Shown here one piece after another: positions 1 to 64,000 of a stretch of DNA of 64,000 nt (position 1 is its first letter; every line of letters begins with the position of its first letter). The notes below the pieces were generated by a model that had not been told where the DNA came from, searched no databases, and saw only the letters and a list, made by a program, of their open reading frames with translations. This DNA is from Cellulophaga sp. L1A9 (GTDB lineage Bacteria > Bacteroidota > Bacteroidia > Flavobacteriales > Flavobacteriaceae): assembly GCF_009797025.1 (NCBI RefSeq), contig NZ_CP047027.1, positions 3,162,001 through 3,226,000 of the forward strand, read 5' to 3'. The translations under genes and the position numbers were made by a program.

Positions 1-1
1 A

Positions 2-1225
2 GAAGAAATTGCAGATAATGGCACTGAAGATGATAACCCTCCTAATATTCTTTTAATTATAGCTGATGATATGGGTTTAGACGCGACGCCTAATTATCCT
101 ATTGGGAGTATAAAACCAAATATGCCAAACCTAGAGGGGTTAATGGCAAATGGGATTAAGTTTAATAATGTTTGGGCAAATCCTTTATGTAGTCCCACCA
201 GAGCAACAATGCTAACAGGTAAATACGGTACTCAGACAGGTATCACAAGAGTGGCGCAGACCCTTGTAAGTTCAGAGCATATTCTTCAAAATGATATGTC
301 TAATTATAACACCGCACTAATTGGTAAATGGCATCTTTCAACCGATGCTAGCCAGCCTACAACAATGGGAATAGATTATTTTGCAGGAATACTAAATGGT
401 ACCGTTCAAGATTATTACAATTGGAGCCTTGTAGAAAACTCAAATTCAGCTACAAGTACCGAGTATGTGACCTCAAAATTAACAGATTTATCTATAGATT
501 GGGTGAATGCTCAAGATGATCCTTGGTTTTTATGGTTAGCTTATAATGCACCTCATACTCCGTTTCATGTACCACCATCAAATTTACATAGCCAAGGAGA
601 TTTGCCTATAGACCAGGCAAGTATTGATGCCAATCCATTGCCTTATTTTTTAGCGGCGTTAGAGGCTATGGATTCTGAAATAGGAAGGCTTTTAGGAGCA
701 ATGAGTGCTGAGGTAAGAGACAATACCGTTATTATTTTTATAGGCGATAATGGGTCGCCAAACCAAGTTGCGCAAGAATATGATAGGTCTAGGGCAAAAG
801 GATCTATTTATCAAGGTGGTATAAATGTTCCGATGGTATTATCCGGTCAAGGTATCACTAGAACAAACATAGAAGAGAATAGTATCATAAATGCTACAGA
901 TTTATATAACACCATTTTAGAATTATCAGGAAATTCAACGAATTCAAATACAGATAGTAAGAGTTTTAAAAATGTTCTAACAGATTCAGGTGTAGGAAGT
1001 AGAGAATATGCGTTTTCAGAGGTTAGTTATAATGACGATACGCTTGATTATACGGTTAGATCTGCAACGTACAAGTATATGTTATTTAGAAATGGTACTG
1101 AAGCTCTTTATAATCTAGACTTAGATCCTCTTGAAATTACGAACTTACTTGATAATGCATTAAGTGAAGCGGAGATGGAGATTTATAACGAATTGACATC
1201 GGAGCTTCAGGAAATTGTTAATTAG
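2..1225 (+). CDS. S1-family (formylglycine) sulfatase, 5' end missing
   Basis: The reading frame is open from the first bases of the window, so the start lies outside it. The motif PPNILLIIADDMG at the left edge is the normal sulfatase N-terminus just after a signal peptide. The catalytic motif C-S-P-T-R is present (Cys codon 188-190), the form oxidised to formylglycine by an aerobic maturase. Further S1 motifs are GKWHLS, APHTPFHVP, IGDNG and AKGSIYQGGINVPM. The family hydrolyses sulfate esters, in marine Flavobacteriaceae usually on algal polysaccharides, in the periplasm or outside the cell. The substrate cannot be read from the sequence. The only maturase candidate in the window is at 16360-17490. 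It may be the edge of a polysaccharide utilisation locus, which is inference. Confidence 0.93.
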   Translation, partial: EEIADNGTEDDNPPNILLIIADDMGLDATPNYPIGSIKPNMPNLEGLMANGIKFNNVWANPLCSPTRATMLTGKYGTQTGITRVAQTLVSSEHILQNDMSNYNTALIGKWHLSTDASQPTTMGIDYFAGILNGTVQDYYNWSLVENSNSATSTEYVTSKLTDLSIDWVNAQDDPWFLWLAYNAPHTPFHVPPSNLHSQGDLPIDQASIDANPLPYFLAALEAMDSEIGRLLGAMSAEVRDNTVIIFIGDNGSPNQVAQEYDRSRAKGSIYQGGINVPMVLSGQGITRTNIEENSIINATDLYNTILELSGNSTNSNTDSKSFKNVLTDSGVGSREYAFSEVSYNDDTLDYTVRSATYKYMLFRNGTEALYNLDLDPLEITNLLDNALSEAEMEIYNELTSELQEIVN

Positions 1226-1343
1226 CATTAGACTTGAGTGTGAATGGATATTGCCTATACTACAGTTTAGTAGAGTTTAGCTAAGTCATTTAAAAATTGT
1301 TCTGAAGGAATGTTAGCCAGAGAAATTACAAAAGATTTAATGG

Positions 1344-2378
1344 TTAAGAGCTAAGGGTTGTAGATGCTCTTTGTATCAGGTCTGTTTGTAAAATAATCTC
1401 TTTTAGAGCAATGGGTTTATTCTTTTTTTTGCTTTTAATTTCTTTGTATAATTGCTTAAAGGCTGTTTTACCCATTAAAAATCCAGGTTGGTTTATTGTG
1501 GTTAAACTAGGAGATATGACCGAAGACATAAACCAATTGCTAAATCCTACTACAGCTATATCATTAGGGACCTGTATTCCTTTTTCTTGAAACGCTGTTA
1601 AAGCACCAATGGCAACTAGATCTGTGTTTATAAAGATGCCATCAACATTTTTGTGGTCTTCTAATAGTTGTAGCGCATTGGTTTTGCCTTCCTCAAAGCT
1701 CTTATCTCCACATTCACAGATGTAAACTAGAGAAGGATCATAATCCATGTGATTATCTAACAAGGCCTTCTTGTAGCCTAAAAAACGATCGATGGAATTC
1801 TGGGGTAATAAAGCACCTCTAAAATGCGCTATTTTCTTGCAGCCTATATCAATTAGATGTTGCGTAGCTTCATATGCAGCTTTACGATCATCAATAATAA
1901 CTTTAGAACAGCGTACTAATTTTGCAATTTTATCAAACATGACTAGTGGCTTGTCCTGAGCAACAATTTCGTTGAGGTGCATAAAATCTGCCGTACCATT
2001 AGCTAAGGATATAAGAATACCATCTACACGTTGCTGCATTAACAAATTAAGCTGCTTTTTTTCTAATTTATACGATTCATTAGACTGTAAAATAATTACT
2101 AAATATCCCTTCTTTTCTGCCTGCGAAATAATCCCTTTAATGACACTAGAAAAAAAATGATGCACTACCTCGGGTACTATTAAACCAATGGTTTTAGTCT
2201 CCTTATTACGTAAATTAACGGCCAAGCTATTAGGCTTGTAATTTAAAGTTTTAGCGAGTTCATGAACTAATGCTTTTGTTTTTTTGCTAACATCAGGATA
2301 ATCTTTCAGCGCTTTTGAAGCTGTAGATACAGATATGTTTAATTTTTGAGCTATTTCCTTTAATGTTACTGGCTTCAT
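1344..2378 (-). CDS. LacI/GalR-family transcriptional regulator
   Basis: A 344-residue protein with an N-terminal LacI helix-turn-helix (about residues 4-50, TLKEIAQKLNISVSTASKAL), the hinge NSLAVNLRNKETKTIGLIVP, and a periplasmic-binding-protein-like sugar-sensing domain to about residue 335. Length is typical. It is divergent from the kinase and GH13 phosphorylase genes at 2591-5297, so it probably controls them in response to a sugar or sugar phosphate. A palindrome of the expected kind lies in the shared intergenic region (2447-2460). The effector is unknown. Confidence 0.93.
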   Translation of the reverse strand: MKPVTLKEIAQKLNISVSTASKALKDYPDVSKKTKALVHELAKTLNYKPNSLAVNLRNKETKTIGLIVPEVVHHFFSSVIKGIISQAEKKGYLVIILQSNESYKLEKKQLNLLMQQRVDGILISLANGTADFMHLNEIVAQDKPLVMFDKIAKLVRCSKVIIDDRKAAYEATQHLIDIGCKKIAHFRGALLPQNSIDRFLGYKKALLDNHMDYDPSLVYICECGDKSFEEGKTNALQLLEDHKNVDGIFINTDLVAIGALTAFQEKGIQVPNDIAVVGFSNWFMSSVISPSLTTINQPGFLMGKTAFKQLYKEIKSKKKNKPIALKEIILQTDLIQRASTTLSS

Positions 2379-2446
2379 AAGCTAAATGTAGGTTTTGCTT
2401 TTTAAAGTAAGTTAGAAATAAAAATCGAAATCGTTTTAGTTCATTA

Positions 2447-2460
2447 CGAAATCAATTTCG
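2447..2460. promoter_or_regulatory. Candidate LacI-family operator
   Basis: CGAAATCAATTTCG has 6-base arms (CGAAAT and ATTTCG) around two central bases. It lies between the divergent lacI-type gene (start 2378) and the kinase gene (start 2591). A related half, CGAAATCG, sits about 20 bases to the left (2426-2433). Position and symmetry fit a LacI-type operator. Binding is inferred. Confidence 0.45.
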
Positions 2461-2590
2461 GAACCTAAAATGGTATAACAAGTTAATTATCATTTATCTT
2501 GGTAATCAATTCGGAGAAAGTGGCTATATTTTACTATAAGTCAGTGTCTTAAAACTAAACTAAATAACATAGTATTTTAAAACCAAAAAC

Positions 2591-3529
2591 TTGAAAACAA
2601 AACCAAGAACGATAGACATTCTCTGTGTAGGTGAAATTCTTATAGATTTTATAGGCCATCAATCCGGAATGGGTATTGATAATACCAGAGATTACCACAG
2701 ATATTTAGGAGGCTCTCCTACCAATGTAGCGATGAATGCAGCACGATTAGGACTAAACCCCGCGCTTGTGGCTTCCGTTGGAGATGATGGTTTTGGGTCT
2801 TATATTTTTAAACGATTAGATGAGGTGGGGATTTCGACAAAATACATCAGTCAGAAAAAGAACAAACCCACCAGTGTCATCTTTGTTTCGAGAACAGCGG
2901 GTACGCCAGATTTTATTCCGTTTAGACAAGCCGATAAAGAAATCAAAGAAAGCCAATTAAGTAAAGCCTTATTATTAGATAGTAAAATATTTCATACCAC
3001 GTGTTTTGCCCTAAGTAAAAACCCTGCCCAAGCTACGATTCTTAAAAAAGCTCAAGAAGCTTTTGAATTGGGGTGTCAATTGAGTATCGATGTGAATTAC
3101 GCAAGAAAACTTTGGAAGAGTAGGGCAGAAGCACTAAAGGTTATTAAAGCCTATTGCAAATTTAACCCACTTGTTAAAATTAGTGAGGACGATATGCTTC
3201 GCTTGTTTAAGAAAGAAGTACCACATGATGAAATTTTTAATTTCTTTCATTCTGAGGGTGTTGCTACAGTTTGTTTAACCTTAGGAAGTAAAGGCGTTAA
3301 GCTATCAAAACAAGGCTATGGTGTCATCACTTTACCGGCAATTAAGGTAGACAAAATTATGGATGCCACCGGTGCAGGAGATGCTTTTTGGTCAGGATTT
3401 TTATTTGCTTATATCAATGAAAAGCCTATTGAAAAGTGCTTAGAAGTGGCTCTTAAATTGGCGGCATTAAAGCTTCAAAATGTAGGGCGACTTCCTGATA
3501 ATATTAATATTATTTCAGAATTATTATAA
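2591..3529 (+). CDS. PfkB-family carbohydrate kinase, probable fructokinase
   Basis: A 312-residue ribokinase-fold kinase. The opening ILCVGEILIDF, the glycine-rich GGSPTNVAMNAARLG (residues 40-54) and the signature DATGAGDAFWSGF (from residue 258, catalytic Asp264) are all present. The start is TTG at 2591: the first internal ATG (Met27) would remove the first strand of the fold, and no ATG lies upstream in frame close by. It precedes the GH13_18 phosphorylase by 46 bases. If that enzyme splits sucrose into glucose 1-phosphate and fructose, this kinase would make fructose 6-phosphate. Sugar specificity is inferred from context. Confidence 0.88.
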   Translation: MKTKPRTIDILCVGEILIDFIGHQSGMGIDNTRDYHRYLGGSPTNVAMNAARLGLNPALVASVGDDGFGSYIFKRLDEVGISTKYISQKKNKPTSVIFVSRTAGTPDFIPFRQADKEIKESQLSKALLLDSKIFHTTCFALSKNPAQATILKKAQEAFELGCQLSIDVNYARKLWKSRAEALKVIKAYCKFNPLVKISEDDMLRLFKKEVPHDEIFNFFHSEGVATVCLTLGSKGVKLSKQGYGVITLPAIKVDKIMDATGAGDAFWSGFLFAYINEKPIEKCLEVALKLAALKLQNVGRLPDNINIISELL

Positions 3530-3575
3530 TCAGCCCATTAAATAAAAATGCAACTAGTTATCATAAAACCCAGAT

Positions 3576-5297
3576 ATGACAGATATTAGAAATGGTGTAA
3601 TGTTAAATGCTTACCCAGATAGCATCGGAAACAAACTAAGCGATACCGTTAAAGTGTTGCAAATGCCAGAATTTAAAGATGTTTTTTCGTTATTCTATGT
3701 GTTGCCAACGTTTTTTAATAGTGATTTAGATCGCGGTTTTTCTATTATAGATTATAACTTTAATGAAGCATTAGTTACCAAAGAAGACCTTAAAGCTTTA
3801 GACGCATTGCGCATTATGCTCAAGTTTGATATTGTTTTGAATCACCTATCCGTGGCTTCCCCTCAATTTAAAGATATGTTGCAGCACGGTAAGGCATCAA
3901 AATACAAGGACTTTTTTATTGATTGGAATCAGTTTTGGGAGGGCAATGGTGAGCTAGCCGAAAATGGAGTGATTATACCTGATCCTAGACATTTGAATAA
4001 GTTATTCATGCGTAAATCTGGACTTCCTATTCTCAAAGTTATTTTCCCAGACGGAACAGAAAAACCCTATTGGAATACCTTTTATCAAGAAATTAAGTAT
4101 CAGCCAATAGCAATAGGTGATTTATCTAATTTAAATGTATCAGAGAAAGTAGCAGTAGCTATTTGTGAAACTATCAATGCAGCGATAGCGACCCAACAAG
4201 ATTTTAAAATTCTTGACTTAGGTACAGCAGAAATATATAAAGACCAGATCCTAGCAATTATAGAAAAGAAGCGCTCGTATTTAGGGCAGATGGATGTAAA
4301 TGCAAAGTCGCCTTTAGTATGGGAGTTTTATAAAGAAACCTTGCAGAAAGTACGAAGCTATGGGTGTAAAGTACTTCGGCTAGATGCTTTTGCATATTTG
4401 CATAAAGAAGTAGGGCAAACTAATTTTTTTAATATTCCAGGAACTTGGGATTATTTAGAGCGCATTAATAAAATTGCACAAGAAAATGAGTTACAACTTT
4501 TACCAGAAATCCATGCGGAATACGGATTACATCTTCATGATGAGGTAGCAGCTAAAGGATACGTTATTTATGATTTTTTCTTGCCAGGCTTAACAATTCA
4601 TGCGTTAGAAAAAGGTACGAATACGGCTATTCTAAAATGGGCGAATGAGATAGTTGCTAAAAATTATACTACCGTAAACATGTTAGGATGCCATGATGGT
4701 ATTCCTGTGCTAGACCTTAAAGGAAAAGAAGTACAGGGTGTTTATCAAGAAGGCCTATTATTAGATAAAGAAATAGAAGAGATTATGGACACCATTATTG
4801 CGCGCGGTGGCAGAGTTAAAAACCTTTATGATCCATCAGGGAAGAAAATTTCTTACTACCAAGTCAATGCTACTTTTTACAGTGCATTAGGAGAAAGTGA
4901 TCAGAAATTAGTATTGGCAAGGGCCATTCAACTATTTATGCCAGGGACTCCTCAGATTTGGTATTTAGATTTATTTGCTGGTAAAAATAATTATGAAGCT
5001 GCTGATCATGGCGGCAGTGGAGGTCATAAAGAAATAAATAGAACGACCTTATCTCTTGAAGCTATTCATAAAGGTTTAGAAAAACCAGTAGTACTAAAAC
5101 AATTGAAGTTGTTGCGTTTGAGAAATACAAATGTTGCTTTTACGGGAAAAATGGCGATTGCAGAAACTGCGGAGCAAGAGTTAGATATTTCATGGGTTAA
5201 AGGTCTTGATAGCGTGCAACTAAAAGCTAATCTTTCTACGTATAAATTTGAAATAATTATAACCAGTAAGGATGAAATAGAAGTGCTTCATTTTTAG
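3576..5297 (+). CDS. GH13 subfamily 18 phosphorylase, sucrose-phosphorylase-like
   Basis: A 573-residue glycoside hydrolase family 13 protein. GCKVLRLDAFAYLHKEVG carries the nucleophile Asp270, LLPEIHAEYG the acid/base Glu311, and NMLGCHDGIPVLDL the His373-Asp374 pair, all in the style of subfamily 18. That subfamily converts an alpha-glucoside plus phosphate to glucose 1-phosphate and the aglycone; members act on sucrose, sucrose 6'-phosphate, glucosylglycerol or glucosylglycerate. There is no signal peptide, so it is cytoplasmic. It is longer than the usual roughly 480-500 residues because about 60 extra residues (around 174-238) precede the nucleophile strand. The adjacent fructokinase-like gene favours sucrose or a sucrose-like substrate; glucosylglycerol remains possible. 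Confidence 0.85.
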   Translation: MTDIRNGVMLNAYPDSIGNKLSDTVKVLQMPEFKDVFSLFYVLPTFFNSDLDRGFSIIDYNFNEALVTKEDLKALDALRIMLKFDIVLNHLSVASPQFKDMLQHGKASKYKDFFIDWNQFWEGNGELAENGVIIPDPRHLNKLFMRKSGLPILKVIFPDGTEKPYWNTFYQEIKYQPIAIGDLSNLNVSEKVAVAICETINAAIATQQDFKILDLGTAEIYKDQILAIIEKKRSYLGQMDVNAKSPLVWEFYKETLQKVRSYGCKVLRLDAFAYLHKEVGQTNFFNIPGTWDYLERINKIAQENELQLLPEIHAEYGLHLHDEVAAKGYVIYDFFLPGLTIHALEKGTNTAILKWANEIVAKNYTTVNMLGCHDGIPVLDLKGKEVQGVYQEGLLLDKEIEEIMDTIIARGGRVKNLYDPSGKKISYYQVNATFYSALGESDQKLVLARAIQLFMPGTPQIWYLDLFAGKNNYEAADHGGSGGHKEINRTTLSLEAIHKGLEKPVVLKQLKLLRLRNTNVAFTGKMAIAETAEQELDISWVKGLDSVQLKANLSTYKFEIIITSKDEIEVLHF

Positions 5298-5536
5298 GAT
5301 TGTATGCTTTAAAAATTTATCAACGGATACTTCCTATTTTTTAAGGTGCTGGAAAATGCGTAACTTTATTTTTTTACGCTCTGGAAGATTACTTTTTTTA
5401 ACATATCTAGCGCTGTAATTTGTTGTAAGCTATTGTGTTATATGGGATTTATTTTTTTACAGCCTATTGAAATTTTAACACACAGCGAACCAATAAAAAA
5501 AATACATTTGACACGGCAATAATTTGCGTTTTAATT

Positions 5537-6454
5537 ATGAAGAAGAACTCACTACTTGTAGTTTTAATAGTACTCATCAGTACTTCACTTTTTGCGCAAG
5601 ATGAACTGCCTATTCGTATTCCAGATACAGAAATTAAAAGTCTTCCTAGTGTCTTCAATAAATCATTACAAACTAACCTTGAAAAAGAATTAAAATTGAA
5701 TCCGCAGTGGAGGAAATTAATCGCAGAAAAGAAAATGGCTGTTGGTGTCGTAGATTTAAGCAATCCAGGGAATACAAGATTCGCAAGAATCAACGGAAAT
5801 CATATGATGTATGCTGCTAGTTTGCCTAAAATTGCCATTCTTTTAGCGGCTATGGATGCTATTGAAAAAGGCCAGTTAAAAGAAACTAAGGAAGTTAAGG
5901 CAGATATGCGTTTAATGATTAGTAAATCTAACAACCAAGCCTCTACTAGAATGATAGATCGTGTGGGGTATAAGAAAATTGAAGATGTCATGACAGATCC
6001 TAAATATGCGTTTTATGATGAGCATAAAGGAGGAGGTCTTTGGGTAGGAAAACGCTACGGTGGTGGTGGTGATACGAATAGAGAGCCCCTAAAAAACTTA
6101 AGTCATGCAGCTACGGTTACGCAAGTTTGTAGGTATTATTATTTACTAGCTAATGGGAAATTAGTGAACGAAAATCGTTCTAAGCAAATGTTGGCCATTA
6201 TGGAAAATCCAGACTTGCATCACAAATTTGTAAATACCCTAGATCAAATTGCTCCTGATGCTCGTTTGTTCAGAAAATCTGGTTCTTGGCGTACTTTTCA
6301 TTCAGATTCTATATTGGTTTGGGGAGATGATCCTGACCGCCGTTATATCTTAGTAGCATTAATAGATGATGCTAATGGAGAACAGATTATTAGAGATTTA
6401 GTGAAACCAGTAGAAAAAGTTTTAAAAAAGAGAATATCTTTGGCTAGTAACTAG
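5537..6454 (+). CDS. Exported class A beta-lactamase-like serine hydrolase
   Basis: A 305-residue protein with a signal peptide ending SLFAQ (residues 1-21). It has the three hallmarks of penicillin-interacting serine enzymes: S95-L-P-K98 as SxxK, S131-N-N133 as SxN, and K247-S-G249 as the KTG-box equivalent. It should act in the periplasm on peptidoglycan peptides or a related amide or ester. A true beta-lactamase would normally have an ExxLN motif and KTG, which are not clear here, so resistance is not implied. It is followed after 18 bases by the nucleotide-transporter-like gene in the same orientation, suggesting co-transcription. Confidence 0.82.
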   Translation: MKKNSLLVVLIVLISTSLFAQDELPIRIPDTEIKSLPSVFNKSLQTNLEKELKLNPQWRKLIAEKKMAVGVVDLSNPGNTRFARINGNHMMYAASLPKIAILLAAMDAIEKGQLKETKEVKADMRLMISKSNNQASTRMIDRVGYKKIEDVMTDPKYAFYDEHKGGGLWVGKRYGGGGDTNREPLKNLSHAATVTQVCRYYYLLANGKLVNENRSKQMLAIMENPDLHHKFVNTLDQIAPDARLFRKSGSWRTFHSDSILVWGDDPDRRYILVALIDDANGEQIIRDLVKPVEKVLKKRISLASN

Positions 6455-6472
6455 CACTATTTTAAACCTTTC

Positions 6473-9286
6473 ATGCTCCTAAACTTAATTAAGAAAACAT
6501 TTGATATAAGAGAAGGAGAGTTTAAAATTTCTTTCTATATGTTGGCGTATATATTTTTGGTAATAGCTTCTTTGCTAATTATCAAGCCAACAGTAAATGC
6601 TTTATTTTTATCGGAATTAGGCGTAGAAAATCTTCCTTTAGCATTTCTTTTAGTTGCCGCAACTGCCATTGTAAGTTCCTATGGGTATTCTAGAGCCTTA
6701 GCGCGCTTTTCACTTAAAAAAATAATTAGATTTACTTTATCAGTTTCTATAATCCTTAGTATTGTTCTTGCATTACTGCTGAGGTTTCATTATTTAAATA
6801 AATGGGCACTCTACTTTTTTTATGTGTGGGTAGCCATTCATGCCGTTCTCTCAGCATCACAGTTTTGGGTCATGGCAAATTTGGTATATAATGCCAGAGA
6901 AGCCAAGCGTTTGTTTGGGTTTATTGGTTCTGGAGCTATTCTAGGCGGAATTTTAGGAGGGTACTTAACGTCTTTATTAGCGCCTCTTATTGGTAATGAA
7001 AATGTGATATTCATTGCCGCTTTATTTTTAGGAATTTGTATCGCCTTGCTAAATAAAATATGGAAAGCCAGAATTATTAAACTAAATACATTTAAGCAGA
7101 AGAAGCGCACTGGAGTAAGGGAAGTAAAACCAATTACATTAATTAAAAATTCTAAGCACTTAACCTATCTAGCCGGTATTGTGGGGATTAGTGTTATTGT
7201 TGCTAAACTGGTAGACTATTTGTACAGTGATTTTGCTTCTGCACGTATTCCAGACCCAGATGAGCTGACTTCTTTCTTTGCTTTTTGGTTTTCCACTTTC
7301 AATTTATTGTCATTATTAATTCAATTATTTTTTACTCAACGAGTCGTAGGTATTTGGGGTGTTGGTTTTTCTTTGATGTTGTTGCCTTTAGGAATATTCA
7401 TGGGAGCAGCATTATTTTTTGTTGTTCCAGAATTGTCGGTAATCATTTTTATTAAAGCTGTAGATGGTACATTAAAACAATCTATTCATAAGAGTGCTAC
7501 GGAACTGTTATCCTTACCATTGCCCTTTGATCTTAAAAACAAAACAAAGTCTTTTATTGATGTTGTTGTAGATAGTGTAGCTACCGGTATTGCAGGTTTT
7601 ATTTTAATTTTCGCCATCAAGGGACTCGATTTACCCATATATTATATTACGTCAATAATTATACTTCTTGTAGGGATTTGGATGTTTTTTATTTATAAAG
7701 TTAGAAAAGAATACTTTCAAACGTTTAGAGAAAACCTTGCCGAGTTAGCCAATATTAAAATAAAAGATACTTCCGTTGTAAAGAATGTTTCTGTAGTAGA
7801 AGGTATGAAGACGGTATTTAAATCAGGATCAGAATCTCAGATCTTATTTATGTTACAAAAACTTCAGGAAATCAATGACAAGCGATTTATAAAAGAAGTT
7901 GAGCTATTAGTAGACCATCCTTCTCTTAAAGTAAAAACAGCAGCAATCCAAAGCCTTTATTTTTTGAATAGTAATAGTATGATTTCTCAAATACCTGAGT
8001 TACTCAAAAGTGAGGATGAGGATTTAGTAGAAGCTACATTGGCATACTTGTTATTGCACGCTCAGAAAAATGAAACTATTGTGTTTGATGCTTATTTGGA
8101 TGATAAAAATTCATTAATAGCAACTACAGCATTGCTGTGTTTGGCACGTGAGTCTAGAGATAATTACTCTTTACGTTCTACTTATAAGCTTACGGAGCGC
8201 ATAGCAAGAGAGATTGCAGCGGTTAAAGAAAATGAAGCAGCTATAGACCGATTGCAGATTCTATTGAAAACAATAGGGGCTGCTAATATTGCAGGCTTTC
8301 ATGACATCCTAAAAGAATACCTATTGCACTCTTCGGAAGCGGTACAGAAAACGGCCATTTATGCCGCAGGACAAACTTTAAGTCCGGAGTTTATTCCTTT
8401 ACTTGTTGGTTTTTTGCCCAATAAAAACTTAAGGAATACAACAGTGTTAGCGCTTCAAAACTACGGCCAGCAAATACAGCCTACTTTGTTAGACATGGTC
8501 AAGGCGCATACGGTTTCTATTGAAATAGCTCGGTTTATTCCACTAGTATTTAAAGCGTTTCATTCTCAAGATTCAGTCCGCAATCTTTTCCATTTATTAG
8601 AAGATAAAGATCTGGCGGTACGGCTATCGGCAATTAGAGCTTTAAGTGATTTAAAGACCGATTTTCCGAACCTTCATTTTAATAATGCTAAAATTGTTTC
8701 TAGTATTTATGAGGAATGTAAATTGTATCATAATACCTTATCTGCTATGCATACGCAGATTATTGTTTCTTATCGAAATAGGAAAAAAACAAAAGAAATA
8801 GTTTCTGAATCAGAGCGAGATGCCCGTGCAAGTTTATTGGAATTATTAGAGCGTAGACTAGATGCAGGTTTAGAGCGTATTTTTAAATTATTAGGTTTAA
8901 AATATAAGCAGAATGATATTACCATTGCCTATGCTGGTTTGGTGAGTGAAAAACAGGAGGCAAGAACCAATGCTATAGAATTTTTAGATAATTTACTTTC
9001 AGGAGAATTAAAACGAAAATTACTTCCTATTATAGAGAGTAGTGCTATAGATGTAACTTCTGAAGAAGTAATACATCAATTTAAGCAAAAAATATTAACA
9101 GAATTAGAATGCTTTCAATTGCTATTAGAAGCTAATGATCAGAAACTAAAACTTGCTGTTTTCTTTTTGATTGGAAAACAACAAAATAAAAAATATATTC
9201 CCTTGCTCGAAAAGTATTTGGAAGATGAGAATTTCAAAATCAAATCTTTTGCAAAAGAAGCTCTAGAAGAGTTATATAAAATATAG
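6473..9286 (+). CDS. ATP/ADP-translocase-like membrane transporter fused to HEAT repeats
   Basis: A 937-residue protein. Residues 1 to about 425 form a 12-helix carrier related to the Npt/Tlc nucleotide transporters: KPTVNALFLSELGVENLP near the first helices and AREAKRLFGFIGSGAILGG before helix 5 are characteristic. Residues from about 440 to the end are soluble helical HEAT-like repeats (for example DHPSLKVKTAAIQSLYFL and EDKDLAVRLSAIRALSDL). Rickettsial and chlamydial relatives exchange ATP for ADP, but free-living bacterial homologues with HEAT tails have unknown substrates. The start 18 bases after the serine hydrolase stop implies an operon. Function in nucleotide transport is only suggested by homology. 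Confidence 0.85.
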   Translation: MLLNLIKKTFDIREGEFKISFYMLAYIFLVIASLLIIKPTVNALFLSELGVENLPLAFLLVAATAIVSSYGYSRALARFSLKKIIRFTLSVSIILSIVLALLLRFHYLNKWALYFFYVWVAIHAVLSASQFWVMANLVYNAREAKRLFGFIGSGAILGGILGGYLTSLLAPLIGNENVIFIAALFLGICIALLNKIWKARIIKLNTFKQKKRTGVREVKPITLIKNSKHLTYLAGIVGISVIVAKLVDYLYSDFASARIPDPDELTSFFAFWFSTFNLLSLLIQLFFTQRVVGIWGVGFSLMLLPLGIFMGAALFFVVPELSVIIFIKAVDGTLKQSIHKSATELLSLPLPFDLKNKTKSFIDVVVDSVATGIAGFILIFAIKGLDLPIYYITSIIILLVGIWMFFIYKVRKEYFQTFRENLAELANIKIKDTSVVKNVSVVEGMKTVFKSGSESQILFMLQKLQEINDKRFIKEVELLVDHPSLKVKTAAIQSLYFLNSNSMISQIPELLKSEDEDLVEATLAYLLLHAQKNETIVFDAYLDDKNSLIATTALLCLARESRDNYSLRSTYKLTERIAREIAAVKENEAAIDRLQILLKTIGAANIAGFHDILKEYLLHSSEAVQKTAIYAAGQTLSPEFIPLLVGFLPNKNLRNTTVLALQNYGQQIQPTLLDMVKAHTVSIEIARFIPLVFKAFHSQDSVRNLFHLLEDKDLAVRLSAIRALSDLKTDFPNLHFNNAKIVSSIYEECKLYHNTLSAMHTQIIVSYRNRKKTKEIVSESERDARASLLELLERRLDAGLERIFKLLGLKYKQNDITIAYAGLVSEKQEARTNAIEFLDNLLSGELKRKLLPIIESSAIDVTSEEVIHQFKQKILTELECFQLLLEANDQKLKLAVFFLIGKQQNKKYIPLLEKYLEDENFKIKSFAKEALEELYKI

Positions 9287-9323
9287 GTATAGCTGTCTTT
9301 CTAATTTTAAAGAAAGCTATACC
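9286..9323. terminator. Stem between convergent genes, possible terminator
   Basis: GGTATAGCT (9286-9294) pairs with AGCTATACC (9315-9323) and CTTTCT with AGAAAG inside it, giving a long hairpin exactly between the converging HEAT-transporter and SDR genes. There is no long T-tract, so termination efficiency is uncertain. Confidence 0.45.
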
Positions 9324-9332
9324 CAAGCCTTG

Positions 9333-10064
9333 TTATATTAAAGCTCCATTAGCTCCTATTACCTGACCAGAAATCCATTTAGAATCATCGCTAGATAAAA
9401 ACAATACTACCTTAGCAATATCTAATGGTTTTGCTAATCTATTAAAGGCATTCATGCCTCTAAGTTTTGTGAGTGTTTCTTCAGATTTTCCATTTAAAAA
9501 CATATCTGTTTCTGTGGCTCCTGGAGCAATTGCATTTACAGATATTCCTCTTCCTATTTCTTTAGAAAATACGCGTGTCATTTGTTCTACCGCAGCTTTT
9601 GTAGCAGAATAAAGAGAATAGGTAGGGAGCATCAATTTTGCAGTACTTGATGAAAAATTGATGATTATACCATTATCGGCTAATTTAAAATTGGCTTCTT
9701 GCATCGTATTAAATACTCCTTTAACGTTGACATTAAAAAGGGTCGTAAAATCCTCTTCACTACTATCTTTCAATAATTTAGAAACCATAGTTCCTGCATT
9801 ATTTACGAGCACATCAATTTTACCATAAGCTTCAAGAGTAGCATCAAATAAGACTGTTACTTCCTTTTTTTTACTCACATCAGCTTTAAATGAAAATGCA
9901 GTTCCGCCGTTGTCAATTATTTGTGTAACGGTTTCTTCCGCCTCCTTTTCACTGTTTGAATGATTTATGACAACTTTTGCTCCATTTTTAGCCAATAATA
10001 GAGCTGTTTCTTTCCCAATCCCTTTAGAGGATCCGGTTACGATAATTACTTTGTTATGTATCAT
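9333..10064 (-). CDS. Short-chain dehydrogenase/reductase (SDR)
   Basis: A classical 243-residue SDR: cofactor motif TGSSKGIG (residues 10-17), NNAG (88-91), a catalytic Ser in INFSSS, and Y152-SAT-K156 as YxxxK. His-Ser-Asn after the second strand suggests NADP(H) preference, which is only a tendency. The PGATETDMF segment is typical of glucose/3-oxoacyl-reductase-like members. It overlaps the DoxX-like gene by 11 bases and is the last gene of the TetR-flanked operon. The substrate is unknown; a role in detoxifying a carbonyl compound is plausible. Confidence 0.93.
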   Translation of the reverse strand: MIHNKVIIVTGSSKGIGKETALLLAKNGAKVVINHSNSEKEAEETVTQIIDNGGTAFSFKADVSKKKEVTVLFDATLEAYGKIDVLVNNAGTMVSKLLKDSSEEDFTTLFNVNVKGVFNTMQEANFKLADNGIIINFSSSTAKLMLPTYSLYSATKAAVEQMTRVFSKEIGRGISVNAIAPGATETDMFLNGKSEETLTKLRGMNAFNRLAKPLDIAKVVLFLSSDDSKWISGQVIGANGALI

Positions 10065-10449
10065 GTTCTGTTGTTATAGAATTTTTATTTAATTTATAAA
10101 TAGCGCCAATAGCTAAGAATATTGCTATTGCTACAAGGATAAGTTTAGGTTCGGGCCTAGCGAGTAGTTCTAATAAAATAGCGGTTAGCATCGTAACCAA
10201 TAAAAAAGCAAAAGCAATTTTCTCGATCTTTTGTTTTTCATAGACAAATGCGAATATTAAAAGACCTGCTAAAGCTAATTCCGAAATTCCCGTGAATATT
10301 CTAAAAAAAGTTGCAGGTATACCTAACGCAATTTCAAACTGCTTAAAGCCTTCTATGCTTCGAGGCATTCCTGTTAATTTAGGAATCGCAAAAAATGACA
10401 TGATTATGACGGTGATAGCATTTAAAATATTTTCCTTAATGACGTTCAT
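10054..10449 (-). CDS. DoxX-like small integral membrane protein
   Basis: A 131-residue protein with four hydrophobic segments and the pattern IPKLTGMPRSIEGF near residues 23-36, as in DoxX-like/DUF4345-type membrane proteins. It sits 7 bases after the haloacid dehalogenase gene and overlaps the SDR by 11 bases, so the three are surely translated from one message. DoxX-like proteins often accompany redox or detoxification enzymes, but the biochemical role is not established. Confidence 0.8.
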   Translation of the reverse strand: MNVIKENILNAITVIIMSFFAIPKLTGMPRSIEGFKQFEIALGIPATFFRIFTGISELALAGLLIFAFVYEKQKIEKIAFAFLLVTMLTAILLELLARPEPKLILVAIAIFLAIGAIYKLNKNSITTEHDT

Positions 10450-10456
10450 ACTGCGC

Positions 10457-11269
10457 TTATTTTAAGGCAATCAATTTGTCGGAGATCAATTTTAAATTGG
10501 CTTCATTTAATTCAGGACTAGGTGCTAGGGGATACAATTGTGCGCCAGGTCTGCTGATAAAAGCGGCTCTCCAATTTGCCCAGAGTGCACCTGCAATATC
10601 CCAGCCATGGGCAGCGACTAATAAACATTCTTGTGGTTTTACACCCATTTTTCGGGCAGCCCAATCATAGGCATCTGTATGTGGTTTAAATTTTCCAATA
10701 TCCTCTACACTCAAGCGCTCCTCAAATAAATCTATCAATCCAGAATTTTCAAACTGTGTTTTTACACCTATGTTTGATGAATTGGTGAAAGAGACTAATG
10801 TATAGCCTGCCTTTTTTAAATTTTCTAAAGAAGATCTTACTTCTGGGTGCGCAGGTAACGAGCGTAATGGTTTTAGAATGGCTTCTGTGGCTTTGTCTTT
10901 AGAGATTGTAATTCCGTTGTTTGAGGCTACCATTTGTAGCGCAGCAACGCCTACGATTCCAAAATCGTGATACTGCCTTGCTACCGTGTCTACTAATGAA
11001 TATTGTAGCATGGTGGTAAACCATAAGGATAATAAGTCACTTCTTTTTCCTAAAGCATTCCCTACGCTTTCTCTCATTGCGTTTAGGTCTAATAAGGTTT
11101 CATTTACATCAAAGAAAATTACTTTAGGACGGTCTGTCAAAAGGGTAGGTTCTATGTTTTTTTTGGTATCATTCGCAGAAAAACCTAAGTGTGGGGCAGC
11201 AATACCCGCTAAACCTAATAAGGCAGATTTTTTTACGAAATTTCTTCTTTGTTCGTTTTGTTGACTCAT
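10457..11269 (-). CDS. Tat-exported haloacid dehalogenase type II
   Basis: A 270-residue protein beginning with a twin-arginine signal (R8-R9-N-F-V-K-K, then a hydrophobic stretch to about residue 31). The HAD nucleophile motif is FFDVNETLLDL (Asp54); further motifs are SFTNSSN and the Lys in EDIGKFKPHTDAYDWAARKMG. This matches L-2-haloacid dehalogenase (type II) enzymes, which release halide from 2-haloalkanoates. A Tat signal places it in the periplasm, unusual for this family and useful against an incoming halogenated acid. It is the first gene of an operon with DoxX-like and SDR genes, and a palindrome lies 17 bases upstream. Confidence 0.88.
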   Translation of the reverse strand: MSQQNEQRRNFVKKSALLGLAGIAAPHLGFSANDTKKNIEPTLLTDRPKVIFFDVNETLLDLNAMRESVGNALGKRSDLLSLWFTTMLQYSLVDTVARQYHDFGIVGVAALQMVASNNGITISKDKATEAILKPLRSLPAHPEVRSSLENLKKAGYTLVSFTNSSNIGVKTQFENSGLIDLFEERLSVEDIGKFKPHTDAYDWAARKMGVKPQECLLVAAHGWDIAGALWANWRAAFISRPGAQLYPLAPSPELNEANLKLISDKLIALK

Positions 11270-11286
11270 AATAATGGATGTTTTTT

Positions 11287-11310
11287 AAAACATACTAAGT
11301 AGTATGTTTT
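11287..11310. promoter_or_regulatory. Candidate TetR operator upstream of the dehalogenase operon
   Basis: AAAACATACT and AGTATGTTTT form perfect 10-base arms around AAGT. The central 14 bases (11292-11305, ATACTAAGTAGTAT) recur with one mismatch upstream of the tetR gene at 11944-11957. Both copies end close to 18 bases from the following start codon, as expected for operators over the two promoters. Confidence 0.75.
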
Positions 11311-11323
11311 TATGTAAAAAAAA

Positions 11324-11926
11324 TTAAACTTCTAATTTTTGCAGGTAGAAAGAAAGCCCAGAGATGTATGCTTCTAAAATTGCATCGTCTTGGTATAATT
11401 TTCGTATGCCTCGAATGCCTTCAAAAGCACTTATTAAATAAATAGCAACCGCTTTACTTTCTATATTTTGTTGGATACTCTTTTCTAATTTACCTCTATC
11501 AATTAAGAAAATTAGCGCTGCTTGCCATTCTTCTATAATTTTTTTTAATGCGATTTGATATGCAATTTCTTCATCTCCAATCTCATTAATTAAATTATTC
11601 ATGGGGCAACCATGTTTCTTTTCATGGATAGAAAATGATTTTAGACGATCAATAAAAGTGGCTTTTAAAATGTCTAAAGCATTACCAGGTTGATATAAAG
11701 GGGCAACCATACCGTCATAAACACGCTCTTTTACCTTTGTGGTAATTACAGCGAGACCTAATTCTTTTTTGTTTTTATAATGGTGGTAGAAGGCACCCTT
11801 TGTAAGCTTGGTAGCGAGCATAACTTTATCTACACTGGTACTTTTAAAACCGTTGGAATAAAATAGTCTAAATGATTCCTCTAGGATTAATTGTTTAGTG
11901 AATTCCGATTTCTGCTTTTGCTCCAT
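11324..11926 (-). CDS. TetR/AcrR-family transcriptional repressor
   Basis: A 200-residue protein with an N-terminal TetR helix-turn-helix (about residues 9-55: ILEESFRLFYSNGFKSTSVDKV, then TKGAFYHHYKNKKEL) and a helical ligand-binding half. The region CPMNNLINEIGDEE resembles the NemR/YcdC-like group, where a cysteine senses electrophiles; the Cys is seen here, its function is inferred. The gene lies directly upstream of the dehalogenase-DoxX-SDR operon with a 54-base gap. Matching palindromes precede both units, so it probably represses itself and the operon. Confidence 0.92.
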   Translation of the reverse strand: MEQKQKSEFTKQLILEESFRLFYSNGFKSTSVDKVMLATKLTKGAFYHHYKNKKELGLAVITTKVKERVYDGMVAPLYQPGNALDILKATFIDRLKSFSIHEKKHGCPMNNLINEIGDEEIAYQIALKKIIEEWQAALIFLIDRGKLEKSIQQNIESKAVAIYLISAFEGIRGIRKLYQDDAILEAYISGLSFYLQKLEV

Positions 11927-11943
11927 GTCGTAAAAGTAATAAA

Positions 11944-11957
11944 ATACTAGGTAGTAT
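11944..11957. promoter_or_regulatory. Candidate TetR operator upstream of the repressor gene
   Basis: ATACTAGGTAGTAT, with ATACT/AGTAT arms around AGGT, is followed by GTTTT exactly as in the copy at 11287-11310. It starts 17 bases before the tetR start codon, which fits autoregulation. Confidence 0.72.
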
Positions 11958-12038
11958 GTTTTTAAATTTACTTAATTAACATTGAATTATGACGTTATTT
12001 GTCCATACTTATTAAAACAGCTTTGAAGAATTTAACTA

Positions 12039-13298
12039 TTATTGTTTAATGACTTTGTCTATTGCGGAGGCTAAATACATATGATCCGAAGCCGAATTTT
12101 TACGCAATACATTGGTCATTAAAACAACCATGTACGTACAATTATCTGGGTGTTCAACGATGATAACAGAGTTCATGAAATTTGAAACATTCCCCATATA
12201 TTTTCCACAAACTTGACCATTAGAACGGTCGCATTTGTACAAGCTTCCAGATTTAAAATATACGGCAGCATCCTTCAATGCAGGAGATTGTGCATATCTA
12301 ATTCTACGATCTGTCATGTACATAAGGCGCTTCATTTCTAAGCTACTATTTTCATCCACAACTTTCCCTTGTTCTAGTTGTATTAAAAATTTCATCAATC
12401 CAATAGGAGTTCCTGTACTGCCTCCTTTATCCCCCACGTAGGTATTAGCGCCGCCTGTAAAAAAGCTCCCTAAACGCCATTCTTCATGAGTGATGCCTAA
12501 ATCACGAAGGGGTAAATTTACCACATCATTAGCTAAATCTGTTAGTTCTTTTTTAGGTGTTGTTTTAAAATAGGTTAAAGCCTTTTCTTCTGTCAATTCG
12601 GGATACTCTTTTCCAAAAGCAGCCATCAATAAAGCTTCTCGCCACACAATACTTGCTGCGCCATTATTACTTACAGACAACATATGGTCTGTCCATTCAT
12701 ACAACGAAAAAACATCACTAGCGACGACTTGGCGCTTTACTAAGGTTTTCTTTTCTACATTGTAGATGGGAATAGTGTGCTCATCGGTTAGGCCCCAAAC
12801 ACCGGCCTTAACGGTTTTATTTTTTAATAAACTTGTTCTACTTTCCCATGAATCTGGGTATATCTTAGCCAATTGCGTAAACAAGGCATTTAATACCGCC
12901 AGTTTACCTACACTACCTGGTTGATACCCGGCAGTTTCATTTCTTTTAGCATACCGAATGCTATCTAAATCTGAAATATCTAGAACAGTAAGCGAGTAGC
13001 TTTTATCTAAACCTCTGAATAAACCACTAATTTCCTTCTGGAAATCTTCGTCGACTTGTAAAAAACTCCCTACACTATCAGAAGCTTTTGAGATTAAATT
13101 CAATTTAATGTCACTCCATGATTTTTTAGCCCCTTCAGGTAGAGGTGTGGTTTCTTTCAATTCGCCACTGTTGATTAATTCTAATCGAAGCAATCGTCTA
13201 ATTCCTGTTTGCTCATACCCGTCTATAGGATAAAACAATAGGGTAGTAAATGCAAAACAAGAACTAATTAATATTCCGAGGATAAGTAGTTTTTTCAT
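12039..13298 (-). CDS. Exported SxxK serine hydrolase (beta-lactamase/PBP-like)
   Basis: A 419-residue protein with an N-terminal signal or anchor segment (residues 2-22). It carries S129-V-G-K132 (SxxK), S210-N-N212 (SxN) and K348-S-G350 (KTG-box equivalent), so the full catalytic set of penicillin-recognising enzymes is there. Compared with small class A beta-lactamases it has an N-terminal extension of about 80 residues and a long insertion between SxN and KSG. A Cys pair near the C-terminus (YKCDRSNGQVCGKY) could form a disulfide. It begins 2 bases after the stop of the exported dikinase-like gene, so the two are likely co-translated. Substrate unknown. Confidence 0.8.
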   Translation of the reverse strand: MKKLLILGILISSCFAFTTLLFYPIDGYEQTGIRRLLRLELINSGELKETTPLPEGAKKSWSDIKLNLISKASDSVGSFLQVDEDFQKEISGLFRGLDKSYSLTVLDISDLDSIRYAKRNETAGYQPGSVGKLAVLNALFTQLAKIYPDSWESRTSLLKNKTVKAGVWGLTDEHTIPIYNVEKKTLVKRQVVASDVFSLYEWTDHMLSVSNNGAASIVWREALLMAAFGKEYPELTEEKALTYFKTTPKKELTDLANDVVNLPLRDLGITHEEWRLGSFFTGGANTYVGDKGGSTGTPIGLMKFLIQLEQGKVVDENSSLEMKRLMYMTDRRIRYAQSPALKDAAVYFKSGSLYKCDRSNGQVCGKYMGNVSNFMNSVIIVEHPDNCTYMVVLMTNVLRKNSASDHMYLASAIDKVIKQ

Positions 13299-13300
13299 GG

Positions 13301-16204
13301 TTATAGTTTTATTGATAGGGGTATTTCTTTGTTTGTATTTATTTTTGGGGTGATGGATTCTAAATAGGCAGAACTCAATGCTTTTTTGTTTTCTACAAAA
13401 GGTCTAATTTGAAACAACCATAATTTATTGTCTTTAAAGCCTAATTCTACATCATACGCACCTTTGTAATCTGTGTTTGTTTCTGTAGGCATTCTTTTTC
13501 GAATCGTTTCAGCAAGGAGGCGTATCTCTTCTATATTCTGTTCATTTAAAACCGACTTTTCAAAAGTTGCTAATTTTTTACCAGTACCACCCGTAACAGG
13601 TAAGGTATTATGGTACGGTTCCCGTGCAGGCGCTAATAAGTCATAGCCCCCAGAGTTCTTAATTTCATAAGTTTCTGCAGATTGACCGTCAACAGCACCA
13701 CCAGCACCACGACTAAAGGCTATGGTTAAATCTTTTTCATTTCCAGAATTTAATCCTTTGGTAATTAAAACACCAGAATAATCTACATCTACACTAGGGA
13801 TAACCAAAATAGATGGGAAAACATTTTCTGGGTTTAATAAATATTTCTGTCTCCATTTGAAGCTACGTTCTGTGTAAGGCGAAGCCCATACATCTTTAAT
13901 ACCTGCAATAATTTTTTCTTTAGCTACCGCATTAAAAATGGTTAAATTAAGTCCGGCTCCCGTAAAATCCTTTAAATCTTCCATGTTGGTGTCACTGCGC
14001 AAGAATACCGGAACAGCTCCTAAATTTTCACCAAAAACTGTTGAGAATTCTTTTTCTAAGGAAGAGGTAAAGCTATCTTTTAGCGGCATTATTTTTATAG
14101 CCGTTCTTAAAGTTTCTAATTGCAGGAGTTGATAGTTTTCTACTTCTTTTTCAGGAACATTAGTTTCTCGCATTTTATCTGCTTCCGCAAACATATTGTT
14201 AAGGAACTTCCAGTACGTAACCGTTTGTCCTGGCATAGGCTGATCCATGTGATCTCTAAAAATCCCAAAAGGAATCACTAATCCCTCTACAACATTGTCA
14301 GGGAACATCTTTTTTAACTGTCCTAAATTGGCCGCTTTTGGTCCACAGAGCTTTCCTGAATCTTCCGCATCAACACTACGCATATTTAGAATTGCAGTTT
14401 CGTCTAAACGAATATTAGCCACAGGCACAGCAATTTTTTCTTCCTTCCGTTCTTTTTTAGTAAACAAGGCTAATTCATCTGCAGCCATGTCTTTCTCTAA
14501 TTTTAGAATAACATTTCCCTTATTAGAGACCGCATAAAATACTTTTTGACCATTATAAGCCAGTAAATCTTTTAAATTTTCATCGGATAATGCGGTATTT
14601 GGGATGCCTAGGTTACGGGCTAATAATTGAACATGAGAAACCATGTTACCTTCTGCAACAGTTCCTATTCCTGCAACAGGTTTTAAGTCTGCTGGAGGGC
14701 GTTGAAAAATATAAATCTTATCAGAGGCTACTTCTATCTCATCAGGAGAACCATCAACCACGACCAATTCTCCATAGGCATAGCCGGGGTTTAATCCTCT
14801 AAACGTGCTTTGGTTTTGTACGTCTAATACCTTGTTACTCAAAGAAGATTCTTTTGCAATAAAATCGCCTAAATCACCTACAGCTTTACCTAAATATAAG
14901 GCTATAGATCCTCTGATTTTGTCATCTATAAAACCATAAGCTTTAGGCTCAAAACCTGTGTACTCATTAACAATGTCTTGATACGTAGCTTTTACCATAG
15001 CTGCGCTCCATTCCACCTCTCTGCGGGCATTTTCTAAAACAGCTGTAAGCTCGCCTAAGGTCATTTTTGGAGCTTGATATTTGCTTAACGACCCCATCAA
15101 CTGTTCCCATTCCCATGTTTCAGCATAGCCAGCGCCTGCAGTTGCCATTCCTAAATAGCAGATTTTTTCTAATAGAACATTTACTGATTCCGGTTCCCAT
15201 TTGGGAGCATTTTTAAATAGGATATCTTCAACTTTTAAAGAGATATCAAGCAATTGTAATTTAATCTCAGGATTTGTTTCTTCTAAGATAGCAACTCTCA
15301 ATTCCAAAAGTAAATCAGAAGAATTAATGATAATACTCTTTGGAGTATCCGTTGCGGAAGTAATCGCATACGCATCAATTTTCTTTCCTATGGCTGTTTT
15401 TTTTACAAGAGGAGCATTTGCTAAAAATGTAGAAGCATCTATAGGTTTATAAAAGGTTTGCATGGTAGTTATCAAAGCATCAATTTGTTTGCTAAGGCTT
15501 GTAGTTAGTTTTGCAGTATGTTTCTGTTTAAAATCTTTTACTTTTTGAATGTCTACAAATTCTGGTTGACTATGGATTTTCACCCTAAGATCCATAAAAG
15601 GTTCATAGGCATCAGAAATTACTTTAGACTGGCTGCGCATTAATTGTGAGGTGTTATCATCACCCTCATGCGGAATATCTTTTAAAGATTGTCGGATTAA
15701 GAAATAATTTTGAGCCACACGCTCTTTATCGGCTAATAGCCATTTATAAAATTCAATACCCCAAGCTTGCTCATCTTCAGATTGAATGGAACCTCTGTAA
15801 AATTGCCCTTTTTGTAAAATCCATCCGTCATCAATAGTTCTTAAATACTTATCTAATTGATATTGTTTTAAACGGGAGTGATTGCGCTCTAAATCCCAAA
15901 ATTCTTTTACATCTGTATATGCTAAAATCTGTCCTAAATAAATATGATTGCTCTCTCCTAAAGCAACTACAGCATCTTTATAACGCGCATGTTGGACCCC
16001 TGGTCCAACATTCTCAGGACACGGATCTTTTGGTTGGCGAATACTGCCGTCAGTACAAAACCAACGAATATCTTTATAAGGTCCTCTTATATCGTTTTTA
16101 TAGGTATTTATTTGTTCTGTAATCTTTTCATTGCTAAGCTTTTGAGAAAATAAGGTGGCGGCGAATAAAAACAGAATAAAAGTAGAAATTGATTTGGTTT
16201 TCAT
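13301..16204 (-). CDS. Exported dikinase-like protein: phosphohistidine domain then PPDK-type ATP-grasp domain
   Basis: A 967-residue protein with a signal peptide ending TLFSQ (1-21). Residues 22 to about 465 are not recognised. Around 470-560 is a swivelling phosphohistidine domain (GNMVSHVQLLARNLGIP, His524). Residues about 612-936 are a PEP synthase/PPDK-type ATP-grasp domain, with LRSDTNMEDL (Arg736, Glu742, Asp743), DYSGVLITKG, SRGAGGAV, the metal ligand Glu920 and QIRP (932-935). The C-terminal PEP/pyruvate barrel of PEP synthase is absent and the domain order is reversed relative to it. That order is the one known for alpha-glucan water dikinases. Export of an ATP-using enzyme is odd. 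Upstream, divergently, lies the FGE gene; 2 bases downstream starts the serine hydrolase. Confidence 0.82.
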   Translation of the reverse strand: MKTKSISTFILFLFAATLFSQKLSNEKITEQINTYKNDIRGPYKDIRWFCTDGSIRQPKDPCPENVGPGVQHARYKDAVVALGESNHIYLGQILAYTDVKEFWDLERNHSRLKQYQLDKYLRTIDDGWILQKGQFYRGSIQSEDEQAWGIEFYKWLLADKERVAQNYFLIRQSLKDIPHEGDDNTSQLMRSQSKVISDAYEPFMDLRVKIHSQPEFVDIQKVKDFKQKHTAKLTTSLSKQIDALITTMQTFYKPIDASTFLANAPLVKKTAIGKKIDAYAITSATDTPKSIIINSSDLLLELRVAILEETNPEIKLQLLDISLKVEDILFKNAPKWEPESVNVLLEKICYLGMATAGAGYAETWEWEQLMGSLSKYQAPKMTLGELTAVLENARREVEWSAAMVKATYQDIVNEYTGFEPKAYGFIDDKIRGSIALYLGKAVGDLGDFIAKESSLSNKVLDVQNQSTFRGLNPGYAYGELVVVDGSPDEIEVASDKIYIFQRPPADLKPVAGIGTVAEGNMVSHVQLLARNLGIPNTALSDENLKDLLAYNGQKVFYAVSNKGNVILKLEKDMAADELALFTKKERKEEKIAVPVANIRLDETAILNMRSVDAEDSGKLCGPKAANLGQLKKMFPDNVVEGLVIPFGIFRDHMDQPMPGQTVTYWKFLNNMFAEADKMRETNVPEKEVENYQLLQLETLRTAIKIMPLKDSFTSSLEKEFSTVFGENLGAVPVFLRSDTNMEDLKDFTGAGLNLTIFNAVAKEKIIAGIKDVWASPYTERSFKWRQKYLLNPENVFPSILVIPSVDVDYSGVLITKGLNSGNEKDLTIAFSRGAGGAVDGQSAETYEIKNSGGYDLLAPAREPYHNTLPVTGGTGKKLATFEKSVLNEQNIEEIRLLAETIRKRMPTETNTDYKGAYDVELGFKDNKLWLFQIRPFVENKKALSSAYLESITPKINTNKEIPLSIKL

Positions 16205-16326
16205 GGGTTGATCAAATTTAAATCAAAGTAAAAGTATACTATTTGTACTTTCATTAGTTTAATAATTTACTGATTTTTTATGGATTAATTTAAAGTTAAA
16301 TGTTTTATTCGATTAGACTAGAATTG

Positions 16327-16334
16327 TATTTTTG
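16327..16334 (+). promoter_or_regulatory. Candidate -7 element for the FGE gene
   Basis: TATTTTTG matches the Bacteroidota -7 consensus TAnnTTTG and lies 25 bases before the ATG at 16360. No convincing TTG -33 element at the right spacing was seen, so support is partial. Confidence 0.4.
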
Positions 16335-16359
16335 ACACTTAACCGATAAACCCTTTCCA

Positions 16360-17490
16360 ATGAAGTTCTTGTTACCATTACTTTTTGCGCTACTCTTAGT
16401 GAATACCCAATGTAAAGAACAAAAGAAAGAAGAACTAGTTAAAGAAGAAGATAAGGCTGCGGTTGAAATTTCAAAAAAAGAAGCTTTAAAGGAAATTTTA
16501 GTTGCACAACCTACAGATATAGTTGCACCTGAAGGTATGGTTTGGATTCCTGGAGGAACCTTTAATCAAGGAGCAGTGCCTCAAGATAAAATGGCAATGG
16601 ATCATGAAAAACCAATGCATGAAGTACAGGTAGATGGTTTCTTTATGGATATTACGGAAGTTACCAATGCCCAATTTGCAAAATTTGTAAACGAAACTGG
16701 ATATGTTACTGTTGCAGAACGAGAAATTGATTGGGAAGAAATGAAAGCACAACTGCCAGAAGGTACTCCAAAGCCACATGATTCTATTTTACAACCGGGA
16801 GCATTAATATTCAAGAAAACAAAAAACTCAGTTCCTAATTTATATGATTTTTCTCAATGGTGGGAATGGAAAATTGGAGCAGACTGGAAACATCCAAACG
16901 GACCAAAAAGTACGATACAAGGTAAAGACAAAGAACCTGTGGTTCAAATTTCTTATGAAGATGCTATGGCCTATTGTACTTGGGCAGGAAGAAGGTTGCC
17001 AACAGAAGCAGAATGGGAGCATGCTTCGCGTGGTCACCAAAAGCAAACCATATATTTCTGGGGTGATGATATTAGTAAGTTAGCGTCAATGGCAAACACT
17101 TGGGAAGGCGAGTTTCCTGTAACTAATTCAAAATTAGATGGCTTTGAACGTAGAGCAGCGGTAATGTCTTATCCTGCAAATGATTTTGGTTTGTATGATA
17201 TGGCGGGTAACGTGTGGGAGTGGACTTCAGATTGGTACAGCGCTAATTATTTTAAAGAAGTAGCCAATAATGTTGCATTGGCAAGAAATCCTCAGGGGCC
17301 ATCAAAAACATATAATCCTAACAACCCGTACGCTATAGAAAAAGTAATTAAAGGAGGTTCTTTTTTATGCAGTGCCTCATATTGTGCTAGTTATAGAATC
17401 TCTTCACGAATGGGATCAAGCCCAGATTCTGGAGCAGAACACGTAGGTTTTAGAACGGTGGCTACTCCAGATATGCTCGTTAAGAATTAA
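16360..17490 (+). CDS. Exported formylglycine-generating enzyme (sulfatase maturase, FGE family)
   Basis: A 376-residue protein with a probable lipoprotein signal (Cys18 after a hydrophobic stretch, followed by KEQKKEE). From residue 58 it is an FGE-sulfatase domain: GMVWIPGGTF, DITEVTNAQFAKF, GRRLPTEAEWEHASRG, GNVWEWTSDWY, and KGGSFLCSASYCASYR. The two cysteines Cys337 and Cys342, spaced C-x4-C, are the copper-binding active-site pair of genuine aerobic FGE, absent from most other members of the superfamily. The enzyme oxidises the sulfatase Cys to formylglycine with O2. An envelope location would let it act on exported sulfatases such as the one at 2-1225. It stands alone, divergent from the dikinase-like gene. 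The lipobox is not canonical. Confidence 0.88.
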   Translation: MKFLLPLLFALLLVNTQCKEQKKEELVKEEDKAAVEISKKEALKEILVAQPTDIVAPEGMVWIPGGTFNQGAVPQDKMAMDHEKPMHEVQVDGFFMDITEVTNAQFAKFVNETGYVTVAEREIDWEEMKAQLPEGTPKPHDSILQPGALIFKKTKNSVPNLYDFSQWWEWKIGADWKHPNGPKSTIQGKDKEPVVQISYEDAMAYCTWAGRRLPTEAEWEHASRGHQKQTIYFWGDDISKLASMANTWEGEFPVTNSKLDGFERRAAVMSYPANDFGLYDMAGNVWEWTSDWYSANYFKEVANNVALARNPQGPSKTYNPNNPYAIEKVIKGGSFLCSASYCASYRISSRMGSSPDSGAEHVGFRTVATPDMLVKN

Positions 17491-17583
17491 TATTTTTCCT
17501 AGAAAAAAGTAGGGTACAGGATGCTACTATTAAACTATAACAACTTTTGATAACTTTTAATGTAAGTTTTTTGACAAAAAACC

Positions 17584-17591
17584 TACTTTTG
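17584..17591 (+). promoter_or_regulatory. Candidate -7 element for trxB
   Basis: TACTTTTG fits TAnnTTTG and lies 26 bases upstream of the trxB ATG at 17618. A TTG at 17571-17573 is too close to be a standard -33 element, so only the -7 half is supported. Confidence 0.35.
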
Positions 17592-17617
17592 AAGTAACAA
17601 ATATGAAGTACTAGATT

Positions 17618-18583
17618 ATGTCAGATAAAATTGAAAGAATTAAAACTTTAATTATTGGTTCAGGACCTGCGGGTTATACAGCTGCTATATATGCTGCAAG
17701 AGCAGATTTAAAGCCTGTTGTTTACACAGGAATGGAGCCAGGCGGACAATTAACGACAACAACAGAGGTTGATAATTTTCCTGGTTACCCTGAAGGGATT
17801 GATGGACCAACGATGATGATGCAATTGCAATCTCAAGCAGAACGTTTTGGTACAGAAGTTAGAATAGGAATGATTACTGCGGTAGAATTAAGCACAGAAG
17901 TGGGCGGTATTCATAAAGCTACGGTTGATGATTCTATCCAGATTGAAGCAGAAACGGTTATTATTTCAACGGGAGCAACTGCAAAGTACTTAAATATTCC
18001 TAGTGAACAAAAATTAAGAGGCGGAGGCGTTTCGGCATGTGCTGTTTGCGATGGTTTTTTCTATAAAAACCAGGATGTAGCTATTGTTGGGGCAGGAGAT
18101 ACTGCCGCAGAAGAAGCTTCTTATTTGGCAAACATTTGTAAAAGTGTTACCATGTTAGTTCGTAAGGACGAGATGAGAGCCTCAAAAGCGATGCAACATA
18201 GGGTTCATAATATAAAAAATATTACAGTTTTATATAATACGGAAGTTGATGAAGTATTAGGAGGACAAGTGGTAGAAGGTTTACGAATGGTAAATAATGT
18301 TACTGGTGAAAAATCAGAAATTGACATTACAGGATTATTTATTGCTATTGGTCATAAACCGAATACTGATATTTTTAAGGGTCAGTTAGATATGGATGAA
18401 ACCGGCTACTTAATCACAAAGGGAAAATCTACTAAAACGAACCTTCCAGGAGTGTTTGCTTGTGGAGATTCTCAAGATAAAGAATACAGACAAGCGATTA
18501 CAGCAGCAGGAACAGGTTGTATGTCAGCTTTAGATGCCGAACGTTATTTGGCGGCAATAGAAACACCGGCCTCAATGGCTTAA
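17618..18583 (+). CDS. trxB: Thioredoxin-disulfide reductase
   Basis: A 321-residue low-molecular-weight thioredoxin reductase. FAD-binding GSGPAGYTAA (residues 15-24), the redox-active C141-A-V-C144, the NADPH-binding GAGDTAAEEA and the C-terminal FACGDSQDKEYRQAITAAGTG (split here: FACGD and YRQAITAAGTG) are all intact. It transfers electrons from NADPH to thioredoxin in the cytoplasm. Length is typical. It is transcribed alone and ends in a strong terminator. Confidence 0.97.
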   Translation: MSDKIERIKTLIIGSGPAGYTAAIYAARADLKPVVYTGMEPGGQLTTTTEVDNFPGYPEGIDGPTMMMQLQSQAERFGTEVRIGMITAVELSTEVGGIHKATVDDSIQIEAETVIISTGATAKYLNIPSEQKLRGGGVSACAVCDGFFYKNQDVAIVGAGDTAAEEASYLANICKSVTMLVRKDEMRASKAMQHRVHNIKNITVLYNTEVDEVLGGQVVEGLRMVNNVTGEKSEIDITGLFIAIGHKPNTDIFKGQLDMDETGYLITKGKSTKTNLPGVFACGDSQDKEYRQAITAAGTGCMSALDAERYLAAIETPASMA

Positions 18584-18590
18584 ATTAAAA

Positions 18591-18620
18591 AAGAGCCGCT
18601 ATTTAGCGGCTCTTTTTTTT
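18591..18620 (+). terminator. Rho-independent terminator of trxB
   Basis: AAGAGCCGCT and AGCGGCTCTT form a 10-base-pair stem around ATTT, followed by a run of T to 18620. It begins 7 bases after the trxB stop codon. Confidence 0.92.
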
Positions 18621-18662
18621 AATATTCCCCACGTCTTTTAAGGTTAAGTTTGAAAAATAGTA

Positions 18663-19109
18663 TTAATCTATTCGTTTATAGTTTTCTGAAGAAATTTTAT
18701 TGCCTTCCTCGTCTACTGTAATTTGTTTAAAGGAATCTTTATCTAATTGCAACTCAAATTTGAATACTTGAACGGTATCTTGAATTTTCATCATCATTTC
18801 AGAACCAAATTCTAGTTGTTCCTCCAAGTTATTTTCTGAATTTGAATACGAACCATATCCAAACCATTCTGATGGATCATTAGGAGAATAACGCGTCCAC
18901 ATCACTTTGCCTTTACTGTAAATTTTTACCTGACGATAACCATTCATATTGGATAGCGTGTCAGTTACATTCATACCGTCGTAGTTAAAACGGTTAACGA
19001 GTTCCCAAGTACCTTCTAAAGAAGAGTTTTTTAAAGATTTAAGAGGTGTAACATTAGTTGAAGAAACTAAAAATAACATCAAGAAAATCAATCCGATTAA
19101 TTTTTTCAT
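18663..19109 (-). CDS. Small secreted protein, possibly lipocalin-like
   Basis: About 148 residues with a signal peptide (MKKLIGLIFLMLFLVSS) and a mature domain starting SLEGTWELVNRFNYDG, the LxGTWxL opening common in Bacteroidota lipocalin-like proteins. Beta-rich, no catalytic motif seen. The ATG two codons upstream (19115) is an alternative start; the one used puts the Lys pair directly after Met. It is a single gene converging on trxB. Function unknown; ligand binding in the envelope is a guess from the fold. Confidence 0.7.
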   Translation of the reverse strand: MKKLIGLIFLMLFLVSSTNVTPLKSLKNSSLEGTWELVNRFNYDGMNVTDTLSNMNGYRQVKIYSKGKVMWTRYSPNDPSEWFGYGSYSNSENNLEEQLEFGSEMMMKIQDTVQVFKFELQLDKDSFKQITVDEEGNKISSENYKRID

Positions 19110-19178
19110 GATCATGTATTTTTAAATTGTTAGATACCAATAAGTTACGATAATTTTTATTAAAATGTAGGAAAATTA

Positions 19179-20246
19179 TTAAAAAATATAATACTTATTA
19201 ATAAGCGCGCATAAATTTCTTATGTCTTCTTTGGTGTGAGCAGCACTAATCACAATTCTACTCATAAGATTAGCGTCCTCATTAGGGTACCGAAAACTGG
19301 TGATTAAAATATAATGTTCTTCTAAGTAGTTTGTTAGTTTTTCGTCCGAAAAAGTAAATGCGGGGTGGCCAATCATATATTTAAATTTGGTTATCGCATC
19401 AACGTTATCTATAAAAAATTCAATATTTTGATGAAGTAAAATGCGTTTTGCATTTAATAAAACTTCAGCTTGATAAATACTGGCAAGATTTGCTGGAGAA
19501 GCCGGACTTGCTCCCCCAAAAAAAGTAGTAGCTGTTAGTTCTTTAATTCGATCAGTACTTCCGAAAATGGCACCTCCTTGTACGCCATAACCTTTGCCTA
19601 AGGAGCAGCACACAATCAATTCTTTAGGGTTTAAACTGTCTATAGTTTTAAAAACCCCAGCCCCATTTTTACCTGTAATTCCAATCCCGTGAGAATCATC
19701 GACGACGAGTATAACATCTTCTAAGGGTAGTGCTTGCAGTCCTTTGAAATTAGGAAAATTGGCACCTGAAAAATCTATGGAATCAAGAAATACTACAGGT
19801 GTTATTGTGCTCTGTTTTTCTAAATGATCGCGAATAGCGATGCTTAATGATGAAAAAGTAATATATGATTTTGGTTTATTCTCCTCAGGATTATTAATAT
19901 AAAGCGCAGAATGTGTATTGGGGGAGTAGAAGAGTTTGAATTCCTTTTTATTTAAAAAATGACCTATGAATTGTCCCGCTAAATATCCCGAAGATAAGGT
20001 TACACAAGCTTCACTACCTACTAATTTTGCAAAATAGTCTTCTACTTGATTAAAGATATTAATCTGAATATTTGATTTTCTAGATGCACCATAGTTGGTA
20101 CCGTATTTTCGTATATTTTTAATGTATAAATCTTGAAATTCAATATCCGTTTGCAAACCTAAATACGCAGTGCCACCAAAATACAAATAATTGGTATGGT
20201 CTGCCTGAAGGTTTTTTCCCGGGAATGAATCAATATATTTTATCAT
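19179..20246 (-). CDS. Alpha-oxoamine synthase-like PLP enzyme (BioF/KBL fold)
   Basis: A 355-residue fold-type I PLP enzyme. N-terminal NYLYFGGTAYLGL and YGASRKSN, the cofactor-contacting VVDDSHGIGITGKNGAG (Asp183, His186) and the Schiff-base lysine in CSLGKGYGVQGGAIFGS (Lys218) match the 8-amino-7-oxononanoate synthase/2-amino-3-ketobutyrate ligase group. The family condenses an amino acid with an acyl-CoA, or runs the reverse. No biotin genes are nearby. It overlaps the dipeptide epimerase by one base, so a shared role with a dipeptide-derived amino acid is more likely than biotin synthesis. Exact reaction unknown. Confidence 0.8.
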   Translation of the reverse strand: MIKYIDSFPGKNLQADHTNYLYFGGTAYLGLQTDIEFQDLYIKNIRKYGTNYGASRKSNIQINIFNQVEDYFAKLVGSEACVTLSSGYLAGQFIGHFLNKKEFKLFYSPNTHSALYINNPEENKPKSYITFSSLSIAIRDHLEKQSTITPVVFLDSIDFSGANFPNFKGLQALPLEDVILVVDDSHGIGITGKNGAGVFKTIDSLNPKELIVCCSLGKGYGVQGGAIFGSTDRIKELTATTFFGGASPASPANLASIYQAEVLLNAKRILLHQNIEFFIDNVDAITKFKYMIGHPAFTFSDEKLTNYLEEHYILITSFRYPNEDANLMSRIVISAAHTKEDIRNLCALINKYYIF

Positions 20247-21256
20247 TATCTAAGTGTTACTCCACTACCTCCAAGTGTAGGATATATTAAACTAGCGTCT
20301 TTATTAATAATAATGCCATCTGCGATATCTTCTTTTAGTAGCATAGAACCGTCCATATCCACATAGTCCAATTGCGGTAATAATTGGGCAATTGCAGAGA
20401 TGCCTACAGAAGACTCGGTCATACAGCCCACCATTACTTTTAGACCTAATTCTTTTCCTTCCTTAATCATTCGTAATGCAGGGGTCAATCCGCCACATTT
20501 TGTTAATTTAATATTGATACCACTAAAATGAAGACTACATTTTTCTACGTCACGTTCTAAAATACAACTTTCATCAGCAATAATGGGTAGAACGCTATGA
20601 TGCATTACTTTTTCCATACCATCCCAATCATCAGCTTTTAGGGGTTGTTCTAAAAATTCTACACCTAATTCTTTTAAAAGCGGAGCATTAAAAATAGTTT
20701 CTTCTGCGGTCCAAGCACAATTGGCATCAATCCTAAAAATAGCATCTGTATGTTTGCGCAATTCCTTTACGATGTTAACATCATCATCTGTTCCTAATTT
20801 TATTTTGTAGATAGGCCATGGTGTTTCTTGCATCTTGGCTACCATTTTTTCGATACTTGCAATACCAATGGTGTAATTTGTAGTAGGGTAGTGGTTTAAG
20901 TTTGTATTCCAAATTTCATATAATGGCTTCCCTTTTAGTTTGCCATAAAGATCATGAGCTGCTAAATCTAAAGCACAAATGGCAAAATTAGAAAGACCTT
21001 TACTAGTTGTAAAGGCATGAAATACTTCAGGGGTGGTGAATGTGTACTGTTCTATTTCTGATCGTATGGCATTTATCTCTGCCATCATACTCTCTACTGA
21101 AATTTTATAGTAAGGATTGGAAGTAGCTTCTCCGTATCCCGTTTGGCCATTTAAACTTAAGCTTGCAATTAACGTATCCTGAAAATCATGAGATTCTCTA
21201 GAAATACTAAAAGTATGTTTTAAAGGTAAAATGTATTTTTTTAATTGAAGCTCCAT
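20246..21256 (-). CDS. Dipeptide epimerase (enolase superfamily)
   Basis: About 336 residues from the ATG at 21256, where MELQLKKYILPLKHTF is the family's normal N-terminus; a longer frame to 21292 adds 12 unconserved residues. Enolase-superfamily catalytic residues are visible: Lys151-x-Lys153 (YKIKLG), Asp177 (RIDAN), Glu203 (LEQPL), Asp228 (ADESC) and Lys250 (NIKLTKCGG). Members epimerise L-Ala-D/L-Glu and related dipeptides, usually for recycling of peptidoglycan peptides in the cytoplasm. It is translationally coupled to the PLP enzyme that follows. Dipeptide specificity is inferred. Confidence 0.88.
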   Translation of the reverse strand: MELQLKKYILPLKHTFSISRESHDFQDTLIASLSLNGQTGYGEATSNPYYKISVESMMAEINAIRSEIEQYTFTTPEVFHAFTTSKGLSNFAICALDLAAHDLYGKLKGKPLYEIWNTNLNHYPTTNYTIGIASIEKMVAKMQETPWPIYKIKLGTDDDVNIVKELRKHTDAIFRIDANCAWTAEETIFNAPLLKELGVEFLEQPLKADDWDGMEKVMHHSVLPIIADESCILERDVEKCSLHFSGINIKLTKCGGLTPALRMIKEGKELGLKVMVGCMTESSVGISAIAQLLPQLDYVDMDGSMLLKEDIADGIIINKDASLIYPTLGGSGVTLR

Positions 21257-21305
21257 GGTGTAAATCTTTCCTACGAAAATAGGCAAAGACAAAATATAAA
21301 AAAAC

Positions 21306-21335
21306 GAAAAGCCATTGAAATTTCAATGGCTTTTC
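21306..21335. terminator. Perfect inverted repeat, terminator of the GIN-PspC operon
   Basis: GAAAAGCCATTGAAA is followed directly by its exact complement, giving 15-base arms. On the minus strand the stem is followed by a run of T (complement of the A-rich 21287-21305). It lies just after the stop of the GIN-domain gene at 21355. Confidence 0.85.
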
Positions 21336-21354
21336 ATCTATTTACGTTTGGTAG

Positions 21355-22089
21355 TTAATCGTTGTAAGTTACACTACCGGAAACACTTTTATTAGAATTT
21401 ACTTGTGCTTTGCCAGAATAAGATATATTCCCTCCACTACTAGCATCTGCATGTAATGTTTCTGAAACATTGATGTCAACATTCGCACCACTACTTGCTT
21501 CTGCGTTACAAAATTTTGCAGCTAACTTTTTACCGCTCACATTTGACCCACTACTAGCATCAATAGTTGCATGCGTTGTTTCTCCTAGAATTTTAAGATT
21601 AGCACCACTACTGGCATCAATAGTTAAATCATCTGTTGCAATGGTTACGTCAACTAAAGAACCACTACTTGAATCTATAGTTAATTTGTCTGATTTAATG
21701 GTGTTTTTTGCTGTTACATTTGCACCACTAGAACTTTTTAATTCTGATATATTAGGTAAAGAAACATATACTTTTTTAGTAGCATTACCAATGTTTTCTA
21801 TTGCATGAATCTTAAGGACGTTGTTATTAATATCTGTTCCTATTAAATCAATAATATTCTCATCTGCTTCTACCGTTATTTCAAAAACATCTGCTTGGGT
21901 TACAATTACTTCTAAACCTTCTGATGCAGAAATTTCGGTAAAATCTTCATTTACGGGTCTAATGTCTTTGGTTACTATTCCGTTTCCTTTAACGCCAGAG
22001 CCAAATTCGCCTATTTTTATATCCATTCCGCAGGAGGTTAAAAATATGCTTAGTGCTAGTGTGAGTGCAATTCTTACTAAAGTTGTCAT
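21355..22089 (-). CDS. GIN-domain (DUF2807) lipoprotein
   Basis: About 244 residues from the ATG at 22089, which begins a clear lipoprotein signal (MTTLVRIALTLALSIFLTSC, Cys20). The frame runs 23 codons further upstream without family features. The mature part is a putative auto-transporter adhesin head GIN domain, a right-handed beta-helix with repeated turns SSGANV, SSGSLV, SSGANL, SSGSNV, SSGANV and SSGGNI. It should sit in the periplasm or on the surface. It follows the PspC and PadR genes on the same strand and probably belongs to their regulon. Biochemical role unknown. Confidence 0.87.
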   Translation of the reverse strand: MTTLVRIALTLALSIFLTSCGMDIKIGEFGSGVKGNGIVTKDIRPVNEDFTEISASEGLEVIVTQADVFEITVEADENIIDLIGTDINNNVLKIHAIENIGNATKKVYVSLPNISELKSSSGANVTAKNTIKSDKLTIDSSSGSLVDVTIATDDLTIDASSGANLKILGETTHATIDASSGSNVSGKKLAAKFCNAEASSGANVDINVSETLHADASSGGNISYSGKAQVNSNKSVSGSVTYND

Positions 22090-22240
22090 GATTGTTGTTT
22101 TTATGATTGATGTAAAGATGTTATTTATTGAGGTTGCTTTATAACTTTTAAAACTCAACTGTTGATTTTAATTGATGAATTGTAATGTATTGTAAATGAT
22201 AGGCGTTCACTAGTGGTTTAGTTTTTAAACGTCCTACTGA

Positions 22241-24025
22241 TTATTGATTTTCATTAGTGTTTACTCGGATTCCATTTTCATCAATTTTTAAAATGAAAGA
22301 CTCGCCATTATCGTTCACATCAATATCAATACCGTCTTCATCTATTTTTATTTTGCCCTTTTCTCCATTGTCATTGATGTTAATATTAATACCGTCTTCA
22401 TTTATTTTCACTCGGTTATTCCCTTCAGGATTATCTATTTCTTCTTCCAAGCAGTCTAAACAATTTAGCGTTCCATTGTTCCCCATTATCCATTTGAAAT
22501 CAGAGACATCACAGTCGTTAACATCCGAATTGTTTTTGGTGTTAATTCTCCAACAATTATCAGCATTATTCAAAAATTTTATTTTCATACCTTTTGGTAA
22601 GTAGATAAAAACACGAACCTCTTGATTTTTAAATTTGTTTTCTCTTCTTGTCGTTAAGAATTCATTCAGTTCTAAGGTATTTCCCTCAAAAGTATAGTTG
22701 TAATTTATTTTTTCTGCAGTTTCTCTAGCATTTGGAAATGACTTTCCGTTGGCATTTTTCTGAATTTCTATATGAATGAGTGAATCTTTAGAAGTTCTGA
22801 AATTAAATTCGACGTCTTTAGAAGATAAAATTTCTTGTCCGTTATCATCATAACTAACTACCATATCACCAATATTTAATGTTCTTCTATTCCAATGTAA
22901 ATCATTAGAGGCGAAAGCGATATTTAAAGTGTCGTTAGGGCTATTTAAGTAATATTCATTGTCTGTTATTGCACTATCCCAAAATGCTCTTGAAGCAGCT
23001 TGTTTGCCTCCCAGTATCATAATGGCAATTAATGAAATTAACCATAAGCCTAATAAGGTAAACTTAGCAACAGATCCTATAGATTTTAAATTGGTGATAA
23101 GAATTTTTAAACCAAGATACATTAGAAAGAACAGCGGTATAGCCACCAATAAGAATGCGAATAGTGCTACAATCCAAAAAGGGGTATCTGTTGCATCTAC
23201 CAGTTCATATAAGTTTAAAGGACCAAGATGAACAGTATCAAAAACACCTACAGTAAAGAAACCTACCAGCATGGCAATTAATCCAGCGCCTCCGGTAATT
23301 ATAAGTAAGATACCTACAAATTTTCCTATAATTTTAAAGAAAAACATGATGATTTCTCCAAGGGTATCAAAAAAAGTTTTGCCACTACTTTTAACCTTAT
23401 TTCCTACTTTTTCATAATCAACGTTTTTTACACGGTCTGCAACTTCATCAAAACCTTCTTTTACTTTACGTTCAATATTGCTGATGTTTACATCTTCACC
23501 ACGCATGTCTAATTTTTGAGCGGTTGTTTTGGCCTCAGGAATCAATATCCATAGTAGTCCATAAATAAGCGCAAAACTTCCTCCAGATCCAACAGTAAAA
23601 ATAATCCAAAGAATGCGAACCCATATTGGATCTAGGCCTATATAATGACCAATACCGGCAGATACACCTGCAACATATTTTGCTTCAATATCTCGGTATA
23701 ATTTTTTAACCCTTTTAGGTTCTTTAGAAGCGGCTACAGGTTCATCATCAAAAATATCCTCATCCACCATATAATCTTCTGGCTGTCCCATTATAGCGAT
23801 GACTTCATCTACTTCTTTCGTCGTAATTACTTGACGTTCATTGGCTAATTTTTCATGAAAGAGTTCTGCAATTCTAGCTTCAATATCGGCCAAAATCTCA
23901 TCGCTTCCAGGGGTATTTGCAAATGATCTTTTTACAGATTCCAAATAGCGTCGCATTTTGTTGTACGCATTTTCATCAATATGAAAAAGTATGTTAGCGA
24001 GGTTTATATTTACAGTCTTGTTCAT
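22241..24025 (-). CDS. PspC-domain membrane protein with repeated acidic tail
   Basis: A 594-residue protein. Residues 1-95 are a conserved helical cytoplasmic region; a PspC domain follows at about 107-166 (KKLYRDIEAKYVAGVSAGIG, then WVRILWIIFTVG), then several more transmembrane helices to about residue 350, and a beta-rich extracytoplasmic region. The last 56 residues are three copies of a roughly 20-residue unit rich in Asp, Asn and Gly (KINEDGINI, KIDEDGIDI, KIDENGIRV). PspC proteins report on or stabilise the inner membrane under envelope stress. It starts 2 bases after the PadR stop, so it is surely under PadR control. Confidence 0.88.
   Translation of the reverse strand: MNKTVNINLANILFHIDENAYNKMRRYLESVKRSFANTPGSDEILADIEARIAELFHEKLANERQVITTKEVDEVIAIMGQPEDYMVDEDIFDDEPVAASKEPKRVKKLYRDIEAKYVAGVSAGIGHYIGLDPIWVRILWIIFTVGSGGSFALIYGLLWILIPEAKTTAQKLDMRGEDVNISNIERKVKEGFDEVADRVKNVDYEKVGNKVKSSGKTFFDTLGEIIMFFFKIIGKFVGILLIITGGAGLIAMLVGFFTVGVFDTVHLGPLNLYELVDATDTPFWIVALFAFLLVAIPLFFLMYLGLKILITNLKSIGSVAKFTLLGLWLISLIAIMILGGKQAASRAFWDSAITDNEYYLNSPNDTLNIAFASNDLHWNRRTLNIGDMVVSYDDNGQEILSSKDVEFNFRTSKDSLIHIEIQKNANGKSFPNARETAEKINYNYTFEGNTLELNEFLTTRRENKFKNQEVRVFIYLPKGMKIKFLNNADNCWRINTKNNSDVNDCDVSDFKWIMGNNGTLNCLDCLEEEIDNPEGNNRVKINEDGINININDNGEKGKIKIDEDGIDIDVNDNGESFILKIDENGIRVNTNENQ
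22244..22411 (-). repeat. Threefold internal repeat in the PspC-protein tail
   Basis: The coding DNA for residues 539-594 holds about three units of roughly 57-60 bases. The shared segment AATACCGTCTTCAT recurs at DNA level in the first two units read on the plus strand, which suggests recent tandem duplication. Confidence 0.65.
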
Positions 24026-24027
24026 CG

Positions 24028-24363
24028 TTAGTTGTTTTTGTTGTTGGTCACTAGGTTCGTAGCACTTCGCAATTCATCCCAAGTGGTATCCAATTCTTTT
24101 AAGAATAGTTTACCGGTTTCAGTTAAGGTATAGTATTTTCTTGGTGGTCCAGAAGTAGACTCTTCCCAACGGTAATTTAATAGGCCTGCATTTTTTAGTC
24201 GAGTTAGTAAAGGGTAAATAGTACCCTCAACAACTAGCATTTTAGCATTTTTTAGCGTTTCAAGAATTTCTGAAGCATATTTATCTTCTCCGTTTAGGAT
24301 AGAGAGGATGCAATATTCCAGAACACCTTTTCGCATTTGCGCCTTTGTATTTTCTACATTCAT
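24028..24363 (-). CDS. PadR-family transcriptional regulator
   Basis: About 111 residues from the ATG at 24363 (MNVENTKAQMRKGVLEYCIL), where family members start; an in-frame extension reaches 24435. The winged helix is typical: KYASEILETL, VVEGTIYPLLTRLKNAGLL, WEESTSGPPRKYYTLTETG. In Bacteroidota such PadR proteins commonly precede PspC-domain genes, as here with a 2-base gap. It likely represses its own operon until an unknown envelope signal arrives. Confidence 0.92.
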   Translation of the reverse strand: MNVENTKAQMRKGVLEYCILSILNGEDKYASEILETLKNAKMLVVEGTIYPLLTRLKNAGLLNYRWEESTSGPPRKYYTLTETGKLFLKELDTTWDELRSATNLVTNNKNN

Positions 24364-24540
24364 AATTTCGTTGTGCTTTGTATGCAGCTTTTTTAGCCTC
24401 GAAATTCTTTCTGTTTTAGAACTAACTTCTTGCATAGATTAACGGTTCGTTTTTTGATTGATGAATAAACATCCGGATTGATTTTTGATTGTGATTAATG
24501 AATAAACTCCTATACCGAAAAGGTGTGATTAAGACCTCTT

Positions 24541-25023
24541 TTACTTTATAAATTGAATGGTTAATGGATATGCAAAGGGCTGACCTTCATTGGTTTTTAT
24601 AACAGCTAAAATGGTATATACGATATTTAAGACAAATAAAGCTCCGTGCAATAAACCTGTAACTCCAAAAGGAATTAACCAAGAGCCAAACCTAAAATCA
24701 CTACTATCAAAGTGAAAATTCATAGTATTAAAGTGATTTAAATTTCCAAATGAAAAATTACCAAAATCAAATACGCTTGGAAATAAACCGATAAAAAAAG
24801 GAATACTTATAATTCCAAGGATAAAAGAATACAGTAATAAACTCAATTGAAAGTTTAACGCCTGTTTTCCATTATAATCCACATACTTATATTCATTCTT
24901 ATTTGCGGTCCATAGAATCAAGGGTAAAATGAAGTTTCCAAAAGGAATAAAAAACTTTGAAAACGTTGATGCATGCAAAATCGCAGAGAGGTTTTTTTCG
25001 TGTTTTGATAAGGTATCTGTCAT
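24541..25023 (-). CDS. DUF4870-domain membrane protein
   Basis: A 160-residue protein with about four transmembrane segments and the DUF4870 pattern: FGNFILPLILWTANKNEYKYVDYNGKQALNFQLS, in shorter terms ILPLILW and GKQALNFQ, then a C-terminal NIVYTILAVIKTNEGQPFAYP. The middle has an insertion rich in Phe, Asn and Gly. It lies upstream of the PadR gene in the same orientation and may be part of the same membrane-stress module. Function unknown. Confidence 0.85.
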   Translation of the reverse strand: MTDTLSKHEKNLSAILHASTFSKFFIPFGNFILPLILWTANKNEYKYVDYNGKQALNFQLSLLLYSFILGIISIPFFIGLFPSVFDFGNFSFGNLNHFNTMNFHFDSSDFRFGSWLIPFGVTGLLHGALFVLNIVYTILAVIKTNEGQPFAYPLTIQFIK

Positions 25024-25157
25024 GGCTTAGTAATTTCTTATGCAAATATATGGTTAAAAAAAGGTACTATGCTACACATAGTACTGAAAATTAACTTTTT
25101 ATTAACAATTGTAAGCTCATTATTTTTCAATACTTTTATAAAAAATTTAGAGTAATT

Positions 25158-25616
25158 ATGGGAGTTTCCGCAAGTAAGTTTAATTCGTTTACATTTTTTA
25201 AATTGCCTTCTGCTTGGTGGTGTGGCGTACGTTTACGTCATATAGATCAAAAAAAAGCAGTAGTAACGGTAACGCACAGATGGGTGAATCAAAATCCTTT
25301 TAAATCCATGTTCTGGGCAGTTCAAGGTATGGCAGCAGAATTAACTACTGGAGCCATGATGATTGATCAAATTAAAGAGAGCGGACATAAAATTTCTATG
25401 TTAGTAGCAAATAACAATGCTAGTTTTACAAAAAAAGCTACAGGCAAAATTACATTTACTTGCGAAGATGGTCATCTAATTCAAGAGGGTATTGATAAAA
25501 CGGTAGCTACGGGAGAAGGGCAAACTATTTGGATGAAGTCCGTTGGAGTAAATACAGATGGCGTAGTCGTATCTACCTTTAACTTTGAATGGACCATAAA
25601 GTTAAGAAAAAAATAA
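25158..25616 (+). CDS. DUF4442 hot-dog-fold protein, possible thioesterase
   Basis: A 152-residue protein with the DUF4442 pattern: VRLRHIDQKKAVVTVTHRW near the N-terminus, NPFKSMFWAVQGMAAELTTGAMM in the central helix (Asn-Pro-Phe and the Glu typical of the group), and a beta-rich second half. Hot-dog proteins of this type are related to acyl-CoA thioesterases, but activity has rarely been shown for DUF4442 itself. Cytoplasmic, single gene. Confidence 0.78.
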   Translation: MGVSASKFNSFTFFKLPSAWWCGVRLRHIDQKKAVVTVTHRWVNQNPFKSMFWAVQGMAAELTTGAMMIDQIKESGHKISMLVANNNASFTKKATGKITFTCEDGHLIQEGIDKTVATGEGQTIWMKSVGVNTDGVVVSTFNFEWTIKLRKK

Positions 25617-25788
25617 AATTAACCTCATTTCTTCATTCTATAGATGAATATGGAGGGTTGGTATATTCAAACCCCGCGCATATCTATTTGCTTTGTTGTT
25701 TTTTTACATTTTCACCAATTTCGTTTGGGATTAGACCTATAGCTGCTGTATAACAGTTAAAATCTAACCCATAACTTTTATAAAAGAA

Positions 25789-26688
25789 ATGAAAATGCGA
25801 AAATTGGTAATTATCTTTATTCTTAGTTCAGTAGGAGTAGGCTTCGCTCAAGAAATGGGAAGTGTTTATATTGATTCTGAAATTTTACCTAATACTGAGG
25901 TAGGAACTATAAAAAAAAATAAAGTAGGTTTTGATATTCCTTTAAAGACCATTACGGGTAAAGAAACAATTAGCTTATTTGGAGAATATCAAAATTTAAA
26001 TATTGGCTATGTGGATAAAGATGTGCCTTTTGAAACCTATCAAATTGACAACTTTCAAACCTTTAGTTTAGGTCTTTTGTATGATAGAATTCTTGAAAAC
26101 GGCTGGGGTTTTTCTTTGAAATTAGCGCCGCAAATATCTTCAAATTTCGATATTCAAGAGATTGATGGTCGAGATGTTTTTATAAATGGAACTTTACTAT
26201 TTGATAAATTAAACGAAGAAAAACAATCCATGTGGAGTTTTGGGGTGGAGTATGATGCTCAAAATGGCTTAAATTTTCCAATCCCTATAATTGCATACAC
26301 AAAACGTTTGGATGAAAAATGGGCCTACAAAATTGGGTTTCCTGATGCAAGATTAAAATGGACTTTACATAAAAATCATAATTTCGAAGCATTTACTACT
26401 TTAGATGGTTTTGCTGGTAATATTAATGATGATGTGGAGATTTATAAAACAGATTATGTAGGTACTTTAAAAAACACTTATTTAGTGGGCGGCTTAGGGT
26501 ATAACATAACATTCCTTAATAACTTTGAGTTTAATGCCAAAGTGGGATATTCCGCTTTTAATACCATGGAAGTTCAGGATTATGATACGGATGAGATTTA
26601 TGATTTTGACATGGAGAATGGGGCCTACTATAATTTTGGATTGAAATACAATTTAAATAAAAAGTCAAAAGTTAAAAGTCCATATTAA
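25789..26688 (+). CDS. Predicted outer-membrane beta-barrel (DUF6268-like)
   Basis: A 299-residue protein with a signal peptide (to about residue 20, GVGFAQ) and alternating amphipathic strands throughout, such as NIGYVDKDV, FSLGLLYDRI, WGFSLKLAP and YNFGLKYNL. The overall pattern fits the DUF6268 outer-membrane family. The tail after the final strand is short and basic (KKSKVKSPY). It is a single gene with its own terminator. No transport or enzymatic role can be assigned. Confidence 0.7.
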   Translation: MKMRKLVIIFILSSVGVGFAQEMGSVYIDSEILPNTEVGTIKKNKVGFDIPLKTITGKETISLFGEYQNLNIGYVDKDVPFETYQIDNFQTFSLGLLYDRILENGWGFSLKLAPQISSNFDIQEIDGRDVFINGTLLFDKLNEEKQSMWSFGVEYDAQNGLNFPIPIIAYTKRLDEKWAYKIGFPDARLKWTLHKNHNFEAFTTLDGFAGNINDDVEIYKTDYVGTLKNTYLVGGLGYNITFLNNFEFNAKVGYSAFNTMEVQDYDTDEIYDFDMENGAYYNFGLKYNLNKKSKVKSPY

Positions 26689-26727
26689 GTCAAAAGTAGA
26701 TTATGAATACTGCAATTAGTTAAAACT

Positions 26728-26768
26728 AAAAAACAGAAATTACAGAATTGTAGTTTCTGTTTTTTATT
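26728..26768 (+). terminator. Rho-independent terminator
   Basis: AAACAGAAA (26731-26739) pairs with TTTCTGTTT (26754-26762), with flanking A and T runs. It lies about 40 bases after the outer-membrane barrel gene. Confidence 0.8.
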
Positions 26769-26797
26769 TTTAGGATATTATAGTTATGTAGTTCATT

Positions 26798-27295
26798 ATG
26801 AAAGAAGCACCTTTATTTTACGAAGAACAAAAGTTTACACAATGGTGGTTATGGTTGTTATTGCTGTCACCTATCCTAATTTTAGGGTATACATTGGTTA
26901 AACCTATTTTAGAAGATTCTAATCAGGCCAATGGTAATTTCTCTTTTAGTTTAGTAGCACCTATAGATTTTTGGATTTCCTTGGTGATTATGCTTTTAGT
27001 TTTGATACTTTTTATTCTTTTAAAATTAAAAACTACAGTAACGCAAGAATATATAAAAATTTCTTTTTTTCCTCTCTTTTCTAAAAAATGGAATTGGACA
27101 GACATTACTGCTGCTGAGATTGTTACTTATAGCTTTGTTGGTTACGGAATTAGGTTGAGTTTAAAATATGGAACAGTGTATAATATAAAAGGGAACCAAG
27201 GCTTAGCTCTTCATCTTAAAAATGGTAAGAAGATAATGATTGGAACGCAAAACCCTGTTGAGCTGGCCAAAATCTTAATAAAAAAAGTAAAATAA
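26798..27295 (+). CDS. Membrane protein with two TM helices and a PH-like C-terminal domain
   Basis: A 165-residue protein. Hydrophobic helices lie at about residues 17-36 and 55-77. The rest (TTVTQEYIKISFFPLF, then WTDITAAEIVTY and GLALHLKNGKKIMIGTQNP) reads like the bacterial PH-like domain found behind TM pairs, with the W-x-D-I segment and a final ELAKIL helix. It is 58 bases before the AIM24-family gene in the same orientation. Function unknown. Confidence 0.72.
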   Translation: MKEAPLFYEEQKFTQWWLWLLLLSPILILGYTLVKPILEDSNQANGNFSFSLVAPIDFWISLVIMLLVLILFILLKLKTTVTQEYIKISFFPLFSKKWNWTDITAAEIVTYSFVGYGIRLSLKYGTVYNIKGNQGLALHLKNGKKIMIGTQNPVELAKILIKKVK

Positions 27296-27353
27296 ATGTA
27301 ACATAATGATATACTTGTAAACTAATCATCATCAATCAAAAAGAAATAGAAAT

Positions 27354-28145
27354 ATGAATGCACATGAAATAGAGTACCAAATATTTGGAGAAGAAATGCA
27401 GTTTGTAGAAATAGAACTCGATCCTCAAGAAGCAGTTGTGGCTGAAGCGGGAAGTTTTATGATGATGGATTCTGATATTAAAATGGATACTATTTTTGGA
27501 GACGGATCTAATCAAGATACGGGTGTTTTGGGTAAGATATTTTCTGCAGGAAAACGGATGCTAACAGGTGAAAGTTTATTTATGACGGCTTTTTTAAATA
27601 TAGGTCAAGGAAAACGCAAAGTTAGTTTTGCTTCTCCTTATCCTGGAAAAATACTTCCTATAGATTTATCAGAAACGCAAGGTAAATTTATATGTCAGAA
27701 AGATGCTTTTCTTTGTGCAGCTAAAGGGGTTTCTATTGGAATTGAATTCTCAAAACGTTTAGGAAGAGGTTTGTTTGGAGGAGAGGGTTTTATCATGCAA
27801 AAACTAGAAGGCGATGGTTTGGCTTTTGTACATGCCGGAGGAACTTTAGCGAAAAAGGAATTAAAGTCTGGAGAGGTCTTGCGGGTAGATACAGGGTGTA
27901 TTGTTGGGTTTACGCAACAGGTAGACTATGATATAGAATTTGTTGGCGGAATTAAAAATACTGTTTTTGGTGGGGAAGGATTATTTTATGCAACGCTGCG
28001 TGGACCCGGAACCGTATATGTACAGTCTTTACCTTTTAGTAGGCTAGCAGGGCGTGTTCTAGCGGCAATCCCTAGAGGTGGAAAAACTAAAGGGGAAGGA
28101 AGTATTCTTGGAGGAATAGGAGATTTGTTAGATGGTGATAATTAA
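27354..28145 (+). CDS. AIM24/TIGR00266-family protein
   Basis: A 263-residue protein with the family's features: [21 protein letters not shown] at the N-terminus, the glycine-rich [29 protein letters not shown] and [22 protein letters not shown]. The fold is a beta-prism-like tryptophan RNA-binding-attenuator-type domain; the cellular role in bacteria is not established. It ends 17 bases before the NudK-like gene, so the two may be one transcript. Confidence 0.9.
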
Positions 28146-28162
28146 TTTTATAATAGCATAAT

Positions 28163-28750
28163 TTGAAAAACGGTACTGTAAAAAACATAACAAAAAAACT
28201 CTTATCAGATAACTGGTATCGGTTAGATAAATATTTTTTTGAATATCAAAGGGAAGATGATACTTGGGAAAAACAAGAGCGTGAAGTATATGATTGTGGC
28301 GATGCTGCAGCTATTCTTTTGATTCATAAAGAAAGAGCATCAGTAATTTTAACCAAACAGTTTCGAATGCCTGCGTATCAAAACGGAGTGGCTACAGGAA
28401 TGCTGGTTGAGGTTTGCGCTGGTCTTCTAGATGGAGACACCCCAGAAGATTGTATTAGAAAAGAAGTTTTAGAAGAGACTGGATACCAAATCTCTGATGT
28501 CAGTAAAGTTTTTGGGAGCTTTATGGTACCAGGAACGGTAAAGCAAAAAGTTCATTTTTTCACAGGCTATATTGATGATACAATGAAGGTCAGTAAAGGT
28601 GGTGGCGCAGAAGATGAAACCGAAAATATAGAAGTGTTAGATATTCCATTCTCTTCGGCTTATGATATGATTGCTACAGGAGAAATTGTGGATGGGAAGT
28701 CCATCATGTTGTTACAATATTTAAAAATTCAGCATCTTTCTAAGGGTTAA
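28163..28750 (+). CDS. nudK: NUDIX hydrolase, NudK/ADP-sugar pyrophosphatase type
   Basis: A 195-residue NUDIX enzyme starting at TTG 28163 (MKNGTVKNITKKLLSDNWYRL); no ATG is available before the conserved first strand. EVCAGLLDGDTPEDCIRKEV and the rest of the Nudix box, LEETGY, give the metal-binding Glu residues. The AGLLDGDxPExCIRKE form and ILTKQFRMPAYQNG are characteristic of GDP-mannose pyrophosphatase NudK rather than MutT. It would hydrolyse a nucleoside-diphosphate sugar to sugar phosphate and NMP in the cytoplasm. Specificity is inferred from motif resemblance. Confidence 0.85.
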   Translation: MKNGTVKNITKKLLSDNWYRLDKYFFEYQREDDTWEKQEREVYDCGDAAAILLIHKERASVILTKQFRMPAYQNGVATGMLVEVCAGLLDGDTPEDCIRKEVLEETGYQISDVSKVFGSFMVPGTVKQKVHFFTGYIDDTMKVSKGGGAEDETENIEVLDIPFSSAYDMIATGEIVDGKSIMLLQYLKIQHLSKG

Positions 28751-28756
28751 TAGCAA

Positions 28757-30028
28757 TTAGTAATTATCTCTTAATTTTTCGAATACGAGCTGCATTTGTT
28801 TTTTTATTTCTGCAGAAGGTTGTTTGTAGTGGTTATTCATAAAACTAAAAATTAGAGTTTTACCAGATTTGGTTAGTAAATAACCACTCAAACAATAGAT
28901 ATTACCTAAGGATCCAGATTTTGCATACATATAAGGTCGGTTGGTTCCTGCATACGAACCTTTGAGGGTGCCAGAAACTCCGCCTACAGGGAATAGGTTA
29001 AACAAGCGCTCTTGTGGTTCCTCATGATACATTTTTAGAAGGACATGTACTAAGGATTCTGGGGTGAATAAATTATATCTAGAGAGCCCAGAACCATCTA
29101 CCCATCTCGGTTGTTGTTTTAAATCGGAAAGATTATTTTTTAAAATATAATCTTGTGCTTTTCTACTACTTAAAGTGTCAGATAGGGTAGTGCTTACTAA
29201 AACAAGAAGTTGTTCTGCTAAAAAATTATCGCTGACGGCCATCATTCTTTTTAAAACAGAATCTGTAGAGACACTAAATAGAATTTGTTTTTCAACTTTT
29301 GGAAATGTATTTACAAGATTTATTTTCTTGTTTATTGCTTTTTCTAAAAGTGTTCTAACCAATGTAGAATCTACCATAAAAGGAGTTTCTAGGGTGTCCT
29401 TTTTATCAGGATTATAATAAAATGTATTTTGATAGTGTTCACGAGCCTTTGGTGCTAATAGTTCCTTCACGTCTTTTTTGAAAAATGGAGGAATAACAGT
29501 TAATGAATCCTTTTTAAAAACAGACACTACATTACCATATATAGGAAAAGGAGAACGTTCTGGTTGAAAATAAGCATCGTAATCTTCCCAAGCCCATCCA
29601 GGACCATATGCAGCAGCATCAAAATTATTTAAGTGAAGTTTGATGTGATGGTACGGTTGTAAAAATTTAAGAACGGTACTATCTTTAAAATAGGAGTGTA
29701 AAAAGCTAGGGTCGCCAGTGCCTTCAATATAAACCGTATCTACAGTGGTGTAATATTTTAGCGCAGGGATTTTTTTAGGGAGTATTTTTAGTGCCGTATA
29801 GAGGGTTGCAATTTTTGTATTACTAGCAGGTGTAAAATATTTTTTGCTATTGTATTGGACAATAGTATCCTTACTTGACGGGTCGTAAATGAATACTCCT
29901 AGGAACTGATTATCGAATAAAGGCGCAACAAGTGTTTGTTGTGTTTCCTTCTTAATTTTCTTAATATTTGTAGCTGAACAGCTACATAATAGGCTGATAA
30001 TCAATAGTGAATATAATATTCTCTGCAT
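28757..30028 (-). CDS. D-alanyl-D-alanine carboxypeptidase/endopeptidase, PBP4 (S13) type
   Basis: About 423 residues from the ATG at 30028, which opens a lipoprotein signal (MQRILYSLLIISLLCSC); a longer frame to 30085 is unlikely. Motifs are S69-N-T-K72 (SxxK), SDN in MAVSDNFLAEQ and KSG in YAKSGSLGNIYC, in the S13 order with a large insertion between the first two. It should trim or cleave peptidoglycan peptides in the periplasm, anchored to a membrane. It converges on the nudK-like gene with only 6 bases between stops. Confidence 0.87.
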   Translation of the reverse strand: MQRILYSLLIISLLCSCSATNIKKIKKETQQTLVAPLFDNQFLGVFIYDPSSKDTIVQYNSKKYFTPASNTKIATLYTALKILPKKIPALKYYTTVDTVYIEGTGDPSFLHSYFKDSTVLKFLQPYHHIKLHLNNFDAAAYGPGWAWEDYDAYFQPERSPFPIYGNVVSVFKKDSLTVIPPFFKKDVKELLAPKAREHYQNTFYYNPDKKDTLETPFMVDSTLVRTLLEKAINKKINLVNTFPKVEKQILFSVSTDSVLKRMMAVSDNFLAEQLLVLVSTTLSDTLSSRKAQDYILKNNLSDLKQQPRWVDGSGLSRYNLFTPESLVHVLLKMYHEEPQERLFNLFPVGGVSGTLKGSYAGTNRPYMYAKSGSLGNIYCLSGYLLTKSGKTLIFSFMNNHYKQPSAEIKKQMQLVFEKLRDNY

Positions 30029-30170
30029 TTCTAAATAGTAGTTATTTAAATTGAAATTTAGGCTTTTTGTGTATATTAACAACAATTTATCTATTTTTTA
30101 ACTAATGCAAAGCAATAGATATCATCTTTTTATGGTTAACTTAGTAAAATCAACTAATACACATTTTAAT

Positions 30171-30365
30171 ATGGCTAAATCAATGCTTGAGTACACTAAA
30201 ATGGTACTGAATAAAGTTAGTTTTGATACAAAGTTATTTTGTAAAGAAGTAAAAAAAGCTTTTTCAAATTTATTACCTGAAGAAGTAGAAGAACTAAAAC
30301 TCTGGTTAGAAAAATTTATATACGATAAGCCAGAATTACAACAGAGCTTAATTTATTTGACATAA
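30171..30365 (+). CDS. Small conserved-looking protein of 64 residues
   Basis: The ATG at 30171 gives MAKSMLEYTKMVLNKVSFDT and then a helical, amphipathic sequence with KEVKKAFSNLLPEEVEELKLWL. A longer frame to 30105 exists but its first 22 residues look non-coding. The charged helical pattern and a dedicated terminator argue for a real gene. I recall similar small proteins in Flavobacteriia but cannot verify it. Function unknown. Confidence 0.72.
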   Translation: MAKSMLEYTKMVLNKVSFDTKLFCKEVKKAFSNLLPEEVEELKLWLEKFIYDKPELQQSLIYLT

Positions 30366-30370
30366 AACAA

Positions 30371-30398
30371 AAGAGCCACTTCTAAAGTGGCTTTTTTT
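30371..30398 (+). terminator. Rho-independent terminator
   Basis: GCCACTT (30375-30381) pairs with AAGTGGC (30385-30391) around CTA and is followed by seven T. It serves the 64-residue protein gene and can also act for oxyR on the opposite strand. Confidence 0.88.
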
Positions 30399-30417
30399 AT
30401 TGTTTTTAATGTTGAAT

Positions 30418-31359
30418 CTATTTTTTATTAAGCGGACTAATAATTTTTACGTCTTGAAAAGCAATTGCTCCTCTAACAATACTAGAAATTACTTCTCTTA
30501 GCGCTTCTGTGATTTGTATTTTTAATTCGCTTTTGTGATAAATTAAACTCACTTCTCTAGCAGGTGAAGGACTTTCGAAATATTTTAAATTTTCTTTTTT
30601 TCGTTCGTCTAGCGTTAATGTATTCAAGAAAGGTAGCAAGGTCATCCCCATTCCTTCATTTACTAAATTCACTAAAGTCTCAAAACTACCACTTTGTAAT
30701 TGAAATGCTTCACCATTTGCATCTTTTGAAGCTTTACATAGGTTTATCACACCATCTCTAAAACAATGACCATCTCTTAAAAGAAGTACGTCATTAATAT
30801 CTAAATCTTCTGTCTTAAGTTTGTTTACTGAACTTAGGCGGTGATTTTTTGGTACGTACCCTACAAACGGTTCGTAGTACAACGGACGTTCCTTGATAAA
30901 TTCAATTTCTAAAGGAGTAACAGCAATTCCTGCATCTAAATGGCCATCTTGAATATTTCGTATCATATCCTCAGTATTTTGCTCCTTAATGATAAGGTTT
31001 ACTTTTGGATATTTTTTTATAAATGTATTTAAAAACATTGGTAAAAGTGTAGGCATTACGGTAGGTATGATTCCCAATGTAAATTCACCTCCGATAAATC
31101 CTTTTTCTTGATCAACAATATCCTTTATCCTATTGGCTTCATTGACAATATTCTTTGCTTGCGCCACAATTTTTTTTCCTACTTCAGTAACCGCAATTGG
31201 TTTTTTTCCACGGTCAAAAATTAGAATATCTAATTCATCTTCTAATTTTTGAACTTGCATACTTAAAGTAGGCTGGGTTACAAAACTTTTTTCGGCAGCC
31301 AAGGTGAAATTTTGGTATTCGGCAACAGCCAAAACATATTGCAATTGCGTTATAGTCAT
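30418..31359 (-). CDS. oxyR: Hydrogen-peroxide-sensing LysR-type regulator OxyR
   Basis: A 313-residue LysR-family protein with an N-terminal winged helix (FTLAAEKSFVTQPTLSMQVQ) and a substrate-binding-like regulatory domain. The segment RDGHCFRDGVINLC holds Cys199 and Cys208, the same spacing and numbering as the redox pair of E. coli OxyR. Peroxide oxidises this pair to a disulfide that switches DNA binding. It is divergent from dps, a classic OxyR target, and the intergenic region holds an inverted repeat with CTAT/ATAG elements. Confidence 0.94.
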   Translation of the reverse strand: MTITQLQYVLAVAEYQNFTLAAEKSFVTQPTLSMQVQKLEDELDILIFDRGKKPIAVTEVGKKIVAQAKNIVNEANRIKDIVDQEKGFIGGEFTLGIIPTVMPTLLPMFLNTFIKKYPKVNLIIKEQNTEDMIRNIQDGHLDAGIAVTPLEIEFIKERPLYYEPFVGYVPKNHRLSSVNKLKTEDLDINDVLLLRDGHCFRDGVINLCKASKDANGEAFQLQSGSFETLVNLVNEGMGMTLLPFLNTLTLDERKKENLKYFESPSPAREVSLIYHKSELKIQITEALREVISSIVRGAIAFQDVKIISPLNKK

Positions 31360-31371
31360 CTGTATTGTTTT

Positions 31372-31413
31372 AGGCTATAAAAATATAAAAACTATCAATG
31401 AATCTTATAGCCT
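31372..31413. promoter_or_regulatory. Candidate OxyR operator between oxyR and dps
   Basis: AGGCTATA (31372-31379) and TATAGCCT (31406-31413) are perfect 8-base inverted arms separated by 26 bases, with a further CTAT at 31392-31395 near the centre. ATAG/CTAT tetranucleotides in an extended array are the known OxyR contact elements, though the spacing here is not the exact E. coli one. It ends just upstream of the dps -7 element. Confidence 0.6.
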
Positions 31414-31431
31414 TTGGAGGTATATGTTTTG

Positions 31432-31439
31432 TAATTTTG
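31432..31439 (+). promoter_or_regulatory. -7 promoter element of dps
   Basis: TAATTTTG matches the Bacteroidota consensus TAnnTTTG. A TTTG at 31413-31416 is 15 bases upstream, somewhat short for a -33 element, as often seen in activator-dependent promoters. The element overlaps the approach to the ATG at 31442, which favours the later ATG at 31463 as the dps start. Confidence 0.55.
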
Positions 31440-31462
31440 TTATGAAATTAAAAGCACTTATT

Positions 31463-31942
31463 ATGAAACTAAATAGCATAGGATTAGACGAGGAAAAATC
31501 TGCACAATTAAGTAACGACTTAAATACTTTATTGGCTAATTTTCAAACATATTACCAAAATTTAAGAGGTATTCATTGGAATATTAAAGGAAAACGTTTT
31601 TTCGATTTGCATATTAAATTCGAAGAATTGTATACAGATGCTAATGAGAAAGTAGATATGATTGCAGAAAGAATATTAACTCTTGGCGGTCTTCCATTAC
31701 ATACTTTTGAAGATTATATTGAAAATTCAACGATTCAAGTGGGTAAAAATGTCAATAAAGATGAAGCTGCAATCCATTTAATTGTAGATTCATTAAGTAA
31801 ATTACTTGTATTAGAAAGAAAAATTTTGAACACATCTGGTGATGCGAACGATGAAGGAACTAACTCTATGATGAGTGATTTTATCGCTGAACAAGAGAAA
31901 ACAGTTTGGATGATGAAAGCCTGGTTAACAGAAGAAATATAA
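31463..31942 (+). CDS. dps: Dps-family ferritin-like DNA-protection protein
   Basis: About 159 residues from the ATG at 31463 (MKLNSIGLDEEKSAQLSNDL); in-frame ATGs at 31442 and farther upstream lie in or before the promoter. The inter-subunit ferroxidase ligands are His38, His50, Asp65 and Glu69, with the same spacing as in Listeria Dps. The 12-mer oxidises Fe(II) with peroxide and stores it, protecting DNA. It is divergent from oxyR, so peroxide induction is expected. Confidence 0.93.
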   Translation: MKLNSIGLDEEKSAQLSNDLNTLLANFQTYYQNLRGIHWNIKGKRFFDLHIKFEELYTDANEKVDMIAERILTLGGLPLHTFEDYIENSTIQVGKNVNKDEAAIHLIVDSLSKLLVLERKILNTSGDANDEGTNSMMSDFIAEQEKTVWMMKAWLTEEI

Positions 31943-31960
31943 TAGTCTAATTTATTAAAT

Positions 31961-31998
31961 AAAAAGCCTCTCAGCATAGTATGTTAAGAGGCTTTTTT
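31961..31998. terminator. Bidirectional terminator between dps and the DUF2141 gene
   Basis: AAAAAGCCTCT (31961-31971) pairs with AGAGGCTTTTTT (31987-31998) around a 15-base loop. A and T runs on both sides allow termination of both converging genes. Confidence 0.85.
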
Positions 31999-32002
31999 AG
32001 TA

Positions 32003-32422
32003 TTAAAAACGAATGTTGAAGTCTAAATTTTGATCTAAAACTTTAAATTTTGCATCTTCAAAATTCGGGGGTCCATACGACATTTCATTTCCAGACATAC
32101 CATAACTTTCTTTAGGCATTCCGTTGGTTTCATAATCCATTCGCTGGTTATCGTTTTCATCATGAAGCGCCATAATAGCGTAGGTTCCGAGTGGTACATT
32201 TTGGAAAGTTAGCTTTATTTTTCCAGCTACAATTTCACTTTCTTTATGTTGTATGCCAGAACCTTTCATAAAGGTATCTGCAGTGTGTAATGAGAGTAAT
32301 ACTTTGCCATTGTCATTAGAGATATTATCAATAATAACGGTAAGGGTATAGCTTTCATTTTCTTGAGCCATACCTAAGATTGAACTTAAAATAAACATTG
32401 AAGTAATTATTAAATTTTTCAT
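32003..32422 (-). CDS. Exported DUF2141-family protein
   Basis: A 139-residue protein with a signal peptide (to about residue 19, SILGMAQ). The mature part has the DUF2141 pattern: NDNGKVLLSLHTADTFM, FQNVPLGTYAIMALHDENDN, then NGMPKESYGMSGN and GPPNFEDAKF. Single immunoglobulin-like or transthyretin-like beta-domain, periplasmic. Function unknown. Confidence 0.88.
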   Translation of the reverse strand: MKNLIITSMFILSSILGMAQENESYTLTVIIDNISNDNGKVLLSLHTADTFMKGSGIQHKESEIVAGKIKLTFQNVPLGTYAIMALHDENDNQRMDYETNGMPKESYGMSGNEMSYGPPNFEDAKFKVLDQNLDFNIRF

Positions 32423-32715
32423 TTAAATGAGGTATTGTACTACCTATAAATTAGGGTAGTGGTTATTAATACTTCAAAGTTGAAAAAAATAAACAGTAAT
32501 GCTAAATCCTAAAAACTCAACTGTAGCATGTTATAGCTGAGTTGTATAAGAACGATCTAATTCCCAATTCTATTTTCTAACCAATGTACCATACCTTTAG
32601 TTTCTTGTATGGTGAAATTTATTGCAGCCTCTTTAAAAAGAATGCAAGATTGTGAATGGGTAGCCCTATTACATTGAACAATTATAAGGGTATAAATAAT
32701 TTAGTTGATTATCAT
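32423..32715. other. Gap with a short orphan reading frame
   Basis: About 290 bases without an assigned gene. On the minus strand, 32706 down to 32557 is open for about 48 codons and ends KGMVHWLENRIGN before a stop. The wording looks protein-like but there is no clear start codon and I do not recognise a family. It could be the tail of a decayed gene. Confidence 0.3.
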
Positions 32716-33330
32716 TTAAATTGATGTTTGGTTTTTCATTGCCTGGGCTATGGCACAAGCGTTTGGATTTTTAGAGGTTTCTAATTCATCAATAATTGTT
32801 TCATGATCTTCTGGTCTAGTTTGGGATAATTTATAGGTAGCTTGAATATCTTCTATTTTTATTTTAAACCCGATTACACCCTTTACTTGCCGAAGTGTTT
32901 TATCAGACATATCATCTAAAGAAATAGGGTTTTTAGATATTTTCTCATATTTATTGACCAGCTTATGCATAGATGCCATTACATCTTCTTCACTAAGAAT
33001 GCTTAATTTTCCATAGACATGAACCGCAATGTAATTCCAAGTAGGCACCTCTTCTTCTTTATACCATGAAGAAGATATATAAGAATGGGGACCATTGAAA
33101 ATACAAAGAACAGTACTGTCTTTTGAAAAGTATTTGCCTTGCGGATTTGCTCTGGCGATATGGCCAACTAGGATATCAGAACCATCCTCGTCTATGGCTA
33201 ATTCTAATGGAATGTGGGTAGCCCAAGGTTTATTATTAACTTGATTAATAAGAATCCCGAAACTATTTTCAACTAAAAATTGTTTAATTTCTTTTAAATC
33301 TGTTTGCTCGTAATACTTTGGTATAAACAT
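32716..33330 (-). CDS. PaiB-type FMN-binding protein
   Basis: A 204-residue split-barrel flavin-binding protein. MFIPKYYEQTDLKEIKQFL, ATHIPLEL, GHIARANPQ, CIFNGPHSYISSSWY, VPTWNYIAVHVYG and the C-terminal YKLSQTRPEDHETIIDEL are typical of PaiB, described in Bacillus as an FMN-binding negative regulator of sporulation and protease genes. In non-sporulating flavobacteria its role is unknown; the homology is clear, the regulatory label may not carry over. Confidence 0.9.
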   Translation of the reverse strand: MFIPKYYEQTDLKEIKQFLVENSFGILINQVNNKPWATHIPLELAIDEDGSDILVGHIARANPQGKYFSKDSTVLCIFNGPHSYISSSWYKEEEVPTWNYIAVHVYGKLSILSEEDVMASMHKLVNKYEKISKNPISLDDMSDKTLRQVKGVIGFKIKIEDIQATYKLSQTRPEDHETIIDELETSKNPNACAIAQAMKNQTSI

Positions 33331-33404
33331 TTTAAATAGCTCTTTGTTAGGTTAAAAGTAACTATTATTCATTTAGAATGAATACAATGTATTTAATTTA
33401 AAGA

Positions 33405-34607
33405 TTATTTTTTAATGGTGAAACTAAATCTAGAGCCTGTGCCTAAAGTAGATTTTACAGCGATTTCACCACCCAATTTTTCAATAATTTTTTTCACAGT
33501 GGCTAAACCAATACCATTACCTCTTACACCAAATTTATCCTGAGGACTGTGTATAGTGAATATATCAAAGATGCTATTGTATTTATTTTCGGGAATGCCA
33601 GGACCGTTATCTTCAACATAGAATAGATAATGCGTTTTAGAAGCATCAATTCCTATTTTTATTTCTGCCTCCGCTTTATCATTATATTTTATGGCATTAG
33701 TTACGAGGTTAATAAGTATTTGGTCTAATGCAGTCTCATTAATTTTAACGGTTTTTAGTTCCGATGCTACAGTTAGGTGTATGTGAGGATTACTACTAAA
33801 TATACCATTGATGTTATTTTTTATTTTTTCAACAGAAACGGCTATAGTTTTTTCTTTTAAAAGAGTGTCACTTTTACTATAGTCTAATAAACCTTCAATC
33901 AATCCTTTTAATCGATTAGAAGAAGTCACAATCATATCTAAAATATCAGTTCCTTGCGAATCAATTTTTGATCCATATTGTTCAATAAAGATGGCTGTTA
34001 GTGTGGAAATGTTGTTTAAAGGCGATTTTAAATCATGCGCAGCGATATATGCGAAACGCTCTAATTCCGTGTTTTTTTCTTTTTGATTGGATAATGCTTG
34101 TTGTAATAGCTGTTCATTTTTACGAAGTTCTATTAACTTCATCACTTGATTTGATAATGCCTTTAGAGAGTCTATCTGACTTTTATTTAGCTTCTTAGGT
34201 TTATTATCTATGACGCAAAGTGAACCAATAGGTAAATTATTTGAAGTCATTAATGGAACACCAGCATAGAATACAACATTAGTGTCACCAGTCACCATAG
34301 GATTGTCAAAAAAACGTGCATCTTTACGAGCATCCGGTACTATAAAGATATCATTGGAATCATTAATCATGTGACCGCAAAATGAAATTTCACGTTCTGT
34401 TTCCTTCACATCTATACCGTATGATGATTTAAACCATTGTCGCTTTTCGTCAACTAATGAAATCATAGAAATAGGGGTGCCACATATTTCGGAAGCTATT
34501 TTGGATAGATTATCATAATCTTCTTCAGGTAATGAGTCTAAAATATTATAAGATTGTAACTCTGCTAACCTTTTTTCTTCTTCTTTGTGTGCTTTTGGAG
34601 CAAGCAT
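33405..34607 (-). CDS. Soluble GAF-domain sensor histidine kinase
   Basis: A 400-residue protein with no transmembrane segment. Residues about 22-160 are a GAF domain (ISMISLVDEKRQWFKSSYG, FCGHMI, YAGVPLMTSNNLPIGSLCVID). A coiled linker follows, then HisKA with the phosphoacceptor His191 in YIAAHDLKSPLNN, and HATPase_c motifs LINLVTNAIKYN, VEDNGPGIP, GNGIGLATVKKI and GTGSRFSF. It should autophosphorylate in response to a cytoplasmic signal bound by GAF. No response regulator is adjacent, so it is an orphan here. Confidence 0.93.
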   Translation of the reverse strand: MLAPKAHKEEEKRLAELQSYNILDSLPEEDYDNLSKIASEICGTPISMISLVDEKRQWFKSSYGIDVKETEREISFCGHMINDSNDIFIVPDARKDARFFDNPMVTGDTNVVFYAGVPLMTSNNLPIGSLCVIDNKPKKLNKSQIDSLKALSNQVMKLIELRKNEQLLQQALSNQKEKNTELERFAYIAAHDLKSPLNNISTLTAIFIEQYGSKIDSQGTDILDMIVTSSNRLKGLIEGLLDYSKSDTLLKEKTIAVSVEKIKNNINGIFSSNPHIHLTVASELKTVKINETALDQILINLVTNAIKYNDKAEAEIKIGIDASKTHYLFYVEDNGPGIPENKYNSIFDIFTIHSPQDKFGVRGNGIGLATVKKIIEKLGGEIAVKSTLGTGSRFSFTIKK

Positions 34608-34740
34608 GATGTCGATTTTGTAAAGTGAGAAATATATTACAATATGGAGAACGAAACACTTGCTGTATAATTGTATGCAAACACTAATTTAACAGTGTTA
34701 ATTTAAAAGATAAATATACGTCCAAAATATCAATTATTTT

Positions 34741-36069
34741 TTAAGGTTTTGGTACGGCTGCGTTACTGCCTATCTTATTTTTTTTAATTTGTCTTTGAAT
34801 TTTTTTGATGGCAGATTCGATTGATTTTTCGGGCTCAATTATATTGTATTCTCCCCAGAAATCGGGATCAGAGAACCCTAAAGCTTCATCACTCAAAATT
34901 ATATTTTTGCGCAGCTTTTCTTTTCCTCTTATGTTTTTACCTACATTTTTTTCCCAATCTGTGACAGCCATTTCACAGGTCATACTATAAACGGAATTAA
35001 ACCATTTATCGTCCCAATTAATTTTAAACTCTAACATAACATTGCTGTAGCCATAATACCATTTATTATCTTTTTCTCTATAATCTACTCGGTAGGCTAC
35101 GGCCGTAGGATAAACTTTTGCTTTTGCCGGTTTCCGTTTTACAAACATGCGCGCTGCATTTTCTTGATCTGTAATATTTAGTTCGTAAATAGCACTAGTT
35201 AAAATTTTATGTTCGGCATCTATAAATAATTGGCCTTTATAGAGCTGATCCGTTAGATTTTCTTTTTGAGCGAAGTTAATAACATAGATAAGCTGATCGT
35301 TTATCCTAGCAGAACGTTCGAAGGTATAGGTATACAGCGGTATTGTTTGTTCGGTGAATACATATTCTGGATATTTCATTAAATCGATAAATAAGGTGTT
35401 AAAGGGGCCACCTTGTAACTTTAAAGTTAAAGTATCTAACCTACTATAATCTGTGCTTTTCCTAGACTTATAGAGTTCAACAGCATCAGATTGTTTGGTA
35501 GTATAAGGTGCTTTGTGAATAGTCACTACTGCTTCAGAAAGAGAGACATTCTTCTTTCTTTTTTTTATGGTTTCCCTGTAAAAGGCAGTCATCAGTGTTG
35601 GAAATTCGAAATAATTAGCGCCTTTGTTTTGCAAGGTTTCACGAACTAATAATTCTGCATTCTTTGGGACTACAATATTTACTTCAGTCAATGCGGTTAC
35701 CGCAGTTTCTAGTGAAATTTTATTGTTGGTATTATCAATATCGCTTAAGTTTATGGTTTTCGTTTTATATCCTAAAAAGCTAATAGTAACCAATGAAGCT
35801 TCCATACTTTTTGGGACTTTCAAGGCAAAATCTCCTTCGGTATTTGTTACCGTACTTATATTAGAATTTTCAATAGCGATGGTTGCAAATACAAGTTCTT
35901 TTTTAGTATTGGAATCAATTATTTTACCTTTATATTTATTAAAAACTTCTTGTTGTTCTTCTTGCAGAACGTTCGCTGCTTTAATTTTTTGTATTCCTCC
36001 TATACTTACTAGCATACATAGAAGTACTACCCAGATTTTTATAGATGAATTGTTCGTATTGATTTTCAT
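34741..36069 (-). CDS. Exported protein with carboxypeptidase-like regulatory domain
   Basis: A 442-residue protein with a signal peptide (to about residue 31). Residues about 44-125 form a CarboxypepD_reg-like beta-sandwich (KGKIIDSNTKKELVFATIAI, GDFALKVP, SFLGYKTKTINLSDI), the domain usually at the N-terminus of Bacteroidota outer-membrane proteins. The remainder is beta-rich, but shorter than a TonB or DUF5686 barrel. It ends in a basic, Pro-terminated tail. Single gene. Function unknown. Confidence 0.8.
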   Translation of the reverse strand: MKINTNNSSIKIWVVLLCMLVSIGGIQKIKAANVLQEEQQEVFNKYKGKIIDSNTKKELVFATIAIENSNISTVTNTEGDFALKVPKSMEASLVTISFLGYKTKTINLSDIDNTNNKISLETAVTALTEVNIVVPKNAELLVRETLQNKGANYFEFPTLMTAFYRETIKKRKKNVSLSEAVVTIHKAPYTTKQSDAVELYKSRKSTDYSRLDTLTLKLQGGPFNTLFIDLMKYPEYVFTEQTIPLYTYTFERSARINDQLIYVINFAQKENLTDQLYKGQLFIDAEHKILTSAIYELNITDQENAARMFVKRKPAKAKVYPTAVAYRVDYREKDNKWYYGYSNVMLEFKINWDDKWFNSVYSMTCEMAVTDWEKNVGKNIRGKEKLRKNIILSDEALGFSDPDFWGEYNIIEPEKSIESAIKKIQRQIKKNKIGSNAAVPKP

Positions 36070-36196
36070 AGCATTCTTTTTTAAAGTGTGTCGTTGAGTC
36101 TTCCTTATAAGATACTAATTTTTAGCAATATAACGACCATAAATTTTCAATATTCATTTTGGTAAGAAGTTGATATGTGAGTTTTGTGGCGTTATT

Positions 36197-36655
36197 TTAG
36201 TGTTTAAAGGTTGGCTTTTCAAACCAATTTTCCGTGAATTCAAATTTTTCGTCATTAACCTCAAAAAACATAGCTGTTTGCTTTTTCTATATTTCGTGTA
36301 TTTCGCCCCTTTTTTCGTTTAATTTTAATGAGGTTCAAATAATGAAGCGTCACTTGTAATTGCATTCCCCTAGCTAAAGGCTCTAAATGTTTTTGGGGAT
36401 CTTTTTTGAAGAACCCTAAATTGAAACCTACAGCACTACTTTCTAACTGTAAAATTTGTTCTTATATTGATTTCCGTGCATGGTCAATTCGTTTTAAAAA
36501 TCACTCCAAGCCATCCTTTTCTGTTTTGTCTAAGAGAAAGAGGGATGTCTTCCAGACTACTATAGAAAACAAAATCCCATCAACTATATTTTTTAGTTGA
36601 TGGGAATAGGTTGTTTTGCCAGCGCCAATACTGCCTAATAGTAAAGGTGTTATTG
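36197..36655 (-). pseudogene. Decayed P-loop ATPase/kinase-like gene
   Basis: Read on the minus strand, 36635-36609 encodes the P-loop GSIGAGKTT, followed by YSHQLKNIVDGILFSI and LFLLDKTEKDGLE. In-frame stops then fall at 36501-36503 (TGA) and 36462-36464 (TAA). The frame resumes as QLESSAVGFNLGFFKKD and VTLHYLNL, and after a frameshift continues as FFEVNDEKFEFTENWFEKPT to a stop at 36197. The pieces in this order match small AAA-type ATPases of about 160 residues that open LLGPIGAGKTT. The start codon is not clear. Two stops plus a frameshift mean a pseudogene. The rest of the 36070-36672 gap shows nothing recognisable. Confidence 0.78.
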
Positions 36656-36672
36656 CGTGGAATGCATTTTAT

Positions 36673-38706
36673 TTAAGCTTCAGCTTCATCTTCAGAACTA
36701 TCTTCACTTTCTTCTTCAACTTCCTTGTTTAAGTTATTCTTAAGAATGTTTAGCTTTTTTAATTTTGCTTTCCAAGTTGCTAAATCTTCTTTATGACCAT
36801 TAATTTTCTTAATCACATCTTTAACAACAGGGCTATCTTCAGAGGCATTTGAAAAGAATTGTAAATTGTTTTCTAGCTGACGAACTTCACTCATGCTTTC
36901 GTCTATTTTGCGACGAATAAAAGTGCGTTCTCTCTGTAATGCAAATTCAGTATCTTCTCCGTTGGTAATTTGCTGAATTTTATTCCCGTACTTCATCATT
37001 TCAGCTTCTTGACGTTCTATGTCTAGCTTTTTGAATAAAGCATCTAATATTTTATTAAATTTAGCATTAACACTTTTCTTATTAAACGGTACCCGTCCTA
37101 TAGCTTTCCATTCTGCAATAAATCCTTTTATGCCATCTAAATCTTCATTTCTTTTGCCAGATAATTGAAACCCTTGTAAGCGCTCTAAACAAGTACTTTT
37201 AAGTTCAAAATTTTCAAGCTCGTCTTTTTGTGCTTCATTTTTGCTAGCATTTAATCGATCAAAATAATGATTACACGCATCTTTAAATTGCTTCCAGATT
37301 TTATCAGAGAATTTACGAGGTACATGACCAATTTTTTTCCATTCGTTCTGAATGCGTTTCATTTCAGACGTAGCCATTGCAGTATCTTCACTATCTTTTA
37401 GAGATAATGCTAATTCTAATAATGCTCTCTTTTTGTCTAAATTATCTTGTTGTTCTTTCTTTTGGTCTTTGTAAAAAGCATTTTTCTGTCTGTTAAAATC
37501 TCGGACACTATCTTTAAAAGACGCCCAAGTTTTTTCATTTACCTTCTGTGGTACTTTTCCAGCGCTAAAGAAACTCTCACGTAGTGCTTCGATCTCTTTA
37601 ATTTGTTGTTGTAAACCTTTATGATTTTTAGAAACGTTTGTAGTGATGGCTTTAATACCTTCTATAATTTCATGTTTCTTGATTAAGTTTACTTCATAGG
37701 TTTTTTCTAGTTCAGCAAAATAACCTTGTCTTCTATTGTGTAATGCCTTTGTAGCATTACTAAAACGTTCCCAAATTGCTTCTCTATGATCTTTGTCTAC
37801 AGGACCAATATCTTCTTTCCAGATTTTATGTAAAGTTTGTAATTCTTGAAAAGCAGTGTTTAAGTCTGCAACATGTTCAAGGGATTCCGCTCTTTCTGCA
37901 AGTTTTTCTTTTTCTTCTAGATTTCGCTTAAAATCTAAATCTCTTAATTCGCGATTAAGATGAAGGAAATCATAAAATATTTCAATGTGGTGATGGTAGG
38001 TGCGCCAAACATCATTATAGTTATTTCTAGGTATAGGCCCTGCAACACGCCAACTTTCCTGTAAATCTTTAAAGTTTTTATAGGTGGTGTTAATATCTTC
38101 TTCAACATTAACTAAACCTTTTAAATCTTCAATAATTTGAAGTCTATTTTCAAGATTGTCTTTCAAACTATTTTCAAGACTCTTGTGGTATTGATTTTTT
38201 TTATCTCGATATTCTGAATAAACTTCGTTGAATTGTCGTTTCGTAACAGAATTATATTTGAAATCAATTTCATTTCCACCATTACTAATAAACTCTTCTT
38301 TTTTATGCTCTAAAAATTCTTGAAATTTTAAATCGAACTCGTATTTAATTCCATCAACATGTTTTCTGATGGCTTGTACTTTTTCATTTTTAACCAGACG
38401 TTGTAATTCGCCCACCAAATTCTCCATAGACATCGAGTGATAGTCTAAAATAGGAATTACATGCCTTTGGTGATTGTCGGTATCTTCAGCATCTTCAGCA
38501 TTAGAATCATCAATTTCATTAAGAACATCTTCATCAGGTTTGTCCTCTTCATTAGGTTCCTTGCTTTCTTCAGGAGTGCTTTTAGAAGTTACTTCTGTAT
38601 CCTCAGCAGCCTTATTTTCCGAAGTCGTATCTACAACTTCATTCAATTCTACTGATTTTTCATTACTACTATCATTAGATAGTTTCTCGTCTTTCTCGTC
38701 CAACAT
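36673..38706 (-). CDS. DUF349-repeat coiled-coil protein
   Basis: A 677-residue protein. The first 85 residues are a low-complexity acidic segment rich in Glu, Asp and Ser. After that come about five DUF349 helical repeats, each with a W-x-x-x-G-x-V/I-P motif (WRVAGPIPR, WKEDIGPVDKD, FFSAGKVPQK, WKKIGHVPRK, WKAIGRVPFNK), and an acidic C-terminus (EEESEDSSEDEAEA). Such proteins are conserved in Bacteroidota; function is not established. No signal peptide, so cytoplasmic. Confidence 0.9.
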   Translation of the reverse strand: MLDEKDEKLSNDSSNEKSVELNEVVDTTSENKAAEDTEVTSKSTPEESKEPNEEDKPDEDVLNEIDDSNAEDAEDTDNHQRHVIPILDYHSMSMENLVGELQRLVKNEKVQAIRKHVDGIKYEFDLKFQEFLEHKKEEFISNGGNEIDFKYNSVTKRQFNEVYSEYRDKKNQYHKSLENSLKDNLENRLQIIEDLKGLVNVEEDINTTYKNFKDLQESWRVAGPIPRNNYNDVWRTYHHHIEIFYDFLHLNRELRDLDFKRNLEEKEKLAERAESLEHVADLNTAFQELQTLHKIWKEDIGPVDKDHREAIWERFSNATKALHNRRQGYFAELEKTYEVNLIKKHEIIEGIKAITTNVSKNHKGLQQQIKEIEALRESFFSAGKVPQKVNEKTWASFKDSVRDFNRQKNAFYKDQKKEQQDNLDKKRALLELALSLKDSEDTAMATSEMKRIQNEWKKIGHVPRKFSDKIWKQFKDACNHYFDRLNASKNEAQKDELENFELKSTCLERLQGFQLSGKRNEDLDGIKGFIAEWKAIGRVPFNKKSVNAKFNKILDALFKKLDIERQEAEMMKYGNKIQQITNGEDTEFALQRERTFIRRKIDESMSEVRQLENNLQFFSNASEDSPVVKDVIKKINGHKEDLATWKAKLKKLNILKNNLNKEVEEESEDSSEDEAEA

Positions 38707-38838
38707 TATGTACGTATTTGGCTTTTTTGCCTAATTCATTGGTAAGATAGTAACAACCACTTGAATACCAAAAAAAATGTAAAAAAGTTGTGCAGAAATT
38801 CTAAATATTTTCAGTTTAGACCTCTAGGAGCTATCGGA

Positions 38839-39588
38839 TTAGCTGTTCCATATTTCCCAAGCTTTTTCGGCTTGAAGCTCTAGCATTTTATCACCATTTT
38901 TAATTTGTGCGCCTTGTGCTTCTCCTGCGGCTAAAAATGCTGTTTTTGCTGGATTGTAAATAAGATCAAATAACAAATGTTTTTTTGTAATATACTCATA
39001 AGGTAGTGCCGGCTTTTCTGTACTATCGGGAAAAGTTCCTACGGGGGTACAATTTACAATTACGGTATACTCTTCTAGTATTTGTCGTGTTAGTTCTTGA
39101 TAAGTAAATTGGTTTTCTTTTTTTCTTCTAGACACAAACGTGTAGGCTATACCTAGTTCTTTAAAAACAAAAGCGATGGCCTTTGATGCACCCCCTGTGC
39201 CTAAAATTAAAGCTTTTTTATGATGCTCTTTTATAGAAGGTTCAATGGACTTTTGGAACCCGTAGAAATCAGTATTGTATCCTTTTAAGCCCTTTTCTGT
39301 AAATTTTATAGTATTCACCGCGCCGATTGCTTTCGCTTTTTCATCAATCAGCGCTAGAAAAGGAATCACTTCTTCTTTGTAGGGTATAGTTACATTAAAA
39401 CCTTTAATGTTAGTAGTAGTTTCTAAAACCTTATTTAGCTCACTGATATCCTGAAAATCGAAATTCTCGTAGGAATAGTTTTCTAATTTTAAGTCTTTGA
39501 ATTTTTGTGTAAAATATGCTCTCGAAAAAGAATACGCTATATCTTTTCCAATTAATCCAAAACGATTTTTATTTTCTGTTTTTTCCAT
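38839..39588 (-). CDS. aroE: Shikimate dehydrogenase
   Basis: A 249-residue enzyme reducing 3-dehydroshikimate with NADPH in the chorismate pathway. Substrate-site residues are visible: YSFSRAYF (Ser pair), NVTIPYKEE with catalytic Lys71, and NTDFYG with Asp107. The Rossmann motif is GTGGASKA (130-137), and the C-terminal NGDKMLELQAEKAWEIW is typical. It is a little shorter than the 270-residue average. Its start overlaps the end of the DUF368 gene by 20 bases, so it is translated from the same message. Confidence 0.96.
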   Translation of the reverse strand: MEKTENKNRFGLIGKDIAYSFSRAYFTQKFKDLKLENYSYENFDFQDISELNKVLETTTNIKGFNVTIPYKEEVIPFLALIDEKAKAIGAVNTIKFTEKGLKGYNTDFYGFQKSIEPSIKEHHKKALILGTGGASKAIAFVFKELGIAYTFVSRRKKENQFTYQELTRQILEEYTVIVNCTPVGTFPDSTEKPALPYEYITKKHLLFDLIYNPAKTAFLAAGEAQGAQIKNGDKMLELQAEKAWEIWNS

Positions 39589-40579
39589 ACCAATCTAAAC
39601 CTAAAAAAAGAAAGATCCCCATTAAGACAAATAAAAATGCCCACCAAGTATCAGCACTTGATAAATTGGGTAAATATCTTTCATAATTAACTATTATATC
39701 ATTGCCATTAGAATCTACCAGTGTGGTGCCATCTATAGCTGTTTTTAAAATTGTTTTTTTCCACGGCCATACCACCCCTAGTGATCCAGTAATAAAGCCG
39801 ATGATAATGGCATTGGTACTATGTTTAAAATGTTTTAGTAAGTAGGTCAACAGGTGCGATAATGTGACTAAACCTACTGTGGAACCTGCGGTAAAAACGG
39901 CCAATATTTTTAAGGTTTTAATTCTATTTTCATTATAATAAAAACTAAAATCGCCACGTATCACTTCAGAAAACGTATCAAAAAGGGCATTGACAGAATC
40001 AACGAGTAGCAATACATAATTTCCTAATAAGATTAAAATAAAAGATCCAGATAAACCCGGTAAGGTCATACCAGAAACACTGATGATACCACAAAAGAAA
40101 ATGAAAAATAGGTTGTCATTTTCAGTAGCAGGATTTAAAAAACTAATTCCTATACCTAAGAGTAAACCAAATACACCAGCAGCAATGGTTTTTTTATTCC
40201 AATGGTTAAAATCTTTTGAAATGTAATAGATAGAGCCGATAATCATACCAAAAAAGGCCGACCAAACATATAGCTCTTTATGTTCTAGAAAGTAATCTAA
40301 AAGTTTCGAAATACTAAAATAACTCACAAGCATTCCGAAAATTAATAGGCTTAGAAATTGCCCATTAATATACCGATAGAAGCTTTTAAATCTCCTATTG
40401 AAAAGCAATTTGAAAGCTTTGGTATTTACTTTCTGAAGGGAATAAATAAACTCTTCATAGAAGCCGCCGACAAATGCAACGATACCACCAGAAACTCCGG
40501 GTACTTTATTTGCAGCACCCATACACAAGCCTTTAATGATAAGCCAAAACTTATCGGAAAATGTTCTAGGTGACTCCAT
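39569..40579 (-). CDS. DUF368 membrane protein, second copy (PopT-like)
   Basis: A 336-residue polytopic protein with the DUF368 signature KGLCMGAANKVPGVSGGIVAF at the N-terminus and a second inverted element LPGLSGSFILILLGNY. DUF368 (PopT) proteins have been described as undecaprenyl-phosphate translocases that return the lipid carrier across the inner membrane for cell-wall and glycan synthesis. It is 11 bases after a paralogue (40591-41508) and overlaps aroE. Why two copies are needed is unknown. Confidence 0.9.
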   Translation of the reverse strand: MESPRTFSDKFWLIIKGLCMGAANKVPGVSGGIVAFVGGFYEEFIYSLQKVNTKAFKLLFNRRFKSFYRYINGQFLSLLIFGMLVSYFSISKLLDYFLEHKELYVWSAFFGMIIGSIYYISKDFNHWNKKTIAAGVFGLLLGIGISFLNPATENDNLFFIFFCGIISVSGMTLPGLSGSFILILLGNYVLLLVDSVNALFDTFSEVIRGDFSFYYNENRIKTLKILAVFTAGSTVGLVTLSHLLTYLLKHFKHSTNAIIIGFITGSLGVVWPWKKTILKTAIDGTTLVDSNGNDIIVNYERYLPNLSSADTWWAFLFVLMGIFLFLGLDWYGKNRK

Positions 40580-40590
40580 AATTGGCTTGT

Positions 40591-41508
40591 TTACTTTTTA
40601 GTAGCTAATTTTTCTAAAATTAAAATTAAAGAAAAGCCTACAATGGCTAAAAGGATAGCAAACATTAATTGGTTATCACCTTCATAAGAAAAAGGAGAAA
40701 TGCTTTGCTCGCTTACAGTGATAATTTTATCGCCAAAAACTTTCGTCTCCAATATTTTTTTCCAAGGCCATATTTTGTTTAATGAACCTAAAATAAAGCC
40801 TGTAAGTACGGCTAAGGTTAAATCTTTATAATGTTTAAACATCCATTTTAAGAGTCTAGCAAAACTTAACAATCCAAAAATTGCGCCTAAACCTACGGTG
40901 CCCACAATTTTTAAATCATATTCGTGAACAGCATCTAGAATAACCTTGTACGATCCTAAAAGTACCAGAATAAAAGCGCCAGAGATACCAGGTAAAATCA
41001 TTGCACATATAGCTAGTGCTCCTGATAAAAATAAAAAGGGTAAACTGTCTGTATTTTCAGAAGGAGGGAGCGTTGTAATGTAATAAGCAAGAGCGGTACC
41101 AATAATTAGCATAATGATAGCAGCTAGGTTCCATTTTTCTACAGATTTACCTACAAATAATATACTAGCAACGACAAGTCCAAAAAAGAAAGACCATAAA
41201 AGAACAGGCTCATTTAAGAGCAACCAACTAATTCCTTTTGCTAGTGAAAGTACACTGATGCCAATACCTAGGAATAACGCTACTAAGAAATTACCATTGA
41301 GTTGTTTCCAGAAACTTTTAAATCCCTCTTTTTTAAGGGTTTTAAAAAGTGATAAGTCTACATTGTTGATAGAATCAATTAACTCTTCGTAAATACCAGA
41401 AATAAATGCGATGGTACCACCAGAAACCCCTGGGACTACATCTGCAGCTCCCATAGCCATGCCTTTTAAGGTGATAAAAAAGTACTGTAAAAAATTGCGA
41501 TTTTCCAT
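40591..41508 (-). CDS. DUF368 membrane protein, first copy (PopT-like)
   Basis: A 305-residue polytopic protein with KGMAMGAADVVPGVSGGTIAF and the second motif LPGISGAFILVLLGSYK. Closely similar in layout to the next gene, including the GxxxGxLxxxWPWKK segment (GSLNKIWPWKK here), so the pair arose by duplication. Predicted lipid-carrier translocase in the inner membrane. It is preceded by the TPR gene by 26 bases, so all may be one transcript ending with aroE. Confidence 0.92.
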   Translation of the reverse strand: MENRNFLQYFFITLKGMAMGAADVVPGVSGGTIAFISGIYEELIDSINNVDLSLFKTLKKEGFKSFWKQLNGNFLVALFLGIGISVLSLAKGISWLLLNEPVLLWSFFFGLVVASILFVGKSVEKWNLAAIIMLIIGTALAYYITTLPPSENTDSLPFLFLSGALAICAMILPGISGAFILVLLGSYKVILDAVHEYDLKIVGTVGLGAIFGLLSFARLLKWMFKHYKDLTLAVLTGFILGSLNKIWPWKKILETKVFGDKIITVSEQSISPFSYEGDNQLMFAILLAIVGFSLILILEKLATKK

Positions 41509-41534
41509 AAGCTAAAAAAACAAAAATAGTTTTT

Positions 41535-42935
41535 TTATTTGGAAGCGTTTTTATATTGTTCTAATATGTTTTGCATCCATTCTGTTGTACAGAAATTTGG
41601 ATAATTTATTTGAAAAGCCGCCAAGCCTTTTGTGTTTAAAATCATCGCCTCTGTTATATGTTTTCGCGCCATGTCTATCTCTCCTAAGAGACTATAGTTG
41701 CCAGATAGTTTAAATAATAGCGCTGCTTCCTCAGGATGAAATTCTTTTCCTTGTGTCAGTATGGCTATGGCAGATTCATAGTTTTTATTTTTTTCGACAA
41801 CATCCGCCCATTGAAGCCAAGTTTCCAATTCATAATTACCAAAATCTACAGCTTGTTTAAAAGCAAAATCAGCTTCGTCATATCTTTGCAAGGCAGCATT
41901 AATTTTACCACTTTTTTTCCAGTAAACAGGGTTTTCACTATCTATGCTTGTTGCTTTATTTATATAGTAAGCAGCTTTGTCATAATCTTTTAAACGGTAA
42001 TAAAAGTCAGTAATAGCCAACCAACCTTTATCTAATAATGGGTCTTCATGTACGGTATGGTAAAAATAATATTTAGCCATTTCTACATTGCCTAATTTTT
42101 CATGGCATTTGCCAATGCGTAAATAGGCATGTGATGTAGGGTCTTCTATAGTGATGGTGGTCTCGTAATTTTCAATAGCTTCATTATATAAGCCAAGTTT
42201 TTCTAATACTTTTCCTTTCTCAAAATAAGCCCCTATAAATGTATCGTCTGAAATAACAGCAAAATCAAAAGCGCTTAAGGCTTCTTTGTACATTTTTTTA
42301 GAAAAGTATTGCTTTCCTAGTTGGTGCCATGCCACTTCAGAATAGGGATTATCTTCTAAATAATCATTGAGATAAAAAATAGCACCATCGTAATCTTCTA
42401 GAAACTCAAAGCAATACACTACGTTGTATAAGGATGAATAATCTTCATCATCAAACTCAACACATTTCATAAAGCTCTTTTTAGCCATTTCAAAATCATC
42501 CATAAAAAGGTACTCCATACCTAATAGGGAATAGATGTCAAAGCCGTCGTCAGTTAGGTCTAGTGCTTTATTTAATAAATTTATAGCCCCTAAATGATCG
42601 TCTTTTTTAGAAAAAATATTGGCACGTTGAATATAAATTTCTTCATTGTGATGATCTAGTTGTTGTAACTCATCCAACATTTTTTCTGCTTCTTCCAGCT
42701 TGTTTTCAAAAACAAAAACTTCTATTAGCAAGAGTTTTATTTCAATTGCACCTGGATGTTGTTGTAAGCCTATTTTAATGGCCTTTTTTGCCAAAGCAAT
42801 CTTTCCATTGTTTAGATAATGATGTATAATATCCTCAAAGTCTTCTGAGTCAAAAAAATAGACATCATCTGTCTTTAACATGGATTCAAACTTGGTGATT
42901 GGTTGGCTTGGTCTTTCCTCTGCATCTAGTGCCAT
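41535..42935 (-). CDS. Tetratricopeptide-repeat protein
   Basis: A 466-residue protein made almost entirely of TPR helix pairs, about ten to eleven, for example AINLLNKALDLTDDGFDIYSL, FDFAVISDDTFIGAYFEKGKVLEKLGLYNEAIENY (shown here in part: GKVLEKLGLYNEAIENYE) and LRIGKCHEKLGNVEMAKYYF. No signal peptide, so cytoplasmic scaffold or adaptor. The partner is not known; position upstream of the DUF368 pair may hint at cell-envelope work. Confidence 0.93.
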   Translation of the reverse strand: MALDAEERPSQPITKFESMLKTDDVYFFDSEDFEDIIHHYLNNGKIALAKKAIKIGLQQHPGAIEIKLLLIEVFVFENKLEEAEKMLDELQQLDHHNEEIYIQRANIFSKKDDHLGAINLLNKALDLTDDGFDIYSLLGMEYLFMDDFEMAKKSFMKCVEFDDEDYSSLYNVVYCFEFLEDYDGAIFYLNDYLEDNPYSEVAWHQLGKQYFSKKMYKEALSAFDFAVISDDTFIGAYFEKGKVLEKLGLYNEAIENYETTITIEDPTSHAYLRIGKCHEKLGNVEMAKYYFYHTVHEDPLLDKGWLAITDFYYRLKDYDKAAYYINKATSIDSENPVYWKKSGKINAALQRYDEADFAFKQAVDFGNYELETWLQWADVVEKNKNYESAIAILTQGKEFHPEEAALLFKLSGNYSLLGEIDMARKHITEAMILNTKGLAAFQINYPNFCTTEWMQNILEQYKNASK

Positions 42936-43039
42936 AGGCCTTTCTTTTTTTTTTCTAATATCTTAAATATAGTGCATACTACTTATTTCTAGTTAAGTTG
43001 TACGGCTGTATTATTAACAAAATAGTTAACAAAAGGAAA

Positions 43040-44215
43040 TTAATATTGATTTAAAATGGATATAATTTGCTTGCAACCCGCTGTAATCTCCTGATTGGAA
43101 ATGGTTAGGGGAGGAGAGATGCGGACTGCCCGAGGCTCAAATAAAAGCCAGAAAAGGATCAGTTTTTCTTTGGCTGCTGTTAATATTACGTGGTTTGCAA
43201 CATCTAAGTCGTCAAGAATTAATGCAAGCATTAAGCCTTTTCCTCTTATTTCTTTAATAAGTTTATGTTGTAATAAGGATCTAAAAAGGATTTCTTTTTC
43301 TAAAGTTTCGGCAATCAAATTTGTTTCAGTAATTTCTTGTAAGGTGGCTAAGCTTGCGGCAGCGATAATGGGGTTTCCTCCAAAAGTAGTAATATGGCCC
43401 AATTTTGGAGCGTCTTGTAGCGTTTGCATGAGTTGGTAAGACGCAACAAAAGCACCAACGGGTAAACCTCCAGCCATTCCTTTTCCTATTACAAGAATAT
43501 CAGGAATACAATTGTAGTGTTCAAAGGCAAATAATTTTCCGGTTCTACCAAAACCAGGCTGTATTTCGTCTAAAATTAAAAGCGCACCAACGTCGGTACA
43601 GCGTTTTCTTATTTTAGTTAAAAAATTATTCTTTGGTTCTATAAATCCTGCACCTCCTTGTATGGTTTCTAGAATAACCCCTGCTGTTTTTTCTGTGATA
43701 GCTGCAATAGCTGCCTCGTCATTAAATTGTAAAAACCGTACATCTGGAATTAAGGGTCTAAATGCTCCCTTACGATCTTCATAACCCATAACACTCAAAC
43801 TTCCCATAGTATTTCCATGGTAGGCATTATTCGCTGAGAGGATTTCAGTTCTACCTGTTGCTCTTCGAACTAATTTTAAAGCACCTTCTATAGCTTCTGT
43901 ACCTGAGTTCACTAAATAAGTGGTCTCAAGGTTATCTGGTAATAGCGAAGCTAATAGTTTGGTGTAGGCAACCGCAGGTTCTTGTATGTATTCTCCATAT
44001 ACCATCACGTGAGCATATTTATCTACTTGGTCTTTTATGGCTTGTGAAACCCTCGGGTGACAATGGCCTAAACTACAAGCAGAAACTCCAGCAACAAAAT
44101 CTAAATGAGCATGACCGTCTGTGTCATAAATATAACTGCCTTTAGCATGAGAAACTTCCAAAGCTAATGGATGCGGTGTTGTCTGTGTTTGATGTTTGTA
44201 AAAGTCCTCTTTCAT
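43040..44215 (-). CDS. Class III PLP-dependent aminotransferase (acetylornithine-type family)
   Basis: A 391-residue enzyme with class III motifs: LDFVAGVSACSLGHCHP, NSGTEAIEGALKLVRRATGR, the cofactor Asp216 in LILDEIQPGFGRTG and the Schiff-base Lys245 in LVIGKGMAGGLPVGAF. Commonly annotated as an aspartate aminotransferase family protein. Related enzymes use acetylornithine, ornithine, 4-aminobutyrate or diamines; the amino donor cannot be told from the sequence. It begins 4 bases after the OstA-like gene, suggesting co-expression without an obvious functional link. Confidence 0.9.
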   Translation of the reverse strand: MKEDFYKHQTQTTPHPLALEVSHAKGSYIYDTDGHAHLDFVAGVSACSLGHCHPRVSQAIKDQVDKYAHVMVYGEYIQEPAVAYTKLLASLLPDNLETTYLVNSGTEAIEGALKLVRRATGRTEILSANNAYHGNTMGSLSVMGYEDRKGAFRPLIPDVRFLQFNDEAAIAAITEKTAGVILETIQGGAGFIEPKNNFLTKIRKRCTDVGALLILDEIQPGFGRTGKLFAFEHYNCIPDILVIGKGMAGGLPVGAFVASYQLMQTLQDAPKLGHITTFGGNPIIAAASLATLQEITETNLIAETLEKEILFRSLLQHKLIKEIRGKGLMLALILDDLDVANHVILTAAKEKLILFWLLFEPRAVRISPPLTISNQEITAGCKQIISILNQY

Positions 44216-44219
44216 AAAA

Positions 44220-45998
44220 TTAGTTAGACTTTTTTAGCGCGGCTTTACTAGCACTTTTCTTTTTAGTAGTAGAGATGGTCGTATTTGTAGGTAGGTTATT
44301 TACAGGGTCTGATGAATTCTTACTGCGCTGCTCCTCTTCTGCATCTATATCAATAGGATTTTCAATCCCTTGAATCACGACAAGCTTAACGTTATTATCA
44401 TCTTCATCAAAAATATCTTCTTTGGTCATGATACGTTCATCACCACGCCAAACCATACCCTTTAAGATTCTTAATTCTTCTTCTAAATCTTTTTCAGGAA
44501 AAATACTTCCATCAGGATCTACGTAGAACGTCAGGTCTTCTACCTCATTTTCGTTAAAGGTGATGTTAATTTTACTGCAGATAGTTTTATTGATACCAAT
44601 GAGTTCTTGATCATCATTATACATCCAGTAGACCACTTCGGTATTCCCAATTAAATCTACTTCATCTAAAGTGTTTTCAATAAATTTACCATATAAATCA
44701 ATGCCTTTTGCCTGATTGTATCCTGTTTTTCCTATGGTATCCGAAGAGACAATAAAAGCATTTTTTATTACTTTTAAAGAATCTAGTTTTTCTGTTTTTA
44801 AATCTGAAATCAAATGAATACTATCTCCGGTCATTTGATTTTCACCATTCCATATTACGGGATAATACTTTGGCCAGGATATTTCTTTTACGTCTTTAGG
44901 AATTTTTTTTCCAATAAGTTGGGTTAACCCTGTAGCTTCTTCAACGTGAATAGAATCTGCCTTACCACTTAAATCGGTTTTATAAAATTTAGCATTTTTA
45001 AATGCCCGCATAATTCTTTTATCAGGCTTTCCCGTAATCATAAGCGTATCTCCGTGTATATAGAGGGAATCTTTTTCTACTAAACTTATAGCCACGGCTC
45101 TTTTTGTAGCAAATACAGAATCTTTGGCTTTAAAAACTTCTGCATAATGAGCACGTATAATACCATTGTTAACAGTATCTGTTATGACGATATTATTTGT
45201 TGCGGAAGCATATTCTTTTGCTTTGTTGAAATACACGCTGTCACCAACAATAATTCTGTTGTTGTAATCTATCCGTGTGTTTTTAATTCCGTAACCACTT
45301 TCTATTTTGGTGTCATAAAAACCACGCTCACAATAAATTTTATACGTTTTCCCAGTTACTGTAGAAGGTCCGTACATGTAGGCATTCTTAGAAGAGGTAT
45401 AATAGTCTAACTGTTTAGAATCTACTTTGTATTCGGGGTTATCTATATGTACGCTATCTAGGAACTGATATTTTTTGGTTTCCATATAATAGCGACCTAT
45501 CTGGCTGGTAAGGGTGTTGGTTGAATCTATTACGGTACCAAAATCTTTATAGTATGCTTCTTGTTTTTCACGATCAAAACGTAGGGTGTCTGTTTCTAGT
45601 CGCATGCCTGGGTTTTGTTCTAAAATAACATTTTGCCATGCTTTCGCTAACTTTGTATTTCCGTCGTAATCAACTTTCCCACTGGTCATTTGAACAGAAT
45701 CTCCTTGTTGAAGACGAATATTACCCACGGCTTTGAGTCGGTTTTCCTTCTGATAAAATATAGCATAATCACACCATAAATCGGCACCTTGGTGTTCAAA
45801 TTGCACTTGCCTGTCATCCATACTAAATATGGAAGCGCCAGGAGCTCTAGCTTCGTCTTTAGTGAAGGTACCCCCGTAAACGATGTTTATTTGCTTGTTT
45901 TCAGCAAGTGTGTCTTGCTGTGCAAAACTGAAGGCTGAACTAAATAGGACTAAAAATAAAACAAAGAGTTTTTGCACTAGGTTTACAATTTTGCTCAA
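44220..45998 (-). CDS. OstA/LptA-like exported protein
   Basis: A 592-residue protein with a signal peptide (ending FSFAQ). It has repeated beta-jellyroll strands with the OstA-like rhythm: RLKAVGNIRLQQGDSVQMTSGKVDYDGNTKLA (here VGNIRLQQGDSVQMTSGKV), KVDSKQLDYYTSSKNAYMYG and IIRAHYAEVFKAKDSVFAT. LptA-type proteins carry lipopolysaccharide across the periplasm to LptD. The Bacteroidota version is much larger than E. coli LptA. The C-terminal 70 residues are acidic, then Lys/Ser rich. A part in LPS transport is likely but inferred. Confidence 0.88.
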   Translation of the reverse strand: MSKIVNLVQKLFVLFLVLFSSAFSFAQQDTLAENKQINIVYGGTFTKDEARAPGASIFSMDDRQVQFEHQGADLWCDYAIFYQKENRLKAVGNIRLQQGDSVQMTSGKVDYDGNTKLAKAWQNVILEQNPGMRLETDTLRFDREKQEAYYKDFGTVIDSTNTLTSQIGRYYMETKKYQFLDSVHIDNPEYKVDSKQLDYYTSSKNAYMYGPSTVTGKTYKIYCERGFYDTKIESGYGIKNTRIDYNNRIIVGDSVYFNKAKEYASATNNIVITDTVNNGIIRAHYAEVFKAKDSVFATKRAVAISLVEKDSLYIHGDTLMITGKPDKRIMRAFKNAKFYKTDLSGKADSIHVEEATGLTQLIGKKIPKDVKEISWPKYYPVIWNGENQMTGDSIHLISDLKTEKLDSLKVIKNAFIVSSDTIGKTGYNQAKGIDLYGKFIENTLDEVDLIGNTEVVYWMYNDDQELIGINKTICSKINITFNENEVEDLTFYVDPDGSIFPEKDLEEELRILKGMVWRGDERIMTKEDIFDEDDNNVKLVVIQGIENPIDIDAEEEQRSKNSSDPVNNLPTNTTISTTKKKSASKAALKKSN

Positions 45999-46230
45999 AA
46001 ATAGGGATTTTTAATACAGGCAAAAGCCCATTAGCATAAATTTAGTATTATTGGCGAATTAATAAAATTTATAACTAAAATAATAAAGACAGCTAATCAA
46101 TAATTAACTAATGAGACGTTGACAATGATCCTTAAGGATCTGTTTACGAGTATGTGCATATTTTAAGTCAAACAAACTCCTTTAATCTTAGAATACAGTA
46201 TATAAATAGGTAGCCTATGACAAGATTAAC

Positions 46231-46260
46231 TAAAAAAAAAGCCACTCGAAAGTGGCTTTT
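46231..46260 (-). terminator. Rho-independent terminator of purA
   Basis: GCCACT (46241-46246) pairs with AGTGGC (46251-46256) around CGAA, with A run before and T run after. On the minus strand it gives a stem and T-tract just after the purA stop at 46265. Confidence 0.9.
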
Positions 46261-46264
46261 AAAT

Positions 46265-47536
46265 TTATCTGTGTATCGTTTGTGTCCTGTCTGGACCTAC
46301 CGAAACTATTTTTATAGGCACTTCTAATTCTTTTTCTAAAAAGTCAATGTATTCATTCAACGCTTTAGGGAATTGATCTTCAGAAGTCATTTTCGTTAAA
46401 TCTTCATTCCAACCATTCATTTCTTTATAAATAGGCGTTATATTTTCTGCATCTATATTATATGGGAAATGGGTGATAGTTTCTCCTTTGTAATTGTATG
46501 CTGTACATACTTTCAGTTTTTCAAAACCGCTAAGTACATCGCCTTTCATCATCATTAACTCGGTAACACCATTAATTTGAACGGCATACTTTAAAGCGAC
46601 TAAATCTAGCCATCCGCAACGTCTTGGTCTACCTGTAGTAGCACCAAATTCATTACCAACTCTACCCATAGTTTCACCATCAGCATCAAATAATTCAGTA
46701 GGAAAAGGTCCGCTACCCACACGAGTGGTATACGCTTTAAAAATACCTTTTACATCACCTATCTGATTTGGAGCAACTCCTAATCCAGTGCAAGCACCAG
46801 CGGCTGTAGTGTTAGAAGAGGTCACAAATGGATAGGTACCAAAATCAATATCTAACAGCGATCCTTGAGCTCCTTCAGCTAATATTTTTTTACCTTCTTT
46901 TTGTGCTTTAAACAAGTATTCTTCACTGTCAATAAAGGTAAGTTCTTTTAAAGCTTCTACGGCTTTGAAAAAATCTGCTTCCAGTTCAGGTAAATCATAC
47001 TGAATATCTACATTGTAGAAGTCAATCATGGCTTCATGCTTGTCAGCAAGTGCACGATATTTTTCTTTCCAATCTGCAAATTCAAGATCGCCAATACGCA
47101 TTCCGTTTCTACCAGTTTTGTCCATATATGTTGGACCAATACCTTTTAATGTAGAACCGATTTTTGCTTTTCCTTTAGCTGTTTCAGAAGCTGCATCTAG
47201 CAAGCGGTGCGTTGGTAATATTAAATGTGCTTTTCTTGAGATTAATAAAATAGATTTAATATCAAGATTAAACTGTTTTAAATTGTCGAGTTCTTTTTGG
47301 AAAATGACAGGGTCTATTACCACACCATTTCCAACAATATTCATTGCACCTTTATGAAATATCCCTGATGGTATTGTATGTAAAACATGTTTAATACCAT
47401 CAAATTCTAACGTGTGCCCTGCGTTTGGACCTCCCTGAAAACGAGCTATGATATCGTAATCTTGAGTAAGTACATCAACAATTTTTCCTTTTCCTTCGTC
47501 TCCCCATTGAAGCCCAAGTAGTAAATCTACTGCCAT
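46265..47536 (-). CDS. purA: Adenylosuccinate synthetase
   Basis: A 423-residue enzyme that makes adenylosuccinate from IMP, aspartate and GTP, the first committed step to AMP. The N-terminal WGDEGKGK (residues 11-18, catalytic Asp13), PNAGHTLEFDG, GIGPTYMDKTGRNGMR, AQGSLLDIDFGTYPFVTSS, TRVGSGPFPTE and GRPRRCGWLD are all intact. Length is typical. It starts 12 bases after the Fur-family gene and ends in a terminator. RelA-type alarmone synthesis lies two genes upstream; ppGpp is a known PurA inhibitor in several bacteria. Confidence 0.98.
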   Translation of the reverse strand: MAVDLLLGLQWGDEGKGKIVDVLTQDYDIIARFQGGPNAGHTLEFDGIKHVLHTIPSGIFHKGAMNIVGNGVVIDPVIFQKELDNLKQFNLDIKSILLISRKAHLILPTHRLLDAASETAKGKAKIGSTLKGIGPTYMDKTGRNGMRIGDLEFADWKEKYRALADKHEAMIDFYNVDIQYDLPELEADFFKAVEALKELTFIDSEEYLFKAQKEGKKILAEGAQGSLLDIDFGTYPFVTSSNTTAAGACTGLGVAPNQIGDVKGIFKAYTTRVGSGPFPTELFDADGETMGRVGNEFGATTGRPRRCGWLDLVALKYAVQINGVTELMMMKGDVLSGFEKLKVCTAYNYKGETITHFPYNIDAENITPIYKEMNGWNEDLTKMTSEDQFPKALNEYIDFLEKELEVPIKIVSVGPDRTQTIHR

Positions 47537-47548
47537 TAGTGTATTTCG

Positions 47549-48019
47549 TTAGTTGTTTTTATTATCGTCGTTGTTTTCTACTTTTTTATTTTTAACCCCA
47601 TAAAAATAGAGCGAATGATTCGTTATTTTGATATCAAACACTTCTTCTATGGTTTTTTTGATAGATTGAATACGTGGATCACAAAACTCCATCACTTCAC
47701 CAGTATCCGTAAGAATTACGTGATCATGTTGCCGATCGAAATATGATTTCTCATATTGCGCTTGATTCTTCCCAAACTGGTGTTTACGTACCAATTTACA
47801 ATCCAATAAAAGTTCAATGGTGTTGTATAAAGTAGCGCGACTTACCCGATAGTTTTTATTTTTCATATTGATGTATAAGCTCTCAATATCAAAATGTTCT
47901 TCGCTATCGTAAATTTCTTGGAGTATAGCGTATCGTTCAGGTGTTTTTCGGTGCCCGTTTTCCTCTAAAAATTTTGTAAAGACATTTTTTACGATGTCTT
48001 GGTTCTTGTTATTGCTCAT
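47549..48019 (-). CDS. Fur-family transcriptional regulator
   Basis: A 156-residue Fur/PerR-type protein: winged helix with [24 protein letters not shown] and [20 protein letters not shown], then the dimerisation part with [18 protein letters not shown]. The HDH metal-site residues are present. The paired CxxC structural zinc motifs of Fur and PerR are absent: only Cys in EFCDP and in LDCK remain. The sensed metal or peroxide cannot be assigned. It lies between relA and purA with short gaps (43 and 12 bases). Confidence 0.9.
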
Positions 48020-48062
48020 AAGAACTTTTGCATCATTCAGGTTACAAATGTACAGCTAAAAT

Positions 48063-50270
48063 TTAAATTCTAGTTACTTTGTCTATACCGTTAATGCCCT
48101 TTAAATTGTTGATAAGTTTTTTTAATATTTCGTTATTCTTAACGACAACTGTTATTTTTCCTTTAAACGTGCCGCCGTCTGTACTAAAATTAATGTTACG
48201 CATATTCACGTGCATGTTCCCTGAAATAACCTCAGTAATATCGCTTACTAAACCTAAATTATCAATTCCTGTGAGGTTAATTTCTGCTGTGAATTCTTGC
48301 TGACTAGAATCAATCCATTTTGCACTTATAATTCGGTATGCATAGTTAGATTGAAGAGAAATGGCATTAGGGCATGTTTTAGCATGTACCTTAATTCCTT
48401 CATTAATACTTAAAAAACCAAACACATTATCACCTGGAATAGGATTACAACAAGGCGACATTTTGTAAGGTAATTTTTCCTCTTCTTTGCCAAAAACAAG
48501 CAAATCATATTTAGAGGTAATCTCGTCCTTGTCTACGTCGTCTAAAGTTTGTGGCCTACGAATTCTATTCTTAAAAAAGTTAATAAAAGCATTGCTGTCA
48601 GAAGCACTATAGTCCTTTATCTTCTGATTGTCTATAGCGCCTATGCCTACTCTGTAAAATAAATCTAAACTTGTTTTTAATTTAAAGTAAAGCACCATTT
48701 TATTGATAGTGTCTTCCGAAAAATTAATCTTTTGTGATTTTAATTTTCTTCTTAAAATCTCTTTCCCTTCTAATGCAACACTCTTCTTCTCTTCGCGTAA
48801 AGTAGATTTAATTTTAGACCTAGCGCGGGCAGTAGTCGCATAATCCAACCAACTTTGGTTGGGTTGTGCATTTTCGGAAGTAATAATTTCTACTTGATCA
48901 CCACTATTTAATGTGGTGTTTAAAGGGACAAGTTTTCCATTGACTTTTGCCCCACGAGTGTGCATGCCAACTTCTGTATGTATATTGAATGCAAAATCTA
49001 ATGGGGTAGAATTTTTAGGTAAGGACTTTAATTCTCCCTTCGGAGTAAAAACAAAAATCTCCTTTGAGTACAAATTCAGTTTAAATTCTTCAACAAAATC
49101 TACGGCATTAGTGTTTGCGTTTTCTAATGCTTCTTGTAATTTGTTTAGCCAATCTTCAATCCCTATCTCTTTTTGATTTCCATGCTTGTATTTATAATGC
49201 GCAGCATAGCCTTTCTCTGCAATTTCATGCATTCGCTCACTTCTAATCTGTACTTCTACCCATTTGCCCATTGGTCCCATAACGGTAATGTGTAAAGCTT
49301 CATACCCTGTAGATTTTGGAGATGAAATCCAATCTCTTAAACGTACGGGGTTAGGGGTAAAGTGATCTGTTACAATAGAATAAATTTTCCAAGCCAAAAA
49401 CTTTTCGTTTGGTTTGTCTGACTTGTAGATAATACGAATGGCAAATTTATCATAGATCTCATCAAAGGTGACACTCTGCGCTACCATTTTCTTCCGGATA
49501 GAATAAATGGATTTCATACGTCCTTTTATCGTGTAATTAAGTCCTTCTTTATCTAAAGAATCACTAATTACTCCGGAGAAATTTTCTATATATTCTTTTT
49601 GTTCCTCTTTAGTTTCCTCAATTTTACCTAAAATGTCATTGTAGACTTCTGGCTCTGTATATTTTAAACTTAAATCTTCAAGTTCATTTTTTATATTATA
49701 TAGTCCTATTCTATGTGCTAAAGGAGCGTATATGTAAAGTGTTTCGGAAGCTATTTTTACTTGCTTATACTCTGGCATTGAATCCATCGTAAGCATATTG
49801 TGGTAACGATCGGCAATTTTAATAATGATTACTCTAATGTCATCATTAAGCGTTAATAACATCTTTCTAAAATTTTCTGCCTGTTGCGATATGTTCATAT
49901 CTTTTTTCAGGTGGGCAATTTTAGTAAGGCCATCTACAATACGAGCAACACTCTCGCCGAACATCCGTTCAATATCATCCAAAGTGTATTCCGTATCTTC
50001 TACTACATCATGCAATAAAGCAGAAGCAATAGAAACGGCATCCAAGCCAATTTCAGAAGCGACAATTTTAGCAACAGCAATAGGGTGAAAGATGTAGGCT
50101 TCACCAGATTTTCTTCGCTGATCTTTATGAGCATCAACAGCAGTATCAAATGCACTTCGGATAAGTTTTTTATCCTCATCGGTAAGCGTTTGATAACTGA
50201 TACGGAGCAATTCTTTATACTGCTTCGCAATCTGTTTATTTTCTTTTTCTATATCAGCTTCTGTCATCAT
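48063..50270 (-). CDS. RelA/SpoT bifunctional (p)ppGpp synthetase/hydrolase
   Basis: A 735-residue long RSH protein. The HD hydrolase domain has FHPIAVAKIVA and LLHDVVEDTEYT (His87, Asp88). The synthetase domain (about 235-350) includes IYDKFAIRIIYKS and SSPKSTGYEALH. A TGS domain follows (VFTPKGELKSLPKNSTPLDFAF), then a zinc-finger-like MSPCCNPIPGDNVFGF and a C-terminal ACT domain. The intact HD motif means it can also degrade ppGpp, so it is a Rel/SpoT type enzyme rather than a pure RelA. It sits upstream of fur-like and purA genes. Confidence 0.97.
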   Translation of the reverse strand: MMTEADIEKENKQIAKQYKELLRISYQTLTDEDKKLIRSAFDTAVDAHKDQRRKSGEAYIFHPIAVAKIVASEIGLDAVSIASALLHDVVEDTEYTLDDIERMFGESVARIVDGLTKIAHLKKDMNISQQAENFRKMLLTLNDDIRVIIIKIADRYHNMLTMDSMPEYKQVKIASETLYIYAPLAHRIGLYNIKNELEDLSLKYTEPEVYNDILGKIEETKEEQKEYIENFSGVISDSLDKEGLNYTIKGRMKSIYSIRKKMVAQSVTFDEIYDKFAIRIIYKSDKPNEKFLAWKIYSIVTDHFTPNPVRLRDWISSPKSTGYEALHITVMGPMGKWVEVQIRSERMHEIAEKGYAAHYKYKHGNQKEIGIEDWLNKLQEALENANTNAVDFVEEFKLNLYSKEIFVFTPKGELKSLPKNSTPLDFAFNIHTEVGMHTRGAKVNGKLVPLNTTLNSGDQVEIITSENAQPNQSWLDYATTARARSKIKSTLREEKKSVALEGKEILRRKLKSQKINFSEDTINKMVLYFKLKTSLDLFYRVGIGAIDNQKIKDYSASDSNAFINFFKNRIRRPQTLDDVDKDEITSKYDLLVFGKEEEKLPYKMSPCCNPIPGDNVFGFLSINEGIKVHAKTCPNAISLQSNYAYRIISAKWIDSSQQEFTAEINLTGIDNLGLVSDITEVISGNMHVNMRNINFSTDGGTFKGKITVVVKNNEILKKLINNLKGINGIDKVTRI

Positions 50271-50311
50271 ATCTTAAATTTAATACAATCCTTTTAACTA
50301 TCCTACAAAAA

Positions 50312-51544
50312 CTATGCCTTTAGGTTTTTAATTCTGGCAATTAATGGAGGATGGGAATAATGCATGAAAACATAGGCAGGGTGGGGGGTAAGATTACTCA
50401 AACTATTTTTTGATAATTTTTTAAGGGAGGTAATTAATGGGGTGGCAGAAAACGTGTTTTTAGCAAAATCATCTGCTTGGTATTCAAATTTCCGAGATAA
50501 AATATTCATAACTAACCCGGTGATTTCAGAAATGGGACTGTATAAAATTCCGAAGCCAATTAATGCGGCATGAAAACTAGGAATGCTAACGCCAATAGCC
50601 AAAGAAACCTCAGGGGTATTTACAAAAAAGGATAATATAAATAAGGTGAATCCTGTTAATAAAATACTGCTAATTAGGTTGAAAATGATGTGTTTGCGCT
50701 TATAATGGCCAACTTCGTGCGCTAAAACGGCAACAATTTCATCTTCGTTTAAATCGTTAATTAGGGTGTCATATAGGGTTACTCTTTTTTCTTTGCCAAA
50801 ACCAGAAAAATAGGCATTTGCTTTTGTAGATCTTTTTGAGCCATCAATCACGAAAATATTATTAAGTTCAAAACCTACTTTTTGTGCATAGGTTTCAATT
50901 TTAGTTTTTAAGGTACCTTCTTCTAATGGCGTTTGTTTGTTAAATAACGGAACAATTAATTTGCTGTAAAAAAGATTCATAACTAAGGCGAAAACAGCCA
51001 TTAATCCCCAGGCATATATCCAAAAATTAGTACCGGCCCAATTAAAAAACCAAATAAATAAAGAGATTATGACACCTCCTAAAACAGTTGTCATTAACCA
51101 TCCTTTTAATTTATCTAAAAAAAATAATTTAGGGGTAGTTTTATTAAATCCGAATTTCTCTTCAATCACAAATGTTGAATAGTAGCTAAAAGGAGTGGTG
51201 ATGATATCACTTCCAATCATTATGATGCCAAAAAAGAGTAAAGCAATAATAATGTTATTGTTGGAGAATGTTCGAGCAAGAGTATCGATATAGTCAAAAC
51301 CTCCAAAAATTATAAATGATAAGGTTAGAACAACTGAAAAACTAGAAGTTATAAGTCCAAATTTATAGTTGGTTGCTTTGTAATCTTGAGATTTTTGATA
51401 TTCTTCAGCGTCAAAGACATCATTCAGTTCTGCTGGGATAGGATCTTTATAGCGTTTGGCATTTAGGTAGTCTAAAGTAGTTTCAAGTATAAACTGAAGA
51501 CTTACAATGGCAATTATAAGATAAAATAATAGGTTGGCGGTCAT
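50312..51544 (-). CDS. M48-family zinc metalloprotease (CAAX prenyl protease 1/Ste24-like)
   Basis: A 410-residue multi-pass membrane protein with the zinc motif HEVGH (276-280, in VAVLAHEVGHYKRKH) and the third ligand Glu in KFEYQADDFAK. The N-terminal FDAEEYQKSQDYKATNYKFG and FGFNKTTPKLFFLDKLK are characteristic of the Ste24-like branch rather than HtpX. Bacterial members probably take part in membrane-protein quality control; CAAX processing is not expected. About seven transmembrane helices. It follows the methyltransferase by 27 bases. Confidence 0.93.
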   Translation of the reverse strand: MTANLLFYLIIAIVSLQFILETTLDYLNAKRYKDPIPAELNDVFDAEEYQKSQDYKATNYKFGLITSSFSVVLTLSFIIFGGFDYIDTLARTFSNNNIIIALLFFGIIMIGSDIITTPFSYYSTFVIEEKFGFNKTTPKLFFLDKLKGWLMTTVLGGVIISLFIWFFNWAGTNFWIYAWGLMAVFALVMNLFYSKLIVPLFNKQTPLEEGTLKTKIETYAQKVGFELNNIFVIDGSKRSTKANAYFSGFGKEKRVTLYDTLINDLNEDEIVAVLAHEVGHYKRKHIIFNLISSILLTGFTLFILSFFVNTPEVSLAIGVSIPSFHAALIGFGILYSPISEITGLVMNILSRKFEYQADDFAKNTFSATPLITSLKKLSKNSLSNLTPHPAYVFMHYSHPPLIARIKNLKA

Positions 51545-51571
51545 TTGGTATATTGGTTGTTAGCTTTGTTT

Positions 51572-52381
51572 TTACAAACCTCTTTGTCTTTTGGCTTCGA
51601 AAATTAAAATAGCAGCAGAAACAGAAACATTCATAGAGTCTATTTCTCCTTCCATAGGAATAATAATGTTCTGAGTAGCATTTTCTAACCATTCTTCAGA
51701 GAGTCCCGTAGCTTCCGTGCCTACCACAATCGCAGAAGAAGTTTTAAAATTAGTACTCGTATATGCCTTTGAAGCGGTTAATGCTGCACAGAAAATATTA
51801 ATGTTGTTTTCTTTTAAAAACGCAATAATTTCTGTGGTGTTGCCCATGGCAATAGCATTTGTAAAAACACAGCCTACACTTGACCGTATAATATTAGGAT
51901 TGTATAAGTCGGTTTTTGGGTTTGCTATGATTACAGCGTCAAGGTTTGCGGCATCTGCCGTTCTCAATAAAGCCCCAATATTACCAGGTTTCTCTGGCGC
52001 TTCTGCTACTAAAATAAGCGGGTTTTTATTTTTGAATTTCAATTCACTTAAATTGTGAACTTTGGCTTTGGCTAGTGCTAAGATACCTTCTGTAGTTTCA
52101 CGATAAGCAATTTTTTGATAGACCTCTTTAGAAACACTAATTAACTCCGGGGAATGATTTAATGTCGCTGTTAAGGCTTCTATTTTGGCTTCGGAAAATA
52201 AATCTTCAGCATAAAAAACAGTTTCAATAGTGTAAAGACCTTTAAGAGCCAATTCAAATTCTCGGATGCCTTCAAGGATGAAAACCCCTGTTTTTTTTCG
52301 CTCACGTGATTTGTCTTTTAAAACTAGAACATTCTTAATGAGGGCATTTTGAAGACTGCTAATGTGTTTGGTTGAATTCAT
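51572..52381 (-). CDS. TrmH (SPOUT) family RNA 2'-O-methyltransferase
   Basis: A 269-residue protein with a short N-terminal substrate-binding part (LQNALIKNVLVLKDKSRERKK, FILEGIREF) and a SPOUT knot domain: APEKPGNIGALLRTADAANLDAV (seen as EKPGNIGALLRTADA), NIIRSSVGCVF, IVVGTEATGLSEEWL and IPMEGEIDSMNVSVSAAILIFE. The motif-3 sequence is typical of TrmH/RlmB-like enzymes, which use S-adenosylmethionine to methylate ribose in tRNA or rRNA. The target nucleotide is not known. Confidence 0.94.
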   Translation of the reverse strand: MNSTKHISSLQNALIKNVLVLKDKSRERKKTGVFILEGIREFELALKGLYTIETVFYAEDLFSEAKIEALTATLNHSPELISVSKEVYQKIAYRETTEGILALAKAKVHNLSELKFKNKNPLILVAEAPEKPGNIGALLRTADAANLDAVIIANPKTDLYNPNIIRSSVGCVFTNAIAMGNTTEIIAFLKENNINIFCAALTASKAYTSTNFKTSSAIVVGTEATGLSEEWLENATQNIIIPMEGEIDSMNVSVSAAILIFEAKRQRGL

Positions 52382-52527
52382 TGCTGCAAAAATAAACTAA
52401 TCTTAATATATCGTCCTTAAAATGTATTAAGTTAATTTGCGATAAATTAATGCAATTATTTTCAGTAACGCTTGTAATGAAGACATGTTTTTACCGACCT
52501 AGCATTTCAACCCATAAAATACATAAT

Positions 52528-53346
52528 ATGCGCTTAGTACTTATTTCGTTAGTTGTAACTCTCTTTTTCTCGTGTAAAGACACTAAAAAGAAAGAACAAA
52601 CTTCCGAACCCGTAAAGGAAACTACAGAAAAAGTTTCTGCAACAGAAAGTAAGATGGATTATCCAGAAGACTTCATGAAAGTATTAGAAGCACATGGCGG
52701 TATTGCTACATGGAAAGCTCAAAAGACCTTGACTTTTGTTAAGCCAAATGATAAAGGTTTTGAGCACTATACTATTGATTTGCATACTAGAAATGAAAAA
52801 GTAGTTTCTGAAGAAGTAGAAAGAGGAAATGAGGGAGATAAAACGTGGGTTTTAGATCCTGAGAATAATTTTAAAGGTGATGCCGTTTTTTATAAGAACT
52901 TATATTTTTATTTTTACGCGATGCCTTTTGTGTTGGCGGATAAAGGGATTAATTATACGAATACAGAAGCATTAGAAGTAGACGGGGTGTCTTACCCAGG
53001 TGTAAAAGTTAGCTTTGATCAAGGTGTAGGTACTTCGCCAAAAGATAATTACTATTTGCATTATGATCCAACAACAAACCAAATGGCTTGGCTGGGATAT
53101 ACGGTAACCTATAGAACAGGAGAGAAATCTGATAAAATCAGTTGGATTCATTATAATGATTGGACAGAGGTTTCAGGATTAAAACTACCAAAATCTATTT
53201 CTTGGCATAAAGCCGAAGGCAATAAAATTATGGATGTGGCTAAAACCGTAGTTTTTGACAATGCTACCCTTTCAGAAAAAGGAATGGAAAATGGCTATTA
53301 TGCTAAGCCAGAATCTGCTACCTATGTTACCCGTAAGGAATCTTAA
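52528..53346 (+). CDS. DUF6503-family lipoprotein
   Basis: About 272 residues from the ATG at 52528, which starts a lipoprotein signal (MRLVLISLVVTLFFSC, Cys16); a longer frame to 52450 exists but adds unconserved residues. The mature part opens with a charged linker, then EAHGGIATWKAQKTLTF, KTWVLDPENNFKGDAVFYK and DNYYLHYDPTTNQMAWLGY, as in DUF6503 proteins of Bacteroidota. Likely a LolA/LolB-like beta-sheet fold on the envelope; role unknown. It precedes the molybdenum cofactor genes by 67 bases but is probably a separate unit. Confidence 0.78.
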   Translation: MRLVLISLVVTLFFSCKDTKKKEQTSEPVKETTEKVSATESKMDYPEDFMKVLEAHGGIATWKAQKTLTFVKPNDKGFEHYTIDLHTRNEKVVSEEVERGNEGDKTWVLDPENNFKGDAVFYKNLYFYFYAMPFVLADKGINYTNTEALEVDGVSYPGVKVSFDQGVGTSPKDNYYLHYDPTTNQMAWLGYTVTYRTGEKSDKISWIHYNDWTEVSGLKLPKSISWHKAEGNKIMDVAKTVVFDNATLSEKGMENGYYAKPESATYVTRKES

Positions 53347-53413
53347 AAATATAACAGCTTAGGATTTTTATTGCGAGTGATTATCCGTAACTTTCTGCTT
53401 CAAAAATTATAAA

Positions 53414-53656
53414 ATGAAAGTTTTATTATTCGGGATAGCAAAAGACATTATTGGAGCTTCTGAGTTTGAAGTTCCTGCACAACCAAAACAACCTTCAACC
53501 GTAAAAGAGTTAAAGGATGTTTTGGTTGTTTTGTTTCCGGAATTTGACAAACTATCTTCTTTTGCGATCGCGGTAAATAGTGAATATGCAGACGAGAATG
53601 TTTTTTTGAATTCTCATGATGAGATTGCTATAATTCCTCCAGTGAGTGGGGGCTAG
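53414..53656 (+). CDS. moaD: Molybdopterin synthase small subunit (MoaD/ThiS family)
   Basis: An 80-residue ubiquitin-like protein starting MKVLLFGIAKDIIGASEFEV and ending IPPVSGG. The C-terminal Gly-Gly is adenylated by the MoeB protein and thiocarboxylated, then donates sulfur to make molybdopterin. Its partner MoaE is not found in the window. It is 71 bases ahead of moaA. Confidence 0.92.
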   Translation: MKVLLFGIAKDIIGASEFEVPAQPKQPSTVKELKDVLVVLFPEFDKLSSFAIAVNSEYADENVFLNSHDEIAIIPPVSGG

Positions 53657-53727
53657 TCCTTTAGAGTGGTTAGCAAAGTACTTTTTTTAACGTTTAATTT
53701 ATTGGTGTTTTAATACACCTTTGGCTT

Positions 53728-54711
53728 ATGTTGGTAGACAATCACAATAGAACTATTAATTACCTGCGATTGGCGGTTACAGACCGTTGTAACTTACGCT
53801 GTAATTATTGTATGCCGTCAGAAGGGATAAATTTTGCGGAGAATGACAAGCTTTTTACTATTGAAGAATTAATTACACTAAGTCAGATCTTAGTTTCGCA
53901 AGGCATAACAAAAATTAGAATTACCGGCGGAGAACCTTTTGTTCGTAAAGATCTAATGGTTTTACTTCGAGAACTTTCTAAAATGGATGCGCTAGAGGAT
54001 ATTTCAATCACCACGAACGCTACCGTAATTGGCCCCTATATTTCAGAGTTAAAAACATTAGGTATTAAAAATATCAATGTAAGCATGGATGCGATTACAA
54101 AAGATGTTTTCGAGAAAATTACACGACGTAAGCAATACGATATTGTGTATGAAAATATTATCCGTTTAATTACAGAAGGCTTTAATGTTCGGATCAATTG
54201 TATCGCTTTAGAAGGTCAGAATATAGACGAGATTATTCCAATGTTAGATTTAGCAAAACACCATAATGTTTGTGTTCGGTATTTAGAAGAAATGCCCTTT
54301 AACGGTGGATCTAAAAAATTTACGGCCATTACTTGGGATTACAAGCAAATTTTAGCGCATATAGCAGAAGCGTATCCGGATTACTATCAATTAGAATCAC
54401 CAAAAACATCAACTTCAGTTAATTATAAGATTCCTGGATTTGTCGGAACTTTTGGAGTGATTCCGTCTTTTACTAGAACATTTTGTGGGTCTTGCAACCG
54501 ATTAAGGATTTCTGCAACAGGGGATATCATTACGTGTTTGTACGCTAAAGCCAGTAGTAATTTAATTGCTGCTTTGCGGGGTGATAATTCAGAGGAAAAA
54601 GTAAAAGAAAATATTTTAAAAGCGGTAGGCAGCAGAGCTAAAACTGGTTTTGAAGCACAAGAAAAATATAAAGGAGTTTTTTCAAACTCTATGACTTCAA
54701 TAGGAGGATAA
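53728..54711 (+). CDS. moaA: GTP 3',8-cyclase (radical SAM)
   Basis: A 327-residue radical SAM enzyme. The N-terminal 4Fe-4S site is C21-x3-C25-x2-C28 in RCNLRCNYCMP; the second cluster is C253-x2-C256-x13-C270 in TFCGSCNRLRIS and TCLY. Glycine-rich ITGGEPFVRKDL, and the C-terminal Gly-Gly (SIGG) needed for catalysis, are both present. It turns GTP into 3',8-cyclo-H2GTP, the first step of molybdenum cofactor synthesis. Its stop overlaps the moaC start by one base. Confidence 0.97.
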   Translation: MLVDNHNRTINYLRLAVTDRCNLRCNYCMPSEGINFAENDKLFTIEELITLSQILVSQGITKIRITGGEPFVRKDLMVLLRELSKMDALEDISITTNATVIGPYISELKTLGIKNINVSMDAITKDVFEKITRRKQYDIVYENIIRLITEGFNVRINCIALEGQNIDEIIPMLDLAKHHNVCVRYLEEMPFNGGSKKFTAITWDYKQILAHIAEAYPDYYQLESPKTSTSVNYKIPGFVGTFGVIPSFTRTFCGSCNRLRISATGDIITCLYAKASSNLIAALRGDNSEEKVKENILKAVGSRAKTGFEAQEKYKGVFSNSMTSIGG

Positions 54712-55184
54712 TGGAAAATAAATTATCGCATATAGATGATTCAGGAAATGCAGCAATGGTTGATGTTTCTCAAAAAGAAATTTCAACAAGAGTTGCTATA
54801 GCCACGGGAGAAGTTGTTTTTCCGCAGGAGGTGTTTAATACGCTGTCTGCACAAGATTTTTTGGGTAAAAAAGGCAGTATTATCCAAACCGCAGTGATTG
54901 CAGGAATTCAAGCTGTGAAAAGAACAGCAGATTTAATTCCACTTTGTCATCAGTTGTCATTATCAAAAATAGCTATAGATATCCAACCTAAGGGTGCAAG
55001 TTTACAGATATCATGTACCGTAAAATGTAACGAACGTACAGGTGTAGAGATGGAGGCATTAACTGGAGTTACCGTAAGTGCCCTGACCATTTATGATATG
55101 TGTAAAGCATTGTCTCAAGATATTACTATTACCAATGTACAATTAGCTAAAAAAACAGGAGGGAAAAATGACTTCAAAAGGTAA
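54711..55184 (+). CDS. moaC: Cyclic pyranopterin monophosphate synthase
   Basis: A 157-residue protein with LSHIDDSGNAAMVDVSQKE, the catalytic-region motif LIPLCHQLSLSKI, TGVEMEALTGVTVSALTIYDM and the tail KKTGGKNDF, all standard for MoaC. It converts the MoaA product to cyclic pyranopterin monophosphate. Overlaps moaA by one base and mobA by 17 bases, so translation is coupled. Confidence 0.97.
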   Translation: MENKLSHIDDSGNAAMVDVSQKEISTRVAIATGEVVFPQEVFNTLSAQDFLGKKGSIIQTAVIAGIQAVKRTADLIPLCHQLSLSKIAIDIQPKGASLQISCTVKCNERTGVEMEALTGVTVSALTIYDMCKALSQDITITNVQLAKKTGGKNDFKR

Positions 55185-55761
55185 ACTTTACGGATTAGTA
55201 TTATCAGGAGGGAAAAGTACCCGAATGGGAAATGATAAAAGCGTCATTGCCTATCACGGAATTCCACAACGCGAGTATATTTATAAGCGCTTATCGGAGG
55301 TTTGTGATGAAACGTTTATGAGTATCCGAAAAGATCAGGCTGATGAAATCTCAGAAGATTTTCAAGTCATTACTGATGAAGATACGTTTAAAGGTCCGTT
55401 TAACGGAATCTTATCCGCGCATGAAAAGTACCCCGATGTAGCTTGGTTGGTGCTCGCGTGTGATTTGCCGTTAATTGATGTTCCGTCTTTGAAAGAATTA
55501 ATAACAGCTAGAGATACTACAAGGTTAGCCACGGCATTTGCATTGAGGGAAAATCCGCTTCCAGAACCTTTGTGTGCCATTTGGGAGGCAGAAGGATTAA
55601 AAGCATCTGTACTTTATATGAATACACAGCAAGGGAGTTGTCCACGAAAATTTCTAATACATAATGAAGTTGCACTTGTTTTTCCTTCAGATGAAAAAGT
55701 ATTGCTTAATGCAAATTCTAAAACAGAATACGAAGAAGCTTTAAAAATAGTTGCACAGTAA
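55168..55761 (+). CDS. mobA: Molybdenum cofactor guanylyltransferase
   Basis: A 197-residue nucleotidyltransferase with LVLSGGKSTRMGNDKSVI (residues 10-28; loop LSGGKSTRMG) and the metal-binding LACDLPLID. It attaches GMP to molybdopterin, giving the bis-MGD cofactor of DMSO-reductase-type enzymes such as nitrate reductase. Its presence suggests that at least one such enzyme exists elsewhere in the genome. The stop overlaps the start of the moeB-like gene by one base. Confidence 0.93.
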   Translation: MTSKGKLYGLVLSGGKSTRMGNDKSVIAYHGIPQREYIYKRLSEVCDETFMSIRKDQADEISEDFQVITDEDTFKGPFNGILSAHEKYPDVAWLVLACDLPLIDVPSLKELITARDTTRLATAFALRENPLPEPLCAIWEAEGLKASVLYMNTQQGSCPRKFLIHNEVALVFPSDEKVLLNANSKTEYEEALKIVAQ

Positions 55762-56831
55762 TGAGTTTAGAACGCTATTCAAGACAAACACAATTAAAAG
55801 AATTTGGTTTAGAGGCGCAAAAGAAGCTTTCTACTGCTAAAGTTTTAGTAATTGGAGCTGGTGGTTTAGGTGTTCCTGCATTAACCTATTTAAATGCTAT
55901 GGGAGTGGGCACCTTAGGGATTGTAGATAGTGATGTGGTAAGCTTGTCTAATTTACACCGGCAAGTGAGTTATTATGAAAATGAAGTAGGGGAACCTAAA
56001 GTAACTTCTCTAATTAAAAAATTACAAGCCCAAAACTCAGAAACCAATCTAATAGCGCATCATACCTTTCTTACAACAGAAAATGCCCTTGAACTTATAG
56101 CTCAGTATGATCTAGTTCTTGATGCTTCTGATAATTTCCCTACCCGTTATTTGGTAAATGATGCCTGCGTTATTCTTAAAAAGCCTTTTGTGTATGGCGC
56201 CTTACATAGCTTTGAAGGGCAGGTTAGTGTCTTTAATTTTCAAGACGGACCAACATACAGATGTATTTTTCCAACAATGCCAAATCCAGCAGAGATTCCT
56301 AATTGTAATGAAAATGGTGTTTTAGGAGTAGTACCTGGAATTATAGGAAATCTGCAAGCTTTAGAGGTAGTAAAAGTTATTACTGGAATTGGTGAAGTGC
56401 TCTCTGGTAAATTTTTATTATTTGATGGGCTATCTCAGAACTATCAAAAAATAAACTTTAAAAAAGTAGCAGGTAACGATGCCATCACGCAGTTAAAAGA
56501 CGCCTATGAGTTTAGTTGTGAAATAGGCCAGAATTCGATTTCTACTCAAGAATTAGCACTACTTCTAAAGAGCGAAGACTTACAATTGATAGACGTTCGT
56601 ACCGAAGCAGAATATGACCAATTTCATTTAGAAGAATCCATACATATTCCTTTAGCAGATTTAGAAAGTAAGGTAGATACTATTAATTATTCAAAAGAAA
56701 TTTATGTTATCTGTCAATCTGGAATCCGGAGTCAGAAAGCTATACATTTAATTGCAGCCATTAAACCAAATGCTACGCTTATTAATGTAGAAGGTGGTAT
56801 TAATAAACTGAATAGGTATGCTCTTAGATAG
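55761..56831 (+). CDS. moeB: MoaD-adenylating enzyme MoeB/ThiF with C-terminal rhodanese domain
   Basis: A 356-residue fusion. Residues 1 to about 235 are a ThiF-type E1-like domain (RYSRQTQLKEFG, nucleotide motif GAGGLG 32-37, LHRQVSYYENEVGEPK, DNFPTRYLVNDACV). About 255-354 is a rhodanese domain with the active-site loop C318-Q-S-G-I-R-S. It should adenylate the MoaD C-terminus and, through the rhodanese Cys, supply persulfide sulfur. This fusion resembles MOCS3-type proteins. It overlaps the TSUP permease gene by 14 bases. Confidence 0.93.
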   Translation: MSLERYSRQTQLKEFGLEAQKKLSTAKVLVIGAGGLGVPALTYLNAMGVGTLGIVDSDVVSLSNLHRQVSYYENEVGEPKVTSLIKKLQAQNSETNLIAHHTFLTTENALELIAQYDLVLDASDNFPTRYLVNDACVILKKPFVYGALHSFEGQVSVFNFQDGPTYRCIFPTMPNPAEIPNCNENGVLGVVPGIIGNLQALEVVKVITGIGEVLSGKFLLFDGLSQNYQKINFKKVAGNDAITQLKDAYEFSCEIGQNSISTQELALLLKSEDLQLIDVRTEAEYDQFHLEESIHIPLADLESKVDTINYSKEIYVICQSGIRSQKAIHLIAAIKPNATLINVEGGINKLNRYALR

Positions 56832-57594
56832 TACACATCTTATACTACTTTGTTTAGGTTTTTTTATCATTGCAACGCTATATTCCTCCGTTGGTTTTGG
56901 TGGAGGTTCTAGTTATTTGGCTTTATTGACGTTATTCTTACCTAGTTTTTTTGCCATCCGTTCTATTGCTTTGATTTGTAATTTGGTGGTAGTTAGTGGT
57001 AGTACTTATTTGTATTTTAAACATGGTCACGCCAAAATTAAAGATTTTATTCCCTTTGTAATTACAAGCATACCTTTAGCATTTATTGGAGCATCATTTA
57101 AGTTGAATGAGCGCGTTTTTTTTATTATTCTAGGACTGTCTCTAGTGCTTTCTGCCTTAGCTTTGGCTGGGCAGACTTTTACTAAAAAGAAAGAAGCGAA
57201 AGATGTAAAAGAATACTCAAGCTATTTTAGTTATATCATGGGGGGTGTCATTGGCTTTCTTTCGGGTTTGGTGGGCATTGGTGGAGGTATTTTTTTAGCT
57301 CCAGTGTTAAATCATTTTAAATGGAATACGGCACTGAAAATTGCAGCTTTGGCAAGTTTTTTTATTTTAGTAAATTCTATTTCTGGTTTATTAGGATTAT
57401 TAAATAGCGGAACAATAGCTTTGCCTTGGAGAGAAACTTTATTTTTAGTAATAGCTGTTTTTCTGGGCGGGCAATTAGGAATACGATTAAGTTTAAAAAA
57501 ATTAACGCCCAATAACATAAAGCGATTGACGGCTTTATTAGTGTTTATTGTTGGAATACGAGTTTTACTTAAAAATGGATTGAACGTACTATGA
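56818..57594 (+). CDS. TSUP-family (TauE/SafE) membrane permease
   Basis: A 258-residue protein with about eight transmembrane helices and the duplicated TSUP motif: SSVGFGGGSSYLALLTL near residues 24-40 and GFLSGLVGIGGGIFLAPVL near 151-169. Members move sulfite, sulfonates or other small sulfur anions. It is sandwiched between moeB and moeA with 14- and 4-base overlaps, so it must work with the cofactor operon. The transported ion (sulfite, thiosulfate or molybdate-like) cannot be told from the sequence. Confidence 0.92.
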   Translation: MLLDSTHLILLCLGFFIIATLYSSVGFGGGSSYLALLTLFLPSFFAIRSIALICNLVVVSGSTYLYFKHGHAKIKDFIPFVITSIPLAFIGASFKLNERVFFIILGLSLVLSALALAGQTFTKKKEAKDVKEYSSYFSYIMGGVIGFLSGLVGIGGGIFLAPVLNHFKWNTALKIAALASFFILVNSISGLLGLLNSGTIALPWRETLFLVIAVFLGGQLGIRLSLKKLTPNNIKRLTALLVFIVGIRVLLKNGLNVL

Positions 57595-58781
57595 TTACAT
57601 ATGAAGAGGCTTTTAGGCGCGTAATGTTATACACTAAAGATTTTGGGACGGTTAGCGTGCCATTGATGGAAAGTGTAAATTGTGTATTGGCAGAAACTAT
57701 TCATGCGGATAGAGATTTTCCGCCATTTAACAGGTCTACTAAAGATGGTATAGCATTACAACATAGTGCCTTTGAAACAAATGAGCAAACTTTTAAAATA
57801 GAAGGGGTTATTGGTGCAGGGATTCCGCAACAACGTCTAAAGCATCCAACATCTTGCTTGGAAATTATGACAGGAGCTGTATTGCCAGAACATGCAGATA
57901 CTGTTGTGATGTATGAGGACATTATTATTAAGGACGGCTATGCAACAATACATACCGCACCTACAAAAGGCCAAAATATCCATGTTCAAGGGAGTGATAA
58001 GAAGGAAGGTACTGTTTTATTGGAGAAAGGAATACGAATATCAGCTTCTGAGATTGGTGTTTTAGCTGCTGTAGGTAAAGTTAATGTTGAGGTACAAAAG
58101 ACACCCACCGTTTGTGTAATTTCTACAGGCGATGAATTGGTTTCTGTTTCGGAAACGCCTAAACCACATCAAATACGCACCTCTAATGTATTGTCCTTAA
58201 AAGCAGCATTAATTAAAGAAAATATAGCAGCTACGCACTTGCATTTAAATGATGATAAAGCAGTTATTGAAAGTGCTATTATGGAGGCACTTAAAGAGTA
58301 TGATGTACTCCTATTAAGTGGCGGAGTATCTAAAGGGAAATTTGATTTTATCCCTGAAGTTATGGATGAATTAGGTGTAGAAAAGGTTTTTCATAAAGTA
58401 TTGCAACGACCGGGTAAACCATTTTGGTTTGGTGTTCATGAGGAGTATGAAACCATTGTATTCTCTTTTCCAGGGAACCCAGTATCTACTTTTTCTAACT
58501 ACTATGTATACTTTTCTCCTTGGTTAAAAAATTCTATGGGATTAGGGGTAAGAGATCGTTTTGTTATTTTAACTGATGATGTAGAAATGCATTTGGTGCT
58601 CACGCTTTATATTCCTGTTTTTTTAGAATGGGAAGGCGCTACGTTAATGGCGAGACCTATCCAAAATAATGGTTCAGGAGATTTAACTTCTTTGGCAGAA
58701 ATAGATGGGTTTATTTGTTTGCCCCCTGGGGAAACTAGCTATAAAAAAGGAGATCAGGTTCATTTTATACCCTCAAAATAA
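57591..58781 (+). CDS. moeA: Molybdopterin molybdenumtransferase
   Basis: A 396-residue enzyme: VPLMESVNCVLAETIHADRDFPPFNRSTKDGIAL (N-terminal domain, motif FPPFNRSTKDG), EIMTGAVLPEHADTVV, the MoCF-type core VCVISTGDELV, LLLSGGVSKGKFDFI, and SFPGNPVST. It inserts molybdate into adenylylated molybdopterin. Overlaps the TSUP gene by 4 bases (ATGA) and ends the operon. No mogA-type gene was found next to it. Confidence 0.96.
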   Translation: MITYEEAFRRVMLYTKDFGTVSVPLMESVNCVLAETIHADRDFPPFNRSTKDGIALQHSAFETNEQTFKIEGVIGAGIPQQRLKHPTSCLEIMTGAVLPEHADTVVMYEDIIIKDGYATIHTAPTKGQNIHVQGSDKKEGTVLLEKGIRISASEIGVLAAVGKVNVEVQKTPTVCVISTGDELVSVSETPKPHQIRTSNVLSLKAALIKENIAATHLHLNDDKAVIESAIMEALKEYDVLLLSGGVSKGKFDFIPEVMDELGVEKVFHKVLQRPGKPFWFGVHEEYETIVFSFPGNPVSTFSNYYVYFSPWLKNSMGLGVRDRFVILTDDVEMHLVLTLYIPVFLEWEGATLMARPIQNNGSGDLTSLAEIDGFICLPPGETSYKKGDQVHFIPSK

Positions 58782-58790
58782 AACTATAAA

Positions 58791-58823
58791 AAAAGCGTCT
58801 AGATTTCTCTAGACGCTTTTTTT
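58791..58823. terminator. Strong bidirectional terminator after moeA
   Basis: AAAAGCGTCTAGA (58791-58803) and TCTAGACGCTTTT (58808-58820) form a 13-base-pair perfect stem around TTTC, with A and T runs on both sides. It separates moeA from the converging amidohydrolase gene. Confidence 0.93.
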
Positions 58824-58841
58824 ATATAGGGCGATAAAAGG

Positions 58842-60137
58842 TTATTTTTTTCCTTCGTACTTGCCCATGTAACGTTTCCATAATTCTGTTTGGTGCGTTT
58901 CTAAAGATAAATCACGTCCATCAATATAGGCGTGACTTAATTGATTGCTTCGCGTATCTAAGGCATCTCCTTCCGAGATAAAAAGAGTAGCGCTTTTACC
59001 TACTTCTAAAGTTCCATAATCAGCATCAATACCTAATATTTTAGCATTGTTTCCCGTGATTAATTGCAAAGCAGCTTCCTTATCTAAACCTTGCCCTACG
59101 GTTTGTCCTGCATAGAAAGGTAAGTTTCTCGTTTGAAAATTTGCAGCAGAAGCATTTTGAATTCCTACTAATACTCCAGCGTCAAATAATAACTTTGGAT
59201 TCTTGTAAGGTAGATCATAATCATCATCTTCAAAATTTGGATTGTTGTGGGTAAAATTGATTAAAACAGCAATGTTGTTTTCTTTCAGGAAATTGGTAAT
59301 TTTATAAGCCTGGTATCCACCAACGATTACAATTTCTTTTACCCCATTAGCTTTAGCCAATGTTACTGCATCAATAATTTCTTTCTCACCATCCGTATAG
59401 ATATAAAGTTTTTGACTGCCATCAAATAATCCGTTCATTGCTTTAAAAGCTAGGTTCATTTCAGGGGCAGGAGCTTTACCGTACGCCATAGAGTTCTTAA
59501 AGAATGTAGCGATCTCATCTAGTTCTTCAGCATATTTCTCATTGGGCTTAAAACCACGTTCTTCACCCATCCACCAACGACCTTGCTTAAAGGAGTTAGG
59601 CCAGTTCATGTGAATTCCATCGTCTACTTTTACAGCAGCATCTTCCCAGTTCCATGCATCAAATTGCACGATAGATGAAGTTCCTGAAATACGGCCCCCT
59701 TGTGGAGCAATCTGTCCAAGAAGTACTCCATTTGGGCGCATGCTTTCAATTACTTTAGATTCTGCATTGTAGGCAATTAGACTTCGGATGTGAGGAATCA
59801 TATCTCCTATTTCATCTTGGTCATCACTGGCACGTACGGCATCTACTTCCACCAAACCTAAAGATTTGGCAGGAGCAATAAAACCAGGGTACATATGTTT
59901 TCCTGTAGCGTTAATTACGTTTCCTTTACGGGCAATTTTCATTTTGGCATCACCTACAAATGTAATTTTACCATCCTCAAACATTAGCAGTGAATTTTCA
60001 ATCACTTTTCCATTACCCAAGTGTGCGGTAGCGCCTTCAATAGTAATCGCTTCAGTTTGTGCAGGTGCAGGAGTCTGCTGTGCAAAACTGAGTGATGTGG
60101 CACATAGTAATACGAGTATATATGTTATTTTTTTCAT
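58842..60137 (-). CDS. Exported amidohydrolase-fold protein lacking the HxH metal motif
   Basis: A 431-residue protein with a signal peptide (ending LSFAQ). It has the amidohydrolase composite-domain layout: ATAHLGNGKVIENSLLMFEDGKITFVG at the start (here GNGKVIENSLLMFEDGKI), MYPGFIAPAKSLGLVEVDAV where GxxDxHxH is expected, and a C-terminal LITGNNAKILGIDADYGTLE and GKSATLFI. The metal-binding HxH is replaced by PAK, and the usual Asp ligand context is also altered. It is therefore likely non-catalytic or altered in function. The next gene upstream (60244-63192) is a related two-domain protein, so the pair may form a complex. Confidence 0.85.
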   Translation of the reverse strand: MKKITYILVLLCATSLSFAQQTPAPAQTEAITIEGATAHLGNGKVIENSLLMFEDGKITFVGDAKMKIARKGNVINATGKHMYPGFIAPAKSLGLVEVDAVRASDDQDEIGDMIPHIRSLIAYNAESKVIESMRPNGVLLGQIAPQGGRISGTSSIVQFDAWNWEDAAVKVDDGIHMNWPNSFKQGRWWMGEERGFKPNEKYAEELDEIATFFKNSMAYGKAPAPEMNLAFKAMNGLFDGSQKLYIYTDGEKEIIDAVTLAKANGVKEIVIVGGYQAYKITNFLKENNIAVLINFTHNNPNFEDDDYDLPYKNPKLLFDAGVLVGIQNASAANFQTRNLPFYAGQTVGQGLDKEAALQLITGNNAKILGIDADYGTLEVGKSATLFISEGDALDTRSNQLSHAYIDGRDLSLETHQTELWKRYMGKYEGKK

Positions 60138-60243
60138 TTCTGTATTTTTTTAATTTAAGCTTTTAAGAACAGCAGGCTATGTAGTTGTTATGTATGTATT
60201 TTCTTGAAAATAAATAACAAGCAACAAGCAGCTGTAAACCATT

Positions 60244-63192
60244 TTATAAACTATCACAATGAAATTCTTCTTTGTCCTTTTTTGTAGGTTTTTGAGTTGG
60301 TTTACCACCCTCTTTTTCTTGAAGCATCATGTGAATCAATTCGTTTCGTTCCGTTGCAATGGCTTCTCTTTGTAGCTTGTCTTTTTCAATATCAAAATAA
60401 ACAGCACCATCAACTAACGTTTTTTCAGATTTCGCATAAACGGATAAAGGATGATCGGACCACAATACTAAATCCGCATCTTTACCTTCTTTTATACTTC
60501 CTGTTCTACCATCTAAATGTAAAAGTTTTGCCGGATTAATGGTAACCATTTTCCAAGCCTCTTCCTCAGAAACACCACCATATTTTACAATTTTACCAGC
60601 TTCTTGGTTAAGTCTACGAGACATTTCACGGTCATCACTATTAATAGCAACTGTAATACCTTGACTGTGCATAATAGCTGCATTGTAAGGTATTGCATCG
60701 TTAACCTCGTATTTGTATGCCCACCAATCGCTAAATGTAGAAGCACCAACACCATGTTCTTTCATCTTATCCGCAACTTTATAGCCTTCTAAAATATGAG
60801 TAAAGGTGTTGATTCTAAAGTTGAATTTATCGGCAACTTTCATTAGCATATTAATCTCACTTTGTACATAAGAGTGGCAGCTAATAAAACGTTCGCCATT
60901 TAAAATCTCTGCAATAACTTCCATCTCTTCATCGTAACGATACGGTTTTCCACTTTTCTTAAGTGCATCGTATTCTTTTCCTCGTTGGAAATAATTGATA
61001 TATACTTGCTCAACACCCATTCTTGTTTGAGGAAAACGACTAAAACTACCCCAGTTAGATTGTTTTACATTTTCACCCAAAGCAAATTTTATGAATTTAG
61101 GACTGTTGTCATAGATCATGTTTTTTGCAGATTCTCCCCATTTTAATTTAATGATTGCAGAACGGCCACCGATTGGGTTAGCAGATCCATGAAGGAGTTG
61201 ACCAGAGGTAACACCACCCGCCAAGTTGCGGTAAATGTTCATGTCTTCAATATTCACCACATCTTCCATGGTAACTTCAGCAGAGGAGTTTTGCCCTGCT
61301 TCGTTTACATCTAAAAGCGCTATATGGGTATGTTCATCTATGATTCCAGCGGTTAAATGCTTACCAGTAGCATCAATAACTTTTGCACTGCCTGCATTTA
61401 AATTAGTACCAATTTTGGTTATTTTTCCGTTTTTAATAAGAACATCAGTATTTTTTAAAACTCCTGCATCTTCACTCGTCCAAACGGTAGCGTTTTTAAA
61501 TAAAAGCGTTTCTTGTTGTGGTATAGAAGTATAACCGTATCCAATGTTAGGGTAGGTTATAGGCATAATTTTAGGAGTCTTTTTCTCCTTTTCATCTTTA
61601 TCTTTGTCTTCAAAGCTTTTTGTTTTATTCGCTTTAAAAGTAGTTTCTTTTCCATTTGGCAAAATGAGTCGCCCTGATAATTCATCAGTTGTAGTCACTA
61701 AACCAGTCATCCGGTATATTTTTTCACCTTTATCCGTAGAAAAAGATAAATCCAACCAGTCGTTCGCAAAACTAATTTTAGACTTTAGTTTTACAGTGTC
61801 TTGCTTGATTTCAACTTTAGGTTTGCTAGCTTCTCCACTAATTGAAATTGCAAAAGCAGTACCGTCAGTATTTAAACTATAATCACCTCTAATATCTTTT
61901 AGGTTGATGTCATTTACAATAGTCTTACTGCCTTGGACCCAGTTTTCATATAATGTGGTTCCTTTTTCAAAAATATCACCAGAGGTAATTAGGAAGTTGG
62001 CATAACTACCTGATTGTAGTGAACCTATTTTTGAGCTTTTGCCTAATATTGAAGCAGGAACAGTGGTTAACGCTTCTAAAGCTTTCGTTTTTGAAAGTCC
62101 GTAAGTAATAGCTTTCATTAGATTTTCTTTAAACTTTGCAGATGATTTAGAATCATGCATTGTAAAGGAAAAAGAAATACCATTATCGGCCATCATTTTA
62201 GGATTTAATGGCGCTTGGTTCCAGTAACGCATATCCTCTAAAGAAACATATCCTGCTTGGTAAGGGTTAGATACGTCATAAGCATCAGGAAAATTTAAAG
62301 GCAAAATATATTTGGCACCAGTTGCTTTTATGTCGGCAATACTTTCGTATTCATCACCACCCGCAACAATTGCATATTGTATTCCATTTGCATCACCAAT
62401 TTTATCAGCTAATAAATCATTGCCTTTATCTTTAGCTTCAAAAATTTGGACTAAATTTTTATTGGCAATCAGCGCTTCTAAAGACCGGTCTTTAGTATCA
62501 GATTTTCCTTGAGCATACCAATTCATATCACTATACATCTGACGCAGTAGGGCAGTAGTTCCCATCAATGAAGTTGGGTACGATTGATTTTTAATTACAC
62601 TACGTTCAAAAGAGAAATACTGAGCAGATTTATCATCGAGTACACGGTTAGCATCGGTACCCTCTGTATTTAACGCAATTAAAACCCCTGTGCCTCTAGC
62701 AATACCATCTTGAAGATGTGAGTTTACAACACCAAAGCCCGCTTTTAATAATTCTTTAGCTTTTTTAGAATCATATTTAAATGTGCTGATGCCGTTATTT
62801 TCGGGCATAATATGGTCATTCCAATAAAAACCTTCTCTTGAAGGTTCATATTCTGCGGTTCTACGACCTCTTGCAGGTCGTTTGGGTTTTTCAATACCAA
62901 AATCAGAGTAGATATCAATAAAAGAAGGGTAAATAGATTTTCCGCTTAAATCAATAGTCACCGTGTTTTTTGGTAGGCTTACCGTTTTACCAGCTTGCAC
63001 TACTTTACCATTTTGGATTAAAAGTGTTCCGTTCTCAATGATTTGAGTTGGCGTCACATAAATTTTAGCATTGGTAAAAGCAGTGAAGTTGTTGTTTTTA
63101 GATTTAACGCCATCATTTTTGGGAAAATAATCTTGCGCAAATAGATAACTGCTGCACCATAGGAAGGTGAGCACGAGTAATCGCATTTTCAT
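60244..63192 (-). CDS. Exported double amidohydrolase-domain protein
   Basis: A 982-residue protein with a signal peptide (ending YLFAQ). The first domain (about 35-440) has IYPSFIDIYSDFG where the metal motif should be and looks inactive. A beta-rich linker (about 440-560) ends in a charged stretch KSFEDKDKDEKEKKTPK. The second domain (about 565-965) has GIIDEHTH (His621, His623), CHSYVQSE, FTHILEG and an Asp in NSDDREMSRR, a full metal-binding set as in imidazolonepropionase-like enzymes. Substrate unknown; possibly periplasmic hydrolysis of cyclic amides or peptides. The last residues (EEFHCDSL) are polar. Confidence 0.9.
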   Translation of the reverse strand: MKMRLLVLTFLWCSSYLFAQDYFPKNDGVKSKNNNFTAFTNAKIYVTPTQIIENGTLLIQNGKVVQAGKTVSLPKNTVTIDLSGKSIYPSFIDIYSDFGIEKPKRPARGRRTAEYEPSREGFYWNDHIMPENNGISTFKYDSKKAKELLKAGFGVVNSHLQDGIARGTGVLIALNTEGTDANRVLDDKSAQYFSFERSVIKNQSYPTSLMGTTALLRQMYSDMNWYAQGKSDTKDRSLEALIANKNLVQIFEAKDKGNDLLADKIGDANGIQYAIVAGGDEYESIADIKATGAKYILPLNFPDAYDVSNPYQAGYVSLEDMRYWNQAPLNPKMMADNGISFSFTMHDSKSSAKFKENLMKAITYGLSKTKALEALTTVPASILGKSSKIGSLQSGSYANFLITSGDIFEKGTTLYENWVQGSKTIVNDINLKDIRGDYSLNTDGTAFAISISGEASKPKVEIKQDTVKLKSKISFANDWLDLSFSTDKGEKIYRMTGLVTTTDELSGRLILPNGKETTFKANKTKSFEDKDKDEKEKKTPKIMPITYPNIGYGYTSIPQQETLLFKNATVWTSEDAGVLKNTDVLIKNGKITKIGTNLNAGSAKVIDATGKHLTAGIIDEHTHIALLDVNEAGQNSSAEVTMEDVVNIEDMNIYRNLAGGVTSGQLLHGSANPIGGRSAIIKLKWGESAKNMIYDNSPKFIKFALGENVKQSNWGSFSRFPQTRMGVEQVYINYFQRGKEYDALKKSGKPYRYDEEMEVIAEILNGERFISCHSYVQSEINMLMKVADKFNFRINTFTHILEGYKVADKMKEHGVGASTFSDWWAYKYEVNDAIPYNAAIMHSQGITVAINSDDREMSRRLNQEAGKIVKYGGVSEEEAWKMVTINPAKLLHLDGRTGSIKEGKDADLVLWSDHPLSVYAKSEKTLVDGAVYFDIEKDKLQREAIATERNELIHMMLQEKEGGKPTQKPTKKDKEEFHCDSL

Positions 63193-63335
63193 ATATGTAG
63201 TTTTAGTTAATTAGTCTGTCTTAAAAATAAGTTAAATTGGTAGTATATGGAAAGTATTACTTTGATTTTAACAGATTATTGGCAAGCTTATATTGACTTA
63301 TAAAAAAAACTACTTTTAAATTGAAGATAGGTATT

Positions 63336-64000
63336 TTAGAGCGGGTATTTTTGATGATAACTTACTAGCAAAAAAACAACTTTGCTGTAGCTCTTAATGC
63401 CATCTTCTTGCTTATTTACTTTTAGAAAGGAATTAAAAACTGCTTTAAATAGGGGTTCTGTTACGTTTTCATACTGCAACCAAAAGGTGTTTAATTCCTG
63501 ATAATTTTGTAATACACCAGCGTTTACTTTAGCTATTAATCTTTTAAAAAGTGCATTATCATTCTCTTTAATATTGCTTAAACAGTAACTCAATGCATAC
63601 GCATATGCCGAATATTTAAATTGTATATCGTCATTATTTAAGGTGACTAAATAGCCGATTAAATTGGTTTCATTTTCTGCGGAATACCCCAGTTGATGTC
63701 CTATTTCATGACCTGTAATAACAGGAAAACGAAATGCAGGGATCAGCCCATTTACTTGTGCTTCATTCGTGAACGGATTTAAATATCCGCCATACCCCAT
63801 GTAACTTAAGGGATAGCTGAACAAAGATTCTTTTATGCTTTTTTGATGATACCCTAAAAAAGGATGAATTTTTTCTAAGCTTTTGTATCCTTCAATAGTT
63901 TTCTTAAAAATTTCTTTATTGGAATAGGGAATTTTCACCATTTTAGTGGAATCGCCCACAAGGGTCATTTGTGTTTGGTTTGTTTTTAGGATTAAAGTTT
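63336..64000 (-). CDS. DUF3810-family protein with HExxH motif, 5' part missing
   Basis: The frame continues past the right edge with no stop (TLILKTNQTQ before the internal Met at 63968), so only the C-terminal part is seen. It holds SYMGYGGYLNPFTNEAQVN, the zinc-protease-like HEIGHQLGY, ENETNLIGYLVTLNNDD and the C-terminal KVNKQEDGIKSYSKVV, all characteristic of DUF3810. The family is an integral-membrane protein with a predicted metallopeptidase domain. Proteolysis is predicted from HExxH and not shown. Direction and spacing suggest it is separate from the amidohydrolases. Confidence 0.9.
   Translation of the reverse strand, partial: TLILKTNQTQMTLVGDSTKMVKIPYSNKEIFKKTIEGYKSLEKIHPFLGYHQKSIKESLFSYPLSYMGYGGYLNPFTNEAQVNGLIPAFRFPVITGHEIGHQLGYSAENETNLIGYLVTLNNDDIQFKYSAYAYALSYCLSNIKENDNALFKRLIAKVNAGVLQNYQELNTFWLQYENVTEPLFKAVFNSFLKVNKQEDGIKSYSKVVFLLVSYHQKYPL

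Follow-up and report, generated by a model that had tools for sequence, protein, structure and literature searches.

An apparently exported dikinase that is inherited together with two exported serine enzymes and a membrane protein of the ATP/ADP-carrier family points to an undescribed cell-envelope pathway, and we put at roughly 0.6 the probability that this dikinase is what consumes ATP in an envelope pathway of four proteins inherited together, a pathway whose acceptor, location and activity are all predicted. ATP-dependent enzymes normally operate in the cytoplasm only, a confinement usually explained by the assumption that usable ATP is missing from the periplasm; the protein described here carries a conserved signal peptide and keeps every checked residue of its ATP site in 80 of 80 chosen homologues. 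The four genes make the question of ATP use outside the cytoplasm testable in culturable marine bacteria.

Layout and conservation of the dikinase-like protein

The gene of the dikinase-like protein (c0) occupies positions 13301..16204 on the minus strand (967 codons) of the window, i.e. of the whole 64,000-nucleotide stretch of Cellulophaga sp. L1A9 DNA that was analysed; on frame inspection, the plus strand over the same interval is interrupted by numerous stops. All on the minus strand, a signal peptide (residues 1-20, 16145..16204, with cleavage predicted by eye before Gln21) is followed by a largely helical N-terminal region (residues 22-465, 14810..16141), a phosphohistidine or swivel domain (approximately residues 466-590, 14435..14809, with the His524 codon at 14633-14635) and a PPDK-type ATP-grasp domain with conserved ATP-site residues (approximately residues 603-950, 13355..14398). 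This is the arrangement on which the original prediction was built, and both the observation itself and the positions given there for Arg736, Glu742, Glu920, the QIRP motif and His524 were confirmed, while the interpretation held in part.

Pfam places PPDK_N (PF01326) at residues 619-944 (76.6 bits versus a cut-off of 27) and a weak PEP-utilizers match at residues 510-535, so that the phosphohistidine precedes the ATP-grasp in c0; the former model is found in 40/40 family members (E<=10, best 2.1e-33) and the latter in 38/40 (best E 1.1e-4). Besides these two, Pfam returned a sub-threshold match to residues 1-34 and nothing further. The N-terminal region, described beforehand as unrecognised, indeed has no Pfam family over residues 22-465, nor did it match any PDB sequence. 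Fold lists obtained with the model of the whole protein gave no usable identity for this domain, and since these lists are filled by the C-terminal domain, the missing match is no evidence for a new fold.

Ten residues (H524, K623, R736, E742, T755, E844, D918, E920, Q932 and R934) are identical in all 80 rows of an alignment chosen by hand from 240 listed homologues and the loci, and they include the lysine, arginine and threonine that hold the ATP phosphates (K623, R736, T755) as well as the catalytic histidine (H524). R736 and T755 are aligned to Arg117 and Thr136, while K623 and H524 correspond by motif only to Lys22 and His825 (numbering of PMC4844700). With one row per locus (32 rows), the c0 alignment has 172 invariant positions. 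These results place c0 in the PPDK/PEPS ATP-grasp superfamily.

Taking "family" as Flavobacteriaceae and "phylum" as Bacteroidota, full-length relatives of c0 occur in 39 of 199 family genomes, in 11 of 296 phylum genomes and in 21 loci of a genome collection. The best-named match is a Cellulophaga baltica protein with 97% identity, and among the matches listed the remoter homologues bear the source names Salinibacter, Calditrichae, KSB1, Poribacteria and Gemmatimonadota. A hydrophobic segment lies ahead of the conserved region in 78/80 homologues, the remaining two being apparently truncated, and Cys50 and Cys62 are both kept in 78/80, both replaced in 2/80 and never lost singly, a joint pattern that an extracytoplasmic disulphide would give. 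The protein thus appears exported, and the earlier view of an exported, apparently intact dikinase stands, with the signal in 78/80 and the ATP-site residues and His524 in 80/80. A conserved downstream start codon, or homologues lacking the signal and belonging to cytoplasmic pathways, had been named in advance as findings that would speak against it; the alignments show no start further downstream that relatives share, and the signal is present in the homologues inspected, so that a wrongly assigned start codon was rejected.

Co-inheritance and gene order

The dikinase gene is one of four that, in the genomes compared, are found travelling together, c2 doing so in most of the lineages examined; the following counts are uncorrected for shared ancestry. 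In the phylum set, c0, c1 and c3 share the same 11 of 296 genomes and are absent from the other 285. Matches to c2 are spread over 32 of these 296, all 11 c0 genomes included, and close forms of c2 (32-47% identity besides the window's own) are confined to nine genomes, all of them within the c0-bearing 11. The two exceptions (G183 and G199) have c0, c1 and c3 together and lack a close form of c2; the NTT matches in these genomes show 24% and 29% identity and lie away from the module, and a genome of the same genus as G199 that lacks c0 (G195) has an NTT match of the same kind as G199. A second group of proteins of NTT-HEAT length, approximately 28-30% identical to c2, was seen in G081, G151, G195, G199, G250 and G286, five of these six genomes being without the dikinase.

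In the family set, c0 and c1 occupy the same 39 of 199 genomes, c3 is found in those 39 and in G435, where it is the only gene of the module, and c2 accompanies c0 in all 39 (39-62% identity besides the window's own), with three further genomes showing matches of 21-25% identity over about 420 residues. Gene order is likewise conserved: c0 and c1 are adjacent in 39/39, c2 and c3 in 37/39, and c1 and c2 are convergent and at most 2.5 kb apart in 33/39. The gap is longer in two (2.8 kb in the window, 7.0 kb in G368), the pairs lie on separate contigs in G409 and G479 (near contig ends) and in G433, and G401 has its c2 at a distance of 2.0 Mb. The module genes have been retained though dispersed on the chromosome in G178, G401 and G432, which argues for function over hitch-hiking. 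The patchy presence of c0 within genera (among the genomes listed, 1/5 of g77 and 1/2 of g97) helps the case for co-inheritance, short of a formal test, and distance correlations among the four genes amount to 0.85-0.97, a range obtained without a housekeeping control.

The two serine enzymes

Beginning 2 bp past the end of c0, c1 (12039..13298, minus strand, 419 aa) is predicted to be an exported serine enzyme of the class-A-beta-lactamase/PBP-A fold in which S129xxK, S210xN and K349SG are invariant (30/30). The other serine enzyme, c3 (5537..6454, plus strand, 305 aa), is likewise predicted to be exported and falls in the class A beta-lactamase family; it ends 18 bp upstream of c2 and has invariant S95LPK, S131xN and K247SG (14/14). 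Both combine PF13354 with the SxxK, SxN and K[ST]G motifs, that is, the signature of the class A beta-lactamase/PBP-A family. The proteins aligned from the window and the loci numbered 21 for c1, 14 for c3 and 16 (later 15) for c2. Penicillin-binding protein PBP-A, which has the class A beta-lactamase fold, comes out level with lactamases as a match of c1 (VIA-align); the two are 13-14% identical, c1 being about 150 aa longer and distinguished by a YPIDGY-like motif conserved towards its N terminus and by a cysteine pair close to KSG that is invariant. A Lutibacter metagenome-assembled genome carries two tandem copies of c3 (L013:13127-14902), the second cut by the end of the locus.

Proposed pathway and the source of ATP

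In the PPDK-type relay, the ATP-grasp/phosphohistidine pair passes the beta phosphate of ATP to the histidine and from there to an acceptor, according to PMC4844700. We propose that c0, lying outside the cytoplasmic membrane, would bind ATP in its C-terminal ATP-grasp domain, that His524 would be phosphorylated with release of AMP and phosphate, and that the protein would then swivel and hand the phosphoryl group to an acceptor on the helical N-terminal domain, which would be the natural acceptor site. The enzymes c1 and c3 may act as acyl-enzymes on the same acceptor family, before or after phosphorylation, and the acceptor would most plausibly be peptidoglycan-like or another amide- or ester-bearing envelope molecule; a shared acceptor with such bonds, e.g. 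peptidoglycan, would tie the dikinase to c1 and c3. In the least certain step, c2 would supply ATP across the inner membrane or remove spent nucleotide.

Located 4 kb downstream of c0, c2 (6473..9286, plus strand, 937 aa) is predicted to fuse an NTT (ATP/ADP-carrier family) membrane domain to HEAT repeats, the HEAT part being probably cytoplasmic. PF03219 is found in 12 of 16 c2 members at E<=0.01 (the window's own c2 is not among the matches listed), and a profile of 15 sequences retrieves plant NTT1 (9j3j, E 7.2e-15) and an ADP,ATP carrier (9j3n, E 3.4e-11); by homology of the membrane domain, c2 is a relative of the NTT/TLC ATP/ADP transporters. Its layout, NTT membrane domain and then HEAT repeats, is that of the NTT-HEAT fusion transporters, which the available portion of a 2017 paper (PMC5381601) presents as monophyletic and, in the named cases, uncharacterised, with no mention there of a link to an exported dikinase.

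A supply of ATP through c2 is suggested because c2 belongs to the NTT family and is co-inherited with the dikinase; we advance this role, or that of clearing spent nucleotide, tentatively and at clearly less than even odds. The original prediction had seen no obvious source of ATP for such an enzyme, and c2 now provides a candidate, although one weakened by its residue changes and by the two genomes that have no close form of it. The charged-residue set K155, E245, E385 and K527 of AtNTT1 is not conserved in c2, K155 lying outside the reliable alignment: in the 15 c2 homologues compared with AtNTT1, E245 is replaced by Ala or Ser and K527 by Thr or Gly, and E385 alone retains its charge, as Asp. 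These charged residues are important for exchange by AtNTT1, according to PMC3306366 and PMC10654386, and the former source reports that the K527E variant does not bind ATP, while K527R binds it very weakly and retains some import. Given the changes at E245 and K527 and the situation in G183 and G199, c2 may carry another anion, or supply may differ in those two genomes.

The same pathway could therefore operate with a c2 that does not move ATP, importing instead the phosphorylated product or exporting the acceptor, while nucleotide would arrive by leakage, in vesicles or as environmental ATP. We regard this alternative as less likely than not, though the likeliest of those considered. In its favour, c2 has lost two of the NTT charged residues on which exchange of ATP and ADP depends, is missing in its close form from G183 and G199, and has a distinct charged set of its own that is invariant in the 15 homologues (e.g. 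K38, R142, R146, D248, K335 and E344); against it, c2 still belongs to the ATP/ADP-carrier family by the matches given above, and its close form accompanies the dikinase in 39/39 family genomes. In its fullest form, the reading in which c2 serves the dikinase with nucleotide would amount to a periplasmic ATP economy, in which an NTT-HEAT carrier swaps ATP for spent adenylate and feeds an exported His-relay dikinase, and an envelope polymer or peptide is phosphorylated and remodelled by two PBP-A-like enzymes, in some free-living Bacteroidota and perhaps in other phyla. Such a complete picture is speculative and rather doubtful; if true, it would provide a function for NTT-HEAT carriers and a new kind of bacterial envelope energetics. 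The module may give a role to the NTT-HEAT proteins, which PMC5381601 describes as uncharacterised. We found no description of the module or of an exported dikinase in a literature search that was short on subscription journals and preprints.

Relation to known dikinases

Another reading would be an exported detoxification island, where a rifamycin-phosphotransferase-like enzyme and two beta-lactamases inactivate antibiotics outside the cytoplasm, a scenario that we consider improbable. Rifampin phosphotransferase (RPH), according to PMC4844700, has an ATP-grasp domain, then a RIF-binding domain and then the histidine in the C-terminal region; the order is opposite in c0, with the histidine ahead of the ATP-grasp, and c0 differs from RPH-Lm further in that no rifampin-binding domain is recognised, a signal peptide is present and the gene belongs to a module. 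As c0 scores 48.7 bits in the RPH equivalog model against a cut-off of 999, its being an RPH was ruled out by domain order and score. Among the partners, c1 has no NCBIfam match at E<=1, the lactamase matches of c3 score no higher than 17 bits where the cut-offs start at 200 (bla_class_A, 14.9 bits versus 200), PBP-A ties with lactamases, and strict co-inheritance with a transporter would be atypical for a resistance gene.

Comparably improbable is that the ATP-grasp/histidine pair has been kept for binding, for sensing or for the reverse reaction, in which AMP and a phosphorylated compound of the envelope would yield ATP, and not to phosphorylate an acceptor. The predicted extracytoplasmic location and the lack of a known acceptor would suit this idea; however, identity of His524, of the ATP-phosphate residues and of the acidic residues in 80/80 would be needless for a pure sensor, an argument that counts against the pure sensor only and leaves the reverse reaction unaffected. 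That c0 is a PEP synthase of the usual cytoplasmic kind whose start codon or name was assigned in error, as the source name phosphoenolpyruvate synthase on several listed homologues might suggest, is extremely improbable and was rejected, since PEP synthase and pyruvate phosphate dikinase have the ATP-grasp first and the PEP barrel last, an order reversed in c0, with no barrel among the listed Pfam matches of c0 and 40 members, c0 reaches 74.4 bits in the PEP-synthase equivalog model against a cut-off of 598, the signal peptide recurs in 78/80, and the genome holds another, higher-scoring PPDK_N protein (a single 822-aa open frame, 406 bits) that is presumably the ordinary cytoplasmic enzyme. 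Some of the database entries so named are probably another enzyme.

Plant alpha-glucan, water dikinases (GWD/PWD) run from an N-terminal region through a phosphohistidine domain to a C-terminal ATP-grasp, and c0 has the same order; its SHVxxxARN-like histidine motif and EDL...AGL motif also look similar to those of GWD, which is a lead only. The proposed likeness to GWD is borne out in domain order alone, and true GWD membership is unsupported: GWD1_pHisD (PF22973) appears in 8/40 family members at E<=10, with a non-significant best E of 0.11 (PEP-utilizers, 38/40); with a threshold of E 0.001 it retrieves nothing from the complete genome, and nothing from the 14 control genomes either. No starch-binding (CBM45-type) domain is among the 25/28 Pfam families listed for 40 c0 members, and GWD is imported into plastids whereas c0 would be exported from bacteria. 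According to a February 2026 review (PMC12892837), no GWD structure had yet been solved. A role in anti-phage defence was set aside, c0 (searched alone) having no PADLOC match at E<=0.1.

Genomic neighbourhood

Over positions 9280-16400, 10 sigma-70-type promoters and 4 terminators were predicted against shuffle means of 26.0 and 4.7, and this line of evidence was dropped; glycan-related neighbours were likewise discarded as a functional clue, a debranching-enzyme gene and a GH63-like gene occurring in L043 only among the loci checked. Between c1 and c2, the window carries SDR, DoxX-like, HAD-like (with a twin-arginine-looking start) and TetR-like genes, named by eye (9333-11926, minus strand), an insert that is present also in L021 and absent in C. 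tyrosinoxydans (L003). At 71-5297, a sulfatase piece, a LacI-type regulator, a sugar kinase and a GH13-like gene lie in a row (by eye) and may form a sugar-use locus next to the module. Divergent from c0, an FGE-sulfatase-domain protein with a signal-like start (16360-17490, plus strand) matches PF03781 with 267 bits and the GldK model with 138.5 bits, short of the cut-off of 350; members of the same sequence cluster are present in 5 of 32 neighbourhoods. A TerC-family membrane protein, forming one cluster, adjoins the module at L004:10167-11117, L016:10167-11108 and L039:5697-6659, the assignment having been checked with Pfam for L004 and L039.
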